From positions 97,378 to 161,377 of the forward strand of contig JAIOPV010000188.1 of assembly GCA_021413735.1 (NCBI GenBank): a stretch of DNA of 64,000 nt. The letters run 5' to 3'. A program made the position numbers and the translations under genes. This stretch comes from Planctomycetota bacterium (GTDB taxonomy: Bacteria > Planctomycetota > Planctomycetia > Gemmatales > Gemmataceae). Positions 1 to 64,000 of the stretch are shown here, piece by piece (position 1 is the stretch's first letter; the number at the start of each line of letters is the position of its first letter). Below the pieces are notes generated by a model. It ran no database searches. It worked only from the letters and a program-made list of their open reading frames with translations, and was not told the DNA's origin.

Positions 1-137
1 CCCGGACGACGATGCCGTCCCCGGCGTCGAAGTCGAAGTCCTCGGTACGGCGGGTCAGGACCAGGAGACCCTTGCGGCACTCAGGGCACTTCTCGTCGGT
101 CTGTTCGCCAGGATGGTTCATTGGAGGATCTCCATCA

Positions 138-482
138 CTACCGTGGGTAATTGGTTCTGTGGCAGCTCTGGATGTAGGCGCGGTACTTCCCAAGGCGATA
201 CTCGTAGACCTTAAGTTTGATGAAAATGCCCCGCCGGTCGGTCGCCTGCCAAGCGATGTCGTTGGGGTCGGGCGGAGTGCATTGGGCAACAGGCACCAAG
301 CACACGCCTCCCGGTCCCAAGGCGTCGATGATGTACTGAACGACTTCTCCATCCGACGGATCACGCCCAAAGTGATCCTTCAGATCAACTTTGGCTTGCC
401 GACTCGCGCGCTGGCTGAACTCGTACTCGTCGTCGTCGAGTAGACTCCGCAATTGTTGCTGTTCTGGAGGCGGACTTGGCAT
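138..482 (-). CDS. hypothetical protein
   Basis: 114 aa ORF, acidic N-terminus; no family recognised. Confidence 0.5.
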   Translation of the reverse strand: MPSPPPEQQQLRSLLDDDEYEFSQRASRQAKVDLKDHFGRDPSDGEVVQYIIDALGPGGVCLVPVAQCTPPDPNDIAWQATDRRGIFIKLKVYEYRLGKYRAYIQSCHRTNYPR

Positions 483-569
483 GCGGCCGAACCCCGCGGT
501 GGTGACAGTTCGTGAAGCCTTATCACATGGTCAGATCTTTTTCAGGTGGCCGAGTGTGCCAGATTGTTA

Positions 570-634
570 ATCATATGATCTGTTTCGGTGCGGTCAAGCC
601 CAGCGGCTCACCTGATTTCAGATCATATGATCTG
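570..634. promoter_or_regulatory. paired operator-like palindromes (ATCATATGATCTG and CAGATCATATGATCTG)
   Basis: perfect 16-bp palindrome at 619-634 and a second copy of its core at 570-582, in a non-coding AT-rich patch. Confidence 0.5.
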
Positions 635-999
635 TCGGGGCCGCGGCCAGAACTCCACATTTTCTCTAATCTTCTACTGGTAAAAGGCTTGCGTCGAATA
701 ATCAGGTCGTCAACTGGCTCCTGAAATATGTTCGCGACGCCCCTGACCGCTCCGACAAGGCCCCTTGGCACTTTCCATCCCGCCCCGCCGAGCCGATCCG
801 GGGAGACTGCCCGAGCCGTCGAACTTCGCAAGCTGCCAAGGCGGTTTCCATCCCAGCGGATATCGGGGACGCGGCATGAGGCCCCCGGCGCTCGAATCGA
901 ACGCCAACTTGCCCGGAACGCATCGAAGAGACGGGATTAATCGCTGCCGATGGACGCCCTCCCGCCTGCCGCTAAAATGCTGGTTTTGGAGGGCGTGCC

Positions 1000-1740
1000 G
1001 TGTTCAAGGGAACGGTGAGCTACCGGGCAGAGATCGACGGCATGGGGCTGAAGTTCCCGCTGTTCGATTACAAACCCACGGAACCGGCCATCGAGAAGGT
1101 GGAGATCGAAGGGCCGAATGGCGATCACATCCTGGTGACTGTCCATTTTTCGTCCATCGCGGCCCCCGACGATGCCCGCCCCATCGCGGCGAAGGCCGCA
1201 ACTGCCGCCCTTGATCGCCTAAGCTATCACCACGGGATCACCATCGGCAACCCGCACTTCACCGGCCACAACTTCAACCCTGTTAACCCCACGCCGGGCA
1301 CGTTCAGTTACGCTGGAAGCGGGATTGGACTGTTCGTGTCCGGGTCGGCGCCAGCCGCCATCGGGCTCCAGCCGGGCCAACTCAAGCCGGATCTCGAAGA
1401 CCCCACTCCCACCGGTGGACGGCACTTCCCACTATTTCGTTCCGCCCTGCTCTCGGGAAGCCCGGTCGAGACGTTCATGCACCTCTACAACTTGCTGCTG
1501 ATGCTGTACGGGGACAATCAGGGCAACGTTGACGGGTTCATCCGCACGGTCGAACCTGCCGTTCCACAGACCCCCAGCCCGAAGTTCGCAGGGGTGAATG
1601 AGACCCTCTACACCCGGCTCCGCAACGAGTTCGCGCATGTCCGCGTCGGTGTTGACATGAACCAGACGAAGGCGGAGATGGAACAGCACGTCGGTCACCT
1701 CCGGGACATCGTTCGCAAGGCGATCAAAGCGAAGCCGTAG
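1000..1740 (+). CDS. HEPN-motif (RNEFAH, Rx4H) protein, MauJ/ApeA-HEPN-like
   Basis: 246 aa ORF; C-terminal 'LYTRLRNEFAHVRVG' matches the HEPN Rx4H signature. Confidence 0.55.
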   Translation: MFKGTVSYRAEIDGMGLKFPLFDYKPTEPAIEKVEIEGPNGDHILVTVHFSSIAAPDDARPIAAKAATAALDRLSYHHGITIGNPHFTGHNFNPVNPTPGTFSYAGSGIGLFVSGSAPAAIGLQPGQLKPDLEDPTPTGGRHFPLFRSALLSGSPVETFMHLYNLLLMLYGDNQGNVDGFIRTVEPAVPQTPSPKFAGVNETLYTRLRNEFAHVRVGVDMNQTKAEMEQHVGHLRDIVRKAIKAKP

Positions 1741-1798
1741 CTCCGATGGTCGTTTCTGGTGCCGGATGCGGTGCTGCATAAAGTGCTTGACCGCGTGT

Positions 1799-2299
1799 TT
1801 AGTCGAGCTTGGCCTCGTTCTTCCTATGCCACTCGATGTGGTGCTTCCGGCACAGCCAACGGACTTCAAGCGGTTTCGTGTAGTCATCGTGATGCGCTTC
1901 GACTTGCCTCCAGCCGTCGGGAGCCCGAATTGGTATGCCGCACACTTCGCACGGTGAAGGGAGCAGATCGCCTCGGGCGATGGCATTTTTGACCTCTGCC
2001 CATGCTGCGGCTTTCAGTTGGTACGCAGCGGTGCGTTTTGCCACTTCGCCATCCGGTCGCTCTTCGATTCCGTGAGGCATCCCAGCATATCCGGGGTCGG
2101 AAAGCGACGCAGACTCTTGGCGATCAGGATCACGTTCGGCAATCTGATGGACTCCAGCCTTCACGAGGCAAGCATGTGCAGCCTGCTTTGTGACCCGGAA
2201 AAAATCCGCAATCTGAGCAAAATCGAATCCAGCCGCATAAAGCAGCGTTGCCTGCCGCAAGTCAATCTTCCTCTTGTATCCCTTTCTTACATATCCCAT
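1799..2299 (-). CDS. HNH endonuclease with N-terminal HTH-like segment
   Basis: 'CEVCGIPIRAPDGWRQVEAHHDDYTKPLEVRWLCRKHHIEWH' typical phage HNH signature. Confidence 0.8.
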   Translation of the reverse strand: MGYVRKGYKRKIDLRQATLLYAAGFDFAQIADFFRVTKQAAHACLVKAGVHQIAERDPDRQESASLSDPGYAGMPHGIEERPDGEVAKRTAAYQLKAAAWAEVKNAIARGDLLPSPCEVCGIPIRAPDGWRQVEAHHDDYTKPLEVRWLCRKHHIEWHRKNEAKLD

Positions 2300-2328
2300 C
2301 CAACTGCCTCCTTGTTGACGACATAAAT

Positions 2329-2362
2329 CTGTTTGACATGAACAATTGATTCTGTCAAACAG
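2329..2362. promoter_or_regulatory. inverted repeat CTGTTTGACA-N14-TGTCAAACAG in divergent intergenic region
   Basis: 10-bp perfect arms containing outward TTGACA hexamers, between genes at 2299(-) and 2405(+). Confidence 0.5.
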
Positions 2363-2404
2363 TTATTCAGTACGGGCAATGAAGCTCGGTGTAAATGTTC
2401 AGGA

Positions 2405-2722
2405 GTGAGTATGCAAATTGACAAATCGAAGCTGGCCAGTCTCGCGGCTGATTGCCATGTAAAACAGACCTCTATGCAGAGCCTTCATATGCAATTGCAA
2501 AAAGGCGGCACTCCCGAGATGGCGGGTCTATACCCTATCGCCAAGGTCGAATATCAACGGGCCAAAAATCTGCTCGACCTGGAAGTAAAGACCCAGTCCG
2601 TGACCATCATCAAACAGACCTCCCAAGCACATGCTAGCGATTGCGCGGTACATAACGCGCCCGCCCTGCCAGTTGGCCCTTGCGATTGCGACCTGTCGGT
2701 AAGGGAATCAGACCCCGCATGA
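2405..2722 (+). CDS. hypothetical protein
   Basis: 105 aa ORF, GTG or internal ATG (2411) start. Confidence 0.5.
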   Translation: MSMQIDKSKLASLAADCHVKQTSMQSLHMQLQKGGTPEMAGLYPIAKVEYQRAKNLLDLEVKTQSVTIIKQTSQAHASDCAVHNAPALPVGPCDCDLSVRESDPA

Positions 2723-2938
2723 CCCGAACACGTCCGTGACCGTCCTGCCCATCCATCAACTCCCCCGCCGAGCCATTTATCGGGTGATGCTGAAGCCGCA
2801 GCCGTGCCCCGCAAGCTGCCAACCGGGTTTCCCTTCGGGAGCCTCCCGGTTTCGCGTTGCCGGTCACAGCCCCAGCGGCTTCGTGCGCAACCCGTAACGG
2901 CCCCGATTGGCGGGGTCAGCAACTGAAAGGAATCGACT

Positions 2939-3517
2939 ATGACCAAGAAAGTAAAACTGACCAACGCGCGCCGTGATGTGATTCGTGAATACGGCGTCAA
3001 ACACATTAGTGCCAACATCGACCGCACCAAGGAGAAGAAGCACCTCGGGGTCATGACCGAGGCTGCGAACGCTGCGATCCGGGCCAAGTACCCCGAGGCC
3101 GACATGGTGGTCCTTCGGAGGTACAAGCTCGAACAGACGGATCGTTGCCTCAAGTTCCAGCTCCCAAGCGGACGGGTGGACGGATTCAACTTCCCCAGCG
3201 ATGCGGCAATAGCTGACATTCCGTATTGCCGGAGCTGCCACTACGGAAACAGCGACGTGTTTGTGGTGTCGTCCGCCTTCGAGAAGTCCTTTGATGAGTA
3301 CGCGAAGCTGAAAACCGAATCCGATAAACGCCAGCATGAGAAGATGCAGGAGTTTATGAGCTTCCTCGGTGCCTGCCAGTGCGTCGAGGAGGTGCTGGAA
3401 GTGATTGAGCTCCCGGAGGACATCCGCAAACGTGTCGGGCACGAATCCACCGGCCTTGTGGCCGTTACTCCGGAAACGGTCAAGTCGCTCAAGGCAACGT
3501 TCAAGAAAAGTGCGTAA
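2939..3517 (+). CDS. hypothetical protein (possibly Nmad5-like phage protein)
   Basis: 192 aa ORF with AAAGGA SD upstream; weak resemblance only. Confidence 0.6.
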   Translation: MTKKVKLTNARRDVIREYGVKHISANIDRTKEKKHLGVMTEAANAAIRAKYPEADMVVLRRYKLEQTDRCLKFQLPSGRVDGFNFPSDAAIADIPYCRSCHYGNSDVFVVSSAFEKSFDEYAKLKTESDKRQHEKMQEFMSFLGACQCVEEVLEVIELPEDIRKRVGHESTGLVAVTPETVKSLKATFKKSA

Positions 3518-3583
3518 TCTACCGGGCGAGGCATGAAGCCCCGCCCGTCCTATCCAACGTCAAATCAGAAAAGGAATTCCACC

Positions 3584-5512
3584 ATGACCTACCAACAGAT
3601 CGAAATCAATCACCTTGAACGTTCCCCCCTGAACGTCCGCAAAACCGACAGCCATGCAGCGATGGAGGAACTGAAAGCGTCCATCGTCGCTCACGGCCTC
3701 ATGCAGAACCTCGTCGTGGTTCCCGCCAAGAAGGGGAAGTTCAGCGTGGTCGCTGGCGGAAGACGCCTCGAAGCGCTCATCCAACTGCGGGACGAGGGCA
3801 AACTGCCTGACGATCACTCCGTCCCATGCCGAATCGCCGACCCGGCAGAAGCGGCGGAACTGAGCCTCGCCGAGAACACTGTCCGCCAGGCCATGCACCC
3901 CGCCGACGAGTTCGAGGCCTTCGCCGCTCTTATCGAGCAGAAACTAACCGCCGCTCAGGTGGCGGAGCGGTTCGGCACAACCGAACGGCACGTCCTTCAA
4001 CGCATGAAGCTGGGCCGGGTCGCACCGAAGCTCCTTACGGCTTACCGGGCAGGCGACGTGACGCTCGACGCCCTCATGGCGTTTGCGGTCACCGACGACC
4101 ACAAGCGGCAGCTCAGCGTCTGGAAATCGCTGGAAGGCTGGCAGGTCAACAACGTGCGCCAGATCCGAGGTAAGCTCACAGACACGCTGACCGATGCCGA
4201 CGACGACGTGGTCAAGTTCGTCGGTCTGGAAGCCTATAGGGCAGCGGGCGGGCGGGTTCGGGAAGATCTGTTCAGCGAAGACGTGTATCTCGAAGACTCC
4301 GCGCTACTGGAACGTCTCGCCAACGAGAAACTGGACGCCGAAGTCGAGAAGCTCCGGGCCGAAGGCTGGGGCTGGGTCGAGATCGAAAGTGACGACAGCA
4401 TTCCGGCATACCGTTGCGGGCGGATCGAAGCAAAACCAGTAGACGCGCCGGAAGAACTCCTCTCTCTACAAAGCCAACTTGAAGTCGAGATTCGGGACCT
4501 CGACGAAGTTATCGAGGCGACGTGGGAGAGCGAGGATTCGGAGGAAGAGGAACGACTCGACACGAAGCGCTCCGAGGTACAGGAGCGACTCGACGCACTG
4601 GAAGAACAACTCGAAACGTACGCCGCCTTCGATCCGGCAGAGATGGCGAACGCTGGATGCCTCGTCTCCATCGGCCACGACGGCGAACTCGACCTCGCAC
4701 GCGGCTTGGTGAAACCGGGCGACCACCGGCCAGCAGCGGCAGGCGCCAACGATGGGTCTACCGCGGCGAAAGAGAAGCCGGAGTTCTCACAATCGCTCAT
4801 CGCCGACCTGAAGGCGTACCGGACGCAAGCCGCCCAAGCCGAGATCGCCTCACACCCCGATATCGCTTTCGACCTGCTGGTGTTCCACGTCGCTTGCGAC
4901 GTCCTCAGCCCCAGTAGTTTCCTCCGTGAGGGGATCGACGTCAGCTTCCGGCAGAGCTACCCCCGCCCGAGTGTTGAAAAGGACGGAATTGCTACCAAAC
5001 GGCTTGAAGCCATCCGGGAAGGCTTGTCGCTCGCGTGGCTGGAAATCGATGGCGAGGACGAGCGGTTTGACGCATTCCGTCAACTTCCCGACGACGACAA
5101 ACGCCGCATCCTCGCCTACTCCACTGCGTTGACCTTGAAGCCATCGCTGGCCGGCAGTGGCGAGTTTCCCTCGGCCTACGAAATCGCCCTGTCCCTGACG
5201 GGCGGCAGCGTGGCCGAATACTGGCGACCCACGAAGGACAACTACCTATCGCGAATCACCCGCGAGCAACTACTGGCGGCCGGGAGCGAGGTCATGCTCA
5301 GCGGCAAGGAGTGGGCCATCGCTCACCGCGACGACAAGAAGGGGGCGCTGGTCGAGGTGCTGGACACAACCTTCGCGGCGTCTGGCAAACCGGACACGAG
5401 GGACGCGATCAAGAACTGGTTGCCGAAGGGCATGGAGTTCCGGGCCGTGGCACAGGAAGCCGAGCCGATCGAAGCCCCGAAGAAGGTCCGCAAAGCCAAG
5501 CAAGTAGCGTAG
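3584..5512 (+). CDS. ParB/RepB/Spo0J-type nuclease-domain protein
   Basis: 'SPLNVRK...EELKASIVAHGLMQNLVVVP...VVAGGRRLEAL..LSLAENTVRQAMHPADEFEAF' then HTH; ATG 3584 with AAAAGGAA SD. Confidence 0.9.
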   Translation: MTYQQIEINHLERSPLNVRKTDSHAAMEELKASIVAHGLMQNLVVVPAKKGKFSVVAGGRRLEALIQLRDEGKLPDDHSVPCRIADPAEAAELSLAENTVRQAMHPADEFEAFAALIEQKLTAAQVAERFGTTERHVLQRMKLGRVAPKLLTAYRAGDVTLDALMAFAVTDDHKRQLSVWKSLEGWQVNNVRQIRGKLTDTLTDADDDVVKFVGLEAYRAAGGRVREDLFSEDVYLEDSALLERLANEKLDAEVEKLRAEGWGWVEIESDDSIPAYRCGRIEAKPVDAPEELLSLQSQLEVEIRDLDEVIEATWESEDSEEEERLDTKRSEVQERLDALEEQLETYAAFDPAEMANAGCLVSIGHDGELDLARGLVKPGDHRPAAAGANDGSTAAKEKPEFSQSLIADLKAYRTQAAQAEIASHPDIAFDLLVFHVACDVLSPSSFLREGIDVSFRQSYPRPSVEKDGIATKRLEAIREGLSLAWLEIDGEDERFDAFRQLPDDDKRRILAYSTALTLKPSLAGSGEFPSAYEIALSLTGGSVAEYWRPTKDNYLSRITREQLLAAGSEVMLSGKEWAIAHRDDKKGALVEVLDTTFAASGKPDTRDAIKNWLPKGMEFRAVAQEAEPIEAPKKVRKAKQVA

Positions 5513-5561
5513 CTCAACCGGGGCGGTGGCGACGCCGCGCCAACCTGAAAGGAATCGCAAC

Positions 5562-5843
5562 ATGAAGAACAAAATGAACGACCTAAACGACCACCTTTTT
5601 GCCCAGCTTGAGCGTTTGAGCGATGAGAATCTCGACGAGAAAGGACTGGAACGCGAAGTCCAGCGCACCAGCTCCATCGTCAACGTCAGCGAACAGATCA
5701 TCAACAACGCGCAGGTGGCCCTGAACGCGGCGGAATTGGTGGCGAAGCATGGACGCGGCAATTGGGAGAACATGTTGCCGAACGTCGATGGTAAGCCGAA
5801 GCCGCCCGTCATCCCGGATTTCAGCGACAAGGGCGGCAAATGA
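5562..5843 (+). CDS. hypothetical protein
   Basis: ATG 5562 with TGAAAGGAATC SD; overlaps the next gene by ATGA. Confidence 0.6.
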   Translation: MKNKMNDLNDHLFAQLERLSDENLDEKGLEREVQRTSSIVNVSEQIINNAQVALNAAELVAKHGRGNWENMLPNVDGKPKPPVIPDFSDKGGK

Positions 5844-6502
5844 CGAGGGGCCGCCGCATTCATTATTCCGAACCGGAGCTGGACTGGATCAAGCGATCCC
5901 GCGCGCTGCCGCGCAAAGACGGGCACCGGAAGTTCTGCGAAAAGTTCGAGCGGGGCGACGTGACGCTCACGCACTTCAACTCCTTGTGCAAGCGGAAGGG
6001 CTGGCTGACCGGGCGCACCGGGCGGATCGAGAAAGGCGCGGAACCGTGGAATACGGGCATGAAGATGCCGCCCGGCAAGGGTGGCAATCACCCGAACGCC
6101 CGGAAGACTCAGTTCCAACCCGGAACGCGCCAGGGAGTTGCCACGAAGCTGTATAAGCCGATCGGCACCGAGCGGGTCAGCAGAGACGGGTATCTGGAGC
6201 GAAAGATCCACGACGGCATGCCCCTGCAGTCACGCTGGCGGGCCGTGCATCTCATACGGTGGGAAGCGGTGAACGGCCCGGTGCCCAAAGGCATGTGCCT
6301 GAAGTGCCTTGACGGGAACCACCGGAACACTGAGCCAGACAATTGGGTCGCTATACCGCGGGGCGCACTGCCGTTTCTCAATGGGCATCGGGGCCACAAT
6401 TATAACGAGGTGCCTGACGAGTTGAAGCCCGCCGTCCTGGCGTTGGCACGGTTAAAGCACGCAAAGTCGAAAGCCGCCAAAAGAAAGAAGGATCTGCCCT
6501 GA
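5840..6502 (+). CDS. HNH endonuclease
   Basis: 'HLIRWEAVNGPVPKGMCLKCLDGNHRNTEPDNWVAIPRG' HNH_3-type signature. Confidence 0.75.
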   Translation: MTRGRRIHYSEPELDWIKRSRALPRKDGHRKFCEKFERGDVTLTHFNSLCKRKGWLTGRTGRIEKGAEPWNTGMKMPPGKGGNHPNARKTQFQPGTRQGVATKLYKPIGTERVSRDGYLERKIHDGMPLQSRWRAVHLIRWEAVNGPVPKGMCLKCLDGNHRNTEPDNWVAIPRGALPFLNGHRGHNYNEVPDELKPAVLALARLKHAKSKAAKRKKDLP

Positions 6503-6582
6503 GAGCCTGTGAATCAAACCCCGTTTTCAGGTCGAAAAGCCCTTGTTTTCGGCGATCTGGAGGGGTTTGATTCACAGGCTCT
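6502..6582. repeat. 21-bp perfect inverted repeat with internal stem (81-bp cruciform-like element)
   Basis: agagcctgtgaatcaaacccc (6502-6522) / ggggtttgattcacaggctct (6562-6582). Confidence 0.85.
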
Positions 6583-6705
6583 GAGCCCTGCCCAGCAAGT
6601 TCTCCTGCACGAACAGCCCGACAAGCCCCTCGTCCCTTGCACTAACGTGGGACTACCGCCTATGCCGTACTTAGAGATGAAGCACTTCATTGGGCGAACA
6701 GGTCG

Positions 6706-7440
6706 CTATTCGATCTTGCCACATCCGCCGGCGTCGATCACATAAACATCGAATGTCTCACTGATAGGGTTGACCCCCGTGCCGCCCAGTAACGGGTAGC
6801 GTTCGTGGCAGATCTTCATGAGCCTCTTGCTGAATGCAAGGGCTTGATCCTTCGTTACCGTCCCGATCGCTTGCGCTTGCCGCTGGAGCACATATTTCTT
6901 TACGTCTGCATCCGCGCGTAGATCATCGAACTGCGGACGGTTGCCTTTCATGAGTTCATCGATAACCTCGGTGCTACCGAACGGATTGACGCCGCTGTGG
7001 TCGCACTTCAGGTTGGTGCCGAGCACCTGCAGTGTTCCATCGCGCTTTGTGGAACACTGGCGATGCTGATACCTGAACCCTTCATCGACCCGACTGTAAA
7101 ACATGGCCTGAAATGATACCAGCACGATCTCGCCGGGGCGGTAAGTCTTGCAGTAAGTGGAGAACTCTTCCTTCAGTTTGCCCTCGAACGCTCCGAGCTT
7201 TTCGGCGGAGAACACTTGGTCTGCAAAGAATACCCTCATGACCTCGTACACATCGAACCTTACCACATCGCTTCCGCGGCCGAGCAATCGCACGCCACCC
7301 GTGGCAGTGCCAAGCGCCGCATTGCTCAACTTCACAATTTTGGTAACCGTGTCCTCATAGGTGTTCTTCTTCTTCCGCACCCTCTTGTCTGCGGCGAGAA
7401 CCAGCGCCTCTGTCGTGGCAATCGCGTTGACGAGTGTCAT
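6706..7440 (-). CDS. proteasome beta/HslV-like Ntn hydrolase
   Basis: Starting at ATG 7440 (GAGGGA SD), removal of Met exposes Thr1; Asp17 and Lys33 at exact proteasome/HslV spacing. Confidence 0.7.
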   Translation of the reverse strand: MTLVNAIATTEALVLAADKRVRKKKNTYEDTVTKIVKLSNAALGTATGGVRLLGRGSDVVRFDVYEVMRVFFADQVFSAEKLGAFEGKLKEEFSTYCKTYRPGEIVLVSFQAMFYSRVDEGFRYQHRQCSTKRDGTLQVLGTNLKCDHSGVNPFGSTEVIDELMKGNRPQFDDLRADADVKKYVLQRQAQAIGTVTKDQALAFSKRLMKICHERYPLLGGTGVNPISETFDVYVIDAGGCGKIE

Positions 7441-7547
7441 CGAATGTCCCTCACGAATCCGCACAATCGCAGTCCCGCTGTAATCGACTCGTGCTGCCTT
7501 CGGCATCTGAGCCTCGACTTCGATTCTAGCGACGGTCGGCCACAGAT

Positions 7548-7982
7548 CTACTCCCGCTCGCGCGGCGTCACGTCCGTGACCTCGATCTTCGTCACGAACG
7601 GCTTTCCCTCTTCGCCGCCGAAGTCCCGATCCGCTTGCCGGATGCGGCGCAGGCAGTGATCGTTCAGTCGATCGTACAGCGGGCGCAGATTCCGGCCCTC
7701 GACAGTGACCTTCCAGCTTTGCAGGCCGACGAATAACACCCAGAACTTGCCAGGCGAGAACTCGGACAGCACCCCCAAATAAACGTACTGAAGCGATACG
7801 ACCGGCTCCTTTCCGCCGCGTTCGATGTCCAGCGCCTTGCAGCCCTTCGCCCACACCCAGCCGCACGGACCGACGTCCTGCCGGAGTTCCTTTTCCTCTT
7901 CGTCTTCGGGAACTGCCGGGTCGGTCTTTCCCGGTCTGCCGTTCAGAATGTCCTTCAAACTCCCGCCTTTATCGGCCGACAT
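7548..7982 (-). CDS. hypothetical protein
   Basis: 144 aa ORF overlapping the end of the relaxase gene. Confidence 0.55.
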   Translation of the reverse strand: MSADKGGSLKDILNGRPGKTDPAVPEDEEEKELRQDVGPCGWVWAKGCKALDIERGGKEPVVSLQYVYLGVLSEFSPGKFWVLFVGLQSWKVTVEGRNLRPLYDRLNDHCLRRIRQADRDFGGEEGKPFVTKIEVTDVTPRERE

Positions 7983-10815
7983 ACGCGATCTCCCTCTCTG
8001 GTTGCCGTTCCGTGATAGCAGCCGCGGCGCGGTCGCGCAATCGTTCGTAAGTGTCCTTCACCCGCTTCACCAGCGAGTGCGTGCGCTCGCGGATCGTTCG
8101 CTTCCGTTTCGGCTTCGGCGTCATGAGTTCGGTCGCCGACTTCCGCGCGTCGTGACGCTGGATCGCGGCGCGGAGCTGCTCGGCGGCGAGGTCGCTGTAC
8201 ACCGTTGCCTTCTCCCGACCGCGGGACACTGACACGTAGAACTGCTCGGAGTTGATCGCCGGGACGGAGTTGCTCCCCATCGCGATGAGCACGCGGTCAA
8301 CCGTCTTTCCCTGCGAAGCGTGGGACGTGGCGACGTAGCCGTGAGTGAGATGGCCGAATGCCTTCGAGACGACCCAGCCGTTGTTCAGTGCAATGTCGCC
8401 TTCTTTCGTGAACCCCGCGACCGTGTACTGGCTGCCGTTGTCGAGGCGGTGGGTTCCGGTGATGTCCTTGCCGTTGGCGGTGATGCGGATGGCGTCGCCT
8501 TCCGCGAGCCGGACGGTTTGCTCAGAGAGGACAGAGAAATATTCAGGCTTGCCAAGCCGATCTTTAGGATTCCAACTTGCGATTCTAACGCGGTCACCCG
8601 CCTTAAAAGTTCCGCTGTTTCGGTGGTACTGCAACACCTCGGTGCCGTCGTACCGCGCGACATCGCCCTTCTCAGCATCCGTCCAACCCAGAGCCCGAAG
8701 CTGTACGAAATCCCTCTCCTCACCCTTCAGTCTCCCGTCTTCCTTTAACCGTTCGCGGATCTCTTCGGTGATGCGTTCACCCTCGACATGCGTGGGCGCC
8801 ACGACCAGCACTGACTTGCCGGAATGCACCGCAGCGAGGTAGTCGTCCACCAAGGGCTTGTCGCCATCGACCTCCTTCACCCAGCCGAGTCCGACGAGCT
8901 TATCATACCCGTCGAGAATGTCACCCTCGGCGAGCGCGGCCACGGCCTGCTTGTACTGGCCGTGCTGGCGGCGGATGTCCTTCAGGCGGCCCACGGGAAG
9001 CCCGGCGAACTCCTGCAGCACGTTGAGCATGTCACCGTCGCGAGCCACGGAGCGATGTTGCTTGGGGTCACCCTGAAGCACGAGGCGGGCGTTCTGGTCC
9101 TTGGCCACATCCACGAGCCGGGAAAGATCGCGGATCGGGAGTTGCCCAGCTTCATCGACCCAGATCACGCCATTCGCAACCCCAGCCTGCCGGTCCTCGC
9201 TCGCGAGGAACGAGGCCACCGTATCGGCGCGGCTGAAGCCCTCCCGGCGGAGGACACCGCGTGAGGCCTCGGCACCGGGAGCGAGGATTTCTACGGCGCG
9301 GTCGATGGACGCGAACGCCGACTTCACCGCGTGCGTTTTCCCCGTTCCAGCGTCACCGATGACCAGGACGACGCGGTCGGGGGAGCCGAGGACGTGATTG
9401 ACCATGGCGGATTGTTCGGCAGAGAGATTGTCTACTTTAAGGCGGGTGATTGGTGATGCTAACGAACCGGATTGTACAGGCTTAGCTTTCGCTTGCCGTT
9501 CGGGGGAGAGTGTGGCAGTATCAGGCCGCTGGAGATGCAGCGGACTTGCATCATGGGGAGCAATCCCCTGCCCGGCGGCAGGCCGCTTCGATTCGTCGGG
9601 GCGGCCTTTTTGTTGACCTAGTGCGGAGAGTGTGGCAACCTCGCTCCCGCGCCGCTCAATTTGCTTCCCGAGAGGCCGCATCGTCCCCCTGCCATCACGA
9701 GCAAAGGCGATGATGCGGCTCTCCTCTCCCAGCACGTCCTTCGTCGTGGCTTCGCCGTTCTTCAGCAGCACGCCCTGACGCTTCGCTTCCTCGATCACCC
9801 CTTCCGGCGTCACCGACCCGATCCCGTGGCGGATGGCCGTCTCGTAGAGCTTGCGGTCCTCGACCACGCTGCGCCGCTCGAACAGGTGACCCATTGCGAA
9901 CTGGACGGCATCCCGCTCGTTCGACGCGTAAGACGGCAAGCCCTCCAGCCCGGCAAGCTGCTGGCGTTCCGGCTGAGTCAGCCGGCTGACGTAGTACCCG
10001 TTCAGGTCGTCTGCGAGTTCCTTCGCCTTGCCGAGCCGCGTCGTCGCGCCGAGCTTCGCCATCGCACCCGGTGAGGTGATGCCGAGCTTCTCGGCCACCA
10101 TCTTGATGTAGTTCCGGCGGCGGGAGAACTTGTCGATCATCTCGCGAGAGATGCCTGCAACCTCGAACGCCTTCCCCTCACGCCGGATGCCGTAGCCCAG
10201 GTCGCGGAGGTTCGCTGCCAAGCGGTTGTGGTAAATTGCCTCGAACCACGGCGAGTCGTGCTTGATCTCGCCGATCTCCGCTGCCTTCCACTTGTCTTCA
10301 ACAGGGTCAAAAGTTGCATTAAAAACAAAGACATGATCGTGCAACGACATGTCCGGGCGCTGGTCTTCGGCGCTGATGCGGGTGTCGCGGTGGGTGACTC
10401 GGTACGCAACCATGTTCCCCGTCGTGCGATTGCCGTTGGCACCGCCAACTCGGACGCGGGCCTGCATGTCCTTCTCGACGTAGCCCATCGTGTACGCGAC
10501 GGCTTCGCGGTGAGCTGCTTCGATGCGAGGGTCACCTGCGTTGCCCGCGCCCGCGAGTTCGCGCGCGATGCCGACCGACTTCGTGGAGTTGAACGTCATG
10601 TCGAGACCGACGCGACGGTTCTCGCGTGAGCCGCCGACGGTCAGGTCTTTCCCGGTGCGGGGATCGAGATTGTCGGCGAGGGAATCGAACTGCTCTGGGG
10701 ACGTTGCTCCGGTCAGGCCAAGGAGTTCAGCACCTTTGCCGAGCCACTGGCCCGGAGACGTCGAGTAGTAATCGGTGCTGCGATAGTAGCTCTTCGCGGC
10801 GGCGGCGCTGGTCAT
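7969..10815 (-). CDS. MobF-family conjugative relaxase/helicase (TrwC/TraI-like)
   Basis: N-term 'KSYYRSTDYYST..GQWLGKGAELLGLTG' tyrosines, 'HDHVFVFNATFD' His motif, 'GDAGTGKTHAV' Walker A, C-term RecD-like 'GYVATSHASQGKTVDRV'. Confidence 0.92.
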   Translation of the reverse strand: MTSAAAAKSYYRSTDYYSTSPGQWLGKGAELLGLTGATSPEQFDSLADNLDPRTGKDLTVGGSRENRRVGLDMTFNSTKSVGIARELAGAGNAGDPRIEAAHREAVAYTMGYVEKDMQARVRVGGANGNRTTGNMVAYRVTHRDTRISAEDQRPDMSLHDHVFVFNATFDPVEDKWKAAEIGEIKHDSPWFEAIYHNRLAANLRDLGYGIRREGKAFEVAGISREMIDKFSRRRNYIKMVAEKLGITSPGAMAKLGATTRLGKAKELADDLNGYYVSRLTQPERQQLAGLEGLPSYASNERDAVQFAMGHLFERRSVVEDRKLYETAIRHGIGSVTPEGVIEEAKRQGVLLKNGEATTKDVLGEESRIIAFARDGRGTMRPLGKQIERRGSEVATLSALGQQKGRPDESKRPAAGQGIAPHDASPLHLQRPDTATLSPERQAKAKPVQSGSLASPITRLKVDNLSAEQSAMVNHVLGSPDRVVLVIGDAGTGKTHAVKSAFASIDRAVEILAPGAEASRGVLRREGFSRADTVASFLASEDRQAGVANGVIWVDEAGQLPIRDLSRLVDVAKDQNARLVLQGDPKQHRSVARDGDMLNVLQEFAGLPVGRLKDIRRQHGQYKQAVAALAEGDILDGYDKLVGLGWVKEVDGDKPLVDDYLAAVHSGKSVLVVAPTHVEGERITEEIRERLKEDGRLKGEERDFVQLRALGWTDAEKGDVARYDGTEVLQYHRNSGTFKAGDRVRIASWNPKDRLGKPEYFSVLSEQTVRLAEGDAIRITANGKDITGTHRLDNGSQYTVAGFTKEGDIALNNGWVVSKAFGHLTHGYVATSHASQGKTVDRVLIAMGSNSVPAINSEQFYVSVSRGREKATVYSDLAAEQLRAAIQRHDARKSATELMTPKPKRKRTIRERTHSLVKRVKDTYERLRDRAAAAITERQPEREIAYVGR

Positions 10816-10984
10816 CCAGTTTGTGCGTATCAACGGCAACCCCGAGTTGGTTGCGGAATCCTATACGCGTCTGCCAAACCGCGCAACTGTCCAGTGCAGT
10901 GCAAGTCGTGAAATCGATGTGCTGGAACGGCTGTAGTGTTCTTCGCTTCATCCGATCACGTCCAAGTCCTTGTCATGGGAAGCT

Positions 10985-11090
10985 GCACCGGCAGCCGTGC
11001 CGGGCAAGCAGAGAATCGGTTCCCCCTGAAGGTTGCCCCCAATTCTCTGCTTGCCCGTCGCAAGAGCTCACGGCGCCGGCCGGTGCGGGC
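10985..11090. other. candidate oriT (16-bp perfect inverted repeat plus imperfect outer arms)
   Basis: cgggcaagcagagaat (11001-11016) / attctctgcttgcccg (11042-11057) directly upstream of the relaxase. Confidence 0.4.
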
Positions 11091-11142
11091 GCTGACCCAC
11101 AAGGACACGATGGTCGTGTCCCGAAATAAAAGGAGAAAGAAC

Positions 11143-11409
11143 ATGTCTTCACCAGCAATTAAATTCCGCGACGGATGCCTGCAAGTGGTCGTTTGGCGCA
11201 ACACCAGTACCAGCGGTCAGACCTACTACACCGCGACGCCCCAGCGATCCTACAAGCAGGGTGACGACACCTGGAAGGAAACCGACTCGCTCAACACCGA
11301 CGATCTATTGGCCATGGCGGAACTACTCCGCGAGGCTTACGACTGGATCAGGATGCAGAAGCGAGCCGACGCGAAGGGCCGCAAGGAGTCCGAGCAGAAG
11401 GTGAGTTGA
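11143..11409 (+). CDS. hypothetical protein
   Basis: 88 aa, strong AAAAGGAGAAAGAAC-ATG. Confidence 0.65.
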   Translation: MSSPAIKFRDGCLQVVVWRNTSTSGQTYYTATPQRSYKQGDDTWKETDSLNTDDLLAMAELLREAYDWIRMQKRADAKGRKESEQKVS

Positions 11410-11502
11410 AACCGTTTGCGGGACCACCCGCAGCGTGATACGAAAATGGGTGACAGCGGAGACTGTCACCCACCTCTTTAACCTCAAGGATGAGTTGAGA
11501 TT

Positions 11503-11820
11503 ATGACCGATATAAAACACGGAACGAAACAGAAAGCAAGCCACACGCCCGGTACTTGGGAAGCCAACGGCAGCACGGTTATCGCGAGCAAGGAAAGCTT
11601 TCGCGCCCTGTTTGACTGCAAACCTTTAAGGATGACGTTAAGTGCTGATGAATGCGCAGCCAACGCCCGCCTGATCGCCGCCGCTCCGGATCTGCTGGGG
11701 GCGTTGCAAGCCATATTGCAAGACGCTGACGCAATCTCTTATGCCACACCACATTTGAGCGGTGACTATTGGGAAGAGGCCCGTGCCGCCATCGCCAAAG
11801 CCATAGGACTCGCCGCATGA
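11503..11820 (+). CDS. hypothetical phage/plasmid protein ('ANARLIAAAPDLL' family)
   Basis: C-terminal 'CAANARLIAAAPDLLGALQAIL' common in phage proteins; ATGA overlap with next gene. Confidence 0.7.
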   Translation: MTDIKHGTKQKASHTPGTWEANGSTVIASKESFRALFDCKPLRMTLSADECAANARLIAAAPDLLGALQAILQDADAISYATPHLSGDYWEEARAAIAKAIGLAA

Positions 11821-14800
11821 CCCGCCGCCCCGCCAAGCGGCCCGCAGGGCGTTCCCTTTTCGACGACGAACCAGACGAGCAACCCACCTTCGCCGAACGT
11901 GTCGGCGGTTCTAATCCTCCAGCCACGTCATTCGTCGAGCGTGTGAAGTCCAGCCCCGAACCCGTCCCGGAAGTCGTCCGCGGTCCCCCGATCTCCAGCG
12001 GCGAGAAGGGCAAGGCCCGCGACATCATCGCCGCGATCCGCACGCTTCACCAGGTCGAGCAGCGCGGCACACCCGCGACCCCGACGGAGCGGGAAGCTCT
12101 CGGCAAGTTCTGCGGATTCGGCCCTGTCGCCCTCTCGATCTTTCCGAACCCCGTCTCGGGCGTCTACAAGGACGAGTCGTGGCGGCCGATCGGCGAAGCG
12201 CTCAAGGATCTACTCCCCCCGGACGAGTACGACAGCGCGAAGCGGACCACGTTCAACGCGTTCTACACCTCCCCAACCGTCATCACGGCGATGCACTCCG
12301 CCCTCGACCGTCTCGGCGTGCCCGAGAACGCGGTCGTTCTGGAGCCGGGCGCCGGGATCGGGAATTTCATCCGGCCCGGCAAGCGGTTCATCGGCGTCGA
12401 GCAGGACAGCATCTCGGGACGAATCGCAAAGGCATTGCACCCGGATCAGGACATCCGCATCGAGGACTTCCAGCGGACCAAGCTGCCCCAACTGGACGCG
12501 GTGATCGGAAACGTCCCATTCGCGAACCTGAACCTCGACCACCACGGCCAGAAGTTCGCGCTGCACGACTACTTCATCGCCAAGTCAGTTGACTCACTGA
12601 AGCCCGGCGGCGTGCTGGCACTGGTCACGTCTCATTACACACTCGACAAGCAGAACGCCGCGAGCCGGGAGTATCTCGGCGACCGGGCCGACTTCCTCGG
12701 CGCCATTCGGTTGCCGTCGGATGCGTTCAAACGCGAGGGGACGGCGGTTGTCACGGACATCGTCTTCCTGCGGAAGCGCGGCCCCGGTGAGCCAGCCCGT
12801 CATGCCGATCCCGAATGGCTGAAGGCCGAGCTGACCGAGGTCGACGGCCGATCGCTGCCGATCAACCACTACTTCAAGGCGCACCCCGAGATGGTGCTGG
12901 GGACGTACAGCGGGAAGGATTCCCTTTACGGCGAGGGGTACTCGGTCCTGTCGAACGGCGATCTTGCCGAGCAGTTGAAGCAGGCGGTGGAGCGATTTCA
13001 GCGCGCGCCACAAACGCCAGCGTTTCCAGACGCTTCGGACGACGAAAAGCCCAAAACCGGCGATTCCGCGCGCACGGCCTTCGTTCCCCCTCCCCCCGAT
13101 CCCCACGTCACCGAGGGCAGCTTCTTCGTCCACGAGCGCCGCATCCACCAACTCATGGACGGGCAATCCTCGCCCGTCGTCTACGGTGGCGGTGAACTCT
13201 GGGCCAATGGCGGGCTGGTCGGCCGACGGCTTGGCCATCTGATCGAGCTGCGGGATAAGGCCCGGTATGTCCTGCGTTCCCAAAACGAGGGTTGGCCTGA
13301 ATCCGCACGCAACGAAGCCCGCCGGAAGCTGAACCTGGCCTACGACACTTTCAAATCCGCCTACGGGCCGATCAACAAGACGACGTTCTCCGAGACGAGC
13401 GACGGCACGACGATCCGCCGGATGCCCAACCTTGTGAAGTTCCGGGAAGACCCGGACGCGATGCTGGTCATGGCGCTGGAGGAGTACGACGAGGAGACCG
13501 GCGAGGCGAAGAAGGCCCCGATCATGCTCAAGGACGTGGTCGGGAAAACGCCGCCGATCACGACCGTCACCAGCGCCGAGGAGGGGTTGCTCGTCTCCCT
13601 CGACCACCGCGGCACGGTGGACCTGCCGTACATCGCGAAGCTCTACGGCAAGCCGGAGGAGAAGGTCATCGCCGAGCTGGGCGACCTGATCTACCGCGAC
13701 CCCGAATCGAATCACTGGGAGACCGCCGACGCGTACCTGTCGGGTAACGTCCGGGCGAAGCTCATTGCTGCCGAGAAAGGCGGGATCACCCGCAACATCG
13801 ACGCCCTCCGTGCCGTGCAACCCGAGGACGTGCTGCCGGGCGACATTGACGCCAACCTCGGCGCCCCGTGGATTCCCGCTTCCGACATTCAGGCCTTCGC
13901 GGCTCATCTGTTCCAGGTTCCCGCGTCGTCAATGACCGTCGGCCATCTGGCGAAAGACGCGGTGTGGTCCGTGCAGGGTGACTACTCGGCCGAGCGGTCC
14001 GTCGCGGTCACCACCGACTACGGCACCCAGCGGGCCAGCGGCATCTGGCTGCTCGACCTCGCTCTCAACATGAAGTCCCCCGTCATCTACGATCCGGACC
14101 CCGACGACTCCGACAAGCGGGTCGTGAACCAGGAGGCCACGCTAGCCGCGAAGGAAAAGCAGAAGCAGATCAAGGAGCAGTTCCGCGGCTGGATCTTCGC
14201 CGACCCGGACCGCACCGAGCGGTTGGTGCGGACGTACAACGACACCTACAACAACCTGCGCCCGCGCCAGTTCGACGGCTCGCATCTCGATTTCCCGGGG
14301 ATGTCGCAGGCGTATACGCTACGCCAGCACCAAAAGGACGCTGTGTGGCGAATCATGTCGGGCGGGAATACCCTGCTTGCTCATACGGTTGGCGCTGGAA
14401 AAACGGGCGCTATGGCAACCGGAGCAATGAAGCTGAAGCAGGCGGGGCTAGCGAAGAAGAGCCTGATCGCGGTCCCCAACCATCTCCTCGAACAGTTCGC
14501 CCGAGAGTTCCAGCAGTTCTACCCCAACGCGAAGTTGCTCGTGGCCGGGAAGGACGACTTCACGAAGGATCGCCGGAAATACCTAACCGCGAAGATCGCC
14601 AGTGGGGATTGGGACGCGATCATCGTCACCCATTCGAGCTTCGAGCGCATAGGGATGTCACGCGACTATCAGGAGAAATTCCTCCGCGAGCAGATCGCTG
14701 AATACGACCAGTTGCTCATCGACCGCGCCGCCGAGAAGGGGAATAACCGGAACATCATCAAGACGATCGAGAAGCAGAAGGCCGCGCGCGAGGGGAAGCT

Positions 14801-17021
14801 GAAAGACCTGCTCGCCAGCGACAAGAAGGATGACGGGTTGGTGTTCGATGAGCTGGGCGTGGATCACATTTTCATCGACGAAGCACACTATTTCAAAAAC
14901 CTAGAGACGCCTACGAAGATGGACCGCGTCGCGGGGATTCAGTCCGGCGGTTCCGAACGAGCGTTCGATCTGTTCATGAAGGCCCGCTACCTCCACGAGC
15001 AGCATCCCGGCCACGGCCTGACCTTCGCCACCGGCACGCCAATCAGCAACACGCTGGTCGAACTCTACACGATGCAACGCTTCCTCGACCCCGACGGGTT
15101 GCGGTCCCGCGGGATCGAGCACTTCGACGCATGGGCGGCGACATTCGGCGAAGTCGTCGAGACTATGGAGATCAGCCCCGATGGGAAGTCTCTGAAGCCG
15201 CGCAGCCGGTTCGCCAAGTTCGTGAACCTGCCAGAACTCCAGCAGATGTTCCGCCAGCCAGCCGATGTCCAGACCGCGGAAATGCTGAACCTGCCCACAC
15301 CCAAGCTGGAAGGTGGTAAGCCCCACATCGTTGCCTGCCCGATGTCGGACGAGCAGCAGCGGTTGCAGGACGAGCTGGTCGCGCGGTACGAGCGCATCCG
15401 CACCCAGAAGGTCGATCCGCGAGAGGACAACGCACTGGCGATCACGACCGATGGCCGGAAGCTCGCCCTCGATGCCCGCATGCTCTCGGCGTCGGCTCCC
15501 GATTTCCCCGACTCGAAGATCAACGCCCTCGTGGAGAACGTTTTCGCCATCTGGGAGCGAACGGCACCGGCCCGCAGCACGCAGATGATCTTCTCCGACA
15601 TGGGCGTCAATCCCACGTCGTGGGGCTTCTCGGCTTACGAAGAGGTGACGCGCAAGCTCGTCGCCCGTGGTATCCCACGCGAGCAGATAGCAGTAATGGG
15701 CGATGCCGACTCCGACGCCAAGAAGCAGGCGCTGTTCGAGAAGGTCCGCAATGGCGTGGTCCGGGTGCTGATCGGTTCCACGTCGAAGATGGGGACCGGG
15801 ACCAATGTGCAGAAGCGGCTGATCGCGATGCACCACCTCGACGCACCGTGGAAGCCGGCCGAGGTCGAGCAACGGGACGGCCGCATCCTCCGGCAGGGCA
15901 ACACGAACGCAGAGGTTTCGATCTATCGCTACGTCACGGAAGGGAGCTTCGACGCCTACATGTGGCAGGCGCTGGAGACGAAAGCGAGGTTCATCTCGCA
16001 GATCATGACCGGCGAATCCGGCGTCCGGCGCGCGGAAGACGTTGGCGGCCAGGAGCTGAGCTATGCCGAGGTGAAGGCCATCGCGTCAGGGAATCCCGCG
16101 GTGCTCACGCTCGCAGAAGCCGACGCCGAGCTGCAGCGGCTCGGGGTGCTCCGAAGGAACCACGCCGACGAGCAGTACCTCGCCCGGAAGAACCTGCGCG
16201 AGTTGCCACAGAACATCGACCGGATGGAGAAGCGGCTCGCGGCACTCGAAGCAGACTGGAAGACCGTATCCGGCGGAGATGCCGGGATCGTTACCGTCGG
16301 CGGCCGAAATCTTGCACCCAACGAGCCCGCATTTGGAGCGGCGCTGACACGTATCCCGGATTTCGTGGACCATCGCCGCCAGTTCCCGGTCGGGAAGTAT
16401 CGCGGCCTGACGTTCGGGATCGAGCGCCACCCCGGCAGCGCGGCGGACGTGTACCTTGAGGGTGAGTCTTACCGCACGACCATGCTCTCGAAGGAATCGC
16501 AAGGCCCGCGGGCGGTGATGAACGCGCTGGGGCGGCTCGCCACGTCCTACGAGGAGCGGATCGATGTGACCCGGCAGGATCTTACGCTGGCCCGTAACCA
16601 GCTCGCCGACTACGAGGCCCGGCTGGGGCGCCCGTTCAAGCACACGGCGTATACCGACGAGCTGACCGCACTGCGCGACCGGCTGAAGACGGCGCTGTCC
16701 GGCACCCCCGCCGAGGGCGAACCGACATCCGGGGAACTGGCCGAGCAGATCAAGGCGTTGAAAGCTGCACACGCAATCGAGGCGGCACCGGCACGGGTCA
16801 GGGCCGTGAAGAAGGCCGAACCGATTCGCCGGAAACCGGTCGAGGAGCCGAAGGTTGAGGAACCCCCGGCGCCAGCGGAAGAACCGAAGCCCGAGGAGAA
16901 ACCACCCGAAGAGGCGAAGCCTGAAGAGAAGCCGGATGACACACCGTCGGATGATGATGGCAAGCCGCCCGTTCGGTTCACACACCGGGTCAGGAAGGGC
17001 ATTCAATTGCGGCTGTTCTGA
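11817..17021 (+). CDS. DarB-like N6-adenine DNA methylase / SNF2-type helicase
   Basis: methylase 'VLEPGAGIGNFI'/'GNVPFANL'; helicase 'LAHTVGAGKTGAM', 'DHIFIDEAHYFKNL', 'GTNVQKRLIAMHHLDAPWKPAEVEQRDGRILRQGN'; Pro/Glu-rich C-term. Confidence 0.9.
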   Translation: MTRRPAKRPAGRSLFDDEPDEQPTFAERVGGSNPPATSFVERVKSSPEPVPEVVRGPPISSGEKGKARDIIAAIRTLHQVEQRGTPATPTEREALGKFCGFGPVALSIFPNPVSGVYKDESWRPIGEALKDLLPPDEYDSAKRTTFNAFYTSPTVITAMHSALDRLGVPENAVVLEPGAGIGNFIRPGKRFIGVEQDSISGRIAKALHPDQDIRIEDFQRTKLPQLDAVIGNVPFANLNLDHHGQKFALHDYFIAKSVDSLKPGGVLALVTSHYTLDKQNAASREYLGDRADFLGAIRLPSDAFKREGTAVVTDIVFLRKRGPGEPARHADPEWLKAELTEVDGRSLPINHYFKAHPEMVLGTYSGKDSLYGEGYSVLSNGDLAEQLKQAVERFQRAPQTPAFPDASDDEKPKTGDSARTAFVPPPPDPHVTEGSFFVHERRIHQLMDGQSSPVVYGGGELWANGGLVGRRLGHLIELRDKARYVLRSQNEGWPESARNEARRKLNLAYDTFKSAYGPINKTTFSETSDGTTIRRMPNLVKFREDPDAMLVMALEEYDEETGEAKKAPIMLKDVVGKTPPITTVTSAEEGLLVSLDHRGTVDLPYIAKLYGKPEEKVIAELGDLIYRDPESNHWETADAYLSGNVRAKLIAAEKGGITRNIDALRAVQPEDVLPGDIDANLGAPWIPASDIQAFAAHLFQVPASSMTVGHLAKDAVWSVQGDYSAERSVAVTTDYGTQRASGIWLLDLALNMKSPVIYDPDPDDSDKRVVNQEATLAAKEKQKQIKEQFRGWIFADPDRTERLVRTYNDTYNNLRPRQFDGSHLDFPGMSQAYTLRQHQKDAVWRIMSGGNTLLAHTVGAGKTGAMATGAMKLKQAGLAKKSLIAVPNHLLEQFAREFQQFYPNAKLLVAGKDDFTKDRRKYLTAKIASGDWDAIIVTHSSFERIGMSRDYQEKFLREQIAEYDQLLIDRAAEKGNNRNIIKTIEKQKAAREGKLKDLLASDKKDDGLVFDELGVDHIFIDEAHYFKNLETPTKMDRVAGIQSGGSERAFDLFMKARYLHEQHPGHGLTFATGTPISNTLVELYTMQRFLDPDGLRSRGIEHFDAWAATFGEVVETMEISPDGKSLKPRSRFAKFVNLPELQQMFRQPADVQTAEMLNLPTPKLEGGKPHIVACPMSDEQQRLQDELVARYERIRTQKVDPREDNALAITTDGRKLALDARMLSASAPDFPDSKINALVENVFAIWERTAPARSTQMIFSDMGVNPTSWGFSAYEEVTRKLVARGIPREQIAVMGDADSDAKKQALFEKVRNGVVRVLIGSTSKMGTGTNVQKRLIAMHHLDAPWKPAEVEQRDGRILRQGNTNAEVSIYRYVTEGSFDAYMWQALETKARFISQIMTGESGVRRAEDVGGQELSYAEVKAIASGNPAVLTLAEADAELQRLGVLRRNHADEQYLARKNLRELPQNIDRMEKRLAALEADWKTVSGGDAGIVTVGGRNLAPNEPAFGAALTRIPDFVDHRRQFPVGKYRGLTFGIERHPGSAADVYLEGESYRTTMLSKESQGPRAVMNALGRLATSYEERIDVTRQDLTLARNQLADYEARLGRPFKHTAYTDELTALRDRLKTALSGTPAEGEPTSGELAEQIKALKAAHAIEAAPARVRAVKKAEPIRRKPVEEPKVEEPPAPAEEPKPEEKPPEEAKPEEKPDDTPSDDDGKPPVRFTHRVRKGIQLRLF

Positions 17022-17073
17022 TGTGTCTCTCCCTCATCCCCCTCACCCCTGCCGAGGCCACCCCACTGACTTG

Positions 17074-17652
17074 TCACGGCAACACGTGTCCCAACTTCGC
17101 CTGAAGGTACAACTCGGCCGAGAAGAGCAGTTTTTCCGGCGCGTTGGTCATCCGGAAGGTGCAGAGCGTGACTTGGTCATCGAACAAGTGATCAGGCCAT
17201 GTGCCCTCCCGACGGCTGTAGTATTCACGGATCGTAGCGGCTGAGAGTGTGTTGCGGTCGCGAAGATGCTCGACTCCGACTCGCTGCCGGAGGTTTACAG
17301 CCTTCCCCACTTTCAGCACCAGTTTCTCGGTCAGGCTGGTGAACACGTAAACGCCCGCCGCTTCGTCCATCTCTTCCTCGTGCTTCGGGCGCTTGCCCCG
17401 AATGATCTTCTCCCCGGCGATGGTCCGCAAATCGTCGCAGGTGAAAAAACGGTACTGGTCCACGTCGAACAAAGACCGGAAGCAGTTCCCACGCAGGTCA
17501 ACCCCCGAGCTGAAGACCTCGAATGTGTGACGCTCCTCTTCGTCCCGATTTTGCTTCTCCATAGCCAACAGATCCACGGTGCGCTCCGGTAGTCTTAAAA
17601 GCACCATTCTCCTCCACCGGGCGGAACATGACCAGCGGTAACTCGAAGGCAA
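17074..17652 (-). CDS. GIY-YIG-like nuclease domain protein
   Basis: 'GVYVFTSLTEKLVLKVGKAVNLRQRVGVEHL...AELYLQAKLGHVLP'; true start uncertain. Confidence 0.5.
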   Translation of the reverse strand: MPSSYRWSCSARWRRMVLLRLPERTVDLLAMEKQNRDEEERHTFEVFSSGVDLRGNCFRSLFDVDQYRFFTCDDLRTIAGEKIIRGKRPKHEEEMDEAAGVYVFTSLTEKLVLKVGKAVNLRQRVGVEHLRDRNTLSAATIREYYSRREGTWPDHLFDDQVTLCTFRMTNAPEKLLFSAELYLQAKLGHVLP

Positions 17653-17665
17653 ATCGCCCTACTAG

Positions 17666-19526
17666 CCCTTAAACAAGCGAATCCCAACGAGTATTTCCTG
17701 GAGTTTCTTGCCCGGACAGAGTCAACGCGATCCCTCGACGGTGCCGTCCTCGGTCCGTTTGGCGTCTTCGGTGATCGCGTTTCCCGTCCGCCTCTCCTTC
17801 CTGCGCCGTCGCTCGTGGTGCCGTCACGGATCGGGACATCCGGATCCCGACTTCGGTTTTGCGACTCTTACTCACGCAACCGCGTGACCAGCCGGAAGAA
17901 CGTCATCAGGGATGGGTTCCACCCCAGCACTCGTAACACCAACCGGCGACCGGTTCGGAGCACCTGACACGGGATCGTCACGAACGCGTTCACAAACGCC
18001 TTGAACTCCAATCGCAGCACCCGGTTCTTCTCGTCGCGGTGTTGGGCCTGCCAGCGGCCCGGCGACACCGGGAGCATCAGCGCCCACCACGCCTTCAGGG
18101 TCCATGCCAGGGACGTCATCACCATCCACGCCCCGTTGCTCTCCAACGTGTTCACCGGAGCCGCGAGCGCCCGCACACCGCCGTGCAACTGGGCCAGCAG
18201 GTTCTCTTGGTTGCACCGGTCGTTGGCCTCGAACACGATCCCCGCCGGCGTCGCGTCCCGGTCGTTGGTGAGGTAGAAGAAGTATCGCACCTCGGGGAAC
18301 AGAACCTGTTCGCCTTTCTCCTTGGAGATGTTCTTGCGCACCACGACCATGCGGTACGGGTTCGCACACGCGGAGGGCCGGTACTCGAACTCCGCCACCT
18401 CCTCCGACTTCAGCCACAAGATGTCGAACCCGCGTGCCCGGACGATCCGGTCCTTCACGTTCTCCGGGCGCGTGCGCGGTTGCGTCTTCACCGCGTACCG
18501 GGCCGGACGAGACAACGGCTCCCAGGCCGTATCCGGTAGTGCGTCCGCGAGGTCCTGGAGGTTCGATCGGGCGTCATAGCCGAAGATGAAGTGGACGCCC
18601 GGCAACGCGTGCCAGCGGTCGAGATGTTGGGTCTGGGAGAAGTCGGTGTCGCCACGCAGGACGATGCGCCGAAACCGGGCTCGCAGGCACAACCAGATGG
18701 CGTGATCCACTTGACCGGCGGCGTCCTCGTGCGAGGGCCGGTTGCCCGAGCGATTCAAGAGTCGCAATACTTCGCCGGTCTCGGCCAGACTGATCACCAG
18801 CGGGTGATAGCCCCAGGTGCCATCGTACGCGATGTCCATGCCGGCCTTGCACGCGCCCGTGGTCTCGACCATCGTGCCGTCCATGTCGATCGTGGCCCGA
18901 TCGAAGAAGGACGCGGGTTGTTCGTCCCAGACCTTGCGCCGAGCCACGTCGATGGCGTCGTGGAGAGCATCAATGTGGGACCGGGCGAAGCGGCGACAGA
19001 AGTCCCCGGCGGTGGTGGGGTCGGGGATGCGGTGTGCGCCCAAGGCATCAAGGAACGCGTCGTCGTTGCGCCGCAGGTCGAGGTCCTGGAGACAGGTGCC
19101 GTGGCACAAGGGGTTGTACGCGATGTTGAGGACGTGGTCGGACTCGTGATAGGGCAAATGAACCTTGAGCAGGTGAAGGCGTTCGTCGATGGCCTGGGGC
19201 AGGCCGAGTCGGTGGGCGAGCATGTGGATGGCCCCGATGCCGCCGTGGGCAATGGCTCGGTCGCGGTGAGAAACGTCGTAGTCGATGATGCGGGCCGAGA
19301 AGACGGGCCGGGAGGTGGCGGTGTCCTTGCTCTTGTCGAGTCGGCGTTGGATTCGGGACTGGCGTGCGCGGAACCAGGAGCGGAAAATCGGCTTCACTCG
19401 AAATCCTTGCGGCGGTCCGGGCGAGTGAGATGCGTCTACATTCACAAACCCCGGAAACCGCTGAGGATTTCGAGCTTTTTGGCATGATCGCCAAAAGATA
19501 CGGCTGAGATCACACTTGGTTAAGGA
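17666..19526 (-). mobile_element. IS1380-family insertion sequence (1861 bp)
   Basis: TIRs CCCTTAAACAAG / TCCTTAACCAAG (10/12), CTAG target duplication at 17662-17665 and 19527-19530. Confidence 0.85.
17868..19445 (-). CDS. IS1380-family transposase
   Basis: 'HESDHVLNIAYNPLCHGTCLQDLDLRRND', 'IDMDGTMVETTG', 'LRGDTDFS', 'NDRCNQENLLAQLHGGVRAL'. Confidence 0.92.
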   Translation of the reverse strand: MNVDASHSPGPPQGFRVKPIFRSWFRARQSRIQRRLDKSKDTATSRPVFSARIIDYDVSHRDRAIAHGGIGAIHMLAHRLGLPQAIDERLHLLKVHLPYHESDHVLNIAYNPLCHGTCLQDLDLRRNDDAFLDALGAHRIPDPTTAGDFCRRFARSHIDALHDAIDVARRKVWDEQPASFFDRATIDMDGTMVETTGACKAGMDIAYDGTWGYHPLVISLAETGEVLRLLNRSGNRPSHEDAAGQVDHAIWLCLRARFRRIVLRGDTDFSQTQHLDRWHALPGVHFIFGYDARSNLQDLADALPDTAWEPLSRPARYAVKTQPRTRPENVKDRIVRARGFDILWLKSEEVAEFEYRPSACANPYRMVVVRKNISKEKGEQVLFPEVRYFFYLTNDRDATPAGIVFEANDRCNQENLLAQLHGGVRALAAPVNTLESNGAWMVMTSLAWTLKAWWALMLPVSPGRWQAQHRDEKNRVLRLEFKAFVNAFVTIPCQVLRTGRRLVLRVLGWNPSLMTFFRLVTRLRE

Positions 19527-19531
19527 CTAGC

Positions 19532-20027
19532 TCACGTCCCGTCCAGCGGCCCGCACCGCGCAGCGATCTCCGCCGCGAGCACCTTCAGGAACTCGTCTAA
19601 CCCTTTCATGTCGCCCCGCACTAGCCCGAGTTTCGACCCGTCCCGGAACCGCAGCTCGTAGCCCCGGTTCGATGTCCCCATGAAGGCGTCCGCAAGCGCA
19701 TTTTCCATCGGCCCCATGTAGGTCGAGTTCAGCGGCTTCACCGCGACGATGTCCGCGGCTCGGTGCTCGACGATCCGCCGAGTCAGGAGTCTGCGGGCGC
19801 GCAGCACGCCGTCGTCCAACTCGACCCACTGCACGCTCGACGACATCGCCCAGAGCATTACGGCGAAGAACAGGATCGCTCCCGGCGCGAGGTACATGCT
19901 CACGTTCGGGGGGGGCGAAGATGATGACCACCACGGCGACGGCCAGCGGGCCGAGGAGGAACAGGGCGGAGCAGCCCATCGCCATGACGACGAAGACGGG
20001 GCGGAGGTGGATGGAGTGGGTGTCCAT
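19532..20027 (-). pseudogene. membrane protein with bacterial PH-like domain, split by a frameshift at a G8/C8 tract
   Basis: N-terminal TM frame (to 20027) and PH-like frame (19532-19903) join at the 8-nt homopolymer 19908-19915. Confidence 0.55.
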
Positions 20028-20231
20028 GCGGCGGTGCGGGGAGATTTCGGGCAGGGGCAGTTTTAGGAATCGCGAAGGAAGGCGAGCGGGGCTTCGGGGA
20101 GAGGGAATTTTAGGGATGGGGAGGGCGCGAAGTGAGATCAGTCAGCGAACCGGCGTACAGTTGGCTACTGGGGTCACGCCGCATTCGCCAGCCGGGTAGA
20201 ATGTCCCACGCACTCACCGAGGAGACGAAGC

Positions 20232-20843
20232 GTGGTTCCGCCCGATCTAGCGTCCGAGGCGTTCAAGCTGTTCATGGTGATCCCCAGAGAGCGGATCGAG
20301 GAGGATACCGCTGGGGGAGACGTGATCGACGCCCTTGTGCGGTACGAGACCGCGAGAAAACAGACAGTCGCCTTCTACGAGACCGCCGAAGAGGACATGA
20401 CCGCCGAGCGGTGTGCCGAGTTCATGCACGCCGAGATGGTCATGGGGTGCCTCGCCCTGACAATCCCGACGATCCACCCAGATGTCGCGTTCCGTCTCGG
20501 CGGGGGCGGGGCACGCGGGGCGGCACAGACCGCACTGTTCGCTGCCGGGAAAACCGGCGAGTTAGGGAAGCTGAACGAGGAGATGGACCGTATCCTCGCT
20601 GCCGCCGGGATCGAAGACCTCCACGAACTCGATGAGGATGAGTGGCCGGAAGGGTATCTGCCTTTGGCGGAGCGGGCGGGTGAACTGCTCGGCAAGATCG
20701 AGAAGATGATGGTGATCGACATCTTGAACCGCTACGGGCTGCACGAGCAGGCCGAACTATTCGAAGCGGACGAGGAGGCGTTCGACTCTCGTGTGCGGGA
20801 GGGGTACTACCTGCTGTTCCCGGAAAAGCGTGAGCAGGAGTAG
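20232..20843 (+). CDS. hypothetical protein
   Basis: 203 aa ORF, GTG start. Confidence 0.65.
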   Translation: MVPPDLASEAFKLFMVIPRERIEEDTAGGDVIDALVRYETARKQTVAFYETAEEDMTAERCAEFMHAEMVMGCLALTIPTIHPDVAFRLGGGGARGAAQTALFAAGKTGELGKLNEEMDRILAAAGIEDLHELDEDEWPEGYLPLAERAGELLGKIEKMMVIDILNRYGLHEQAELFEADEEAFDSRVREGYYLLFPEKREQE

Positions 20844-20903
20844 GAGAGCGGTTCAGGGCGGGTCGTATTAATCAACCAGCTGCCGACCGCTGAGGAGGAA
20901 GGA

Positions 20904-21539
20904 ATGTCACTCGCCATCTGCGTCGGCGTCCTTGCCGTTGACGACCCGGATCCCGAGGCAGTGGGGTACCACCGCGAGCAGTTCCACCACGTCAACCGGG
21001 TGCTCGCCGAGAACGGGCTGCCGCCCCACGTCGAGCCCGAAGTTCTGCCCGACTTTCCCTACCGCGGGCAGTTGATCTCGTTCCCGTACGCCTGGACCCC
21101 GTACCTGCACCGGGCCGTCGCGTTCGCACGGCAGGCCCCCGGCGAGTTCCACCCACTCCCCGAGGGCGCGAACCCGTACAAGGACAAGCGGGTCGATGCC
21201 GAGCTGTACACGTTCGCCGAATCCCACCTGATCTGCCACTCGGACACCGAGGGGTACTTCGTGCCGATCGACTTCGAGGACATCATCGCTGACAAAGCTG
21301 GCGAGTTGCACGGACGCCTCCTCGGGTCGAGCCAGAACGCGCTCGCGGATCTGGTGCGGACCGCCCCGCTGCTCGGCATCCCGCTGGAGGGCCGGGAACT
21401 GTCGGACGAGGCGGCACAGGTCATCGCGAAGGAGGCCGACGAGGCGCACCCGTACTGGATCGAGCGGAAGGTCTGGCTGTCGATGTTCGAGGCGTTCCGG
21501 CTCAGCGTGCAGCACGGCTGCGCGGTCGTATACGGGTAG
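20904..21539 (+). CDS. hypothetical protein
   Basis: 211 aa ORF with GGAGGAAGGA SD. Confidence 0.7.
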   Translation: MSLAICVGVLAVDDPDPEAVGYHREQFHHVNRVLAENGLPPHVEPEVLPDFPYRGQLISFPYAWTPYLHRAVAFARQAPGEFHPLPEGANPYKDKRVDAELYTFAESHLICHSDTEGYFVPIDFEDIIADKAGELHGRLLGSSQNALADLVRTAPLLGIPLEGRELSDEAAQVIAKEADEAHPYWIERKVWLSMFEAFRLSVQHGCAVVYG

Positions 21540-21606
21540 CGAAGGTCAGCATCGCCCCGGCGCTCCCGCCGCCGTACCCTGAATCGAGAACCCACAGGAG
21601 CACGTC

Positions 21607-22479
21607 ATGCGGTACGCCGTCGCAGTTCTAGCGTTCGCCCTCTTCTCGCCCGCAGTCCGGGCAGAGGAGAAGACCTTCGACTCGAACGGGACGAAGATCG
21701 CCTACCTTGACGAGGGCAAGGGCGAGGCCGTCGTCCTGCTCCACGGGTTCAGCGCGTCGTCCGAGGAGATGTGGACCAAGATGCCGCTCGCCCCGACCCA
21801 GTTCATCACCTCCCTGAAGGACTACCGCGTCCTGGCGATGGACTTCCGGGGGCACGGCAAGAGCGACAAGCCGCACGACACGAAGAAGTACGGCAAGGAG
21901 ATGGCCGAGGATGTGGTCCGCATGCTCGATAACGCGAAGGTGAAGAAGGCGCATGTCGTCGGGTACTCGATGGGGGCGATGATCGCCGGGAAGCTGCTGG
22001 CGTCCCACCCCGACCGGCTGCTCAGCGTGACGTTCGGCGGCGCGTCTCCGTTACTTCCGCAGGTCGGTGAAGCCCCGGTGCTCACCGCGACGATCGAATC
22101 GCTGGAGAAGGGCAAGGGGATCACGCCGCTCATCACGGCGCTGACCCCCGAGGGCCAGAAGCCGCCGACTGCCGAAGAGGCCGCGGCGTTCAGCGAGTTG
22201 TTCCTCAAGGGGAAGGACCAGAAGGCGCTCGCCGCCGTGCTGCGGAGCTTCCCGGATCTGGTCGTGAAGGAAGAGGAACTGAAGGCCGCGAAGGTGCCGG
22301 TCCAGTTCGTCTACGGGAGCCTGGAAGCAAAGTTCCTGAAGGACGGCATCGCGGCGGCGAAGAAGGTGCTGCCGAAGGCTGGCGAGGTGGTCGTCGATAA
22401 GGGCGATCACGGGGGCACGTTCATGACGCCGGAGTTCCGAAAAGCAGTGGTGGCGTTCCTGAAGGCGAACAAGGAGTGA
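21607..22479 (+). CDS. secreted alpha/beta hydrolase
   Basis: signal peptide; 'VVLLHGFSAS', 'MDFRGHGKS', 'VVGYSMGAM' nucleophile elbow, 'KGDHGG'. Confidence 0.92.
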   Translation: MRYAVAVLAFALFSPAVRAEEKTFDSNGTKIAYLDEGKGEAVVLLHGFSASSEEMWTKMPLAPTQFITSLKDYRVLAMDFRGHGKSDKPHDTKKYGKEMAEDVVRMLDNAKVKKAHVVGYSMGAMIAGKLLASHPDRLLSVTFGGASPLLPQVGEAPVLTATIESLEKGKGITPLITALTPEGQKPPTAEEAAAFSELFLKGKDQKALAAVLRSFPDLVVKEEELKAAKVPVQFVYGSLEAKFLKDGIAAAKKVLPKAGEVVVDKGDHGGTFMTPEFRKAVVAFLKANKE

Positions 22480-22583
22480 GGGCGGAGCGTGGGGAGGGGG
22501 GCAGTTTAGAATTTATTCACACTTCTCTCCCGTGCAGTGCTCGGGGTGAATCCGGGGTGACTTGCACCGTACAACTCATCCGG

Positions 22584-23297
22584 TCATCGCAAATGCGACC
22601 GTCCGTTTAGGATGTTACTGATGGTGCGATGATCGACGCCATAGATCAGCGCGAGGGCAACCATCGAGTGCTGACCGCGAGCGAATAGCACTCGGATCGT
22701 CGCTGCCATCGGACGCGTTATCTTGAGGTAACTGGTGCCGGTTTGTGCTCCGTGCCGTCTCTTTTCAACGCAATCCCGAATGTTCGCGCCATTGTCCCCG
22801 AGGAAGACGTGCTCGGGGTTCACACACTTCCTGTTGTCGCAGCGGTGAAGCGCCATCTGCCCTTCAGGGATCGGGCCAATGAACCGCTCGTATGAGATGC
22901 GGTGCGCCCGGAGCTTCTTCGCTTTTTCGCCGACCGGAAGAATCCCGTAGCCCTTCGGGTGAATCCAGCCGGTCCACTCCCAGCAGCCGTTTTCTGAGCT
23001 CACCGTGTAGCTGGCATCGAAGCGGGCATAAAGGTCGCCAACGATCCTCACCGTCGGCAAGTTGCCCTCGCGCTTCATCTTCTGGTAGTGCGACCCGCAG
23101 AAACCCCGTGCCCACGCCCATTCGCCGCAGTCGGGGTACTCGCATCGCCTTGTCGGTCGGCGGACACGCTTCCGTTGTGCTTGCGCTGTCAGTGAGAATG
23201 TGCTTGATTCGTCTTCAGTCATGGGCGAGTTCCGTTCGCTTGTGGTCAGCGGCCCATCTGGTGCTTGAACACCCTGGGCCGCGTTCATTTCTGCCAC
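22584..23297 (-). CDS. HNH endonuclease (phage type)
   Basis: 'ALHRCDNRKCVNPEHVFLGDNGANIRDCVEKRRH'; start may be internal. Confidence 0.85.
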   Translation of the reverse strand: MAEMNAAQGVQAPDGPLTTSERNSPMTEDESSTFSLTAQAQRKRVRRPTRRCEYPDCGEWAWARGFCGSHYQKMKREGNLPTVRIVGDLYARFDASYTVSSENGCWEWTGWIHPKGYGILPVGEKAKKLRAHRISYERFIGPIPEGQMALHRCDNRKCVNPEHVFLGDNGANIRDCVEKRRHGAQTGTSYLKITRPMAATIRVLFARGQHSMVALALIYGVDHRTISNILNGRSHLR

Positions 23298-23325
23298 ACG
23301 TCGCGGTTTCGCGCAACCCTTTCGA

Positions 23326-23490
23326 TTACCCCGTCGTCAGCCACCAGAATTCCCCACCGTCCACCGCCGGAGTCTCACGGCCAGCGGGGAACGGCAGGTC
23401 TGGCCGCAGCAAGTCGTAGAGCGCGGCGGCAAAGGCGAGATCCAGTACGACCAGGGCCACGATAGCGACGAGGTGCAGCCGGCGTTTCAT
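23326..23490 (-). CDS. small membrane protein (54 aa)
   Basis: MKRRLHLVAIVALVVLDLAFAAALYDLL...; below ORF-track cutoff; overlaps next gene by ATGA. Confidence 0.5.
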   Translation of the reverse strand: MKRRLHLVAIVALVVLDLAFAAALYDLLRPDLPFPAGRETPAVDGGEFWWLTTG

Positions 23491-23657
23491 CGCCCCACCT
23501 CTTCAGCCTTCTCGGCGTCCTTCCTGCGAAACCGCTCGATCAGCACGTGGCTCCCGATCGCAGCAGCGCCGAGGTAGATCGCCGTGACAACCGCGAAGAG
23601 GACGCCATCGAAGAAGGTGTCGCCGGTTTCGGTGAAGGGTGGGGTTTCGCCGGTCAT
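23487..23657 (-). CDS. small membrane protein (56 aa)
   Basis: MTGETPPFTETGDTFFDGVLFAVVTAIYLGAAAIGSHVLIERFRRKDAEKAEEVGR; coupled overlaps on both sides. Confidence 0.5.
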   Translation of the reverse strand: MTGETPPFTETGDTFFDGVLFAVVTAIYLGAAAIGSHVLIERFRRKDAEKAEEVGR

Positions 23658-23812
23658 GCCTGATCACGGATGTTCTTCGGCTCCTCTGACGCGACCTGCG
23701 CGAACGGCTTACGCCTCGTCACCTCCATCAGCACGTTGCCGGGATGGAGCTTGCCGTCCCAGAAGCGGGAGCCATCGGCGGTCTCTTGAAGGAAGAAGAC
23801 GGGGCGAGTCAT
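23654..23812 (-). CDS. hypothetical protein
   Basis: 52 aa MTRPVFFLQETADGS...; translationally coupled. Confidence 0.5.
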   Translation of the reverse strand: MTRPVFFLQETADGSRFWDGKLHPGNVLMEVTRRKPFAQVASEEPKNIRDQA

Positions 23813-24762
23813 AGTTGCTGGCTTTCTATACGGGTTAACGCATCGACGCATTTCTTTGCGCCGTTCATATAATCTGGCCACCGATTACGCGCATACATGA
23901 CGTCGGTTAATAGAAATAGTGTTTCCAGCCCATTCTCGTGGTAATCATTAAAGGCCGCAATTTTTGCCACCTTTTCTACAAGATCACCCCATTCCCGCTC
24001 GGGTTGCTGCAAGTAAGGGCGTAGAGCGGACCCTAGTTGCGCAGATTCGCCGAACGTGCATCCTGTGTACGCACGGATAAGACGCTCAATATCAGGGAAC
24101 GGCTCCCCGGTCTTGAACGCTTCCACCTCCGCTTCACCACACGGCCACACTTGCTCAAGGGTCAGCGGCGACGACTCAACCGGCTGCTCGACTTCTATTT
24201 GAGTGGTCGCCTCAAGTTGTGTGTGAATAAGACCGAGCAGTCTATTTACCTCAAAGGTCAGCCACGCATCGCCGTGGTCTGCATCATTGGCGTATTCTGG
24301 GTGCCCCCCATCATCCCTTCCAATGGCCTCTGGATCTGGCGGGATTAGCTTGGCGATCTGCTCCGCTATTTTCTTGGCCTCTAGCCAAGCGGCCATGTCA
24401 GGCTCAAGGGGTTCCCGCTTGGGTGCTTTTTCTTGAGATGCCTTGAGTGCGTCGGCATAGCGATTCACAATTCGTATGCACTCGTCCACCATGCAATTAT
24501 TGACCATCACCATAGCGGCTTGTTTCACGGGGTGCCTATCAAAAGTGGTTTTTACACTTTCGAGGTCTTTAATAAGGGCATATCTAACAGTCTCAAGGGT
24601 TGCTGGCGGCAGCTCAACCGGCTGCTGAGCTTTGGCGGCTTCGTATTCGCGGCCCGCGGTAAATGCGTCCTGCACGTCCTTCAGCCCCCAGATATTGGTG
24701 TTCCTGCCTACTTGGCCACGCTTGAACGTCTCGAACGCTTGTGCCTTTTCATCAGTCGACAT
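23809..24762 (-). CDS. hypothetical protein
   Basis: 317 aa ORF in leftward phage operon. Confidence 0.65.
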   Translation of the reverse strand: MSTDEKAQAFETFKRGQVGRNTNIWGLKDVQDAFTAGREYEAAKAQQPVELPPATLETVRYALIKDLESVKTTFDRHPVKQAAMVMVNNCMVDECIRIVNRYADALKASQEKAPKREPLEPDMAAWLEAKKIAEQIAKLIPPDPEAIGRDDGGHPEYANDADHGDAWLTFEVNRLLGLIHTQLEATTQIEVEQPVESSPLTLEQVWPCGEAEVEAFKTGEPFPDIERLIRAYTGCTFGESAQLGSALRPYLQQPEREWGDLVEKVAKIAAFNDYHENGLETLFLLTDVMYARNRWPDYMNGAKKCVDALTRIESQQL

Positions 24763-25384
24763 ACGACACCTCCGCTGCGTCTAGGACGGCTTTTGCCTTA
24801 CTTTCGTCCGTTATCAGGTATTCCACCTTTTCATGAGTGATTACTGGCTCATCGCCGCCTCTTTGTTCAACCTTTTGGAAAGTAACAACTCGTGATGGGC
24901 GTGCTTCGCGCATGGCCTTAAGACACTTCTCCAACGATACCGACAACGGCTCCGTTGTGCGGAAGTAGGGGCGAAGTGCGGCAATCATCGATTCAGCTTC
25001 GGGTCTGCTGGCTAAGTCGCAATCCTCGGCTCCGCCCAGATGGATGAAGAAGTCGCGTTGGGCGTCGCGGATGATCTGCACCAGCTTCGCTTCGTCGACC
25101 GCTGAGCTCTCACAAGCATTGGCGGGGGAGCCCGTCCCTGTGCCGGCGCCGGTTACATTGCCCTCATCCTTATGGGTAGAGGCATCCCCCTGAGCGACTC
25201 GATCTCCGGCCCGATGCCGAATCGGAACCTCCGAAACGCCGTGGATGATCGCCTCTTCCGGGATGCGGAATCCCCATGCGTCGAGTACCGGGCCGATCGG
25301 GAACATTCCCCAATGTGCGCCCACGGACTCCGACGGCCAGAACCGTCCGGTCATCACGACCGAATCTCCACCGCGAACCCGCAT
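24752..25384 (-). CDS. hypothetical protein
   Basis: 210 aa ORF in leftward phage operon. Confidence 0.6.
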   Translation of the reverse strand: MRVRGGDSVVMTGRFWPSESVGAHWGMFPIGPVLDAWGFRIPEEAIIHGVSEVPIRHRAGDRVAQGDASTHKDEGNVTGAGTGTGSPANACESSAVDEAKLVQIIRDAQRDFFIHLGGAEDCDLASRPEAESMIAALRPYFRTTEPLSVSLEKCLKAMREARPSRVVTFQKVEQRGGDEPVITHEKVEYLITDESKAKAVLDAAEVSYVD

Positions 25385-25629
25385 GCCTTCAACGCATCGA
25401 GCTGCCCGACGGTCACCCGGTCATGCCGGAACGCCGCGAGCAGGGACTGCGCCAGTGGGTTGGCCGCCTCGAAGTGCTGCGTGTGCTCGCCAGAACGACG
25501 AAACTGAAGTGTCGGGGCGTGGTACGGCATCCCCGTGACCTGCTGGAGCCGTTCGAGGAACATGCCGCCGACCCGAAGAGGTTGGGGGGTGGAGTTGTGC
25601 CGCACGAGGCGGATAGGTTGGTGCGTCAT
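25354..25629 (-). CDS. hypothetical protein
   Basis: 91 aa ORF, overlapping neighbours. Confidence 0.5.
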   Translation of the reverse strand: MTHQPIRLVRHNSTPQPLRVGGMFLERLQQVTGMPYHAPTLQFRRSGEHTQHFEAANPLAQSLLAAFRHDRVTVGQLDALKACGFAVEIRS

Positions 25630-25895
25630 AAACGGTTCCTTCCGTTGTTTCGATAATGCCCGGCGCAGTTTTTATCCGCAAGGCATTTGTTGAACAGCGT
25701 GTCCCAGTCCGAGGGTTCCATGTCCTCCTCGGCTGCGGCCTGCGCTCTGTGGTGGGCTTCGGCCTCAGCCAGCGACCGCTCGACCAGTGCAGACATCTGC
25801 TGTTCTGGCGTGGGGCGGTGTTGCGAGTACCAGGCGAGCCAGAAGAACCCGGCGAGTACGAACAGGCAGAGGGTGGGGGAGTTCAAGATTTTCAT
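25626..25895 (-). CDS. small membrane protein
   Basis: MKILNSPTLCLFVLAGFFWLAWYSQHR...; N-terminal TM. Confidence 0.55.
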   Translation of the reverse strand: MKILNSPTLCLFVLAGFFWLAWYSQHRPTPEQQMSALVERSLAEAEAHHRAQAAAEEDMEPSDWDTLFNKCLADKNCAGHYRNNGRNRL

Positions 25896-26047
25896 AACGC
25901 CTCCTGCGGCTTGTCGCGGTTGAACTTGCTGTGTTTCTCTTTCCACTCCTCGAAAGTCAGGTCGTGGCGCTTGTCGTCGCGTAGGTACAGGCCGTGCTCA
26001 ACGATGGCGTTGAAGCTGCTGACAGCCTCTACGAGACCCCGGCTCAT
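25892..26047 (-). CDS. hypothetical protein (51 aa)
   Basis: MSRGLVEAVSSFNAIVEHG...; coupled overlaps. Confidence 0.45.
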   Translation of the reverse strand: MSRGLVEAVSSFNAIVEHGLYLRDDKRHDLTFEEWKEKHSKFNRDKPQEAL

Positions 26048-26430
26048 AAATCCACCTTGCCGGTTGCGATCAGGGTGGCGGGGTTGGTCGGCGAAGAGCC
26101 TCGCGTTGGCTGTGGCGCGAAGATGCGATCCATCTGGGCATGTACCTGAGCAAGCAAGCCCGAACCCTGCAACGGCTCGATTTTCTGTGCGGGCGATGCG
26201 AAGATTTCGTGCCATTTCTCGTTCGGGCAGAGCGGTTCCCCATGTTCGTCAACGACGCGGCAGCTTTTGATCCGGACCGGCTTCCCGTTGATGCGTGCGA
26301 GGCACATGTCCCCAGAGCCAGCGGCGTAGGATTCAATCCACTCGATCGCGTCTTGAAGCGTCGGCAGCTTTTCGTCGTAGCCGTATTCCTGCTCGCTACT
26401 GGCTTTGAATGTAATGGATGCGTTATACAT
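26044..26430 (-). CDS. hypothetical protein
   Basis: MYNASITFKASSEQEYGYDEKLPTLQDAIEWIE...; first gene of leftward group. Confidence 0.6.
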   Translation of the reverse strand: MYNASITFKASSEQEYGYDEKLPTLQDAIEWIESYAAGSGDMCLARINGKPVRIKSCRVVDEHGEPLCPNEKWHEIFASPAQKIEPLQGSGLLAQVHAQMDRIFAPQPTRGSSPTNPATLIATGKVDL

Positions 26431-26522
26431 GTGAGACTCCATTCAGTTGTTGACTTGTATTCCTTACGTGTTGTACACATGAGTAAGCCACAGTTCACAA
26501 ACCCCGTCAACAAGAAATGTGT

Positions 26523-26690
26523 ATGACACGCAATAAAGTTACAAGCAACCGAAAAAAGTCAAACAAGATAACCGCTTACCTGTCCGACGAGCTGAGGGAT
26601 TACCTCGCCTCCGAGTCCGCCAAACCGGGCATGTCCCGGAGCAAAGTCATTCAGGAAGCGTTAACCGCACGCCGGGATGACCAAGCATGA
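26523..26690 (+). CDS. ribbon-helix-helix (CopG-like) DNA-binding protein (55 aa)
   Basis: MTRNKVTSNRKKSNKITAYLSDELRDYLASESAKPGMSRSKVIQEALTARRDDQA; ATGA overlap with next ORF. Confidence 0.65.
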   Translation: MTRNKVTSNRKKSNKITAYLSDELRDYLASESAKPGMSRSKVIQEALTARRDDQA

Positions 26691-26932
26691 CCGCGGAAAC
26701 CCGCGAAGCCGCGAACGACCTCCGCGCCGTCCTCTCCGAACTCTTCCCCCTTCGCAATTACGAAAACGTCGAATTCGACCCCGTCACCTTGGGCGCGCTC
26801 GTCCTCATCCGCCGGCAGTTGGAGTTGAAGAAGTACCACGTCCCGAAGCAACTCCCGCCGGGATACGCGGAGGGTGCGGCGCCGGGGCCGACCGCGAAAG
26901 CGAAGGGCCGACAGAAGGAGCCGTGCGAATGA
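26687..26932 (+). CDS. hypothetical protein
   Basis: 81 aa ORF, ATGA-coupled both sides. Confidence 0.6.
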   Translation: MTAETREAANDLRAVLSELFPLRNYENVEFDPVTLGALVLIRRQLELKKYHVPKQLPPGYAEGAAPGPTAKAKGRQKEPCE

Positions 26933-27306
26933 CTCTGAATCAAGCGTTTCTCATCAAGGGCTGGCTCCTCGGCGAACATCCCCCGAAGGAAGTACTGGAA
27001 GCGATCGAGTCGGTGATCGAGGGGCTGTCGCAGCCGCCTGCGGTGATCGCTCCGATGAGCGTGCGGGTCGAACCACCGCTGGAAGACCCGACGGAAGACT
27101 TGGCCACGCCCGATTTCAGAACTTGCCCACCGATGCAGAGCATCCTCCACCCCGATGACACACCGGCTCCGAAGACGCGCCGCGAGTGGTCGCCCGAAGC
27201 TCGGGCCGCCGCTGCCGATCGGATGCGCGCGCGGCAAGCCGCGGGCTTGATGACCAAGAAGGAGCCCGCCCAACCGGGGGGAGCCCCGGCCCTGTCTCCT
27301 CGGTAA
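26929..27306 (+). CDS. hypothetical protein
   Basis: ATG at 26929 overlapping the upstream stop. Confidence 0.6.
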   Translation: MTLNQAFLIKGWLLGEHPPKEVLEAIESVIEGLSQPPAVIAPMSVRVEPPLEDPTEDLATPDFRTCPPMQSILHPDDTPAPKTRREWSPEARAAAADRMRARQAAGLMTKKEPAQPGGAPALSPR

Positions 27307-27577
27307 GGCAGGGCAAGCGCGGATGGAAGGCACCAGCGTGGTCACAGGAGCAGAAGGATAAGTTGATGGAACTGGCGCCGACGGGAGACATCACGAAGGA
27401 AATCGCCCGAGCGGTTGGCAAGCACGTCGTCGAGTGCCACAAGATGTTCAAAATGCTCTATTCGTATGCCGCACTCGGCAAGCCGGAGATAGTTGTCGAG
27501 AACGGCGTCCGAATCACGAAATGCCCACCCGCTTACGCCCGTGGCGTCTGGCCCGACCGGAACGTGGGAAGCAAGTC

Positions 27578-27784
27578 GTGATCGCCCAAGTACACGCCCT
27601 GTCTCTGAACCGGCGGAACATGATTGAAGCGGCGAGGCAGGATTATGAATTGGCGAAGGAACACTTCCGGACTGTCTGCGAGTCGCGGCGACCACTGCAC
27701 GCCGGGGACGCTGAGCGGTTCCGGGAGGCCCACGAACGCATGATGTACGCCGGGAGCAGGTATCGAGCAGTGCTCACGAGTTGA
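27578..27784 (+). CDS. hypothetical protein
   Basis: GTG start overlapping the upstream stop at 27581. Confidence 0.45.
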   Translation: MIAQVHALSLNRRNMIEAARQDYELAKEHFRTVCESRRPLHAGDAERFREAHERMMYAGSRYRAVLTS

Positions 27785-27809
27785 AGGGCGACCGTTGCAA
27801 GAACGGGTA

Positions 27810-27837
27810 GACCGCCCCTCAAGATCGAAGGGCGGTC
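27810..27837. terminator. stem-loop between convergent genes (possible bidirectional terminator)
   Basis: gaccgccc-N12-gggcggtc perfect 8-bp stem; no U tract. Confidence 0.4.
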
Positions 27838-27844
27838 AAGTTGC

Positions 27845-27985
27845 TTACGCGAGGCCTGCAGCTTGGAGCCTCCGCAGGTATCGCGCCTTCGCACTCGCCT
27901 GCGCCGCTTCACGCTGCAGCGTGCGATAAATGATCGGCCCCGCCACCGGGCCATACCGTCGCACGTAACTTGCCAATCGTCGCAT
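27845..27985 (-). CDS. hypothetical small basic protein (46 aa)
   Basis: MRRLASYVRRYGPVAGPIIYRTLQREAAQASAKARYLRRLQAAGLA; below ORF-track cutoff. Confidence 0.4.
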   Translation of the reverse strand: MRRLASYVRRYGPVAGPIIYRTLQREAAQASAKARYLRRLQAAGLA

Positions 27986-27998
27986 GATAACCCTCCGG

Positions 27999-28451
27999 TT
28001 AGGTGTTCCGAACCGCACGAGCGGCCCGAGCGTTCAACTCATCGTTCAGGACGTTCCAGACCCGCTCGTTCATCCGATAACGGCCGGGCTTGCCGCCCAT
28101 CGATTCGAAGATCTGGATGTTGCGGGGCGTTTCCCAGCGGCCCAATCCAGCGATGAGGCTATGCGCCTTCCGCTGAGGGTCGGCGCCGACCGGAACATCG
28201 GCCAGGAACTCGGCGATCTCGGCAAGGGTTCGGCCTTCGCCTGCAGGAACACGCTCCACGAAGGGGATAATCAGCATCTCCCCCGTCTTTGTGCTGAGCA
28301 GGCCGATGATTTCGGCGCGAGAAAGATCCTCGTCGCTCTCCTCCTCTGGCGGCGTGACCGTCGCGGTCAGGCGTTGCTGGGCCAACGTGAGCTGGCTAAT
28401 GCCGTAGCTCACGTCAGCGGGGTCATTCAGATTGATCGTAAGGTGGGCCAT
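27999..28451 (-). CDS. hypothetical protein
   Basis: MAHLTINLNDPADVSYGISQLTLAQQ...; SD-like CCAGAGGAGGCC upstream of ATG. Confidence 0.65.
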   Translation of the reverse strand: MAHLTINLNDPADVSYGISQLTLAQQRLTATVTPPEEESDEDLSRAEIIGLLSTKTGEMLIIPFVERVPAGEGRTLAEIAEFLADVPVGADPQRKAHSLIAGLGRWETPRNIQIFESMGGKPGRYRMNERVWNVLNDELNARAARAVRNT

Positions 28452-28529
28452 TTTAGTGGCCTCCTCTGGGAAAAAGGGGAATAGCAGGATTTGGGCCACA
28501 TCGGAATGATACGCGAGTGGCGTGAGCCA

Positions 28530-28584
28530 GTCAACCAACTGGCCCAGATTATTTTGAATTGACCCAGAATTGACGTGAGTTGAC
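28530..28584. repeat. iteron-like GAATTGAC repeats at ~10-11 bp spacing
   Basis: gaattgac 28556, gaattgac 28567, gagttgac 28577, plus inverse gtcaac 28530. Confidence 0.45.
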
Positions 28585-28594
28585 CGAAATTAGC

Positions 28595-28795
28595 TCAGTG
28601 CAGGACCGGCTTCCCGAGCTTCCCGCGGATGACCCACTCCCGAGCCAGCCACCGCGCGCGGCGGATGTTCTCGCACTCGACCCACCAGACCGCCTGTTTC
28701 GACCGCCGCACGTTCCCCGTGACGCGGAAGAAGACCACAAAGCCGTCCTCTATTTCCGCGCGCCGGTCGCCCTGCTCAACGGCCTCGGGAGTCAT
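28595..28795 (-). CDS. hypothetical protein
   Basis: MTPEAVEQGDRRAEIEDGFVVFF...; coupled to upstream gene. Confidence 0.5.
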   Translation of the reverse strand: MTPEAVEQGDRRAEIEDGFVVFFRVTGNVRRSKQAVWWVECENIRRARWLAREWVIRGKLGKPVLH

Positions 28796-29136
28796 GGCTC
28801 GACCTCGGGCCAATGAAACGGGATGCCGTTGCGCTGAATGATCTTGAAGCCGCGTCTCATCATCGCGGCACCTGCTCCCATCTGCTCAGCGTCAGGAACG
28901 TCCATGAAGCGGATCGATGGCACGTTGTGCTCATCGCCTCGAAGGATATCGCCGACCTGCGGTTCGAGCAGGTGCAAGCTCTCCTCCGCGACCTCGATTT
29001 GGTAGCTCGCTCCAGCAATCTGTGGCAAACTTTCCGTCAGCCAGAGACCGTTCCGCTTCTTGAACTTCATGCCGAAGTCGAGGGCCATTGAGTACGCGTG
29101 GTGGGCACGAGATGCGGGGTAAAAGCATCGGGTCAT
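28792..29136 (-). CDS. hypothetical protein
   Basis: 114 aa ORF, coupled. Confidence 0.55.
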   Translation of the reverse strand: MTRCFYPASRAHHAYSMALDFGMKFKKRNGLWLTESLPQIAGASYQIEVAEESLHLLEPQVGDILRGDEHNVPSIRFMDVPDAEQMGAGAAMMRRGFKIIQRNGIPFHWPEVEP

Positions 29137-29408
29137 GCGGCCTCGTCTTCCTGATCGGGAAGCATCCCGAGCGCGTTCAAGTAAACGTCAAGTCTTGTTT
29201 CCTGCTCCTCGCGCTCCTGCGGCTCCATCTTTCGCAGTTTGATGATTTGGCGGATCGCCTTCACATCGAAACCGTTACCGGCCGCTTCGGCAAACACGTC
29301 GCGGATGTCAGCTGCAATCCCGGCCTTCTCTTCTTCGAGCTTCTCGACGCGGCCAATGATGCTCTTGAGTTGATCGACGGCAACGCCGCCTACTTTTGCT
29401 TTGGTCAT
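29133..29408 (-). CDS. GapR-like (DUF2312) DNA-binding protein
   Basis: 'VDQLKSIIGRVEKLEEEKAGIAADIRDVFAEAAGNGFDVKAIRQIIKLRKMEPQEREEQETRLDVYLNALG' matches the family pattern. Confidence 0.9.
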   Translation of the reverse strand: MTKAKVGGVAVDQLKSIIGRVEKLEEEKAGIAADIRDVFAEAAGNGFDVKAIRQIIKLRKMEPQEREEQETRLDVYLNALGMLPDQEDEAA

Positions 29409-29469
29409 ACAGATGCCTTTCGGTTGGTTGGTGCGACGGAATCCGCCGTCGCTTCGGCCTTAAATTTGG

Positions 29470-30636
29470 TTACGGTCGCGTCAGCAGCGTCAGCCCGCTC
29501 TCGGCGCGGGTAAGAGCCGTATAGAGCCACTTGTCCTTGTTTTCTCGGAACGCGATGCTGTCATCGATGACGGTTACATGGTCCCACTGACTGCCTTGAG
29601 CTTTATGGCAAGTGACGATGTAGCCGAAATCGAACTCGTTGAGCGACGGCTTGAACCCCGGAACCTTCTCCGACTTCCCTTCGGTGAAGTGGTTGTTGAA
29701 ATGAACCGGATCGGTCAGCAAGTCTTCGACATTTGAGGGCAGATCTTCCATCGCCACAGAAAGGGAGTAAACGTCCCGGCCACGGGCTTGGGAGTCAGAA
29801 ACTGAGACGAGGCGCCCGATCCCGCCGTTAAAGATCCCTTCCTTGTGGTTGTTCTTACAGCAGATCAGCTTCTCGCCCGGAAGCGGTCGTTGTCCCCCGT
29901 GGCCGAGGCGGGCGCGGAGCCGCTTGTTGTAAACCCAGCGCACCCGGTTCAGACCGCAGATCGGTTGCGTGTCCTGCCGGTAGATCAGCTCCTGCGTCTC
30001 CTTCGTCAGCAGGCGTACTTCAATGCCATTCTTCGAGTAGCCGACCGGTAATCGCTCGCCCTTGCGTGCCAGAGTCGCAAGTTCGAGGATTGGGCTGTCT
30101 GCCGCTTGGCGGTGGATCTCATGCAGGAACACATCGGGTACGTCGCGCGTGAATGCACCTTGACCGTTGACCGGTGGGAGTTGGCCGGGGTCGCCCATGA
30201 CGAGAATCTTCTTGCCGAACGATCGCAAGTCGTCGGCGAGGCGGTCGTCGATCATGCTGCACTCGTCGAGCACGATCAGGTCGGCATCGGCGGCGGCGGA
30301 TGCCTCGGAGAGCACGAACTTCAATTCCTTCGTCTTCTTGTCCACCGTCGGCAGATAGATCAGACTGTGGATCGTCTGGGCCGATTCATTCCCCTTCTTG
30401 CGGAGGACGGAAGCTGCCTTGCCCGTGTACGCCGCGGTACGGATGTTCTTGGCGTTGTGCCGCTCCTTGATTTCTTCGATCGCCAGCGCGGCGATGGTCG
30501 ATTTCCCTACACCGGCGTACCCGGCGAGGTAGAACTCGTTCCGGCCCTTCTCGCCGTACCAATCCACAATCGCCTTGATCGCCTTCGCCTGCTCGTCAGT
30601 GGGAGTGATGTCGCTCATGGTCATGCCCGCACTCAA
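29470..30636 (-). CDS. RecD/Dda-like ATP-dependent helicase
   Basis: 'LAGYAGVGKSTIAALA', 'LIVLDECSMIDD', 'GDPGQLPPV', 'VTCHKAQGSQWDHVTVID'. Confidence 0.9.
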   Translation of the reverse strand: MSAGMTMSDITPTDEQAKAIKAIVDWYGEKGRNEFYLAGYAGVGKSTIAALAIEEIKERHNAKNIRTAAYTGKAASVLRKKGNESAQTIHSLIYLPTVDKKTKELKFVLSEASAAADADLIVLDECSMIDDRLADDLRSFGKKILVMGDPGQLPPVNGQGAFTRDVPDVFLHEIHRQAADSPILELATLARKGERLPVGYSKNGIEVRLLTKETQELIYRQDTQPICGLNRVRWVYNKRLRARLGHGGQRPLPGEKLICCKNNHKEGIFNGGIGRLVSVSDSQARGRDVYSLSVAMEDLPSNVEDLLTDPVHFNNHFTEGKSEKVPGFKPSLNEFDFGYIVTCHKAQGSQWDHVTVIDDSIAFRENKDKWLYTALTRAESGLTLLTRP

Positions 30637-31562
30637 AGCTGCAAGCCCAGCGTGAGCGAATCTTCCGCCTTCTTCTGGCGGTCATCCGCCATGCGGGCCA
30701 GTTCCTTATTCTCGTCGTGCTTCGACAAGAGGACCTTCTTCTGCTTGCCGGTAAGGGTTTCCCAGAAGCCGACATAAGCCGTCGTTCCCTGCGCGGCATA
30801 CTCAATGGCCTGATTCACCAGCGCCTCGGGGTTCTCCTCGGCAGGTACGCCGCCATCTGCCCACGCGCGGAGCTTGCGACCCATCTCTTTCGAGACCAGC
30901 GGCTGTTCACCCTGGAAGAGGGGGAGGAGCGGTTCGGGGCACTTCGTCACGATCGGGCGGTGCGTGCCCTCTTCCAGAAGGAGGGACAGCGTCATCTCGA
31001 ACGCGAAGTTCTTCTCCTGCACCGGCTGCAGTCCCTTGGGAACGAACTGCTCCTTGCCGCTGCTGTCCTTGATGATGACCGTCTTCTCGCGCGCCCGGAG
31101 GCAGAAGATGATGTGCATCGACGAAGCGAGAAGGTGATTCATCATCCGTTTGTGGAGCATTTTCGCTTTCGCCCAGTTCGGCATGCCCTTCAACTTGTTG
31201 TTCTCCGCGATGTCCGTGCAGCCGCCTTCGCCTTCCCATTCGTGCGTAGCGCTGTCGATGACCAGAACTTTGCACCCATGCTTCTCGAACGCCTCGACTG
31301 CGGCGGTGTAACTTTCAGGGGTGAATGGTTCCCTGATCTCGGCGATCTCGTACCCGTCGGGAAGCGCCGCCATAATGCCAGGGCTGTCCGCGTACATGCT
31401 GCCGCGACCGTTCTCGGTGTCGAGGAAGCCGACCGAGCCTTTCCCGGCCAGACCGGCGGCGAGGAGGAGAGCGGAGTAGGTATTGCCCGACCCGGAGACC
31501 CCGGACAGGCTGATGAGCATGGGGACGGCTTTGCGTTTTGCGGGGAGGATGGAGACTGTCAT
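30633..31562 (-). CDS. phage RecA-like/AAA_24 (Sak4-like) ATPase
   Basis: 'SGVSGSGNTYSALLLAAGL', 'VLVIDSATHEWEGEGG', 'MNHLLASSMHIIFCLRAREK'. Confidence 0.8.
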   Translation of the reverse strand: MTVSILPAKRKAVPMLISLSGVSGSGNTYSALLLAAGLAGKGSVGFLDTENGRGSMYADSPGIMAALPDGYEIAEIREPFTPESYTAAVEAFEKHGCKVLVIDSATHEWEGEGGCTDIAENNKLKGMPNWAKAKMLHKRMMNHLLASSMHIIFCLRAREKTVIIKDSSGKEQFVPKGLQPVQEKNFAFEMTLSLLLEEGTHRPIVTKCPEPLLPLFQGEQPLVSKEMGRKLRAWADGGVPAEENPEALVNQAIEYAAQGTTAYVGFWETLTGKQKKVLLSKHDENKELARMADDRQKKAEDSLTLGLQL

Positions 31563-31571
31563 GACAACCCC

Positions 31572-32825
31572 CTACGCCGCAGTAGAGGTTTCGTTGTCAC
31601 GGGCAACTTCACCGTCTTCCATGACGATGCCGATCTTGCCCGAGGTGTCCACCCGCTCGATCCAGATCTGGTAGTCGTTCTCCTTCGCCTGCTCGGCGAT
31701 CAGCTTCAGGCCGTCGTCGTCGAGCAAGGAGCCGTCTTTGATCCGGATGACGCGGAGTTTCGGATTGGCAGCCATGGCGATGGCCACGCTGGTGCGGAGC
31801 TGCTCGGCACTGCTGCACTGGTTAAACGGCACTCCGCCGAAGTGGACCCGGCCGTCAGAAAGGGAAAGGCCGGGGACGGGCATCTTGGATTCCTGCAATG
31901 CTTTAGCTTTCGCTGCGTCCCGTTCCGCGATCGCCTTGGTGAGCGCCTCCGCCTCGCCTTCAAAGGCCGCAGACTGTTCAAGCAACTTTCGCTGTTCCCG
32001 GCGGCGCTCGTGTTCGACGTTTTTTTGCTGCCCTTCCTCGATAAGGTTCCTCAGCTCATCGACGTTTACCTTCTTCGGCAGAGCCTCCGCCGTGGCAACC
32101 TGCTTCTCCATCCCAGCGACGTGTTCACGCATCTTGGCCAGCTTGACCTCCAGCTCCGCAATGTCCTTCTTCCCGTCCTCGATCAGACTGACGGTGTCGG
32201 CTCTACGCTCGGCACGGCGGTCGATGTCGGCGTTGTGCTGGGCGGCAGTTTGCAACTTCCCGATTAGCCCGGAGACGTCAACCTGCTCGACGTCCGCCGC
32301 GAACTTGAACTCGTATCCGCCGGCGCGGGCCTTCACTTCCTTTGCCTCGCGGTTCTTCACCGTTCGCTTCTCGAAATCTGCCTTGCTCTTCGCCTCAAGG
32401 TCCTCGATGTCCACGCCGATCTTCGCCACGCGCTTCAGTTCGTCGTACTGCTTCCTCGGATCCATGTGGGCGAACGCCAATGGGTCGAAGGAAAGCTCGC
32501 CGATCAGCTCGTCCAGCATTGCTTGGGGTGACGGGTAGCGGGCGCCGTCGGCGTTCTCGACGGTGAGAGACGTGCCGTTCTGGGTGAAGCGGCGTTCGAC
32601 GATCACGTCGCCCAAGTTCAGGCGGATGCGGGCTTTCTCGGCACCTTCGCGGATCGGCTTCCACTGTATCCCGTCCTTCCCCCCGAGTGCCCAAGAGATG
32701 GAGTCGAGGACGGACGTCTTCCCCGATCCGTTCTTTCCGGTGATCTGGATGAAGTCCTTCGTGGGGGTGATGTCCACGACCTTAAGCTTCTTGACGTTCT
32801 CGGCGGTGAGTTGAACGATCTTCAT
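31572..32825 (-). CDS. SMC/SbcC-like AAA ATPase
   Basis: 'ITGKNGSGKTSVLDSISWALGG' Walker A, coiled coil, C-terminal 'DGSLLDDDGLKLI'; ATG at 32825. Confidence 0.85.
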   Translation of the reverse strand: MKIVQLTAENVKKLKVVDITPTKDFIQITGKNGSGKTSVLDSISWALGGKDGIQWKPIREGAEKARIRLNLGDVIVERRFTQNGTSLTVENADGARYPSPQAMLDELIGELSFDPLAFAHMDPRKQYDELKRVAKIGVDIEDLEAKSKADFEKRTVKNREAKEVKARAGGYEFKFAADVEQVDVSGLIGKLQTAAQHNADIDRRAERRADTVSLIEDGKKDIAELEVKLAKMREHVAGMEKQVATAEALPKKVNVDELRNLIEEGQQKNVEHERRREQRKLLEQSAAFEGEAEALTKAIAERDAAKAKALQESKMPVPGLSLSDGRVHFGGVPFNQCSSAEQLRTSVAIAMAANPKLRVIRIKDGSLLDDDGLKLIAEQAKENDYQIWIERVDTSGKIGIVMEDGEVARDNETSTAA

Positions 32826-32848
32826 TGTGTGATTCCTTTCAGGGTTAG

Positions 32849-33916
32849 TTAAGAAAACATGAGTTGTGGGATGTCGATGTCTTGCAGTACGTGCGGTGCT
32901 CGCACCTCCCGCCACGGCTCGGCCCCGTACCGATCCCGGCACGCTCGGTAAAGCCGCGTGAGGTCGTCCATTTGCATACCAGCGACGTTCCAGTAGACGT
33001 TCATCTCGGCCCCGGACACCTCGGCGTCTTTGAGTTGCACGATTCGCAGGTCGAACGGTTCGGAGGACTCGATGAACACAAAGCCGAAGCCGTGGTTCGA
33101 GCACTCGGTGAAGTCCTTCAGCCATGCTTCCGAAACGTTCCCGTAAGTGGCGATCTGCCCAGAGGCAAGTTGCTGGCGAGCGAGTTCCCGGACGGTGTGG
33201 TAGACGACGCACTGGAGGTGGTAGTTCTCGTAGTAAATCGCTTCAAAAACTGCCTTGTCGGTCGGCTTCCCGCGGGAGTTGGAAAAGGTCTTCAGGTCGA
33301 ACGTCGCGGTCGGGCGGACGTAGTCCATCCGGGCCTTGAGCATCACCCCCGTGTCCGGTTCGCGCACGAAGAAGGAAACCTCCGGCATTCCGCCGGTGAG
33401 AGCGGCGCGGGCGTAAGGGTCTTCGGCGAGTACCGCAGCCGCCCGCTGGATGAGGGAGGATTCTTCCTGCCCGAGGAGCGTCTTCCCGACGTTCAGTTCG
33501 GCGTGTTTCGCCAGTTCGTGGTCCCAGATGACGGCCGGTATTCCGCTCGCCACGATCCGATCGATCAGATCCTGCTTCCGCTTCGCGGACTTTGGCAGTC
33601 CGTGGGCAGCGAGGAATGCTTTCATGTCGTCAGTGGTGACGAGGGCGCCGGGAAAGTCGTCTGCCGAGAGCTTGAGGGCGAACCGTTCGGCGAACCGACC
33701 TGGCTCCAGTCCGAGACAGTGTGCCGCTTTACCGAAACGAAGAGCAGCAGTTTCCGAGCGGGGATCGGCATTCGGATTGAGGTGGTGATGCCAGTAGTTG
33801 AGAGGCGAAACGGCGAGGTGCTTCATTCCGCTACACGACAGCCCTTCGGCCGCCTGGTAATCTTCCTCTGCCATGTTGAAGTAAATCCCCGGCTCGTAAA
33901 CGCACTTCTGGGCCAT
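32849..33916 (-). CDS. PD-(D/E)XK exonuclease, RecE/ExoVIII-like, with SAP-like insert
   Basis: 'CSGMKHLAVSPLNYWH', 'ALRFGKAAHCLGLEP', 'KARMDYVRPTATFDLKTFSNSRG'. Confidence 0.85.
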   Translation of the reverse strand: MAQKCVYEPGIYFNMAEEDYQAAEGLSCSGMKHLAVSPLNYWHHHLNPNADPRSETAALRFGKAAHCLGLEPGRFAERFALKLSADDFPGALVTTDDMKAFLAAHGLPKSAKRKQDLIDRIVASGIPAVIWDHELAKHAELNVGKTLLGQEESSLIQRAAAVLAEDPYARAALTGGMPEVSFFVREPDTGVMLKARMDYVRPTATFDLKTFSNSRGKPTDKAVFEAIYYENYHLQCVVYHTVRELARQQLASGQIATYGNVSEAWLKDFTECSNHGFGFVFIESSEPFDLRIVQLKDAEVSGAEMNVYWNVAGMQMDDLTRLYRACRDRYGAEPWREVRAPHVLQDIDIPQLMFS

Positions 33917-33934
33917 CCCGCATCCTTTGAGTTA

Positions 33935-34017
33935 TTGACGTTGCTACAACGGTGGTGTATGTGTCGCTTATACATGATTCATCAACTCGCGCAAGCGAAA
34001 AGTACAACGGGGTTGTA
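33935..34017. promoter_or_regulatory. divergent promoter/operator region
   Basis: TTGACG-N17-TATGTG (33935-33963); operators TACAACGGTGGTGTA (33945-33959) and TACAACGGGGTTGTA (34003-34017). Confidence 0.55.
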
Positions 34018-34022
34018 ACCAT

Positions 34023-34235
34023 ATGGAAATGCCCATCCTGTCTACCGGAGAGGAATATGCACGGGATATTAAGCGGCGAGCGAAGGCACAAGGGAAGACA
34101 GTTACACGTGTCTTCTACGAGGCGGAGGTAAATTACCGCAACTATAAGGCATGGCGAAGCGAAGGCGTCGATCCTAGCCTGCCGAACCTGAAAAAGGTGT
34201 ATCAGGCACTCGACGCGGGGAGGGCGCACAAATGA
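34023..34235 (+). CDS. small HTH (Cro/CI-like) regulator
   Basis: 'GEEYARDIKRRAKAQGKTVTRVFYEAEVNYRNYKAWRSEGVDPSLPNLKKVYQAL' HTH-like. Confidence 0.55.
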   Translation: MEMPILSTGEEYARDIKRRAKAQGKTVTRVFYEAEVNYRNYKAWRSEGVDPSLPNLKKVYQALDAGRAHK

Positions 34236-34450
34236 GCGGCGACACCCTGAAACTTCTCCAGCAAGCCGTCCGTAAGCGGGGCGGGCACCTCTCGGCCATC
34301 TCCCCCTCGGCTGAAGACCTCTGCGGGATTATCGACCACTGGAACCGCCTGCACTGGGAAGACCGTAACCGCCTGACCGAAGAGAACAAGCAACTCCGAA
34401 CGCGAGTAGAGCGGCTTGAGCGGAAAGCCAGCGGGACGGAGCCGGAGTGA
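34232..34450 (+). CDS. hypothetical protein
   Basis: 72 aa ORF, ATGA-coupled. Confidence 0.6.
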   Translation: MSGDTLKLLQQAVRKRGGHLSAISPSAEDLCGIIDHWNRLHWEDRNRLTEENKQLRTRVERLERKASGTEPE

Positions 34451-34770
34451 GGCGCGCGGCAAGCGTTGACGAAAACCAATCGGAAATCGTTGACCTGTTC
34501 CGCAAGATGGGCGCGAGCGTTGAGCCGACCCACAGCATGGGCTGCGGCTTCCCAGACTTGCTCGTCGGTATCCTCGGTTTCAACTGGCTCGTCGAAGTAA
34601 AAAATGGAAAGAAGCGGCCGAGCGAGCGGCGCCTGACCCCTGACCAGGCGGAATGGCACGAGGCATGGAACGGCCACGTAATCGTGATTGAAACCGTAGA
34701 GCAGGCCATCGCATTCATTCATCGCTGTCGTGAGTTCGCCATCGCGGCAAGCCGCCTTTTGCATCAGTAG
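34447..34770 (+). CDS. VRR-NUC-like nuclease
   Basis: 'GCGFPDLLVGILGFNWLVEVKNGKKRPSERRLTPDQAEWHEAWNG' PD-(D/E)XK signature. Confidence 0.75.
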   Translation: MRRAASVDENQSEIVDLFRKMGASVEPTHSMGCGFPDLLVGILGFNWLVEVKNGKKRPSERRLTPDQAEWHEAWNGHVIVIETVEQAIAFIHRCREFAIAASRLLHQ

Positions 34771-34973
34771 GGCATAAATGCCACGGCAGCGATTATAAGT
34801 GCGGCATAAATACAACTACCTATCATACTGAATTCGTGCTACCCATAATTTCACCCACTCCGCTGGGTGAATATAAGCGGGGCTAGTGCGAAGGGTAGCT
34901 CCCGTTGCGCGAAAAGCGGTTCCTCGATCGCCTGCCCCGTCTTTCACATCGAGGGACGCCATCGAGGAGGCCC

Positions 34974-35810
34974 ATGACTAAACCGCCCGCATTCCAATTT
35001 TACCCCAAAGACTGGTTATCCTCTCCGAGGGTCCAGCTCATGACGCCCGAACAAGAAGGTGCGTATATCCGCCTCCTGTGCTATTGCTGGGACTCCGGCG
35101 ACTGCTCGCTGCCGGATGACGACGACGAACTTGCTGTGCTCTCCCGCCTCGGCGAAGGGTGGTTAAACGGTGGTTCAACGGTGGTACGCAAATGCTTCAT
35201 ACCACACCCCGCGAAGCCCGGGTTTCTGAGTAATGCCAGATTGCTTGAAGAGTCCGAAAAGCAGGGGGCGTGGAAACGGAAATCATCCGAGGGAGGCAAA
35301 AAGAGCGCGGCAAAACGTGCTGAAAACAAAGCAATTCTGAAGGGTGCTTCAACGGTGGCGCAACCAAACACCAACCGTTCGCTTCAACCAAATGCCAACT
35401 CTGCATCTTCTTCTGCATCTTCTCCTGCAGTTAAGAGTGAGGACGATGACCAGCGCGCGCACGACGCAACCCCGTTCCAGAGAGTTTACGATCTTGGCTG
35501 CGAGCTATTTCCCCAGCTCGCCACTCAGAACACTAGCTCGATCCACCAGTGGATAACGAGCGGCGCCGATGTCGATCTGGACATCCTGCCGGAGATTAAG
35601 CGAATCCACGGCAAGGGGGTAAAGCCTCGGGGATGGGGATTGTTCACCCAGGACATCGCTGATGCCAAGGCGCGCCGGGAAGCACCGCTTCCGCAAGGTG
35701 ACCCGAAGCCCGAACGTCTGACGCGGAAGCACAGCAACTTCGAGAAGCAGGACTACTTCGCAGGAACCGAGGGTTTTGAAGTTATCGGGGGACCGAATGT
35801 CGCATCTTAG
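34974..35810 (+). CDS. phage replication protein, DUF1376
   Basis: 'PPAFQFYPKDWLSSPRVQLMTPEQEGAYIRLLCYCWDSG'. Confidence 0.9.
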   Translation: MTKPPAFQFYPKDWLSSPRVQLMTPEQEGAYIRLLCYCWDSGDCSLPDDDDELAVLSRLGEGWLNGGSTVVRKCFIPHPAKPGFLSNARLLEESEKQGAWKRKSSEGGKKSAAKRAENKAILKGASTVAQPNTNRSLQPNANSASSSASSPAVKSEDDDQRAHDATPFQRVYDLGCELFPQLATQNTSSIHQWITSGADVDLDILPEIKRIHGKGVKPRGWGLFTQDIADAKARREAPLPQGDPKPERLTRKHSNFEKQDYFAGTEGFEVIGGPNVAS

Positions 35811-36579
35811 CCTCGAAGAACGCACTGAATCGGTGAACTGCCCTTCGCACGGACCGCGCGAGGTTCGTAACTTCAAGCTCTTTGCTGAGTGGGGTAAGCC
35901 CGAGTGCGACCTTTGCGAGAAGGAGAAACGACTCGCCCAGGAACAGGCCGACGCGGTAGCCCGTGCCGCCGAGGACAAGAGCCGCCAGGAGAGAATGATC
36001 CGGCAGGCCTACGATCGGGCGGCCATTCCGCCACGCTTCCAGGGCAAGGCCTTCGACGACTTCGCCGCCGGCGACCCCCAAGCCATCGCCGCCCTGATCA
36101 CCTGTCGGGATTATGCTGACCAGTTTCCCGAACGGCTGCGTCTTGGCTCCTCGATCATGCTCTGCGGCAACACCGGAACCGGGAAGACCCACCTGGCCTG
36201 CGCGATCGCCCGGAGTGCCATCGAGACGCACGGCAAAACCGCCGTTTACCTTACCGTGGGACGGGCGTTCCGCATGGTCAAGGACACGTACCGCCGTGAA
36301 TCCCGGAAGTCTGAGGAGGAGGCCCTGTCGTTCTTCGGCAAGCCCGACCTGCTCATCCTCGATGAAGTCGGCGTCCAGTACGGCTCCGACACCGAGAAGA
36401 ACATTCTGTTCGAGATCGTCAACGAGCGGTACGAGGCGATGAAGCCGACCATCCTCATCAGCAACCTCGCCCTTTCCGCATTGGCTGAGTACGCCGGCGA
36501 CCGCGTTCTCGACCGGATGAAGGAGAACGGCGGGAAGTTGATCGTGTTCGACTGGAAGAGCTACAGGGGCGCGGCGTGA
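35797..36579 (+). CDS. DnaC-like helicase loader ATPase
   Basis: 'SIMLCGNTGTGKTHLACAIA', 'LLILDEVGVQYGSDTEKNILFEIVNERYE'; Cys-rich N-term. Confidence 0.9.
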   Translation: MSHLSLEERTESVNCPSHGPREVRNFKLFAEWGKPECDLCEKEKRLAQEQADAVARAAEDKSRQERMIRQAYDRAAIPPRFQGKAFDDFAAGDPQAIAALITCRDYADQFPERLRLGSSIMLCGNTGTGKTHLACAIARSAIETHGKTAVYLTVGRAFRMVKDTYRRESRKSEEEALSFFGKPDLLILDEVGVQYGSDTEKNILFEIVNERYEAMKPTILISNLALSALAEYAGDRVLDRMKENGGKLIVFDWKSYRGAA

Positions 36580-36830
36580 CGGACAAGCCGCTGCTAAACG
36601 GCCTCTCACCCGCCGCTCTTGCCGCAGCTATGAAGGGCGGCACATCCGCGTGGGGACAGTGGGGTAGCGCGACTGAGCACCAGCTTTACATCGAACCCGT
36701 CGCACCGAAGAGCCGCAGGCGCTGCCACTGCGGGTGCAAACGGTGTGCGACGCACCGAGGAATGGCGAACGGTGTCACGCTGAACATGGGCTGCGAACTG
36801 TCGATGCAGAGATGGGCCGCACGGCGATGA
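36576..36830 (+). CDS. hypothetical protein
   Basis: 84 aa ORF, ATGA-coupled; CHCGCKRC motif. Confidence 0.55.
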   Translation: MTDKPLLNGLSPAALAAAMKGGTSAWGQWGSATEHQLYIEPVAPKSRRRCHCGCKRCATHRGMANGVTLNMGCELSMQRWAARR

Positions 36831-37186
36831 CCGACCTCGAACAACTCCTCACCCTCGCCCGCGCCAAGGGCACCGACAAGCGATTCCTCGACTGGGTTAC
36901 CCGCCAACCGAGTTGCATCGACGGGAGCTGGTCCGAGTACCACGACAGCGGACCGCGGAGTATTCCCGCTCACGTTCGACGGGCCGGGGAAGCCGGGACC
37001 GCGTACAAGCCGTTATACTCCGCCGTCCCGATGACCTTCGACCAGCACAACGAGCAGTCATGGCACGGCGAAGCGGCCTGCCTGAACCGGTTCCGCCCGA
37101 AGCCGGGGCTGTGGACCAACGCCGAGGCTAAGCATTGGTTCGACGAGCAGCGGGTGAAGTGCCTGCGGCAGTGGATTAACTCGTAA
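36827..37186 (+). CDS. DUF968/HNH-like phage protein
   Basis: 'PAHVRRAGEAGTAYKPLYSAVPMTFDQHNEQ' resembles a degenerate HNH layout. Confidence 0.5.
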   Translation: MTDLEQLLTLARAKGTDKRFLDWVTRQPSCIDGSWSEYHDSGPRSIPAHVRRAGEAGTAYKPLYSAVPMTFDQHNEQSWHGEAACLNRFRPKPGLWTNAEAKHWFDEQRVKCLRQWINS

Positions 37187-37241
37187 AACGACTGAACCGT
37201 TGCCCTGTTGAGCGTGTCCAGTTGGTGAAAGGAGAGGAGCC

Positions 37242-38294
37242 ATGTCGAACTGGAAACGTTTGCCACCGAATGGGGGGATTCATTCCTTCATCAATTCGGA
37301 GTTCGGGAAACAAGAGCATCCCAACCAAATCGTCTACCCCGACCTGAACGACGGCTCTGACCTCGTGTTGGCCACAGATTACTCTGGGGAACACGAAGCC
37401 CCGGAGTTCCGCGTCCTCGGCTTTCTTCTCACGACGCGGAAATCGATCGAAACCGTATGGGAACCGGCACGGCTAGAGGTGCGGAAGAAGTATCTCCATA
37501 ACGATCGGCGGATGGCATTCAAAAAGCTCGACGATGCATTACGCATCAACGCCTTTCCGACCTTTCTCAAGGCCGCGAGCCAGTTGAATGGCGTTCTGGC
37601 CTGCGTCGCAGTTGAGAAGTCCTTTCTGATCGCAAAAAAGGAAGAACTCCAACCGCTCCAGTACAACTGGGTACCCGAGCCACTCGAAAAACTGGCTGAG
37701 ATTTGCATCTTCGGCGCTGGATTGGTCAACGGCTTGCGGAGTCCGGGGCAGAACGTTGGCTGGCTTACCGATGAAGACGCCATCGTGGTCAAGGAAGAGG
37801 CGCGGGCGGATGCCTCGGCCCTGATGAAGTCCTGCCTTTTCCCGTATCCAGAAGAGAAGCCGTTGTTCGGTCTTGGCGTCGCAAGCGACTTCACCGAGGA
37901 TGGGCTTCGTGCCGAAGACCTTCTGGCGATTCCGGACCTCGCGGCAGGGGCTTTTTCGGAAACGCTCATGACGATGGGGAAGGAGAACATCCCGACTTCG
38001 GGCAGCGGGCCGGGTGGGCACACACTGTATCTGAAAACCAAATCGACTCTGATCAACGGCTTCTTCGGCGAACGTGGAAATCCGCTCAAGGTTCTGTCTT
38101 GCCTCGTGCGACGCCATCCGCAGGGCATGATGCTGTCATTCGGCCAGCCGTTTGCGCGGCTCCCAATGCCTGGTGAGTCCACCGAGGGGGCAGTTCCCAC
38201 GAATGAAAAGTGGCGGAAGTCACTGGCAGCCGAACTTGCGAGAATCGGGGCCGACCCCAAAGAAATCCTCAAGGATATGGGGGTCGACACATAA
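37242..38294 (+). CDS. hypothetical protein, possible DUF3800/RNase-H-fold-like
   Basis: 'ATDYSGEHEAPEFRVLGFLL', 'TDEDAIVV', 'LAIPDLAAGAFSE'; GGAGAGGAG SD. Confidence 0.6.
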   Translation: MSNWKRLPPNGGIHSFINSEFGKQEHPNQIVYPDLNDGSDLVLATDYSGEHEAPEFRVLGFLLTTRKSIETVWEPARLEVRKKYLHNDRRMAFKKLDDALRINAFPTFLKAASQLNGVLACVAVEKSFLIAKKEELQPLQYNWVPEPLEKLAEICIFGAGLVNGLRSPGQNVGWLTDEDAIVVKEEARADASALMKSCLFPYPEEKPLFGLGVASDFTEDGLRAEDLLAIPDLAAGAFSETLMTMGKENIPTSGSGPGGHTLYLKTKSTLINGFFGERGNPLKVLSCLVRRHPQGMMLSFGQPFARLPMPGESTEGAVPTNEKWRKSLAAELARIGADPKEILKDMGVDT

Positions 38295-38620
38295 ATTGGT
38301 TCTTGCACACGCCTATTGTGCCACTCTCGCCACAGCACAAGGGCCGGGGACTGTAGGACGCGGTCAAGGTATTCGATGCGGATCGAACATGGCCCGCAAA
38401 CGCCCCCAACTGCTCCCAGAGCACTCCGCCGCCACCGGTATCATCAGGTAACACACCACCAGGTACAACTCGACCATAACACCTCCGCGACCACGGTGCC
38501 CGGGACGGGATCAAGGGTCAAGGCTGCACGAGCGGCAGCGGCATAAAGGCCACGTAAATGCATGGTTGCCCAACCACTTTCCATTGTGCTATCGTCAGGA
38601 AACTGCACAAGGGGTAGACG

Positions 38621-39196
38621 ATGCGGGACGATCAGGGCGGCGACGTGGTTAACGACGAGTGGGTGCTCCGGCACGGCATCCGGATTCCGAGAGCGGCGGG
38701 AGTGTTCCAGTCGGGTACGGGATGGGTGAAGGTGAACGGGTCGGGCGAGATCGTCGCGGCCGGGGAGCGGGACCAGACGGTACTGGCGTGGCTCGTTGAT
38801 AGGCAGATCCTCGGTTACGCCGACGTCGATTACGGCATCGCCTACGTGACATGCCGGTCCGCCGACCGGGCGTACCGCCGGCAGATGGGGTTCAAGTCCA
38901 GCCTCGACCTCTCGGCCCTGTCGGGGGGAAGCGGACTCTCCTGCGAGCAGGCCGCCCAGGTGTTCAGCCTGATGCGCGTGGAGATCGGGCGGGAGAACGT
39001 CGAGATCGTCGAGTACGCCTGCGACACGATCCGCTCGCCAGAGACGCCGGCGAACCACAAGCCGAATTACCGCCGGGCGTTCACCGCGCTGGCCAAGGCG
39101 TTCGACCGGGCCGTGAAGGAGGTGAAGGACGGGAAGATCAGCGACGAGCCGCAGCCGCGCGTCGAGAAACCGCTTGCGCTCCGTCTTGAATCCTGA
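38621..39196 (+). CDS. hypothetical protein upstream of terminase
   Basis: 191 aa ORF. Confidence 0.65.
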   Translation: MRDDQGGDVVNDEWVLRHGIRIPRAAGVFQSGTGWVKVNGSGEIVAAGERDQTVLAWLVDRQILGYADVDYGIAYVTCRSADRAYRRQMGFKSSLDLSALSGGSGLSCEQAAQVFSLMRVEIGRENVEIVEYACDTIRSPETPANHKPNYRRAFTALAKAFDRAVKEVKDGKISDEPQPRVEKPLALRLES

Positions 39197-39238
39197 TAGG
39201 GTCGGTTTCAGAAATGGGACAAGTGTGCCCGGAAATTG

Positions 39239-39267
39239 CCCCGCCAGTGAGCGGGGTTTTGTGTTTT
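39239..39267 (+). terminator. rho-independent terminator/attenuator immediately before terS
   Basis: CCCCGC-cagtga-GCGGGG followed by TTTTGTGTTTTT. Confidence 0.8.
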
Positions 39268-39268
39268 T

Positions 39269-40030
39269 ATGACAGGTAACCTGACCCCCAAGCAGCAGAA
39301 ATTTGTTGAGGAATACCTCATCGACCTGAACGCGACGCAGGCGGCGGTCCGCGCTGGCTACAGCGAGAAGACGGCGAACGAGCAGGGCTCTCGATTGTTA
39401 GCGAATGTTAGTGTTTCGCAAGCTCTCCACCGGGCAATGCAGGAGCGGTCCAAGCGGACGGAGATTACTCAAGACGATGTGCTACAGCGCTGGTGGGATA
39501 TTGCCACGGCGGACGTCAATGAGGTCATCCAGTATCGCCGCTGTTGCTGCCGGCACTGCCACGGGGCGGCCCACGAGTACCAGTGGAAGGATGCCGCGGA
39601 GTTTCATCTCGCCCTTTCCCGATCGGCAGCAGATGAAGACGCGGCCGAAGAGTCGTTGCCGACGGACGAAGGCGGTTACGGCTTCAACCCGACGCTCGAC
39701 CCGCACCCAGGCTGTCCGAAGTGTCACGGTGAGGGGAACGGCGAAGTGTTCGCCGCCGACACCCGGAAGTTATCCGGTGGCGCTCGTCTCCTCTACGACG
39801 GGGTGAAGATCTCCGACCGCGGATTCGAAATCAAGACGCAGGATCGCGCCAAAGCACTCGACAACGTCGCGCGGCACCTCGGCATGTTCGTCGACCGGGC
39901 TGAACTGACCGGCAAGAACGGCGGTCCCATCGAAACGAAGCATACCGGTGCCGTCAAGCTCATCACCGAACTGCAAGGCAAGTCAGTTGACGAACTTACC
40001 CGCCTGTTCACCGAGAAGATGAAGGGATAG
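39269..40030 (+). CDS. terminase small subunit
   Basis: 'LTPKQQKFVEEYLIDLNATQAAVRAGYSEKTANEQGSRLLANVSV' plus zinc-ribbon cysteines. Confidence 0.93.
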   Translation: MTGNLTPKQQKFVEEYLIDLNATQAAVRAGYSEKTANEQGSRLLANVSVSQALHRAMQERSKRTEITQDDVLQRWWDIATADVNEVIQYRRCCCRHCHGAAHEYQWKDAAEFHLALSRSAADEDAAEESLPTDEGGYGFNPTLDPHPGCPKCHGEGNGEVFAADTRKLSGGARLLYDGVKISDRGFEIKTQDRAKALDNVARHLGMFVDRAELTGKNGGPIETKHTGAVKLITELQGKSVDELTRLFTEKMKG

Positions 40031-40036
40031 CCCCGC

Positions 40037-41596
40037 GTGTCGCTCGACACCGAGGCACTCCGCACCAGCCTGATCCGTCGTCTGGAGATCATCCAGAAGC
40101 TCGAAGCCGACCCCGAGGCGCAGGCCATCACCATGGTCCTGTGCGCCCGTGACCCGGTGTTCTGGTTCAACACTTTCGCGTGGACGTACGACCCGCGCGG
40201 CGCGTCCGAAGGCAAGCCCTCGTACCTGCCCTTCGACCTGTTCCCCCGCCAGGAGGAACTGATCCAGTGGCTGGAGGACCGCGTCACCGGCTCGCAGGAA
40301 GGCCTCGTCGAGAAATCGCGTGACGTCGGGTGGACGTGGGTCGCCGCCGGGTTCGCCCTGCACAAGTGGCTGTTCCACCCCGGCTTCAAGACGACGTTCG
40401 GCTCCCGCAAGGAGGTCTACGTCGACCGCATCGGCGACCCGGACAGTATCTTCGGAAAGCTCCGCCTCCTGCTCGACCGCCTGCCCCACTGGATGATACC
40501 CGCCGGGCTGAGCCGGTCCGAGCACGACAACTTCATGCGCCTGCTCAACCCGGTCAACGGGAACGCCATCACCGGCGAGGCGGGCGACAACATGGGACGC
40601 GGCGGGCGCTCGACGCTCTACGTCGTGGACGAGGGCGCGTTCATCGAGCACGCCGAGAAGGTGGACGCCGCGATCGTAGCGAACGCCAACACCCGCATCT
40701 GGGCGTCGTCCGTCAACGGCACCGGCAACGTCTTCTACCGCAAGCGGCACTCGGGCCACATCCCCGTCTTCCGCTTCCACTGGTCGGACGACCCACGGAA
40801 AGATCAGGCGTGGGCGGACGCCAAACAAATTGAACTCTCCTCGACGCCCGCGACATGGGCCGCCGAGTACGACATCGACTACGCCGCGTCGGTCGAAGGC
40901 ATCTGCATCCCGGCGAAGTGGGTGGAGTCCTCCCGCAAGCTGGCGAAAGCTCTCGACCGGAAGCCGCAGGGCCCCGGGCGGGCCGGTCTCGACGTGGGGG
41001 CCGGGCGTGCGAAGTCGGTCCTGGTCCCGAAGTTCGGGCCGCTGGTGGTAATGCCCAGCGCGTGGCAGACCGTTGACAACATTCACACCACATACGCCGC
41101 CCTCGACGTTGCCCAGCAACTCGGGGTGACGCACCTGAATTACGATTCCGCGGGCGTCGGCAACACGGTCACCAGCACCCTGGTACACGCCAACACCGGC
41201 AGCGTGACCGTCACCCCGGTCAACGTGGGGATGCCGCCGTCCGAAATCCTGATGCCCGACGGCCGCATGGCCAGCGAATGGTTCGGCAACCTCAAAGCCC
41301 AAATCTGGTGGGCCATGCGTGACGCCTTCAAGGCGACTCACGAGCACGTCCGTTATCTGGAGGGCCACGAGGACGGTGTGCCGCACCCGGAAGACGAGTG
41401 GATCCTCCTGCCGGACTGCAACGAGCTCATCGGGCAGGTTTCCATGGTGAAGTGGGGCCGCAACGACAAGGGCAAGATCGTCATCGAATCGAAAAAACAA
41501 CTCGCAGCGCGCGGCGTGCCGTCGCCGGATTATGCCGAAGCTCTGGTGCTGAATTATGCGCCGACCGGTCCCGGCTTCCACTTCGCCGCCATCTAG
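40037..41596 (+). CDS. terminase large subunit
   Basis: 'FPRQEELIQWLEDRVTGSQEGLVEKSRDVGWTWVAAGFALHKWLF'; 'LYVVDEGAFIEHAEKVDAAI'. Confidence 0.9.
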   Translation: MSLDTEALRTSLIRRLEIIQKLEADPEAQAITMVLCARDPVFWFNTFAWTYDPRGASEGKPSYLPFDLFPRQEELIQWLEDRVTGSQEGLVEKSRDVGWTWVAAGFALHKWLFHPGFKTTFGSRKEVYVDRIGDPDSIFGKLRLLLDRLPHWMIPAGLSRSEHDNFMRLLNPVNGNAITGEAGDNMGRGGRSTLYVVDEGAFIEHAEKVDAAIVANANTRIWASSVNGTGNVFYRKRHSGHIPVFRFHWSDDPRKDQAWADAKQIELSSTPATWAAEYDIDYAASVEGICIPAKWVESSRKLAKALDRKPQGPGRAGLDVGAGRAKSVLVPKFGPLVVMPSAWQTVDNIHTTYAALDVAQQLGVTHLNYDSAGVGNTVTSTLVHANTGSVTVTPVNVGMPPSEILMPDGRMASEWFGNLKAQIWWAMRDAFKATHEHVRYLEGHEDGVPHPEDEWILLPDCNELIGQVSMVKWGRNDKGKIVIESKKQLAARGVPSPDYAEALVLNYAPTGPGFHFAAI

Positions 41597-41605
41597 GGAA
41601 GCCGA

Positions 41606-42943
41606 ATGGGATTCATCAAGGAGATCAAGCAACGGCTCGGCCGCAAGAGGCACGAGCCGGCCCGCGACACCGAGGTGTATCCGCGCTTGATGCAACTGCT
41701 GTCGGGCCAGCGCGTCGACAAGAAGCAGCCCGTCTACAAGCCGACGCCGTGGAACCTGCGCACGTTCTCGACGACGCCCTACGCCCGCCGCGCCATCAAC
41801 ACGATCAAGAACCCGATCGCCCAACTCAACTGGGAAGTCGTCCCGAAGGCCGGCGTCGAGGATAACTCGGAGATCCGCCGTCAGTGCGAACTGGTCACGG
41901 CCTGTCTGAGGAGCCCGAACCACGAGGACAGTTGGCGCTCGCTCGTCGAGAAGGTCATCACCGACGTCCTCCTGGGTGCCGGTGCGATCGAGCTGCAGAC
42001 CGGCGGCGACCAAGCCCGTCCGCTGTGGCTCTACCCCGTTGACGCCCTTTCTATCCAGGTCTACCCGGCGTGGAGCGGCGATCCGAAGGAAGCGAAATAC
42101 TGCCAGGTGCCGGGCTACGGCATGACTTCCGGCGGCGGTGTCGGAATCGACCTGCGCGCCGACGAACTGATCTACATCGCCCCCAACCCGTCGACCTCGC
42201 ACCCGTTCGGGTGCGGACCGCTCGAAATCGCGTTCACGACGATCGCGCGCCTCCTCGGGGTCGGAGACTACGCGGGTAACGTGGCCACGAACGCGCGGCC
42301 CACGACGGTTCTCGACCTCGGCAAAGTCGCGGACGACCAGCTCAAGGCGTTTCGCGCGTACTGGACGAACGAGATCGAGGGGCAGGGCAAGATGCCCATC
42401 CTCAGCACGCCCGAGGGTGCCAAAGCCATCAAGCTCACCGCCGACGGCGACGAGGCGCTCTACCTGAAGTGGCAGGAGTTCCTGAAGACGGAGATCGCCG
42501 CCGCGTTCGACATCTCGCCGCAGAACCTCGGCGTCGAGCGTGACATCAACCGCAGCACGGGCGAGGTCGCGGAGGACCGCGACTGGGACCACGCCATCAA
42601 GCCCTACGCGGGGCTGCTGGAAAGCCACATCAACCGGGATGCCATCGAGGGCAAGCTCGGCTTCAGCCAGATCGAGTTCCGCTTCGTCGGCCTCGACCGC
42701 GAGGACGAGGTCGCCACGAGCCAAATCTTCGAGACCTACTACAAGGCCAACGTTTTCACCCCGAACACCATCCTCGCCAAGTTGGGCGAGCCGCCCGCCG
42801 AACACGCGTGGGGCGACATGACCTACGCCGACACCCAGATCGCCCTCAACGCGGCGCGCGGGTCGGCGGAAGTGGATGACCCGGCCCTGACCGGCGGGAA
42901 GAAGAAATCAGACAAACCGAAACCGACCAAGAAAGGGAATTAG
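41606..42943 (+). CDS. portal protein
   Basis: 'YARRAINTIKNPIAQLNWEVVPK', 'EIAAAFDISPQNLGVERDINRSTGE'. Confidence 0.85.
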   Translation: MGFIKEIKQRLGRKRHEPARDTEVYPRLMQLLSGQRVDKKQPVYKPTPWNLRTFSTTPYARRAINTIKNPIAQLNWEVVPKAGVEDNSEIRRQCELVTACLRSPNHEDSWRSLVEKVITDVLLGAGAIELQTGGDQARPLWLYPVDALSIQVYPAWSGDPKEAKYCQVPGYGMTSGGGVGIDLRADELIYIAPNPSTSHPFGCGPLEIAFTTIARLLGVGDYAGNVATNARPTTVLDLGKVADDQLKAFRAYWTNEIEGQGKMPILSTPEGAKAIKLTADGDEALYLKWQEFLKTEIAAAFDISPQNLGVERDINRSTGEVAEDRDWDHAIKPYAGLLESHINRDAIEGKLGFSQIEFRFVGLDREDEVATSQIFETYYKANVFTPNTILAKLGEPPAEHAWGDMTYADTQIALNAARGSAEVDDPALTGGKKKSDKPKPTKKGN

Positions 42944-42947
42944 CTTT

Positions 42948-43727
42948 ATGGGCCTTGAGTTACACACCATCCACGTCCTGAACGGCAGCACACAGCCCGC
43001 ATTCGGGGATAAAATCCAGCTCGGCATCACCACCGCGCTCGCTACCCCGGCATCGGCCAACGCCGTCACCGCGCTCGGCTCCATCACCGCGGGCACGGGC
43101 TTCACGAACGTCAACACCGTCACGCTGGCCCCCAGCGGCGGCACCGGCTCGGGCCTCACCGCCGTCCCCGTATCACTCAAGGCCGTGTCCGCAACGGTCG
43201 TGAACCAGGGAACGAGCGGTTACACGGTCAGCGACACCATTACCTTGACCAACGGCGTCGTCCTGACCGTCGCTTCCGTGAGCAGCGGCAGGGTCGCCAC
43301 CGTCACCGTTTCGACGCCGGGCGCCTTCACCGGCCAGGTCGCCACCAACCCCGTCGCACAGGCATCGACCAGCGGCTCCGGCGTCGGCACGCCGACGTTT
43401 ACCGTCGCCTACGGCCTCGGCGCGGCTCAGATCACGAACTCCGGCAATTACACCGTCGCCCCGTCGATGACGGTGACCGACAGCGCCAGCGGCACGGGTG
43501 CCTCGATCGCCTCGGGCACTCTCGGCGGTAACGGCAGCACGATCTACGCCTTCGTCCCGTTCCAGTTGCCCCCGACTTACAACGTGCAGGTCGAACCGGG
43601 TCTCGACTGCCGCACTTACGTCCCACCGGCCCTCAAGACCACCAGCGGTTTTTCCGTCGCACTTGTTCCCACGACCACCGGCTCGACGCTGGCGGCCGGG
43701 AGCATCGACGTCACCGTTATCGCCTAA
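42948..43727 (+). CDS. structural (decoration-like) protein rich in beta repeats
   Basis: Ser/Thr/Gly-rich 259 aa ORF in head module. Confidence 0.55.
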   Translation: MGLELHTIHVLNGSTQPAFGDKIQLGITTALATPASANAVTALGSITAGTGFTNVNTVTLAPSGGTGSGLTAVPVSLKAVSATVVNQGTSGYTVSDTITLTNGVVLTVASVSSGRVATVTVSTPGAFTGQVATNPVAQASTSGSGVGTPTFTVAYGLGAAQITNSGNYTVAPSMTVTDSASGTGASIASGTLGGNGSTIYAFVPFQLPPTYNVQVEPGLDCRTYVPPALKTTSGFSVALVPTTTGSTLAAGSIDVTVIA

Positions 43728-43783
43728 CCGTTCACCGGACATCCCGTCCCGTCCCCAATTCACCGCCACCAAGGAGTCACTTT

Positions 43784-44212
43784 ATGGCCTCGAACAAGAA
43801 ACCAGCCAAGCCCGCCGAACAGAAGACCGCACTCGAAGATGAAGTGATCGACGGACCTGAAGCGGAACTCACGGACGACCCGTCTGACGCTCCGGCGGAC
43901 CCAATCGATGAAGTGGGCTCCGACAAGCATGTAGCCGACGACCAAAGTCCGGCTGAAGACGTTCCTGAAGAAGCTGCCGAACCGCAACCAGACGCGATTG
44001 CATCGCAGGCTTTCTCGGAGGTCTTTGACCTCCACGACCGTCTCACGAAAGCCGTCCGCGCCATCGCCTCGGACGCCGGCCAGGAGAAGACCTTCGCACT
44101 GCAACAGTTAGAAATGCTGACCGGCCGACTGAAGATGGTTCTCCCCGCCGGCATCGCGGCGACCGAGAAAGAACTGCAGGCCGACCTCAACACCCTGCTC
44201 GGCCTGCTGTAG
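43784..44212 (+). CDS. hypothetical acidic head-module protein
   Basis: 142 aa, acidic, AAGGAG SD. Confidence 0.6.
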   Translation: MASNKKPAKPAEQKTALEDEVIDGPEAELTDDPSDAPADPIDEVGSDKHVADDQSPAEDVPEEAAEPQPDAIASQAFSEVFDLHDRLTKAVRAIASDAGQEKTFALQQLEMLTGRLKMVLPAGIAATEKELQADLNTLLGLL

Positions 44213-44215
44213 TCC

Positions 44216-45847
44216 ATGTCGACGAACGGCCTCTACGTCCGGCGCAACCTCACTTCGGCGTCCGCCGCGGCGCTCGTGGAATGGGCGACGTCTCAGGGCT
44301 TCGCCAATCTCGTCCCCGAGCACGAGCTGCATGCCACGATCGTCTACAGCCGCAAGCCCACGTTCCTCCAGCCGAATGACGGCACCGTTACGGCACCCGG
44401 TGACGGGCGGTCCGTAGAGCGGCTCGGTGACAAGGGAGCCGTCGTGCTTCGCTTCGTCTCCCCTGAACTGGACGCCCGCTGGCATGAGGCCCGTCAGATC
44501 GGCGCGTCGTCCGACTACGACGCGTTCACGCCCCATGTCACCTTCACCTACGACGCGGCGGACGTGGACCTCGCCGCGGTCGCACCGTTCACCGGCGAAC
44601 TGGTCTTCGGCCCCGAGATCCACGAGCCGATCACAGAGAACTGGGCCGAGGAAAAGGGCCTGATCGCGCAGAGCGTCACGCTCCACGCCATGGCCCTCAA
44701 CGTCCCCGAGACGCCCGGCCACCCGAACAAGCTCCCCTTCAAGGGCGTCCTCACCCGCATCGACGAGCCGTCGGACTCGCCCCCCGGCGGGAGCAACGGC
44801 AAACGCGTGCTCCTCACCCGCGCGGCCGTCGAACGCGCGCTGCCGACGCTGCTGGGCATGCCGGTTGACGCGCGGGACAACATGAGCGGCCACGACGTGC
44901 GCGCCAAGATCGGCACGATCACCGCCGCCACGATCGAGGGCAACGCCATCCACATCGAGGGCTTCCTCTTTGCCGCCGACTTCCCTCAGGAAGTCCGGCG
45001 GATCCAGTCCGAGCGGGATGACCTGGGCTTCTCATGGGAGATCCAGAACATCTTCGTCGAGGACACTACCGCAGACCCGCTGGTCATCACGGGCTGCACC
45101 TTTACCGGAGCCGCGATCCTTTACAAGGACAAGGCTGCTTACAAAACCACATCACTGGCCGCGCAGGCCGAGGAGAACGACATGACGAAAGAAATTCTGG
45201 ACGCAATTGCCAAACTCGGCGAACAGGTCGGCACGGTAACCACCGCGGTGGAATCCGTAACCGGCCGCCTCGAAAAGATCGAGGCTTCGCAGGCCGAAAC
45301 CACCACGGCGATGCAGGCCGGCAAGGAAGTCCTTGCCAAGGTCGAACCGCACGCCGCCGCACTCGAGGGCATCGCCGCCGCGATGGAGAAGGACGGCATC
45401 GGCGGCCACACCCGCATGGGCCACGTCAAGGCCTGCCGCCTGATGGCCGAGCACCTCCGCGCCGCCGCCGCAACGGCCACCCTGGCCGACGCGTGGCCAG
45501 GCTTCGACGGCTTCCACGCCGCGGCCGAGGTGAAAACCGAAACCAAGGTGAACGTCGGCGAGAGTGCCGAGGTCAAGGCCCTGAAGGACCAGGTCGCCGG
45601 CCTCACCACCAAGATCGCCGACATGCAGGCGTCGGCCACCCGCAAGGCCGAACCGGCCGAGCGCAAGACGCTGACGCCCCAGATCACCGCGCTGCTCGCG
45701 CGCAACGGCATCACCGTGCCCGCGGACGGCAGCGCCAAGCTGGCCGTAGCAGACCTGGACAAGGCGTTCGCCTCCTCCAGCCTGGAGCCGATCAAGCGCA
45801 TGGAGGTGAAGAACGCTCTCTCCAAAGCGGGCCTGCTCGCCGCCTAA
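44216..45847 (+). CDS. 2H phosphodiesterase domain - head protease-like domain - scaffold fusion
   Basis: two HxT motifs (HELHATIVYS, FTPHVTFTYD); protease-like middle; coiled-coil C-term ahead of capsid gene. Confidence 0.65.
   Translation: MSTNGLYVRRNLTSASAAALVEWATSQGFANLVPEHELHATIVYSRKPTFLQPNDGTVTAPGDGRSVERLGDKGAVVLRFVSPELDARWHEARQIGASSDYDAFTPHVTFTYDAADVDLAAVAPFTGELVFGPEIHEPITENWAEEKGLIAQSVTLHAMALNVPETPGHPNKLPFKGVLTRIDEPSDSPPGGSNGKRVLLTRAAVERALPTLLGMPVDARDNMSGHDVRAKIGTITAATIEGNAIHIEGFLFAADFPQEVRRIQSERDDLGFSWEIQNIFVEDTTADPLVITGCTFTGAAILYKDKAAYKTTSLAAQAEENDMTKEILDAIAKLGEQVGTVTTAVESVTGRLEKIEASQAETTTAMQAGKEVLAKVEPHAAALEGIAAAMEKDGIGGHTRMGHVKACRLMAEHLRAAAATATLADAWPGFDGFHAAAEVKTETKVNVGESAEVKALKDQVAGLTTKIADMQASATRKAEPAERKTLTPQITALLARNGITVPADGSAKLAVADLDKAFASSSLEPIKRMEVKNALSKAGLLAA
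45182..45847 (+). CDS. nested in-frame scaffold protein (alternative internal start)
   Basis: GAGGAG-N6-ATG internal start in frame with the 44216 ORF. Confidence 0.5.
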   Translation: MTKEILDAIAKLGEQVGTVTTAVESVTGRLEKIEASQAETTTAMQAGKEVLAKVEPHAAALEGIAAAMEKDGIGGHTRMGHVKACRLMAEHLRAAAATATLADAWPGFDGFHAAAEVKTETKVNVGESAEVKALKDQVAGLTTKIADMQASATRKAEPAERKTLTPQITALLARNGITVPADGSAKLAVADLDKAFASSSLEPIKRMEVKNALSKAGLLAA

Positions 45848-45887
45848 TCCCACCCCTCATCCCACACCACATCAGGAGTACACCACC

Positions 45888-46898
45888 ATGACCATCAATC
45901 CCGCACTCGGAGCCCAGTTCGTCGGCTCCATGGACGCCGCCGCCGACTTCCTCGGCAACGGCGCCGTCGAAGTCAGCATGTACGAGACCGAGATCTTCGA
46001 CCTCGTGCGCCGCTCCTCACCCATCATGGAGCGCGTCCGCGCGGAACCGGCCAACGGCCACCCGCACCGCTTCTTCGAGGAATCCGCCATCGGCCAGGGC
46101 GCGTTCACCGACCCCCGCTCGATCAGCTATTCCGCCGGCGGCCCGACCCGCGTGGAAAAGGTGACCTACATCAAGGCGATGGTCAACGGCTCCAACTTCG
46201 GGCTGTTCGACGTGCAGGTGACCCAGCAGCAGGGCCAGTTCAGCTACGTGGAAGCCAAGGACGTCAACGACATCATCAGCGGCATCCAGGTCGTGCGCTG
46301 CCAGAAGATCTGGCAGGGCGCGGACACGTCCTACACGTCGCCGACCAGCATCGAGTACTACGGCCTGCTCAACCAGATCACCCAGCAGGCGACCATCGCC
46401 CCGGGCGCGTCGATCATCGACGGGCTCAAGGCGCAGGTGGCCAGGATGGTGGCGAACACCAGCTTCGTGGTCCGTCCGACCGCGATCTGGGTGAACCCCA
46501 TCGTGGGCGACTTCATCGACCGCGAGGCCAAGGCCCAGGGCATCACCATGAACACGGTGGAAGTCGTGGCCGGGGTGAAGGTGAAGGCGCTCTCGACGCA
46601 GGCCGGCGAGCTGCCGATCATCTCGACCGACCCGTTCCTGCCCAGCACGACCGACACGTCCTACGGGTTCTCGGCCCCGCCCGCCGGGTACAAGAACTAC
46701 ATGTGCGCGATCCTGAGCGAGAACCTGATCACCCGCCCGTACATCGACGGCGGCAAGAACAGCGGCGGGATGCCGCAGCTGTTCCAGCTCGGCCTCGTCG
46801 GCGATCTGCAGAAGAAGTTCGTCGCGGTCGTCTTCGACGCGGTGCTCGCCAAGGGCCCGGGCTACGCGCACTGCATCGTCGCGGTGCAGCGCCAGTAG
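45888..46898 (+). CDS. major capsid protein
   Basis: position after scaffold; 336 aa; MCP-like N-arm and domains; AGGAG SD. Confidence 0.8.
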   Translation: MTINPALGAQFVGSMDAAADFLGNGAVEVSMYETEIFDLVRRSSPIMERVRAEPANGHPHRFFEESAIGQGAFTDPRSISYSAGGPTRVEKVTYIKAMVNGSNFGLFDVQVTQQQGQFSYVEAKDVNDIISGIQVVRCQKIWQGADTSYTSPTSIEYYGLLNQITQQATIAPGASIIDGLKAQVARMVANTSFVVRPTAIWVNPIVGDFIDREAKAQGITMNTVEVVAGVKVKALSTQAGELPIISTDPFLPSTTDTSYGFSAPPAGYKNYMCAILSENLITRPYIDGGKNSGGMPQLFQLGLVGDLQKKFVAVVFDAVLAKGPGYAHCIVAVQRQ

Positions 46899-46981
46899 TG
46901 ATTGCGCGAGCCACTCGAAACGGCTATAGCTGAAACGCGGGCCGCGCCATCCCGGCGCGGCCCCTTTTCAAGGAGACCACC

Positions 46982-47218
46982 ATGTTTGTTTACCTGCCCC
47001 ACAAGAAGGCCCTGCACACGATGCACATCAGCCCCGCGGCCGACCCCCGCATGAAGGGCGAGATGCCGTCGGAATGGGTGGACGACAAGAACAACCCGCT
47101 CACGTTTCAGATCGAATTTGTCCGCGGCAAGGCCGAGGTGGACGACAAGCTCGGCAAATACATGACCGAAATGGGTCTGGCCCGCAAAACGAAACTCATC
47201 CTGCCCGAGGACGACTAA
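46982..47218 (+). CDS. hypothetical head-module protein
   Basis: 78 aa, AAGGAGACC SD. Confidence 0.65.
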   Translation: MFVYLPHKKALHTMHISPAADPRMKGEMPSEWVDDKNNPLTFQIEFVRGKAEVDDKLGKYMTEMGLARKTKLILPEDD

Positions 47219-47221
47219 CCC

Positions 47222-47617
47222 ATGCCAACCATGCAAGCCCTGAACGATCAGGGGATCCAGGTCAACGCCGGTGGCGCGATGCAGGTCCTCGTGCCCGCTT
47301 CCGTCCACGGCCTCCCGGCTAGTGTCCCGGCCGGCAACCACGTCACGTCCAACCTTATCTTCTCCGACGGAATGCAAGTCGTTGCGGTCGGCGTCACCTC
47401 GACACAGGCGGGCACGGTTACCGTCCAGCGCTACCTCGACGACGCGGGCCTCATCAAACAGGGCGCTCCCCTGACCGCGTCCCTCGTCGCGAACACCGCC
47501 CAGGTGCTCAACGTCACCGACGGCAACCCCTTCGCCTCGTTCACGGTCGACATCAGTAACAGCGCCGGTTCGGCCGCCAGCCTGACGAACGTCGGCGTCC
47601 TGCTCCAAGGCAAGTAA
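47222..47617 (+). CDS. hypothetical structural protein
   Basis: 131 aa beta-rich ORF in head module. Confidence 0.6.
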   Translation: MPTMQALNDQGIQVNAGGAMQVLVPASVHGLPASVPAGNHVTSNLIFSDGMQVVAVGVTSTQAGTVTVQRYLDDAGLIKQGAPLTASLVANTAQVLNVTDGNPFASFTVDISNSAGSAASLTNVGVLLQGK

Positions 47618-48520
47618 GTGGCGGCCCCGTACATCCAACCGGTCGAGTATTCGGCTTACGGGGTCACCGACGCGAGCTCCGCGCAGATCGAAGCCGCCGG
47701 ACGCGTCGTCAACACGTTCCTCTCTCGTCCCGAGGGGCTGCTCTGGTCGCCCGACGCGAACGGCGCGCCCGCCTACATGACCAACCTGCGTCCGACGCTC
47801 TCGCTGACCGCCCCCGCGCAGATCAACCCGGGCACGAACGTCGCCGTCACAATCCCGGGCCACAGCTTCGGCGCACCCAACATCGGCGACGTCGTCGTCC
47901 TCGACCGCTCGAATCCCAACATAACCGAGGCCTGCGTGATCATCGCCGCCTCCGGAAACACGCTGACCCTGTCGGCCGTGCAGTTCACGCACCCGGCCGC
48001 CACGATGGATTTCGGGCTGACGCTCCTCGAAGAACTCCCCGTCCCGGCCCACCGCTCGACGGTGCGGCTCTCGCGCTCCCCGCTGGCGCGCCTCCTGTCC
48101 GGATTCGGCCGGTACGCCACCGGCAGGCGGTCGCAGCAATTCGCGGGACCGGACCTCAACAACCTGCTGGCCTCCGTCGGGGCCTTCGGCGGCCCGCCGA
48201 CGTGGACGCCGTTCCCCATCGACCAGACCGACATCAATTTCGGCACGGGCGAGGTGTGGATACCCGCCGGGCTCATGCTCGCGTACTTCTCCGACGTGCG
48301 CCTCCGCTACGTCGCCGGGTGGCCGCAATCCGGCCTGCCCTCCGACATCAAGCAGGCGGTGGCGAACATCGTGCGATCGGCCATCGACTCGCCGTTCTTC
48401 GGCGGCAACGTCAAATCCATGAAAGCCGGTGACGGCACCATTGAGCGGTTCAGCGCCAGCTCGATCGACAAGGACACGCAGTCGCTCCTGCTGCCTTACA
48501 AATCGCTGCTGATGCGGTAG
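47618..48520 (+). CDS. hypothetical head-tail connector-region protein
   Basis: 300 aa ORF in conserved position. Confidence 0.6.
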   Translation: MAAPYIQPVEYSAYGVTDASSAQIEAAGRVVNTFLSRPEGLLWSPDANGAPAYMTNLRPTLSLTAPAQINPGTNVAVTIPGHSFGAPNIGDVVVLDRSNPNITEACVIIAASGNTLTLSAVQFTHPAATMDFGLTLLEELPVPAHRSTVRLSRSPLARLLSGFGRYATGRRSQQFAGPDLNNLLASVGAFGGPPTWTPFPIDQTDINFGTGEVWIPAGLMLAYFSDVRLRYVAGWPQSGLPSDIKQAVANIVRSAIDSPFFGGNVKSMKAGDGTIERFSASSIDKDTQSLLLPYKSLLMR

Positions 48521-48524
48521 CCGG

Positions 48525-48866
48525 ATGAGTTTCCTCTTCCCCAACACCATTTCCATCAGCCGGCAGAACTCTTCGGCGGCTGTGGGCTCGCAGCCCTACG
48601 GCGGTGTCACCCGGGCGAACGAAACCGTCATCGCCAGCGGAATTGCGGCGAACGTCTACGTGGACCGTCAGGGCACCAGCCCCGTCGCCAAACTCCCGGC
48701 GGATGCCGCGGGCCAGAGCACGTGGAAGATCGTCTTCCGCGGCCCCAAGGGGCTCGCGCAGTCGCGCGACATTATCACTGACGAACTCGGCAGGCGCTTC
48801 CAGGTAACTGCGCCGGATTGGGGTCCTCTCGTCACGACCTGCCGCGCGCAGATACTCGAAGTCTGA
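48525..48866 (+). CDS. head-tail joining-like protein
   Basis: 113 aa; position and size. Confidence 0.5.
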   Translation: MSFLFPNTISISRQNSSAAVGSQPYGGVTRANETVIASGIAANVYVDRQGTSPVAKLPADAAGQSTWKIVFRGPKGLAQSRDIITDELGRRFQVTAPDWGPLVTTCRAQILEV

Positions 48867-48867
48867 C

Positions 48868-49704
48868 GTGGCCGACCTCAGCGATGTCGAGAACGTCCTC
48901 GTCTCGACGATCACCCAGATCGTCTACCCGACCGGCACCGGCAACCCGTCCGTCGTGTCCGCCGGGTGCAAAATCTACCGCGGTTGGCCCGTCTCCGCTA
49001 ACCTCGACGCCGACCTCGCGGCGGGCCTGATTAACATCTCGGTCTTCCCGCAGAACACGGAAACGTCCAAGACCCTCTACACGAAGGACTGGCAGGAACT
49101 GCCCGTATCGACACCGAGCCTGACCTTGGCGGCCTCGGGAACCACCATCACCGTCGGTGGAACCTCGTCTTCTCCGCTGAACGCCGCCGCCATCGTCAAC
49201 CGCAAGGGATACGTCTACCCGGTCCAGGCGGGCGACACGCTCAACGTGATCGCCACCGGCCTTGCGGCGCTCATCAGCGCCGACACACCGGCCACCAGTA
49301 CCGGACCAGTCATTACCGTCCCCGCGGCCCGGCAGATCGCCGCCCGCGTCGGGGCGGTGGGCACCGTCGCCCGCGAGACCAAACGCCAGAAGCGGGGCAT
49401 CCAGATCACGTTCTGGTGCCCGAATCCGGCTGTTCGCGACGCCGTGGTCCCCGTCGTGGACCGGGCGCTCGCCGCCACGCAGTTCCTGTCCCTGCCCGAC
49501 GGCAGCGGCGGCCGAATGATCTACGAGCGCAGCACCGTCTCCGACCGTTCGGAGCGCGAGGGGCTGTACCGCCGCGACCTGTTCTACTCCGTCGAGTACC
49601 CCACCACCGACTCGCTCGGCGCGGCTCAGATCGTCGCCGAATTGTTCAACCTGACCGGCGGCCTCGACCCGAGCGCCCCGGCGATCCAATCGTTCACCCT
49701 TTAA
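48868..49704 (+). CDS. hypothetical tail-terminator-region protein
   Basis: 278 aa ORF directly upstream of sheath region. Confidence 0.55.
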   Translation: MADLSDVENVLVSTITQIVYPTGTGNPSVVSAGCKIYRGWPVSANLDADLAAGLINISVFPQNTETSKTLYTKDWQELPVSTPSLTLAASGTTITVGGTSSSPLNAAAIVNRKGYVYPVQAGDTLNVIATGLAALISADTPATSTGPVITVPAARQIAARVGAVGTVARETKRQKRGIQITFWCPNPAVRDAVVPVVDRALAATQFLSLPDGSGGRMIYERSTVSDRSEREGLYRRDLFYSVEYPTTDSLGAAQIVAELFNLTGGLDPSAPAIQSFTL

Positions 49705-49715
49705 AGGAGACCACC

Positions 49716-49880
49716 ATGGCCCGAGTGCTTGTCGTTACCAACCCGTTCGGCGGCCGCAGCCAGGGCGACCGCATCACCGACGCGAGCGAGATCGAGGAGA
49801 TCCTGTCCGGCGAACACGCCAGCCATGTCGTTCGCGCCGAGCACGCGGAAACGCCTTCCTCCAAACCCAGCAAAAACTAG
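49716..49880 (+). CDS. hypothetical protein (54 aa)
   Basis: AAAGGAGACCACC-ATG, MARVLVVTNPFGGRSQGDRITDASEIEEIL... Confidence 0.6.
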   Translation: MARVLVVTNPFGGRSQGDRITDASEIEEILSGEHASHVVRAEHAETPSSKPSKN

Positions 49881-49892
49881 GAGCCACCCGCC

Positions 49893-51425
49893 ATGACCAT
49901 CGTCCAGCAGGGCCAGATCAACACCAACGCACTGATCGTTCCCGACCTCATCGTCCAGATCGTCCCGCCCTCGTGGACGCTGCTCAACGGCGTACCCACC
50001 AACATCCTCGGCGTCGTCGGCACGGCGACGTGGGGCCCGGTGAACAGTCCGACCATCGCCAGCGGCGTGGCCGACACCTCCAGCCAGTTCGGCCAGATGC
50101 AGGCCCGCAAGTTCGACCTCGGCACCGCCGTCGCGGCTGCTGCACTTCAGGGCGCGGCCAACTTCCGACTCGTGCGCGTCACCGACGGGACGGACGCGGC
50201 GGCGAGCGGAACGGCGGGGACCGGGACCGGCATCACCTTTACCGCCAAGTACACCGGCTCTCTGGGCAACTCCCTGAGCGTGATCATCGGCGCGGGCTCG
50301 AACAGCACGGCCGGCGCGCCCACCTTCAAAGTCACGGTGGCCCTGCCGGGTTACCTGCCCGAAGTGTTCGACAACATCGGCGGGACCGGCAACGCGATCT
50401 TCGCCAACATGGTTAGTGCGATCAACCTCGGTCAGAGCGGCCTGCGCGGCCCGTCGCAGCTCGTCGTGGCGACACTCGGCTCCGGCACCACCGCGCCGAG
50501 CGTGCCCTTGACCGTCACGATGTCCGGCGGCACCGACGGCGCGACAACCATCACCTCGGCGGTCCTTGTGGGTCTCGACACCGTCCCCCGCAAGGGCATG
50601 TACGCGTTGCGCAGCACCGGCGCGTCCGTCGCGATGCTGGCCGACGCGGACGACTCGACCCAGTGGACCACGCAGGTGGCCTACGGACTGTCCGAAGGCA
50701 CCTACATGATTATGACGGGACCGGCCGGCGACACGATCAGCAACGCGGTCTCGGTCAAGAGCACCGCGGGTATCGACAGCTATGCCGCGAAGCTGCTGTT
50801 CGGCGACTGGGTCTACATCAACGACAACGTCAACAACCAGATCCGCCTGATCTCCCCGCAGGGGTTCGCGGCCGGTCTGCTCTCCAACCTGTCGCCCGAG
50901 CAGTCGAGCCTGAACAAGCAGATGCTCGGGATCGTCGGCACGCAGAAGAGCTACGCCAACCAGCAGTACAGCAACGCGGAACTGCAGACGCTCGGCCTCG
51001 CCGGGATCGACGTCATCACCAACCCGGTACCCGGCGGGCGCTACTTCGGCGCGCGCTTCGGCCACAACACGTCGAGTAACGCCGTCGTCCACGGGGACAA
51101 CTACACCCGCATGACCAACTACATCGCCTCGACCCTGAACGCGGGGATGGGCACCTACATCGGCCGGCTCATCAGCCCGACCGAGATGAACCAGGCCAAG
51201 GCCACGCTGGACGCGTTCTTCTCGAACATGGCCCAGCAGGGAATGATCCAGGAGTGGCGGGTCGTGCTCGACCTGACCAACAACCCGCCGAGCCGCACCG
51301 CGCTCGGCTACCAGCAGGCCGACGTGAAGGTCCGCTACCTCGCCATCAACGAGTTCTTCCTCATCAACGTCGAAGGGGGCCAGTCCGTGGTCATCCGCAA
51401 CGGCTCACCCACGCCCGCAGTTTAA
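49893..51425 (+). CDS. tail sheath protein
   Basis: 510 aa; 'VGTATWGPVNSP', C-terminal 'DVKVRYLAINEFFLINVEGGQSVVIR' typical of contractile sheath. Confidence 0.88.
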   Translation: MTIVQQGQINTNALIVPDLIVQIVPPSWTLLNGVPTNILGVVGTATWGPVNSPTIASGVADTSSQFGQMQARKFDLGTAVAAAALQGAANFRLVRVTDGTDAAASGTAGTGTGITFTAKYTGSLGNSLSVIIGAGSNSTAGAPTFKVTVALPGYLPEVFDNIGGTGNAIFANMVSAINLGQSGLRGPSQLVVATLGSGTTAPSVPLTVTMSGGTDGATTITSAVLVGLDTVPRKGMYALRSTGASVAMLADADDSTQWTTQVAYGLSEGTYMIMTGPAGDTISNAVSVKSTAGIDSYAAKLLFGDWVYINDNVNNQIRLISPQGFAAGLLSNLSPEQSSLNKQMLGIVGTQKSYANQQYSNAELQTLGLAGIDVITNPVPGGRYFGARFGHNTSSNAVVHGDNYTRMTNYIASTLNAGMGTYIGRLISPTEMNQAKATLDAFFSNMAQQGMIQEWRVVLDLTNNPPSRTALGYQQADVKVRYLAINEFFLINVEGGQSVVIRNGSPTPAV

Positions 51426-51441
51426 GTAAGGAGTACCGCCC

Positions 51442-51873
51442 ATGCCATTCAACAACTTCTCCGTCGGCAAAGACGTCTCGCTCACGGTCGTCACCAGCTA
51501 CGGCACCCTCAAGTTCGCCGGGCTGACCGACTTCTCGGCCGACCCGATGACCACCGACCTCAAGACCAAGCTGCTCGACGGCACCCCGAAGTTCGGATTC
51601 ATCCCCGACGGGTACAAGGGCTCGTTCAAACTCGACCGCCTCGACGCCACGGTGGACAACTACTGGGCGCAGGTCGAAGCCGACTACTACGGTGGTAAAA
51701 ACATCCAGGCCGGGATCATTAACGAGATCATCACCGAGGCCGACGGCTCGATCACCCAGTGGCGCTACGACGGCGTCGTGCTGCGCCTCGAAAAGAGCGG
51801 CGACTGGGGCGGTGATAAGAAGGTGGAGCAGAGCGTCACGTTCCAGGCGGCCCGCAAGATTAAGGTCGCGTAA
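51442..51873 (+). CDS. tail tube protein
   Basis: 143 aa immediately after sheath; 'KGSFKLDRLDATVDNYWAQVEADYY'. Confidence 0.8.
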   Translation: MPFNNFSVGKDVSLTVVTSYGTLKFAGLTDFSADPMTTDLKTKLLDGTPKFGFIPDGYKGSFKLDRLDATVDNYWAQVEADYYGGKNIQAGIINEIITEADGSITQWRYDGVVLRLEKSGDWGGDKKVEQSVTFQAARKIKVA

Positions 51874-51944
51874 CTTCTGAATTCTTGACACCCCCGCCGC
51901 ACGGGTTTACCAAAGAAGGGCAACTCTAACCAAGGATGGACGCC

Positions 51945-52286
51945 ATGAACGACACGCCCCAACAGCCCAAAAAACCGGCGATGAGCCTGTGCATCGCGAA
52001 AAGCGGTCAGGTCATTGCACGCAGCCTACCCGCCGGCGAGAAGCCGCGGAACGTCCTACACATTCCGCTCAACGTCAACGCCGACCCGCGCCTGTTCGTC
52101 AAGGGCGGCGAGCTCGTGCGCCCGTTCGTGACCTACGAGTTCAAGCTCCGCCGCACGATGGACGTCTCCGGCATCGACGTCTCGCTCTACCAGGAAGCCG
52201 GGATGAAAGAGTTCGACCCGGCCGACATGGTGCCGATCGCCATCCGCTCGCTGGACAAAGACTTCGACGAACTGAACGGGGCGTAA
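51945..52286 (+). CDS. hypothetical tail protein
   Basis: 113 aa between tube and chaperone. Confidence 0.55.
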   Translation: MNDTPQQPKKPAMSLCIAKSGQVIARSLPAGEKPRNVLHIPLNVNADPRLFVKGGELVRPFVTYEFKLRRTMDVSGIDVSLYQEAGMKEFDPADMVPIAIRSLDKDFDELNGA

Positions 52287-52287
52287 G

Positions 52288-52838
52288 ATGACCAAAGTCA
52301 CCGTCCACGCCACCCCCGCCGAGACCCCCAGCCAGTCCGTCATCAAGTCCGCCAACCAACTCACTCACGTGACCGATACGAAGGGCCGCAAGCTCGGCCT
52401 CCGTCGCGTCCCGTTCCTCGAAGAGTTCCGCATCATCGAAGCCGTCGGCGCCGATCGCGCCGCGAACCAGGTCTACATGAGCATGCTCAACCCGGTTCTG
52501 TGCATCGCCGAGATCGACGGGGAAAAGATCGACATCCCCCGCACGCACCCGCAGATCGAAGCGCTGATCCAGCGTGCCGGCGAGGAAGGCTTCCTTGCGG
52601 CGTTCAAGTGGGTCGCCGCGAGCGCCGATCCGGGAACGGCCGACACCGAGGCCAAAGTAAAAAACGGGGCCGGCACCCCGGCCTGAGAGACCGCCTCTGG
52701 CTGGTTTATAACGGGGTGCCTTACGACGTCGCCTTCTGCCTGCCGCCCGAAGACGTGGCGGCTTACGGAATCATCTTCGGTGAATTCGAGGGCTCGGGCT
52801 TTAACTGGAACACGATGACCTGGGAGAAACGCCAATGA
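52288..52838 (+). CDS. tail assembly chaperone with -1 programmed frameshift (short 52288-52686; fusion via AAAAAAC at 52659-52665)
   Basis: A_AAA_AAC heptamer in correct phase; downstream ggccgg-cacc-ccggcc hairpin; -1 frame open to 52838. Confidence 0.8.
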
Positions 52839-53317
52839 AGCAATTCGGCAGCATGGGAGACTTCGCCGCCCACCTGCTGACGCTCTCCGCCGCCCAGCAC
52901 GACGCGGAGAAGAAGTCGCTCGAAGAGGGAGCGAAGCTCATCGAAAAGCGCGCGAAGGAGAAGATCGGCGAATACCAGAACGAGGAGGGGCCGTTCATCG
53001 CGTGGGCGGAGCTGGCCGACTCGACCAAGGACCACCGCGCGAGCCGGGGATTCCCCGAGGACGAGCCGCTGCTCCGCACCGGCGCGATGCGCGACAGCAT
53101 TCAGCACACCGTCTTCGACCACGTCGCACAGATCGGCTCCAACAGCGACATCGCCGTCTGGCAGGAACTCGGCACCGAACACATCCCGCCGCGCTCCTTT
53201 CTGGGCGGTGCCGCCGCCGAGAGTGCGGCGAAGATTTGTGAAATCACCGGCCGCAACGCCGTCGTCGCCCTCGTGGGTGCGGACGTCTTCGGCGGCCGGA
53301 TACTGATCGAGGGTTAG
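52835..53317 (+). CDS. virion morphogenesis/tail completion-like protein
   Basis: 'EGAKLIEKRAKEKIGEYQ..LLRTGAMRDSI...VWQELGTEHIPPRSFLGGA'. Confidence 0.7.
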   Translation: MKQFGSMGDFAAHLLTLSAAQHDAEKKSLEEGAKLIEKRAKEKIGEYQNEEGPFIAWAELADSTKDHRASRGFPEDEPLLRTGAMRDSIQHTVFDHVAQIGSNSDIAVWQELGTEHIPPRSFLGGAAAESAAKICEITGRNAVVALVGADVFGGRILIEG

Positions 53318-53318
53318 G

Positions 53319-55079
53319 ATGTTCGAGGCGTACAAGGTCGGCGTCACGCTGGCGCTCCAGAACCAGGTCAGCGGCATACTCGGGCTGATCGCGCGCGACT
53401 TCATCAAGACCGACAAGGAAGCCCAAAAGCTTCATACCACGTTGAAAGAAATCAAGCTGCTCGGCATGACCGGGGCGCTCCTCGGCGGCGCGGGCTTCGC
53501 CGGGCTGCACGCCCTCGGCAAGACGCTCGCCGCGGCCAAGGAATACCAGCAGGCGTTCGCGGCGTTCAAGGCCATCAATCTCGGCGACGCGATCAACTCG
53601 CAGGCCGACAAGTTCGCCCGCGGCAGCAGCGTCATCGGCGCGTCGGCCACGGACCTGATCCGCACCACGCGCGACCTGCACACGGTCCTGAACGACTTCG
53701 GCCTGGCCAAGCAGCTGACACCGGGATTCGCCCAGTTGAAATTCGCCAACCAGGCCGTCTTCGGCGGCCACGGGCTCAACTTCAACGAGGCGCAGTTGCG
53801 CGACCTGGAGCGGATCATCGAGATGAAGGGGGGCTTCAAAGGCGCCCCCGACTTCCTCGCGCAGGCGTCCATGATGCAGCAGGTGATCGCGAGCACCGGC
53901 GGCATGGTCAAGCCGACGGACTACCTGAATTTCATCAAGACCGCGGGCGTGGCCGGGCGACTGCTCGGCGACAAGTCCTTCTACTACGGCATGGAGCCGC
54001 TCATCCAGGAGATGGGGGGCAACCGCGTCGGCACCGCGCTAATGAGCGCGTACGCCAACCTCGGACAGGGGCGGACGACGGTGCGGGCGGCCAACGAGAT
54101 GATGCGGCTGGGCCTCCTCGACCCGAAGATGGTCGAGTACACGAAGATCGGCACGATCAAGCAGGTGCGGCCCGGCGCGCTGAAAGGCATGGATCAGTTC
54201 ACCTCCAACCCGTACGAGTGGATGAAGGCCGTGCTGCTCCCGGCCATGGCCAGCAAGGGGATCACGTCCGAGAAGGGCATCCTGAACGAGATCAGCGCGA
54301 TCATGACGAACCGGACCGGGGCGTCCTTGTACAGCCTGATGTACCTCCAGCAGCACAAGATCGAGAAGGCGATGGGGATCAGCCAGAACGCCATGACCCC
54401 CGCGCAGATGACGAAGCTCGCCCTGTCCACCCCCGAGGGCGCGGAGATGGCGCTGGGAGCGGCGTGGAAGAATCTGAAGATCGCCATGGGCGAGTCGCTC
54501 TGGCCGATCATCATCCCCGGCCTGAACGCGCTGGCCGAGGGCTTGCGATCGTTTGGTCAGTGGGTCAACCGCCACCCGGTGAGATTCGACTACATGATCA
54601 AGGGGTTCGCCGGGCTATCGGCGGCCCTTTTATTTAGCGGCTCCGTCCTGACGCTCAAGGCCGCCTTCATGGGCATCAGCCTCCTCATGCCGACGCTGGC
54701 GGGAACGATTACAGCCTCGGTGCTGCCCGCTCTGGGCGCGCTGAGCGCCGCGCTCCTGCCCCTCGCTGCCATCGCCTACCACAAGGAGATCGCCGGGGGT
54801 ATCGACAGCCGCGCGCCGGGCATCGGCGATGCGCTGCGCAAGGCCTTCACCCGCGAGGGCTGGCGCGAGTTGGGCTGGGAACGCACCCATCCGGGCGGCG
54901 CACCGCCGTCCGGCGGCAAGGGTTACCTCGGCACGACGGTCGTCCAGATCGACGGCCGTAAAGTCGCCGAGGCCGCCACGAACTACCAGTACCGCTCGAT
55001 GAACGCCGAAGCTACTTCCGGCAGCGGGTTCGACTGGCGGTCCGGGTACGTCCCCTCCGCGCTCACGGGCGCCCGGTGA
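53319..55079 (+). CDS. tape measure protein
   Basis: 586 aa, Ala/Gly-rich helical with C-terminal TM segments, after the chaperone. Confidence 0.8.
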   Translation: MFEAYKVGVTLALQNQVSGILGLIARDFIKTDKEAQKLHTTLKEIKLLGMTGALLGGAGFAGLHALGKTLAAAKEYQQAFAAFKAINLGDAINSQADKFARGSSVIGASATDLIRTTRDLHTVLNDFGLAKQLTPGFAQLKFANQAVFGGHGLNFNEAQLRDLERIIEMKGGFKGAPDFLAQASMMQQVIASTGGMVKPTDYLNFIKTAGVAGRLLGDKSFYYGMEPLIQEMGGNRVGTALMSAYANLGQGRTTVRAANEMMRLGLLDPKMVEYTKIGTIKQVRPGALKGMDQFTSNPYEWMKAVLLPAMASKGITSEKGILNEISAIMTNRTGASLYSLMYLQQHKIEKAMGISQNAMTPAQMTKLALSTPEGAEMALGAAWKNLKIAMGESLWPIIIPGLNALAEGLRSFGQWVNRHPVRFDYMIKGFAGLSAALLFSGSVLTLKAAFMGISLLMPTLAGTITASVLPALGALSAALLPLAAIAYHKEIAGGIDSRAPGIGDALRKAFTREGWRELGWERTHPGGAPPSGGKGYLGTTVVQIDGRKVAEAATNYQYRSMNAEATSGSGFDWRSGYVPSALTGAR

Positions 55080-55867
55080 GCGTGACCCTCACCCTCGGCG
55101 GGGTCGTCTTCGCCGACTTCGAGATCCCGCCGACCATCAACTTCGGCGGCGCGCAGATGCTCGTGATCCACAAACTGCCCGGCGGCAGCCGCGTCATCGA
55201 CTCGCTCGGTCCGGACGACGCGGACATCCGCTGGTCGGGGCGGTTCCGCGGCTCCAGCGCGGAGCAGCGGGCCCTCCTGCTCGACTTCATGCGCCGACAG
55301 GGCCGGCAGATCCTGCTGACGTGGGGCCTCCACCGCTACCAGGTCGTGATCCGCGAGTTCACCGCCAACTTCGAGCAGACGCACGAAATCCCCTACAGCA
55401 TCACCTGCGCCGTGGTGAAGGACGAGGCCCAGGCCATCGCCTCCGCGGTCTTCGGGTTCGTCGAATCCCTCGCCGCCGATCTGGTCAGCGCCGCCGGCCT
55501 GAGCGCCGTCATCGGCAGCGCCACGATCAGCGCGGCGGTCACCGGCGTGGGAACCGCCCTGAGCAACTACCAGGCGGGGGTGCCGAACACCACCAACGCA
55601 CTCGCGGGGGCCACGGCCGCCGCCGAGGGGCCGCTGTTGTCGGCCCTACAGAATTCGATCACGGGGGCGCAAACGGTCACCCGAACCGCCATTGCTTCGG
55701 CGTCCGGTGCCGTCACGGCGCTGCCCACTCCCGCCGGCGGAAGCCCGTCGGCCATGGCTTCGGCACTGACCGCCACCACTGCGGCCGTGGGCCAACTCGG
55801 CAACCTCTACCAACTCTCCTCCGTCCTCGGGCGGATGGGGGTCAACACCACCAACAAGGGCAGCTAA
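55076..55867 (+). CDS. baseplate/tail-hub-associated protein
   Basis: 'WSGRFRGSSAEQRALLLDFMRRQGRQILLTWGLHRYQVVIREFTANFEQTHEIPYSITC'. Confidence 0.65.
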   Translation: MSVTLTLGGVVFADFEIPPTINFGGAQMLVIHKLPGGSRVIDSLGPDDADIRWSGRFRGSSAEQRALLLDFMRRQGRQILLTWGLHRYQVVIREFTANFEQTHEIPYSITCAVVKDEAQAIASAVFGFVESLAADLVSAAGLSAVIGSATISAAVTGVGTALSNYQAGVPNTTNALAGATAAAEGPLLSALQNSITGAQTVTRTAIASASGAVTALPTPAGGSPSAMASALTATTAAVGQLGNLYQLSSVLGRMGVNTTNKGS

Positions 55868-56056
55868 ATGCGCACGATCACCGTCGCCGGGGGCGACCTC
55901 TTTACACTCGCGCTCCAGTACCTCGGGGACGCGACCCAGTGGAACCGCATCGCGCAGGCCAACGGCCTCATCGACCCGACGCTCACCGGCATCGTGACCC
56001 TTCAGATTCCCTCGGTCGATCCGGCCGCGGGTGGGGGCGTGTTTGTCGTCGGCTAA
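55868..56056 (+). CDS. LysM-like tail protein X
   Basis: 'VAGGDLFTLALQYLGDATQWNRIAQANGLIDPTLTG'. Confidence 0.7.
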   Translation: MRTITVAGGDLFTLALQYLGDATQWNRIAQANGLIDPTLTGIVTLQIPSVDPAAGGGVFVVG

Positions 56057-57140
56057 CACCCCGCTCTCTGGCGTCACGCGGCAGCCGCGCTGCGTCGTCA
56101 CGGTGAACGGCGTCCCGCTCACCGGCGTGATGGAAATCGAAGTGACGAACGCGAGCCATTTCACCGCGGACACGTTCCGCGTGGTCCTGGCGACGAGCGG
56201 CCTTCCCGCGGGATTGAACCCGGCCTATTGGGCGCTGTCCTCCGACGACCGCATCGCCGTCTCGGCGGGGTTCGACGACGGACTCGGAAACGTCTCCGCT
56301 ACCCAGCTCATCCTCGGGCAGGTCGATAGTGTGGATTACGATCCCGTTCAGCGGACCATGACCCTGGCCGGCCGCGACCTGTCCGCCCCGCTGATCGACA
56401 CCAAGACCGCCGAGAAGTTCCAGAACAAGAAGAGCCACGAGATCGCCCAGGCGCTCGCGCTGCGCCACGGCCTCGATTCCGAGGTGCAGGCCACCGGCAC
56501 GCTGGCGGGGAGTTACTACGAGATCGACCACGTCGTCCTGACGCAGGAGCAGACCGAATGGGACCTGCTCATCTACCTCGCGGGGCGCGAGGGGTTCGAC
56601 GTGTGGGTCAGCGGCACGACGCTCCACTTCCAGCCTTCGCCAGTCGAGACGACAACGCCTTATGCGATCCGCTGGCAGGAAGTCGGTGGTGCCTCCTCGA
56701 ACGCGCTGGACATCCGCCTCGGCCGCTCACAGACGCTGGCCCGTGACGTGATCGTGCGGGTGCAGAGCTGGCACCAGAAGCAGCAGCGGAGTTTCACCGT
56801 CACCTACAAGGTGACGCAGGCGTTCAAGAGCCAGAGGACCGGCGGGAAGGCCCAGGTCTACAGCTACGTCGTCCCGAACCTGTCCCGCGACGAGGCTCTG
56901 AAGTGGGCGAAGGCGCGGGCCGAGGAGATCACCCGCAACGAGCGGGTGCTGACCGCCAGCCTTCCGGGGGACAACCTCCTGTCCACCCGCTCGATGGTCC
57001 AGCTCACGGGCACCGGCACGGCGTGGGACCAGAACTATTACCCCGACAGCGTGACCCGCCGTATCTCGTTGGTCGACGGCTACCGGATGGAACTGCGGGC
57101 CAAGAACCACAGCACGCAGAGCACGGTGGTGCTCGGATGA
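56031..57140 (+). CDS. tail hub/late control gpD-like protein (true start may be ~56040)
   Basis: 'MTLAGRDLSAPLIDTKTAEKFQNKKSHEIAQALALRHGL...DLLIYLAGREGFDVWVSGTTLHFQP'. Confidence 0.8.
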   Translation: MGACLSSANTPLSGVTRQPRCVVTVNGVPLTGVMEIEVTNASHFTADTFRVVLATSGLPAGLNPAYWALSSDDRIAVSAGFDDGLGNVSATQLILGQVDSVDYDPVQRTMTLAGRDLSAPLIDTKTAEKFQNKKSHEIAQALALRHGLDSEVQATGTLAGSYYEIDHVVLTQEQTEWDLLIYLAGREGFDVWVSGTTLHFQPSPVETTTPYAIRWQEVGGASSNALDIRLGRSQTLARDVIVRVQSWHQKQQRSFTVTYKVTQAFKSQRTGGKAQVYSYVVPNLSRDEALKWAKARAEEITRNERVLTASLPGDNLLSTRSMVQLTGTGTAWDQNYYPDSVTRRISLVDGYRMELRAKNHSTQSTVVLG

Positions 57141-57733
57141 GTGACCGGCTTCAGAACGTCATGCGCCGCGAGGGGGAGCGGGCCGCTTCCCAGCGCGCGC
57201 TGACCCGGATGGCGACCGTCACCAGCTACGACCCGAACAGTTACGCCGCCAAGGTCGTCATCCAGCCCGAGGGCCACGAGACGGGGTTCATACCCGTCGC
57301 GACCCCGTGGGTGGGCAGCGGGTGGGGCATGTTCTGCCCGCCGTCACCCGGGGACGTGGTGGACGTCCACTTTCAGGAGGGGGGCAAGCTCGCCGCCTAC
57401 GTGTCGCTGCGCTTCTACGGAGACGCCGCCCAACCGCTGGGTGTGCCGTCCGGGGAGTTCTGGCTCGTCCACCAGTCCGGGAGCTTCCTGAAGTTCAAGA
57501 ACGACGGAACGGTACTGGTCAACGGGGCGGGGGACATCAACGTCACCGCGCCGAACTTGAACCTCACCGGGAACCTGAACGTCACCGGCGACATCGTCGC
57601 GGGCGGGGACATCTCCGACCTGGACGGTGCGAGCGGAACCGTCGCCCACATCCGGACGGTCTACGACTCGCACACGCACAGCGGCGTGCAGACCGGCGGC
57701 GGCACCACGGCAACACCGAACCAACCGCTTTAG
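57137..57733 (+). CDS. baseplate spike protein (gpV-like)
   Basis: 'GWGMFCPPSPGDVVDVHFQEGG', C-terminal beta-helix 'DINVTAPNLNLTGNLNVTGDIVAGG'. Confidence 0.85.
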   Translation: MSDRLQNVMRREGERAASQRALTRMATVTSYDPNSYAAKVVIQPEGHETGFIPVATPWVGSGWGMFCPPSPGDVVDVHFQEGGKLAAYVSLRFYGDAAQPLGVPSGEFWLVHQSGSFLKFKNDGTVLVNGAGDINVTAPNLNLTGNLNVTGDIVAGGDISDLDGASGTVAHIRTVYDSHTHSGVQTGGGTTATPNQPL

Positions 57734-57740
57734 AGGGCAC

Positions 57741-57908
57741 ATGGCACAGAGTATCAATCATCCCAAACCGGCCCGTCCTGCGTTGACCGCGATAACAGCA
57801 ACCGAGAACCCGGAGATGGTGGCTCGTGGGTTTCCGTTGTGGACGAGCCTGCTTTTCTTACCCGCCGCGTTTTCATTTGTCTGGTTGATTGTAACGGCGA
57901 TTCGGTAA
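57741..57908 (+). CDS. small membrane protein (55 aa)
   Basis: MAQSINHPKPARPALTAITATENPEMVARGFPLWTSLLFLPAAFSFVWLIVTAIR. Confidence 0.5.
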   Translation: MAQSINHPKPARPALTAITATENPEMVARGFPLWTSLLFLPAAFSFVWLIVTAIR

Positions 57909-58273
57909 TGGCAGACGTGGGACACTCATTCAGTGGCGACCTCCAGTTGAGCGCGACGGGCGACCTTCTCGCCGTGAACGGCGTGCTGGAGAGCCAGCAG
58001 CGCATCCTCCGCCGGCTGCTCACCAACCCGCAGGACTACATCTGGGAACCCGCTTACGGCGCGGGCCTTCCCGCGAAGATCGGCATGCCCCTGGACGAAG
58101 CGGAACTCGACGGGCTGATCCGCTCGCAGATGTTCCTCGAACCCAGCGTGGTGCAGAACCCGGCCCCGCAGATCGTAACCGGCCTCATCCCCAACGGCAT
58201 CGACACGCAGATCCAGTACGTGGAGGCCGACTCGTCCCAACCCGCAACGCTCAGCTTTGATGTGACCCCCTGA
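57908..58273 (+). CDS. baseplate wedge protein (gpW/gp25-like)
   Basis: 'VLESQQRILRRLLTNPQDYIWEPAYGAGLPAKIG'. Confidence 0.75.
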   Translation: MADVGHSFSGDLQLSATGDLLAVNGVLESQQRILRRLLTNPQDYIWEPAYGAGLPAKIGMPLDEAELDGLIRSQMFLEPSVVQNPAPQIVTGLIPNGIDTQIQYVEADSSQPATLSFDVTP

Positions 58274-58274
58274 C

Positions 58275-59399
58275 ATGGCATCCCTCCCCACGTACACCTT
58301 CGGCCAGATCGTTACGAACATCGCCACCGCGACGCAGGCGGCGTGCAGCGCCCTCGTGGACTTTACCGTCGGCTCGGTGCTCCGCGCCATCGCGCAGGCC
58401 ACGGCCTCGGTCGTCCTGTGGCTCCAGGCCATCATCCTCCAGGTGCTCACGCTCACGCGCGCCGCGACCAGCGCGGAGAGCGACCTCGACAGCTGGATGG
58501 CCGACTACGGCTTCACCCGCCTCGCCGCCGTCGCCGCGAGCGGGGGCGTCACGTTCTCCCGGTTCACCGCGACCCAGCAGGCGCTGATCCCCGTCGGGGC
58601 CACCGTCCAGACCTCCGACGGCACCCAGAACTTCGCCGTCATCGCGGACACCGCAAACTCGGCGTACAACGCCACCCTCGGCGGCTACGTCATCCCGGCC
58701 AACACGGCCAGCGTCACCATCCCCGTGCAGGCCACGGTCGCCGGGGCCGGCGGCAACGTGCAGTCCGGCACCGTCACGGTCATCACCTCCCCGATCCCCG
58801 GCGTGGACACGGCCACGAACGCCTCGGCCTTTGCGAACGGCATCGACGCCGAGTCGGACGCGGCCATGCGGGTGCGGTTCGTCGCCTACCTCGCCTCCCT
58901 CTCGAAAGCGACCAAGACCGCGGTGGGCTACGCCGTCACCAGCGTCCAGCAGGGGCTGAACTACACGTTGACCGAGAACCTGAATTACAACGGCACGGCG
59001 AACAACGGCTATTTTTACGTCGTCGTCGATGACGGCACCGGCAGCCCCCCGGCCGGACTCCTGGCGGACGTCGGCAGCGCGATCGACGCGGTACGGCCGC
59101 TCACCAGCACCTTCGGGGTCTTCGCCCCGCAGACGACCGCGGCCAACATCGCCATGACCCTGACCAGTGCGTCGGGCTACAACCACGCGAGCGTCGTCGC
59201 CGCCGTGACCACCGCGCTGACCTCGTTCATCGGCGGGTTGACCATCGGTCAGAGCCTGCCCTACACGCAGATCGCGGGCATCGTCTACGACGTTCCGGGC
59301 GTGACGAACGCCACGGGGATTCTGCTCAACTCGGGCACCGCGGACCTGACCGCCGACGCGAAGCACAAGCTCATCTCGGGCACCATGACCATCGCGTAA
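58275..59399 (+). CDS. baseplate J-like protein
   Basis: 'AESDLDSWMADYGFTRLAA..GGVTFSR', 'NASAFANGIDAESDAAMRVRFVAYLASL'. Confidence 0.9.
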   Translation: MASLPTYTFGQIVTNIATATQAACSALVDFTVGSVLRAIAQATASVVLWLQAIILQVLTLTRAATSAESDLDSWMADYGFTRLAAVAASGGVTFSRFTATQQALIPVGATVQTSDGTQNFAVIADTANSAYNATLGGYVIPANTASVTIPVQATVAGAGGNVQSGTVTVITSPIPGVDTATNASAFANGIDAESDAAMRVRFVAYLASLSKATKTAVGYAVTSVQQGLNYTLTENLNYNGTANNGYFYVVVDDGTGSPPAGLLADVGSAIDAVRPLTSTFGVFAPQTTAANIAMTLTSASGYNHASVVAAVTTALTSFIGGLTIGQSLPYTQIAGIVYDVPGVTNATGILLNSGTADLTADAKHKLISGTMTIA

Positions 59400-59403
59400 C
59401 GCC

Positions 59404-60066
59404 ATGATCGGCGACCCGGGCAACATTTTCGGCCGCATCAAGGCGGCGCTCCCGAACGGGTGGTTCCAGGGGGCGACCCCCGTACTCGACGGGGTGCTGA
59501 GCGGCATCGCCGCGGCGCTCGCGGCGGTGTACTCCCAGATCAGCTACGCGCGGTTGCAGACGCGGGTCGGGACCGCCACCGACGGGTTCCTCGACCTCAT
59601 CTCGTTCGACTTCTTCGGCGCGAACCTGCCGCGCCGGACTCAGGAAATGGACGCGGCGTTCCGGAACCGCATCCTCGCCGCGCTGTTCCCGGAAAAGGCG
59701 ACTCGGCACGGCCTGGTCCGCACCCTCGAAATCCTCACCGGGCGCACGCCGTGGGTGTTCGAGCCGGCACGGCCCGCGGACACCGGCGCGTACAACACGA
59801 ACACGATGGGCTACGGCGCGGCCGGGGGCTACGGGTCCGTGCTGCTCCCCTTTCAGGCCTTCGTCGTCGCCTACCGCCCGACCAGTCAGGGCATCCCGTA
59901 CATCGCCGGGTACGGCAATTCGCCCGGTGCATACAGCACGCCGAGTCAGATCGAATACGCGAATCCCGGCTTGGTATTGGGCGCCGTGCAGGACGCGGAC
60001 ATCTACGCCGCCATTGACGGCGTGAAGCCGGTGGCGACGACCATTTGGACGAGAATCAGCAGTTAA
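59404..60066 (+). CDS. tail protein, gpI-position
   Basis: 220 aa after baseplate J; 'DGFLDLISFDFFGANLPRRTQEMDAAFRNRILAALFPEKATR'. Confidence 0.65.
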   Translation: MIGDPGNIFGRIKAALPNGWFQGATPVLDGVLSGIAAALAAVYSQISYARLQTRVGTATDGFLDLISFDFFGANLPRRTQEMDAAFRNRILAALFPEKATRHGLVRTLEILTGRTPWVFEPARPADTGAYNTNTMGYGAAGGYGSVLLPFQAFVVAYRPTSQGIPYIAGYGNSPGAYSTPSQIEYANPGLVLGAVQDADIYAAIDGVKPVATTIWTRISS

Positions 60067-60081
60067 ACTCAGGAGGCAATT

Positions 60082-61583
60082 TTGGACAGACCAATCATTT
60101 ATGTGGGCCAGATCCCGCAGGACACCGACCTCTTGCTCACGAATAAGAGCACGATGATCGCGCTGGGCTACCTCATGCAGGCGGTGCTGGGCACCGGCAC
60201 GCTCGTCGACGGCCTCGCCTGTACGCCCACCGGTCCGGCCACGATGAACGTGCAAGTCGGTTCCGGCTCCATTTACAGCCAGACCACGGTCGACGCCACG
60301 GCCTACGGCAGCATCGCGGCGGACACCACCAACCTGCTGGTGAAGCAGGGCGTCGTCATGTCTACGCAGACCTTCGCCTGCCCGGCCCCGGTCACGGCGG
60401 GCCAGTCAGTCGTCTACCTGGTCGAAGCCCAGTACCAGGACGCGGACACCGGCTCGACGGTGCTGCCCTATTACAACGCCAGCAACCCGGCGGTGGCCTA
60501 CAGCGGCCCGAACAACACGGGCGTCTCGCAGGCCACCATTCGACAGGGCCTGTGCAAGATTCAGGTCAAGACCGGCACCCCCGCCACGACGGGCACGCAG
60601 GTCACCCCGGCGCCGGACGCCGGGTTCACCGGGCTGTTCGCCGTCACGGTCGCCAACGGCGCGGCGACGATCACGAGCGGCAACATCGTCCAGCTCGCGA
60701 CCGCCCCGTTCATCGGCCCCAAACTCACCGGCATCCTCTCGACCATCCAGACCGGCTCGCCGGTTTACGCGGACGACACGAGCGGTTCGGCGAACACGCT
60801 CGCGATCTCGCTGAGCCCGACCCCGATCCTGACCAAGGGCATGATGGTGCGGGTCAAGGTCGCGAACACGAACACCGCGGCCGCGGTGATGAACACGAAC
60901 GGCCTGGGCAACGTCGCGGTCCACCGGCCCGACGGCAGCGCCCTCCCGGCCGGGACGCTGGTGGCGGGCGGTGTCTACGAATTCCGCTACGACGGGAACT
61001 ACTGGCAGACCGGGGGTGTCCCGGTCCGCATCCCGCTCGCCGGCAACACGACCTTTTATGTCGCGACGACCGGTAACGACTCGACCAACACGGGCCTGAG
61101 CGTCGGAAGCCCGTGGGCGACCATGCAGAAAGCAATCGACACCATCTCCAAGACGATCGATCTGGCCGGATACACCGCCACGATCCAGTGCGCCGTCGGC
61201 TCCTACACGGCTGGGGTGACCATCCGCGGCCCGTTCACCGGCGGCGGGTCGGTCGTCCTGCCGCATTCGGTTCAATTGTCGTCAGCGCCAACTACACGAT
61301 TTCGGGTGCGGCACCGAGCCACTACGGTGCGAACGGCGGCACCATCAGCGTCGGGATCCCAATCACGGTCACCGTTTCTGGCACCCCGGCCTTTGCCATC
61401 GCTTTCGCGCTGGCCGTGAATATCGGCAACCTGCAATTATCGAGCATGACCTTTTCGGGCTCGGCCACGGGTGTCCGCTACTCGGCGTCCGCGAACTCGC
61501 TCATCCAGACGAGCGGCGGAGGTGCGAGCTACCTCCCCGGAAACAGCGCCGGCTCCACGGCGACCGGGGGCCAGTATGTCTAG
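60082..61583 (+). pseudogene. tail fibre protein apparently split by a frameshift near 61262
   Basis: ORF 60082-61419 loses beta-helix character at ~61262; 'FGSIVVSANYTISGAAPSHYGANGG' continues in another frame to 61583. Confidence 0.6.
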
Positions 61584-62139
61584 CGTCTCGTTCGTCGCCA
61601 TTCCCGTACTCTTCTCGCTCCTCAACCGCGCCCGCGGCTCCCAGTTCTGGGACACACTTCCCTCGACGTCGGCCACCCGAATCCTTGCGACCTTGTGCAT
61701 GGCGGTGGTGACAGCCGCGACAGCGTGGGGTGACTCCGCGCGGATGACCGAACTCCTCCTCTGGACGTGGGCCTCGCTCATGCTCTGGTGCGTGTTCGCG
61801 TGGGACAACTACTGGTCGGCCGCCATCGGGAACCCGACGGACGTCCACAAACCCGCCTGCAAGGCCGTTGACCGGATCATGGCCCGGCTGCCCGCCATGC
61901 CCCTTCGCCTTTGGGGAGCCGTGGCAATGGGCATCCGGCAATCGTTCGCCGTGCCGTGTCTCGTCGGGCTGTCCATCATCTCGGGCCACCCCACCCATGC
62001 GGCTTACGCGCTCGCCACGCTGTCCTTCGGGCTGATCTACCTCGCCGCCGGATACGTCTGGCCGAAGGCCCCGATCACCGTCGCCGAGCACGCGGTCGGC
62101 GCGGCCCTGGGCGCGCTGATTTATCAATCCGTTATTTAA
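61576..62139 (+). CDS. multi-TM membrane protein (possible lysis-module protein)
   Basis: 187 aa, several hydrophobic segments. Confidence 0.6.
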   Translation: MSSVSFVAIPVLFSLLNRARGSQFWDTLPSTSATRILATLCMAVVTAATAWGDSARMTELLLWTWASLMLWCVFAWDNYWSAAIGNPTDVHKPACKAVDRIMARLPAMPLRLWGAVAMGIRQSFAVPCLVGLSIISGHPTHAAYALATLSFGLIYLAAGYVWPKAPITVAEHAVGAALGALIYQSVI

Positions 62140-62149
62140 AGGTCATGGG

Positions 62150-62398
62150 ATGCGATCAGAGGATAGTGAAGTGAAAATTGCCGTTCTTGAAGAGCAGCTC
62201 AGGGGGATCCGCCAACAGCAGAAAACCCAGGCCGAGAACACGGAAAAGCTGTTCGACAAACTGTTCGAGGAAATCGACAAACTCAAGGCCGCCATGAACC
62301 GGGGGCGCGGCGTCTTCGCGGCGTCGCTGACGTTTGCGGGGGCCATCGGCGCGGGGATAACGGCGACACTTGAATACCTATCATGGGGGCACAAATGA
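62150..62398 (+). CDS. coiled-coil/TM small protein (XhlA-like layout)
   Basis: 82 aa, heptad N-term plus C-terminal TM. Confidence 0.55.
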   Translation: MRSEDSEVKIAVLEEQLRGIRQQQKTQAENTEKLFDKLFEEIDKLKAAMNRGRGVFAASLTFAGAIGAGITATLEYLSWGHK

Positions 62399-62832
62399 CG
62401 GACCACGACATCGACATCATCGCCCGCACCATCTGCGGCGAGGCCCGCGGCGAGGGCCAATCGGGCATGGAGGACGTGGCCTGCGTCATCATGACCCGCA
62501 CGAACATCGCCAAGCAGTACCTTGCGAAACACGACAAACCGCACTCACTGTTCGGCGACGGCTCGCCCGCATCCGCCTGTCTACGCCCGTACCAGTTCTC
62601 GTGCTGGAACAAGGGCGAACCGAACCGCGCGATCATTGAGGCGCTCGGCCCCGAAAAGGCCATCTTCCGCCAAGCCATGAACATCGCGCAGGATGCGGCG
62701 GCGGGCAAGCTCCACGACCGGACCCGGGGCGCCACCCACTACAAGGTGATCGGCAGCCCCGCGAATTGGGCGGTAGGCCGCACACCCTGCTTCACCGAAG
62801 GCCGCCACGAGTTTTACAACGACATTCCGTAA
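62395..62832 (+). CDS. SleB-like cell-wall hydrolase (endolysin)
   Basis: 'IIARTICGEARGEGQSGMEDVACVIMTR' and 'THYKVIGSPANWAVGRTPCFTEGRHEFYNDIP'. Confidence 0.88.
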   Translation: MTDHDIDIIARTICGEARGEGQSGMEDVACVIMTRTNIAKQYLAKHDKPHSLFGDGSPASACLRPYQFSCWNKGEPNRAIIEALGPEKAIFRQAMNIAQDAAAGKLHDRTRGATHYKVIGSPANWAVGRTPCFTEGRHEFYNDIP

Positions 62833-62856
62833 CCGCTTAACACCACAGGAGACCCT

Positions 62857-63393
62857 ATGCATGAAGGAACCACACTAAACAACACCCTCGCGACCGGACT
62901 CATTACCCGCCCGGCACTTCTCGAAGCCGGCGCCGCCCCCGCCTTCTGCTACGACCTCGTCTGCCGCGACCAGTTCGGCAACATCAAGTGGCAGGAAACC
63001 ATTCACAACCTCGTGACCACCGAGGGCAAGAACGACATCATCGACAAGTATTTCAAGGGCTCCTCGTACACCGCGGCGTGGTACCTCGGCCTGAAGGGCA
63101 CGGGGTCGGCCGCCGTCGGCGACACGCTCGCCTCGCACGCCGGGTGGACGGAAGCCACCCCGTACTCGGGCAACCGTCCCGCCATCACTTTCGGCACCAC
63201 CTCGGCCGGCTCGAACACGGCCACCGCGGTCTCCATCTCGATCAACGCGACCGCGACCGTGGCGGGCGCGTTCCTCTCCTCGGTCAACACCGGCACGAGC
63301 GGCAAGCTCTACAGTGCCGGCGACTTCGCGGCGTCCCGGTCGGTGGCGAGCGGCGACACGTTGAACGTCACGCCGACCGTTTCGGTGTCGTAA
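62857..63393 (+). CDS. phage structural protein (fibre-associated)
   Basis: 178 aa; 'NIKWQETIHNLVTTEGKNDIIDKYFKGSSYTAAWYLGLK'. Confidence 0.65.
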   Translation: MHEGTTLNNTLATGLITRPALLEAGAAPAFCYDLVCRDQFGNIKWQETIHNLVTTEGKNDIIDKYFKGSSYTAAWYLGLKGTGSAAVGDTLASHAGWTEATPYSGNRPAITFGTTSAGSNTATAVSISINATATVAGAFLSSVNTGTSGKLYSAGDFAASRSVASGDTLNVTPTVSVS

Positions 63394-63415
63394 CCGCAGC
63401 CCCGGCCGCACAGCT

Positions 63416-63604
63416 ATGGAAGAAGACGCGCTTCGGATTCAGGCCCAGAAAGCATGCAAGCGGTTCTACGACGCGTTCGGCAAGGACGCGACGCAGGCCC
63501 TCGTCTTCGAGGAGTATGCTTCTCCCGAGCTGTGGGCGATACCGTCAGAACGACTTGAGGAGTTCATTGCGGGCATCGAAGCCCGCTTGAAGGCCACGGA
63601 ATGA
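63416..63604 (+). CDS. hypothetical protein
   Basis: 62 aa; ATGA overlap with next ORF. Confidence 0.55.
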   Translation: MEEDALRIQAQKACKRFYDAFGKDATQALVFEEYASPELWAIPSERLEEFIAGIEARLKATE

Positions 63605-64000
63605 CGACCGCCGGTCCGAATCTTCCCGGCACGGCGGGAACATTAAGCGCCGGTGGGGCCAGCCTCAACTGGACTAACCCCAACAACATTAAAACGGCGG
63701 ACACCGTTTACGCGACCTGTGCCCCGGACGCGGCCAGCACGATCTACACCTACCTGCTTCAGGCGACCAACTTCGGGTTCGCAATCCCCGCCGGCGCGAC
63801 GATCACGGGCGTCACCGTTACCTACAGGGGCAAGGTCAGCAACGACGCGGTGACGGGCAACCTCCGACTCCGCGACATCTACCTCCTGAAGGCGGGCACC
63901 CAGGCGGGTACGAACCAGACCAACAGCGCCAACCTGACGACAACGGACACCACCTACACCCGCGGGGGCAGTTCGAGCCTCTGGGGAACGACACTCACCG
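63601..64000 (+). CDS. tail fibre-like protein, truncated by window end
   Basis: 'MTTAGPNLPGTAGTLSAGGASLNWTNPNNIKTADTVYATC...'. Confidence 0.6.
   Translation, partial: MTTAGPNLPGTAGTLSAGGASLNWTNPNNIKTADTVYATCAPDAASTIYTYLLQATNFGFAIPAGATITGVTVTYRGKVSNDAVTGNLRLRDIYLLKAGTQAGTNQTNSANLTTTDTTYTRGGSSSLWGTTLT

Follow-up and report, generated by a model that had tools for sequence, protein, structure and literature searches.

Fuchs, Alva and Lupas (2021) described 22 new prokaryotic proteasome-like families, several of them in phages (i.e., PPH, AAH, and others), and these families combine the residues T1/D17/K33 and G47 with the lack of a propeptide and of a linked AAA+ partner (PMC8665760). Most of the PMI group (i.e., PMI-2 to PMI-6) carries an insertion between helices H3 and H4 (PMC8665760). 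In BPH and Anbu, removal of Met exposes Thr1, yet both are inert on standard substrates (PMC5777263, PMC5666114); BPH is labelled by epoxomicin (PMC5777263).

We analysed a stretch of 64,000 nucleotides (hereafter the window; C137:97378-161377) from a 9.8-Mb genome of 293 contigs, whose size and gene content suggest a planctomycete-type host. The window encodes a protein of 244 residues, P0001, which we take to be a highly divergent, propeptide-less proteasome-like Ntn hydrolase that is carried as cargo of an element and has no function in the relaxase operon (probability, about 0.72). Because stand-alone proteasome homologues have already been published (PMC8665760), P0001 would add a new and highly divergent case to a described group. 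Like those homologues (PMI and the phage-borne PPH and AAH), it has no propeptide, has Thr1, Asp17, and Lys33, and has no unfoldase gene seen nearby; as judged from the published description, narrow distribution and phage carriage are further shared features. Unlike them, it was found in a single genome, which has two copies, and PPH is shorter (~140 residues versus 244). The helices predicted between H3 and H4 of P0001 recall the insertion of PMI-2 to PMI-6.

P0001 resembles Anbu in its Met-Thr start without a propeptide. Its identity to planctomycete Anbu-like sequences is ~14 to 21%, the C-terminal helical extension of Anbu is absent from P0001 in the alignment, and none of the Anbu operon genes (transglutaminase, ATP-grasp, and Alpha-E) occurs among its annotated neighbours. 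HslV, an Ntn Thr protease, belongs to this superfamily as well; P0001 exceeds the planctomycete HslV set in length by ~70 residues, and no HslU was seen near it. BPH, going by its description, is comparable as a proteasome-like complex with no known unfoldase in which removal of Met exposes Thr1 (PMC5777263). The initial annotation had presented P0001 as a possibly novel, self-contained protease with no visible unfoldase partner. We likewise saw no AAA+ unfoldase among the annotated proteins (part of the element's ORFs was scanned), but this is not novel: it is the norm for such homologues (PMC8665760), and it is expected because the published ones have no linked AAA+ partner.

The probable Ntn hydrolase gene and its paralogue

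The P0001 frame runs on the minus strand from ATG 7440 to a stop at 6706 (244 aa). Its features, in window coordinates, are as follows.

6706..7440, minus strand: proteasome-like Ntn hydrolase gene (P0001), 244 aa, as assigned from PF00227, the paralogue, and codon constraint
7447..7452, minus strand: GAGGGA, presumed ribosome-binding site at a spacing of 6 nt from ATG 7440 (from sequence)
7435..7437, minus strand: codon 2, Thr1 of mature P0001, presumed nucleophile (from sequence; Thr also in the paralogue)
7387..7389, minus strand: codon 18, Asp17 (from sequence; conserved in the paralogue)
7381..7383, minus strand: codon 20, Arg19 (from sequence; conserved in the paralogue)
7339..7341, minus strand: codon 34, Lys33 (from sequence and alignment; mature position 32 in the paralogue)
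7297..7299, minus strand: codon 48, Gly47, possible oxyanion-hole glycine (from sequence and alignment)

With Met removed, mature P0001 opens TLVNAIATTEALVLAADKRVRKKKNTYEDTVTK, and T1, D17, R19, and K33 fall at the proteasome positions; G47 lies inside LGTATGG. The proposed start at ATG 7440 with GAGGGA upstream and the proposed T1/D17/K33 spacing behind a Met-Thr start were both borne out by the sequence. A true start farther upstream, which had been named as an observation that would count against the proposal, is disfavoured relative to ATG 7440. GTG 7866 is unlikely because the frame from it overruns a separate upstream gene (7548-7982); ATG 7506, which adds a leader of 22 aa before Met-Thr, is possible but less likely.

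These residues suggest how the protein may work. Methionine aminopeptidase would remove Met1, as expected because residue 2 is small, and Thr1 would be exposed to act as the nucleophile, with Lys33 and Asp17 as a putative proton relay. The enzyme may then hydrolyse peptide bonds, or possibly form them as a ligase, in a limited range of unfolded or specific substrates, and would do so without a dedicated ATPase. Because BPH and Anbu are inert on standard substrates, an active enzyme could go unnoticed if it were assayed on peptides alone.

One other copy is present in the genome (C273:47768-48493), and it is 44% identical to P0001 over 240 residues (pairwise BLAST E, 6e-61). It begins at the equivalent Met-Thr, exactly where its similarity to P0001 starts, and no ATG, GTG, or TTG occurs in frame in the 66 nt upstream of it. 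The two copies differ by 43/35/62% at the three codon positions, which argues for protein-level constraint on both. The paralogue keeps T1, D17, and R19; its lysine stands at position 32 because one residue is deleted before it. The Gly47 column holds His in the paralogue, followed by Gly; the codon after Gly47 is also Gly in P0001, and the aligned glycine of the paralogue is this next one. Conservation of T1/D17/K33 among homologues, which had been proposed as a check, therefore holds for T1 and D17 but is displaced by one residue for the lysine. As the two known members come from one genome, active-site conservation rests on one comparison.

Superfamily assignment and predicted structure

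In searches against a profile library of 24,736 models, PF00227 matched P0001 with 19.0 bits (E, 0.0012; residues 6-49) and the paralogue with 19.2 bits over the same stretch (E, 0.0010; residues 4-46). Both scores lie below the curated cut-off of 22.4 bits; the published divergent proteasome homologues likewise came from sub-threshold matches (PMC8665760). With archaeal proteasome alpha/beta models, the paralogue reached E values of 0.0016 to 0.038, and P0001 one of 0.013. When a profile of the two members was compared with PDB, the best six matches were proteasome subunits (E, 0.022 to 0.13), with alpha subunits at the top, while P0001 alone found no proteasome subunit in PDB. Against the planctomycete Anbu-like sequences, hhalign placed residue 1 on residue 1 (P0001 residues 1-40 on Anbu residues 1-37; P, 8.9e-5) with a score of 37.4, against a shuffle maximum of 27.3, and 0 of 300 column shuffles reached it. 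A plain Anbu HMM, which is weaker evidence than hhalign, gave 8 bits per copy, and 2 of 2000 shuffles scored higher.

The corresponding hhalign comparison with HslV returned a probability of 0.3%, and 91 of 300 shuffles scored as high. On contig C24 the host carries its genuine HslV together with HslU, and the PF00227 scan of the genome matched this HslV and the two copies and nothing else. The HslV family phrog_1040 matched the paralogue with 17 bits; a search with phrog_1040 returned mostly HslV-like matches, as judged by lengths and matched positions. On the basis of sequence, the evidence favours a proteasome-like Ntn hydrolase that is closer to Anbu and the subunits of proteasomes, with HslV farther off. 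Thus, the first half of the earlier "proteasome/HslV-like" designation is supported, while the HslV half is not, its hhalign score being within the shuffle range.

The predominance of alpha subunits among the best PDB profile matches is what would be seen if P0001 had a proteasome-like fold without being an enzyme (i.e., a protein for assembly, scaffolding, or binding, comparable to the inactive alpha subunits), and the difference between the copies at the Gly47 column and the shift of the lysine by one residue are consistent with such a role. However, both copies have Thr right after Met together with Asp17 and Arg19, and neither shows the N-terminal extension of alpha subunits, so that we consider a non-catalytic role unlikely.

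Structure prediction by AlphaFold, which had been suggested as a check of the Ntn fold, gave two models of low confidence. The model built from the two copies had a pLDDT of 46.0. Rows of Anbu sequences added to the alignment did not rescue it: pLDDT still stood at 48.7, and this procedure is partly circular besides. In Foldseek, 47 of the 50 best PDB matches of the two-copy model were proteasome chains, at a TM score of ~0.24 or less and with no E value below 0.001, whereas the best 41 PDB matches of the Anbu-row model included no proteasome and were mostly other folds. A JAMM/MPN reading taken from the latter list was rejected; the confidence of the model was too low, and no JAMM motif was seen. 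A search of viral predicted structures returned nothing usable. By our reading of both models, the order of predicted secondary structure (strands, two helices, three strands, helices, and two strands) resembles the proteasome-subunit pattern, except that extra helices separate H3 from H4. Since both models are poor, the Ntn fold of P0001 is putative.

Poor models, similarity that is significant only over approximately residues 1-50, and a Foldseek list of the Anbu-row model that points elsewhere would also fit a protein unrelated to the proteasome fold, whose N-terminal resemblance arose by chance or convergence. We regard this as improbable, given that both copies match the same family over the same stretch at library E values of ~1e-3, that 0 of 300 shuffles reach the hhalign score with Anbu, and that the match begins at residue 1 and preserves the catalytic spacing.

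The integrated element and the relaxase

Host-type genes, as judged from their sequences, fill roughly the first 70 kb of C137. Beyond ~70 kb follow a phage integrase and a type IV coupling protein (PF02534; VirD4-type), and the window carries genes for a ParB-like protein, the relaxase, recombination proteins, terminase, portal, sheath, tape measure, and baseplate. On C273, a related element that likewise encodes an integrase and a terminase begins at ~14 kb; its relaxase is 31% identical to that of the window, and the shared genes have 67 to 86% identity. The P0001 gene thus lies on an integrated, prophage-like element in which phage and transfer genes are mixed. What the initial annotation called a "mobilisable element" would more accurately be termed an integrated element, one that carries integrase, coupling-protein, relaxase, and tailed-phage genes. 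The G+C content is 55% in the Ntn gene, 63% in the element, and 59% in the host part of the contig. No Rfam match was found in window positions 1-20000, and no tRNA was found in the window. The genes closest to P0001 are as follows.

7548..7982, minus strand: 144-aa protein; its start overlaps the relaxase end by 14 nt (phmmer; 11 loci)
7969..10839, minus strand: MobF (TrwC-type) relaxase-helicase (PF08751, 194.9 bits; NF041492 MobF, 166 bits)
5840..6502, plus strand: HNH endonuclease, convergent neighbour (PF13392, 29.1 bits)

Among the neighbouring ORFs, part of which were scanned, those with a family match encode the relaxase, the HNH endonuclease, the ParB-like protein, and a helicase-like protein.

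The P0001 gene had been placed next to the relaxase gene. The relaxase is in fact the next gene but one, with the 144-aa ORF between them. IMG/VR yielded two related relaxases, and genomes of the same class yielded many. Twelve such loci were scanned over roughly 10 kb on each side with a two-copy HMM and a motif scan whose matches were read; none showed an Ntn gene, while 11 of the 12 retain the 144-aa ORF downstream of the relaxase (phmmer E, 2e-18 to 1e-4). The two whole IMG/VR records with a related relaxase, which may be fragments, also showed no Ntn gene. Since the 12 loci do without the Ntn gene while 11 keep the ORF, the link to the relaxase appears incidental; neither the conserved neighbourhood with MobF genes nor the role in transfer control that had been envisaged is supported. 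The absence from these loci, together with the difference in G+C content (55% versus 63%), instead marks the Ntn gene as cargo. The 144-aa protein, which has no Pfam, NCBIfam, or PHROG match, is a candidate partner of the relaxase and not part of the Ntn system. That P0001 works with the relaxase (e.g., by processing it or by controlling transfer) is very improbable. In its favour, the Ntn gene lies on the same strand two genes downstream, with no terminator-like site in the 107-nt gap upstream of it, and the second copy is also in an element with a MobF relaxase; in that element, however, ~7 kb that includes opposite-strand genes separates the Ntn gene from the relaxase, and the survey of related loci speaks against a partnership. 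We therefore retain cargo status for P0001, whose gene would be an accessory passenger of an integrated element combining phage and transfer genes.

Several further features of the two elements were observed. Both (C137 and C273; loci L091, L093-L096, and L100) have a tyrosine integrase, a MobF relaxase, and tailed-phage genes. The C273 element has a gene resembling that for a type IV coupling protein, the one in C137 being assigned by Pfam. A very large helicase-like protein is encoded at window positions 11769-17021 (1750 aa) and at C273 27864-34247 (72 to 81% identical), with methyltransferase-like and SNF2-like matches. At window positions 44216-45847, the first 145 residues of the product match anti-CBASS Acb1 (PF23474; 138.5 bits) and the rest resembles, by eye, a prohead protease or scaffold, so that an anti-defence domain is apparently joined to a head protein. 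L091 14610-15638, close to the second Ntn copy, encodes a PAPS-reductase domain that matches BrxP, DndC, and SspD models, and a C-5 cytosine methylase gene adjoins it.

Distribution and significance

Searches for further members found nothing beyond the two copies, either when plasmid and phage records were queried by tblastn with each of the two or in 60 relatives, 299 to 399 genomes of the class, and 399 genomes of the phylum. Scans of IMG/VR and two scans of genome contigs gave no further homologue; the pattern-based scans detect a relative only if short stretches are conserved in it, and the search scope did not extend to nr or metagenomes. A weak N-terminal match (E, 0.0056) was obtained in another genome (L082). 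The stand-alone Ntn-like protein encoded there at 1456-2510 (MTLILSALHSDCVVLASDRRVT) is apparently split by a frame change, and a SEC-C-like cysteine motif lies downstream. Its N-terminal part, used as a query, gave no result. PADLOC returned no match for either copy, which is no evidence either way on the defence or anti-defence role that had been proposed.

A bolder reading is that the two copies form a new subfamily, i.e., a self-contained proteasome-like enzyme of mobile elements that acts on specific partners without an ATPase, as a protease or a connectase-like ligase, and that aids lysogeny or counters host defence. We consider it speculative and rather unlikely. The more conservative interpretation, that P0001 is a divergent, probably catalytic proteasome-like hydrolase carried as cargo, removes a tempting but unsupported link between the enzyme and DNA transfer and treats the Ntn gene as separable from its surroundings. 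P0001 would thus be a rare, very divergent, prophage-borne addition to the little-characterised stand-alone proteasome homologues.
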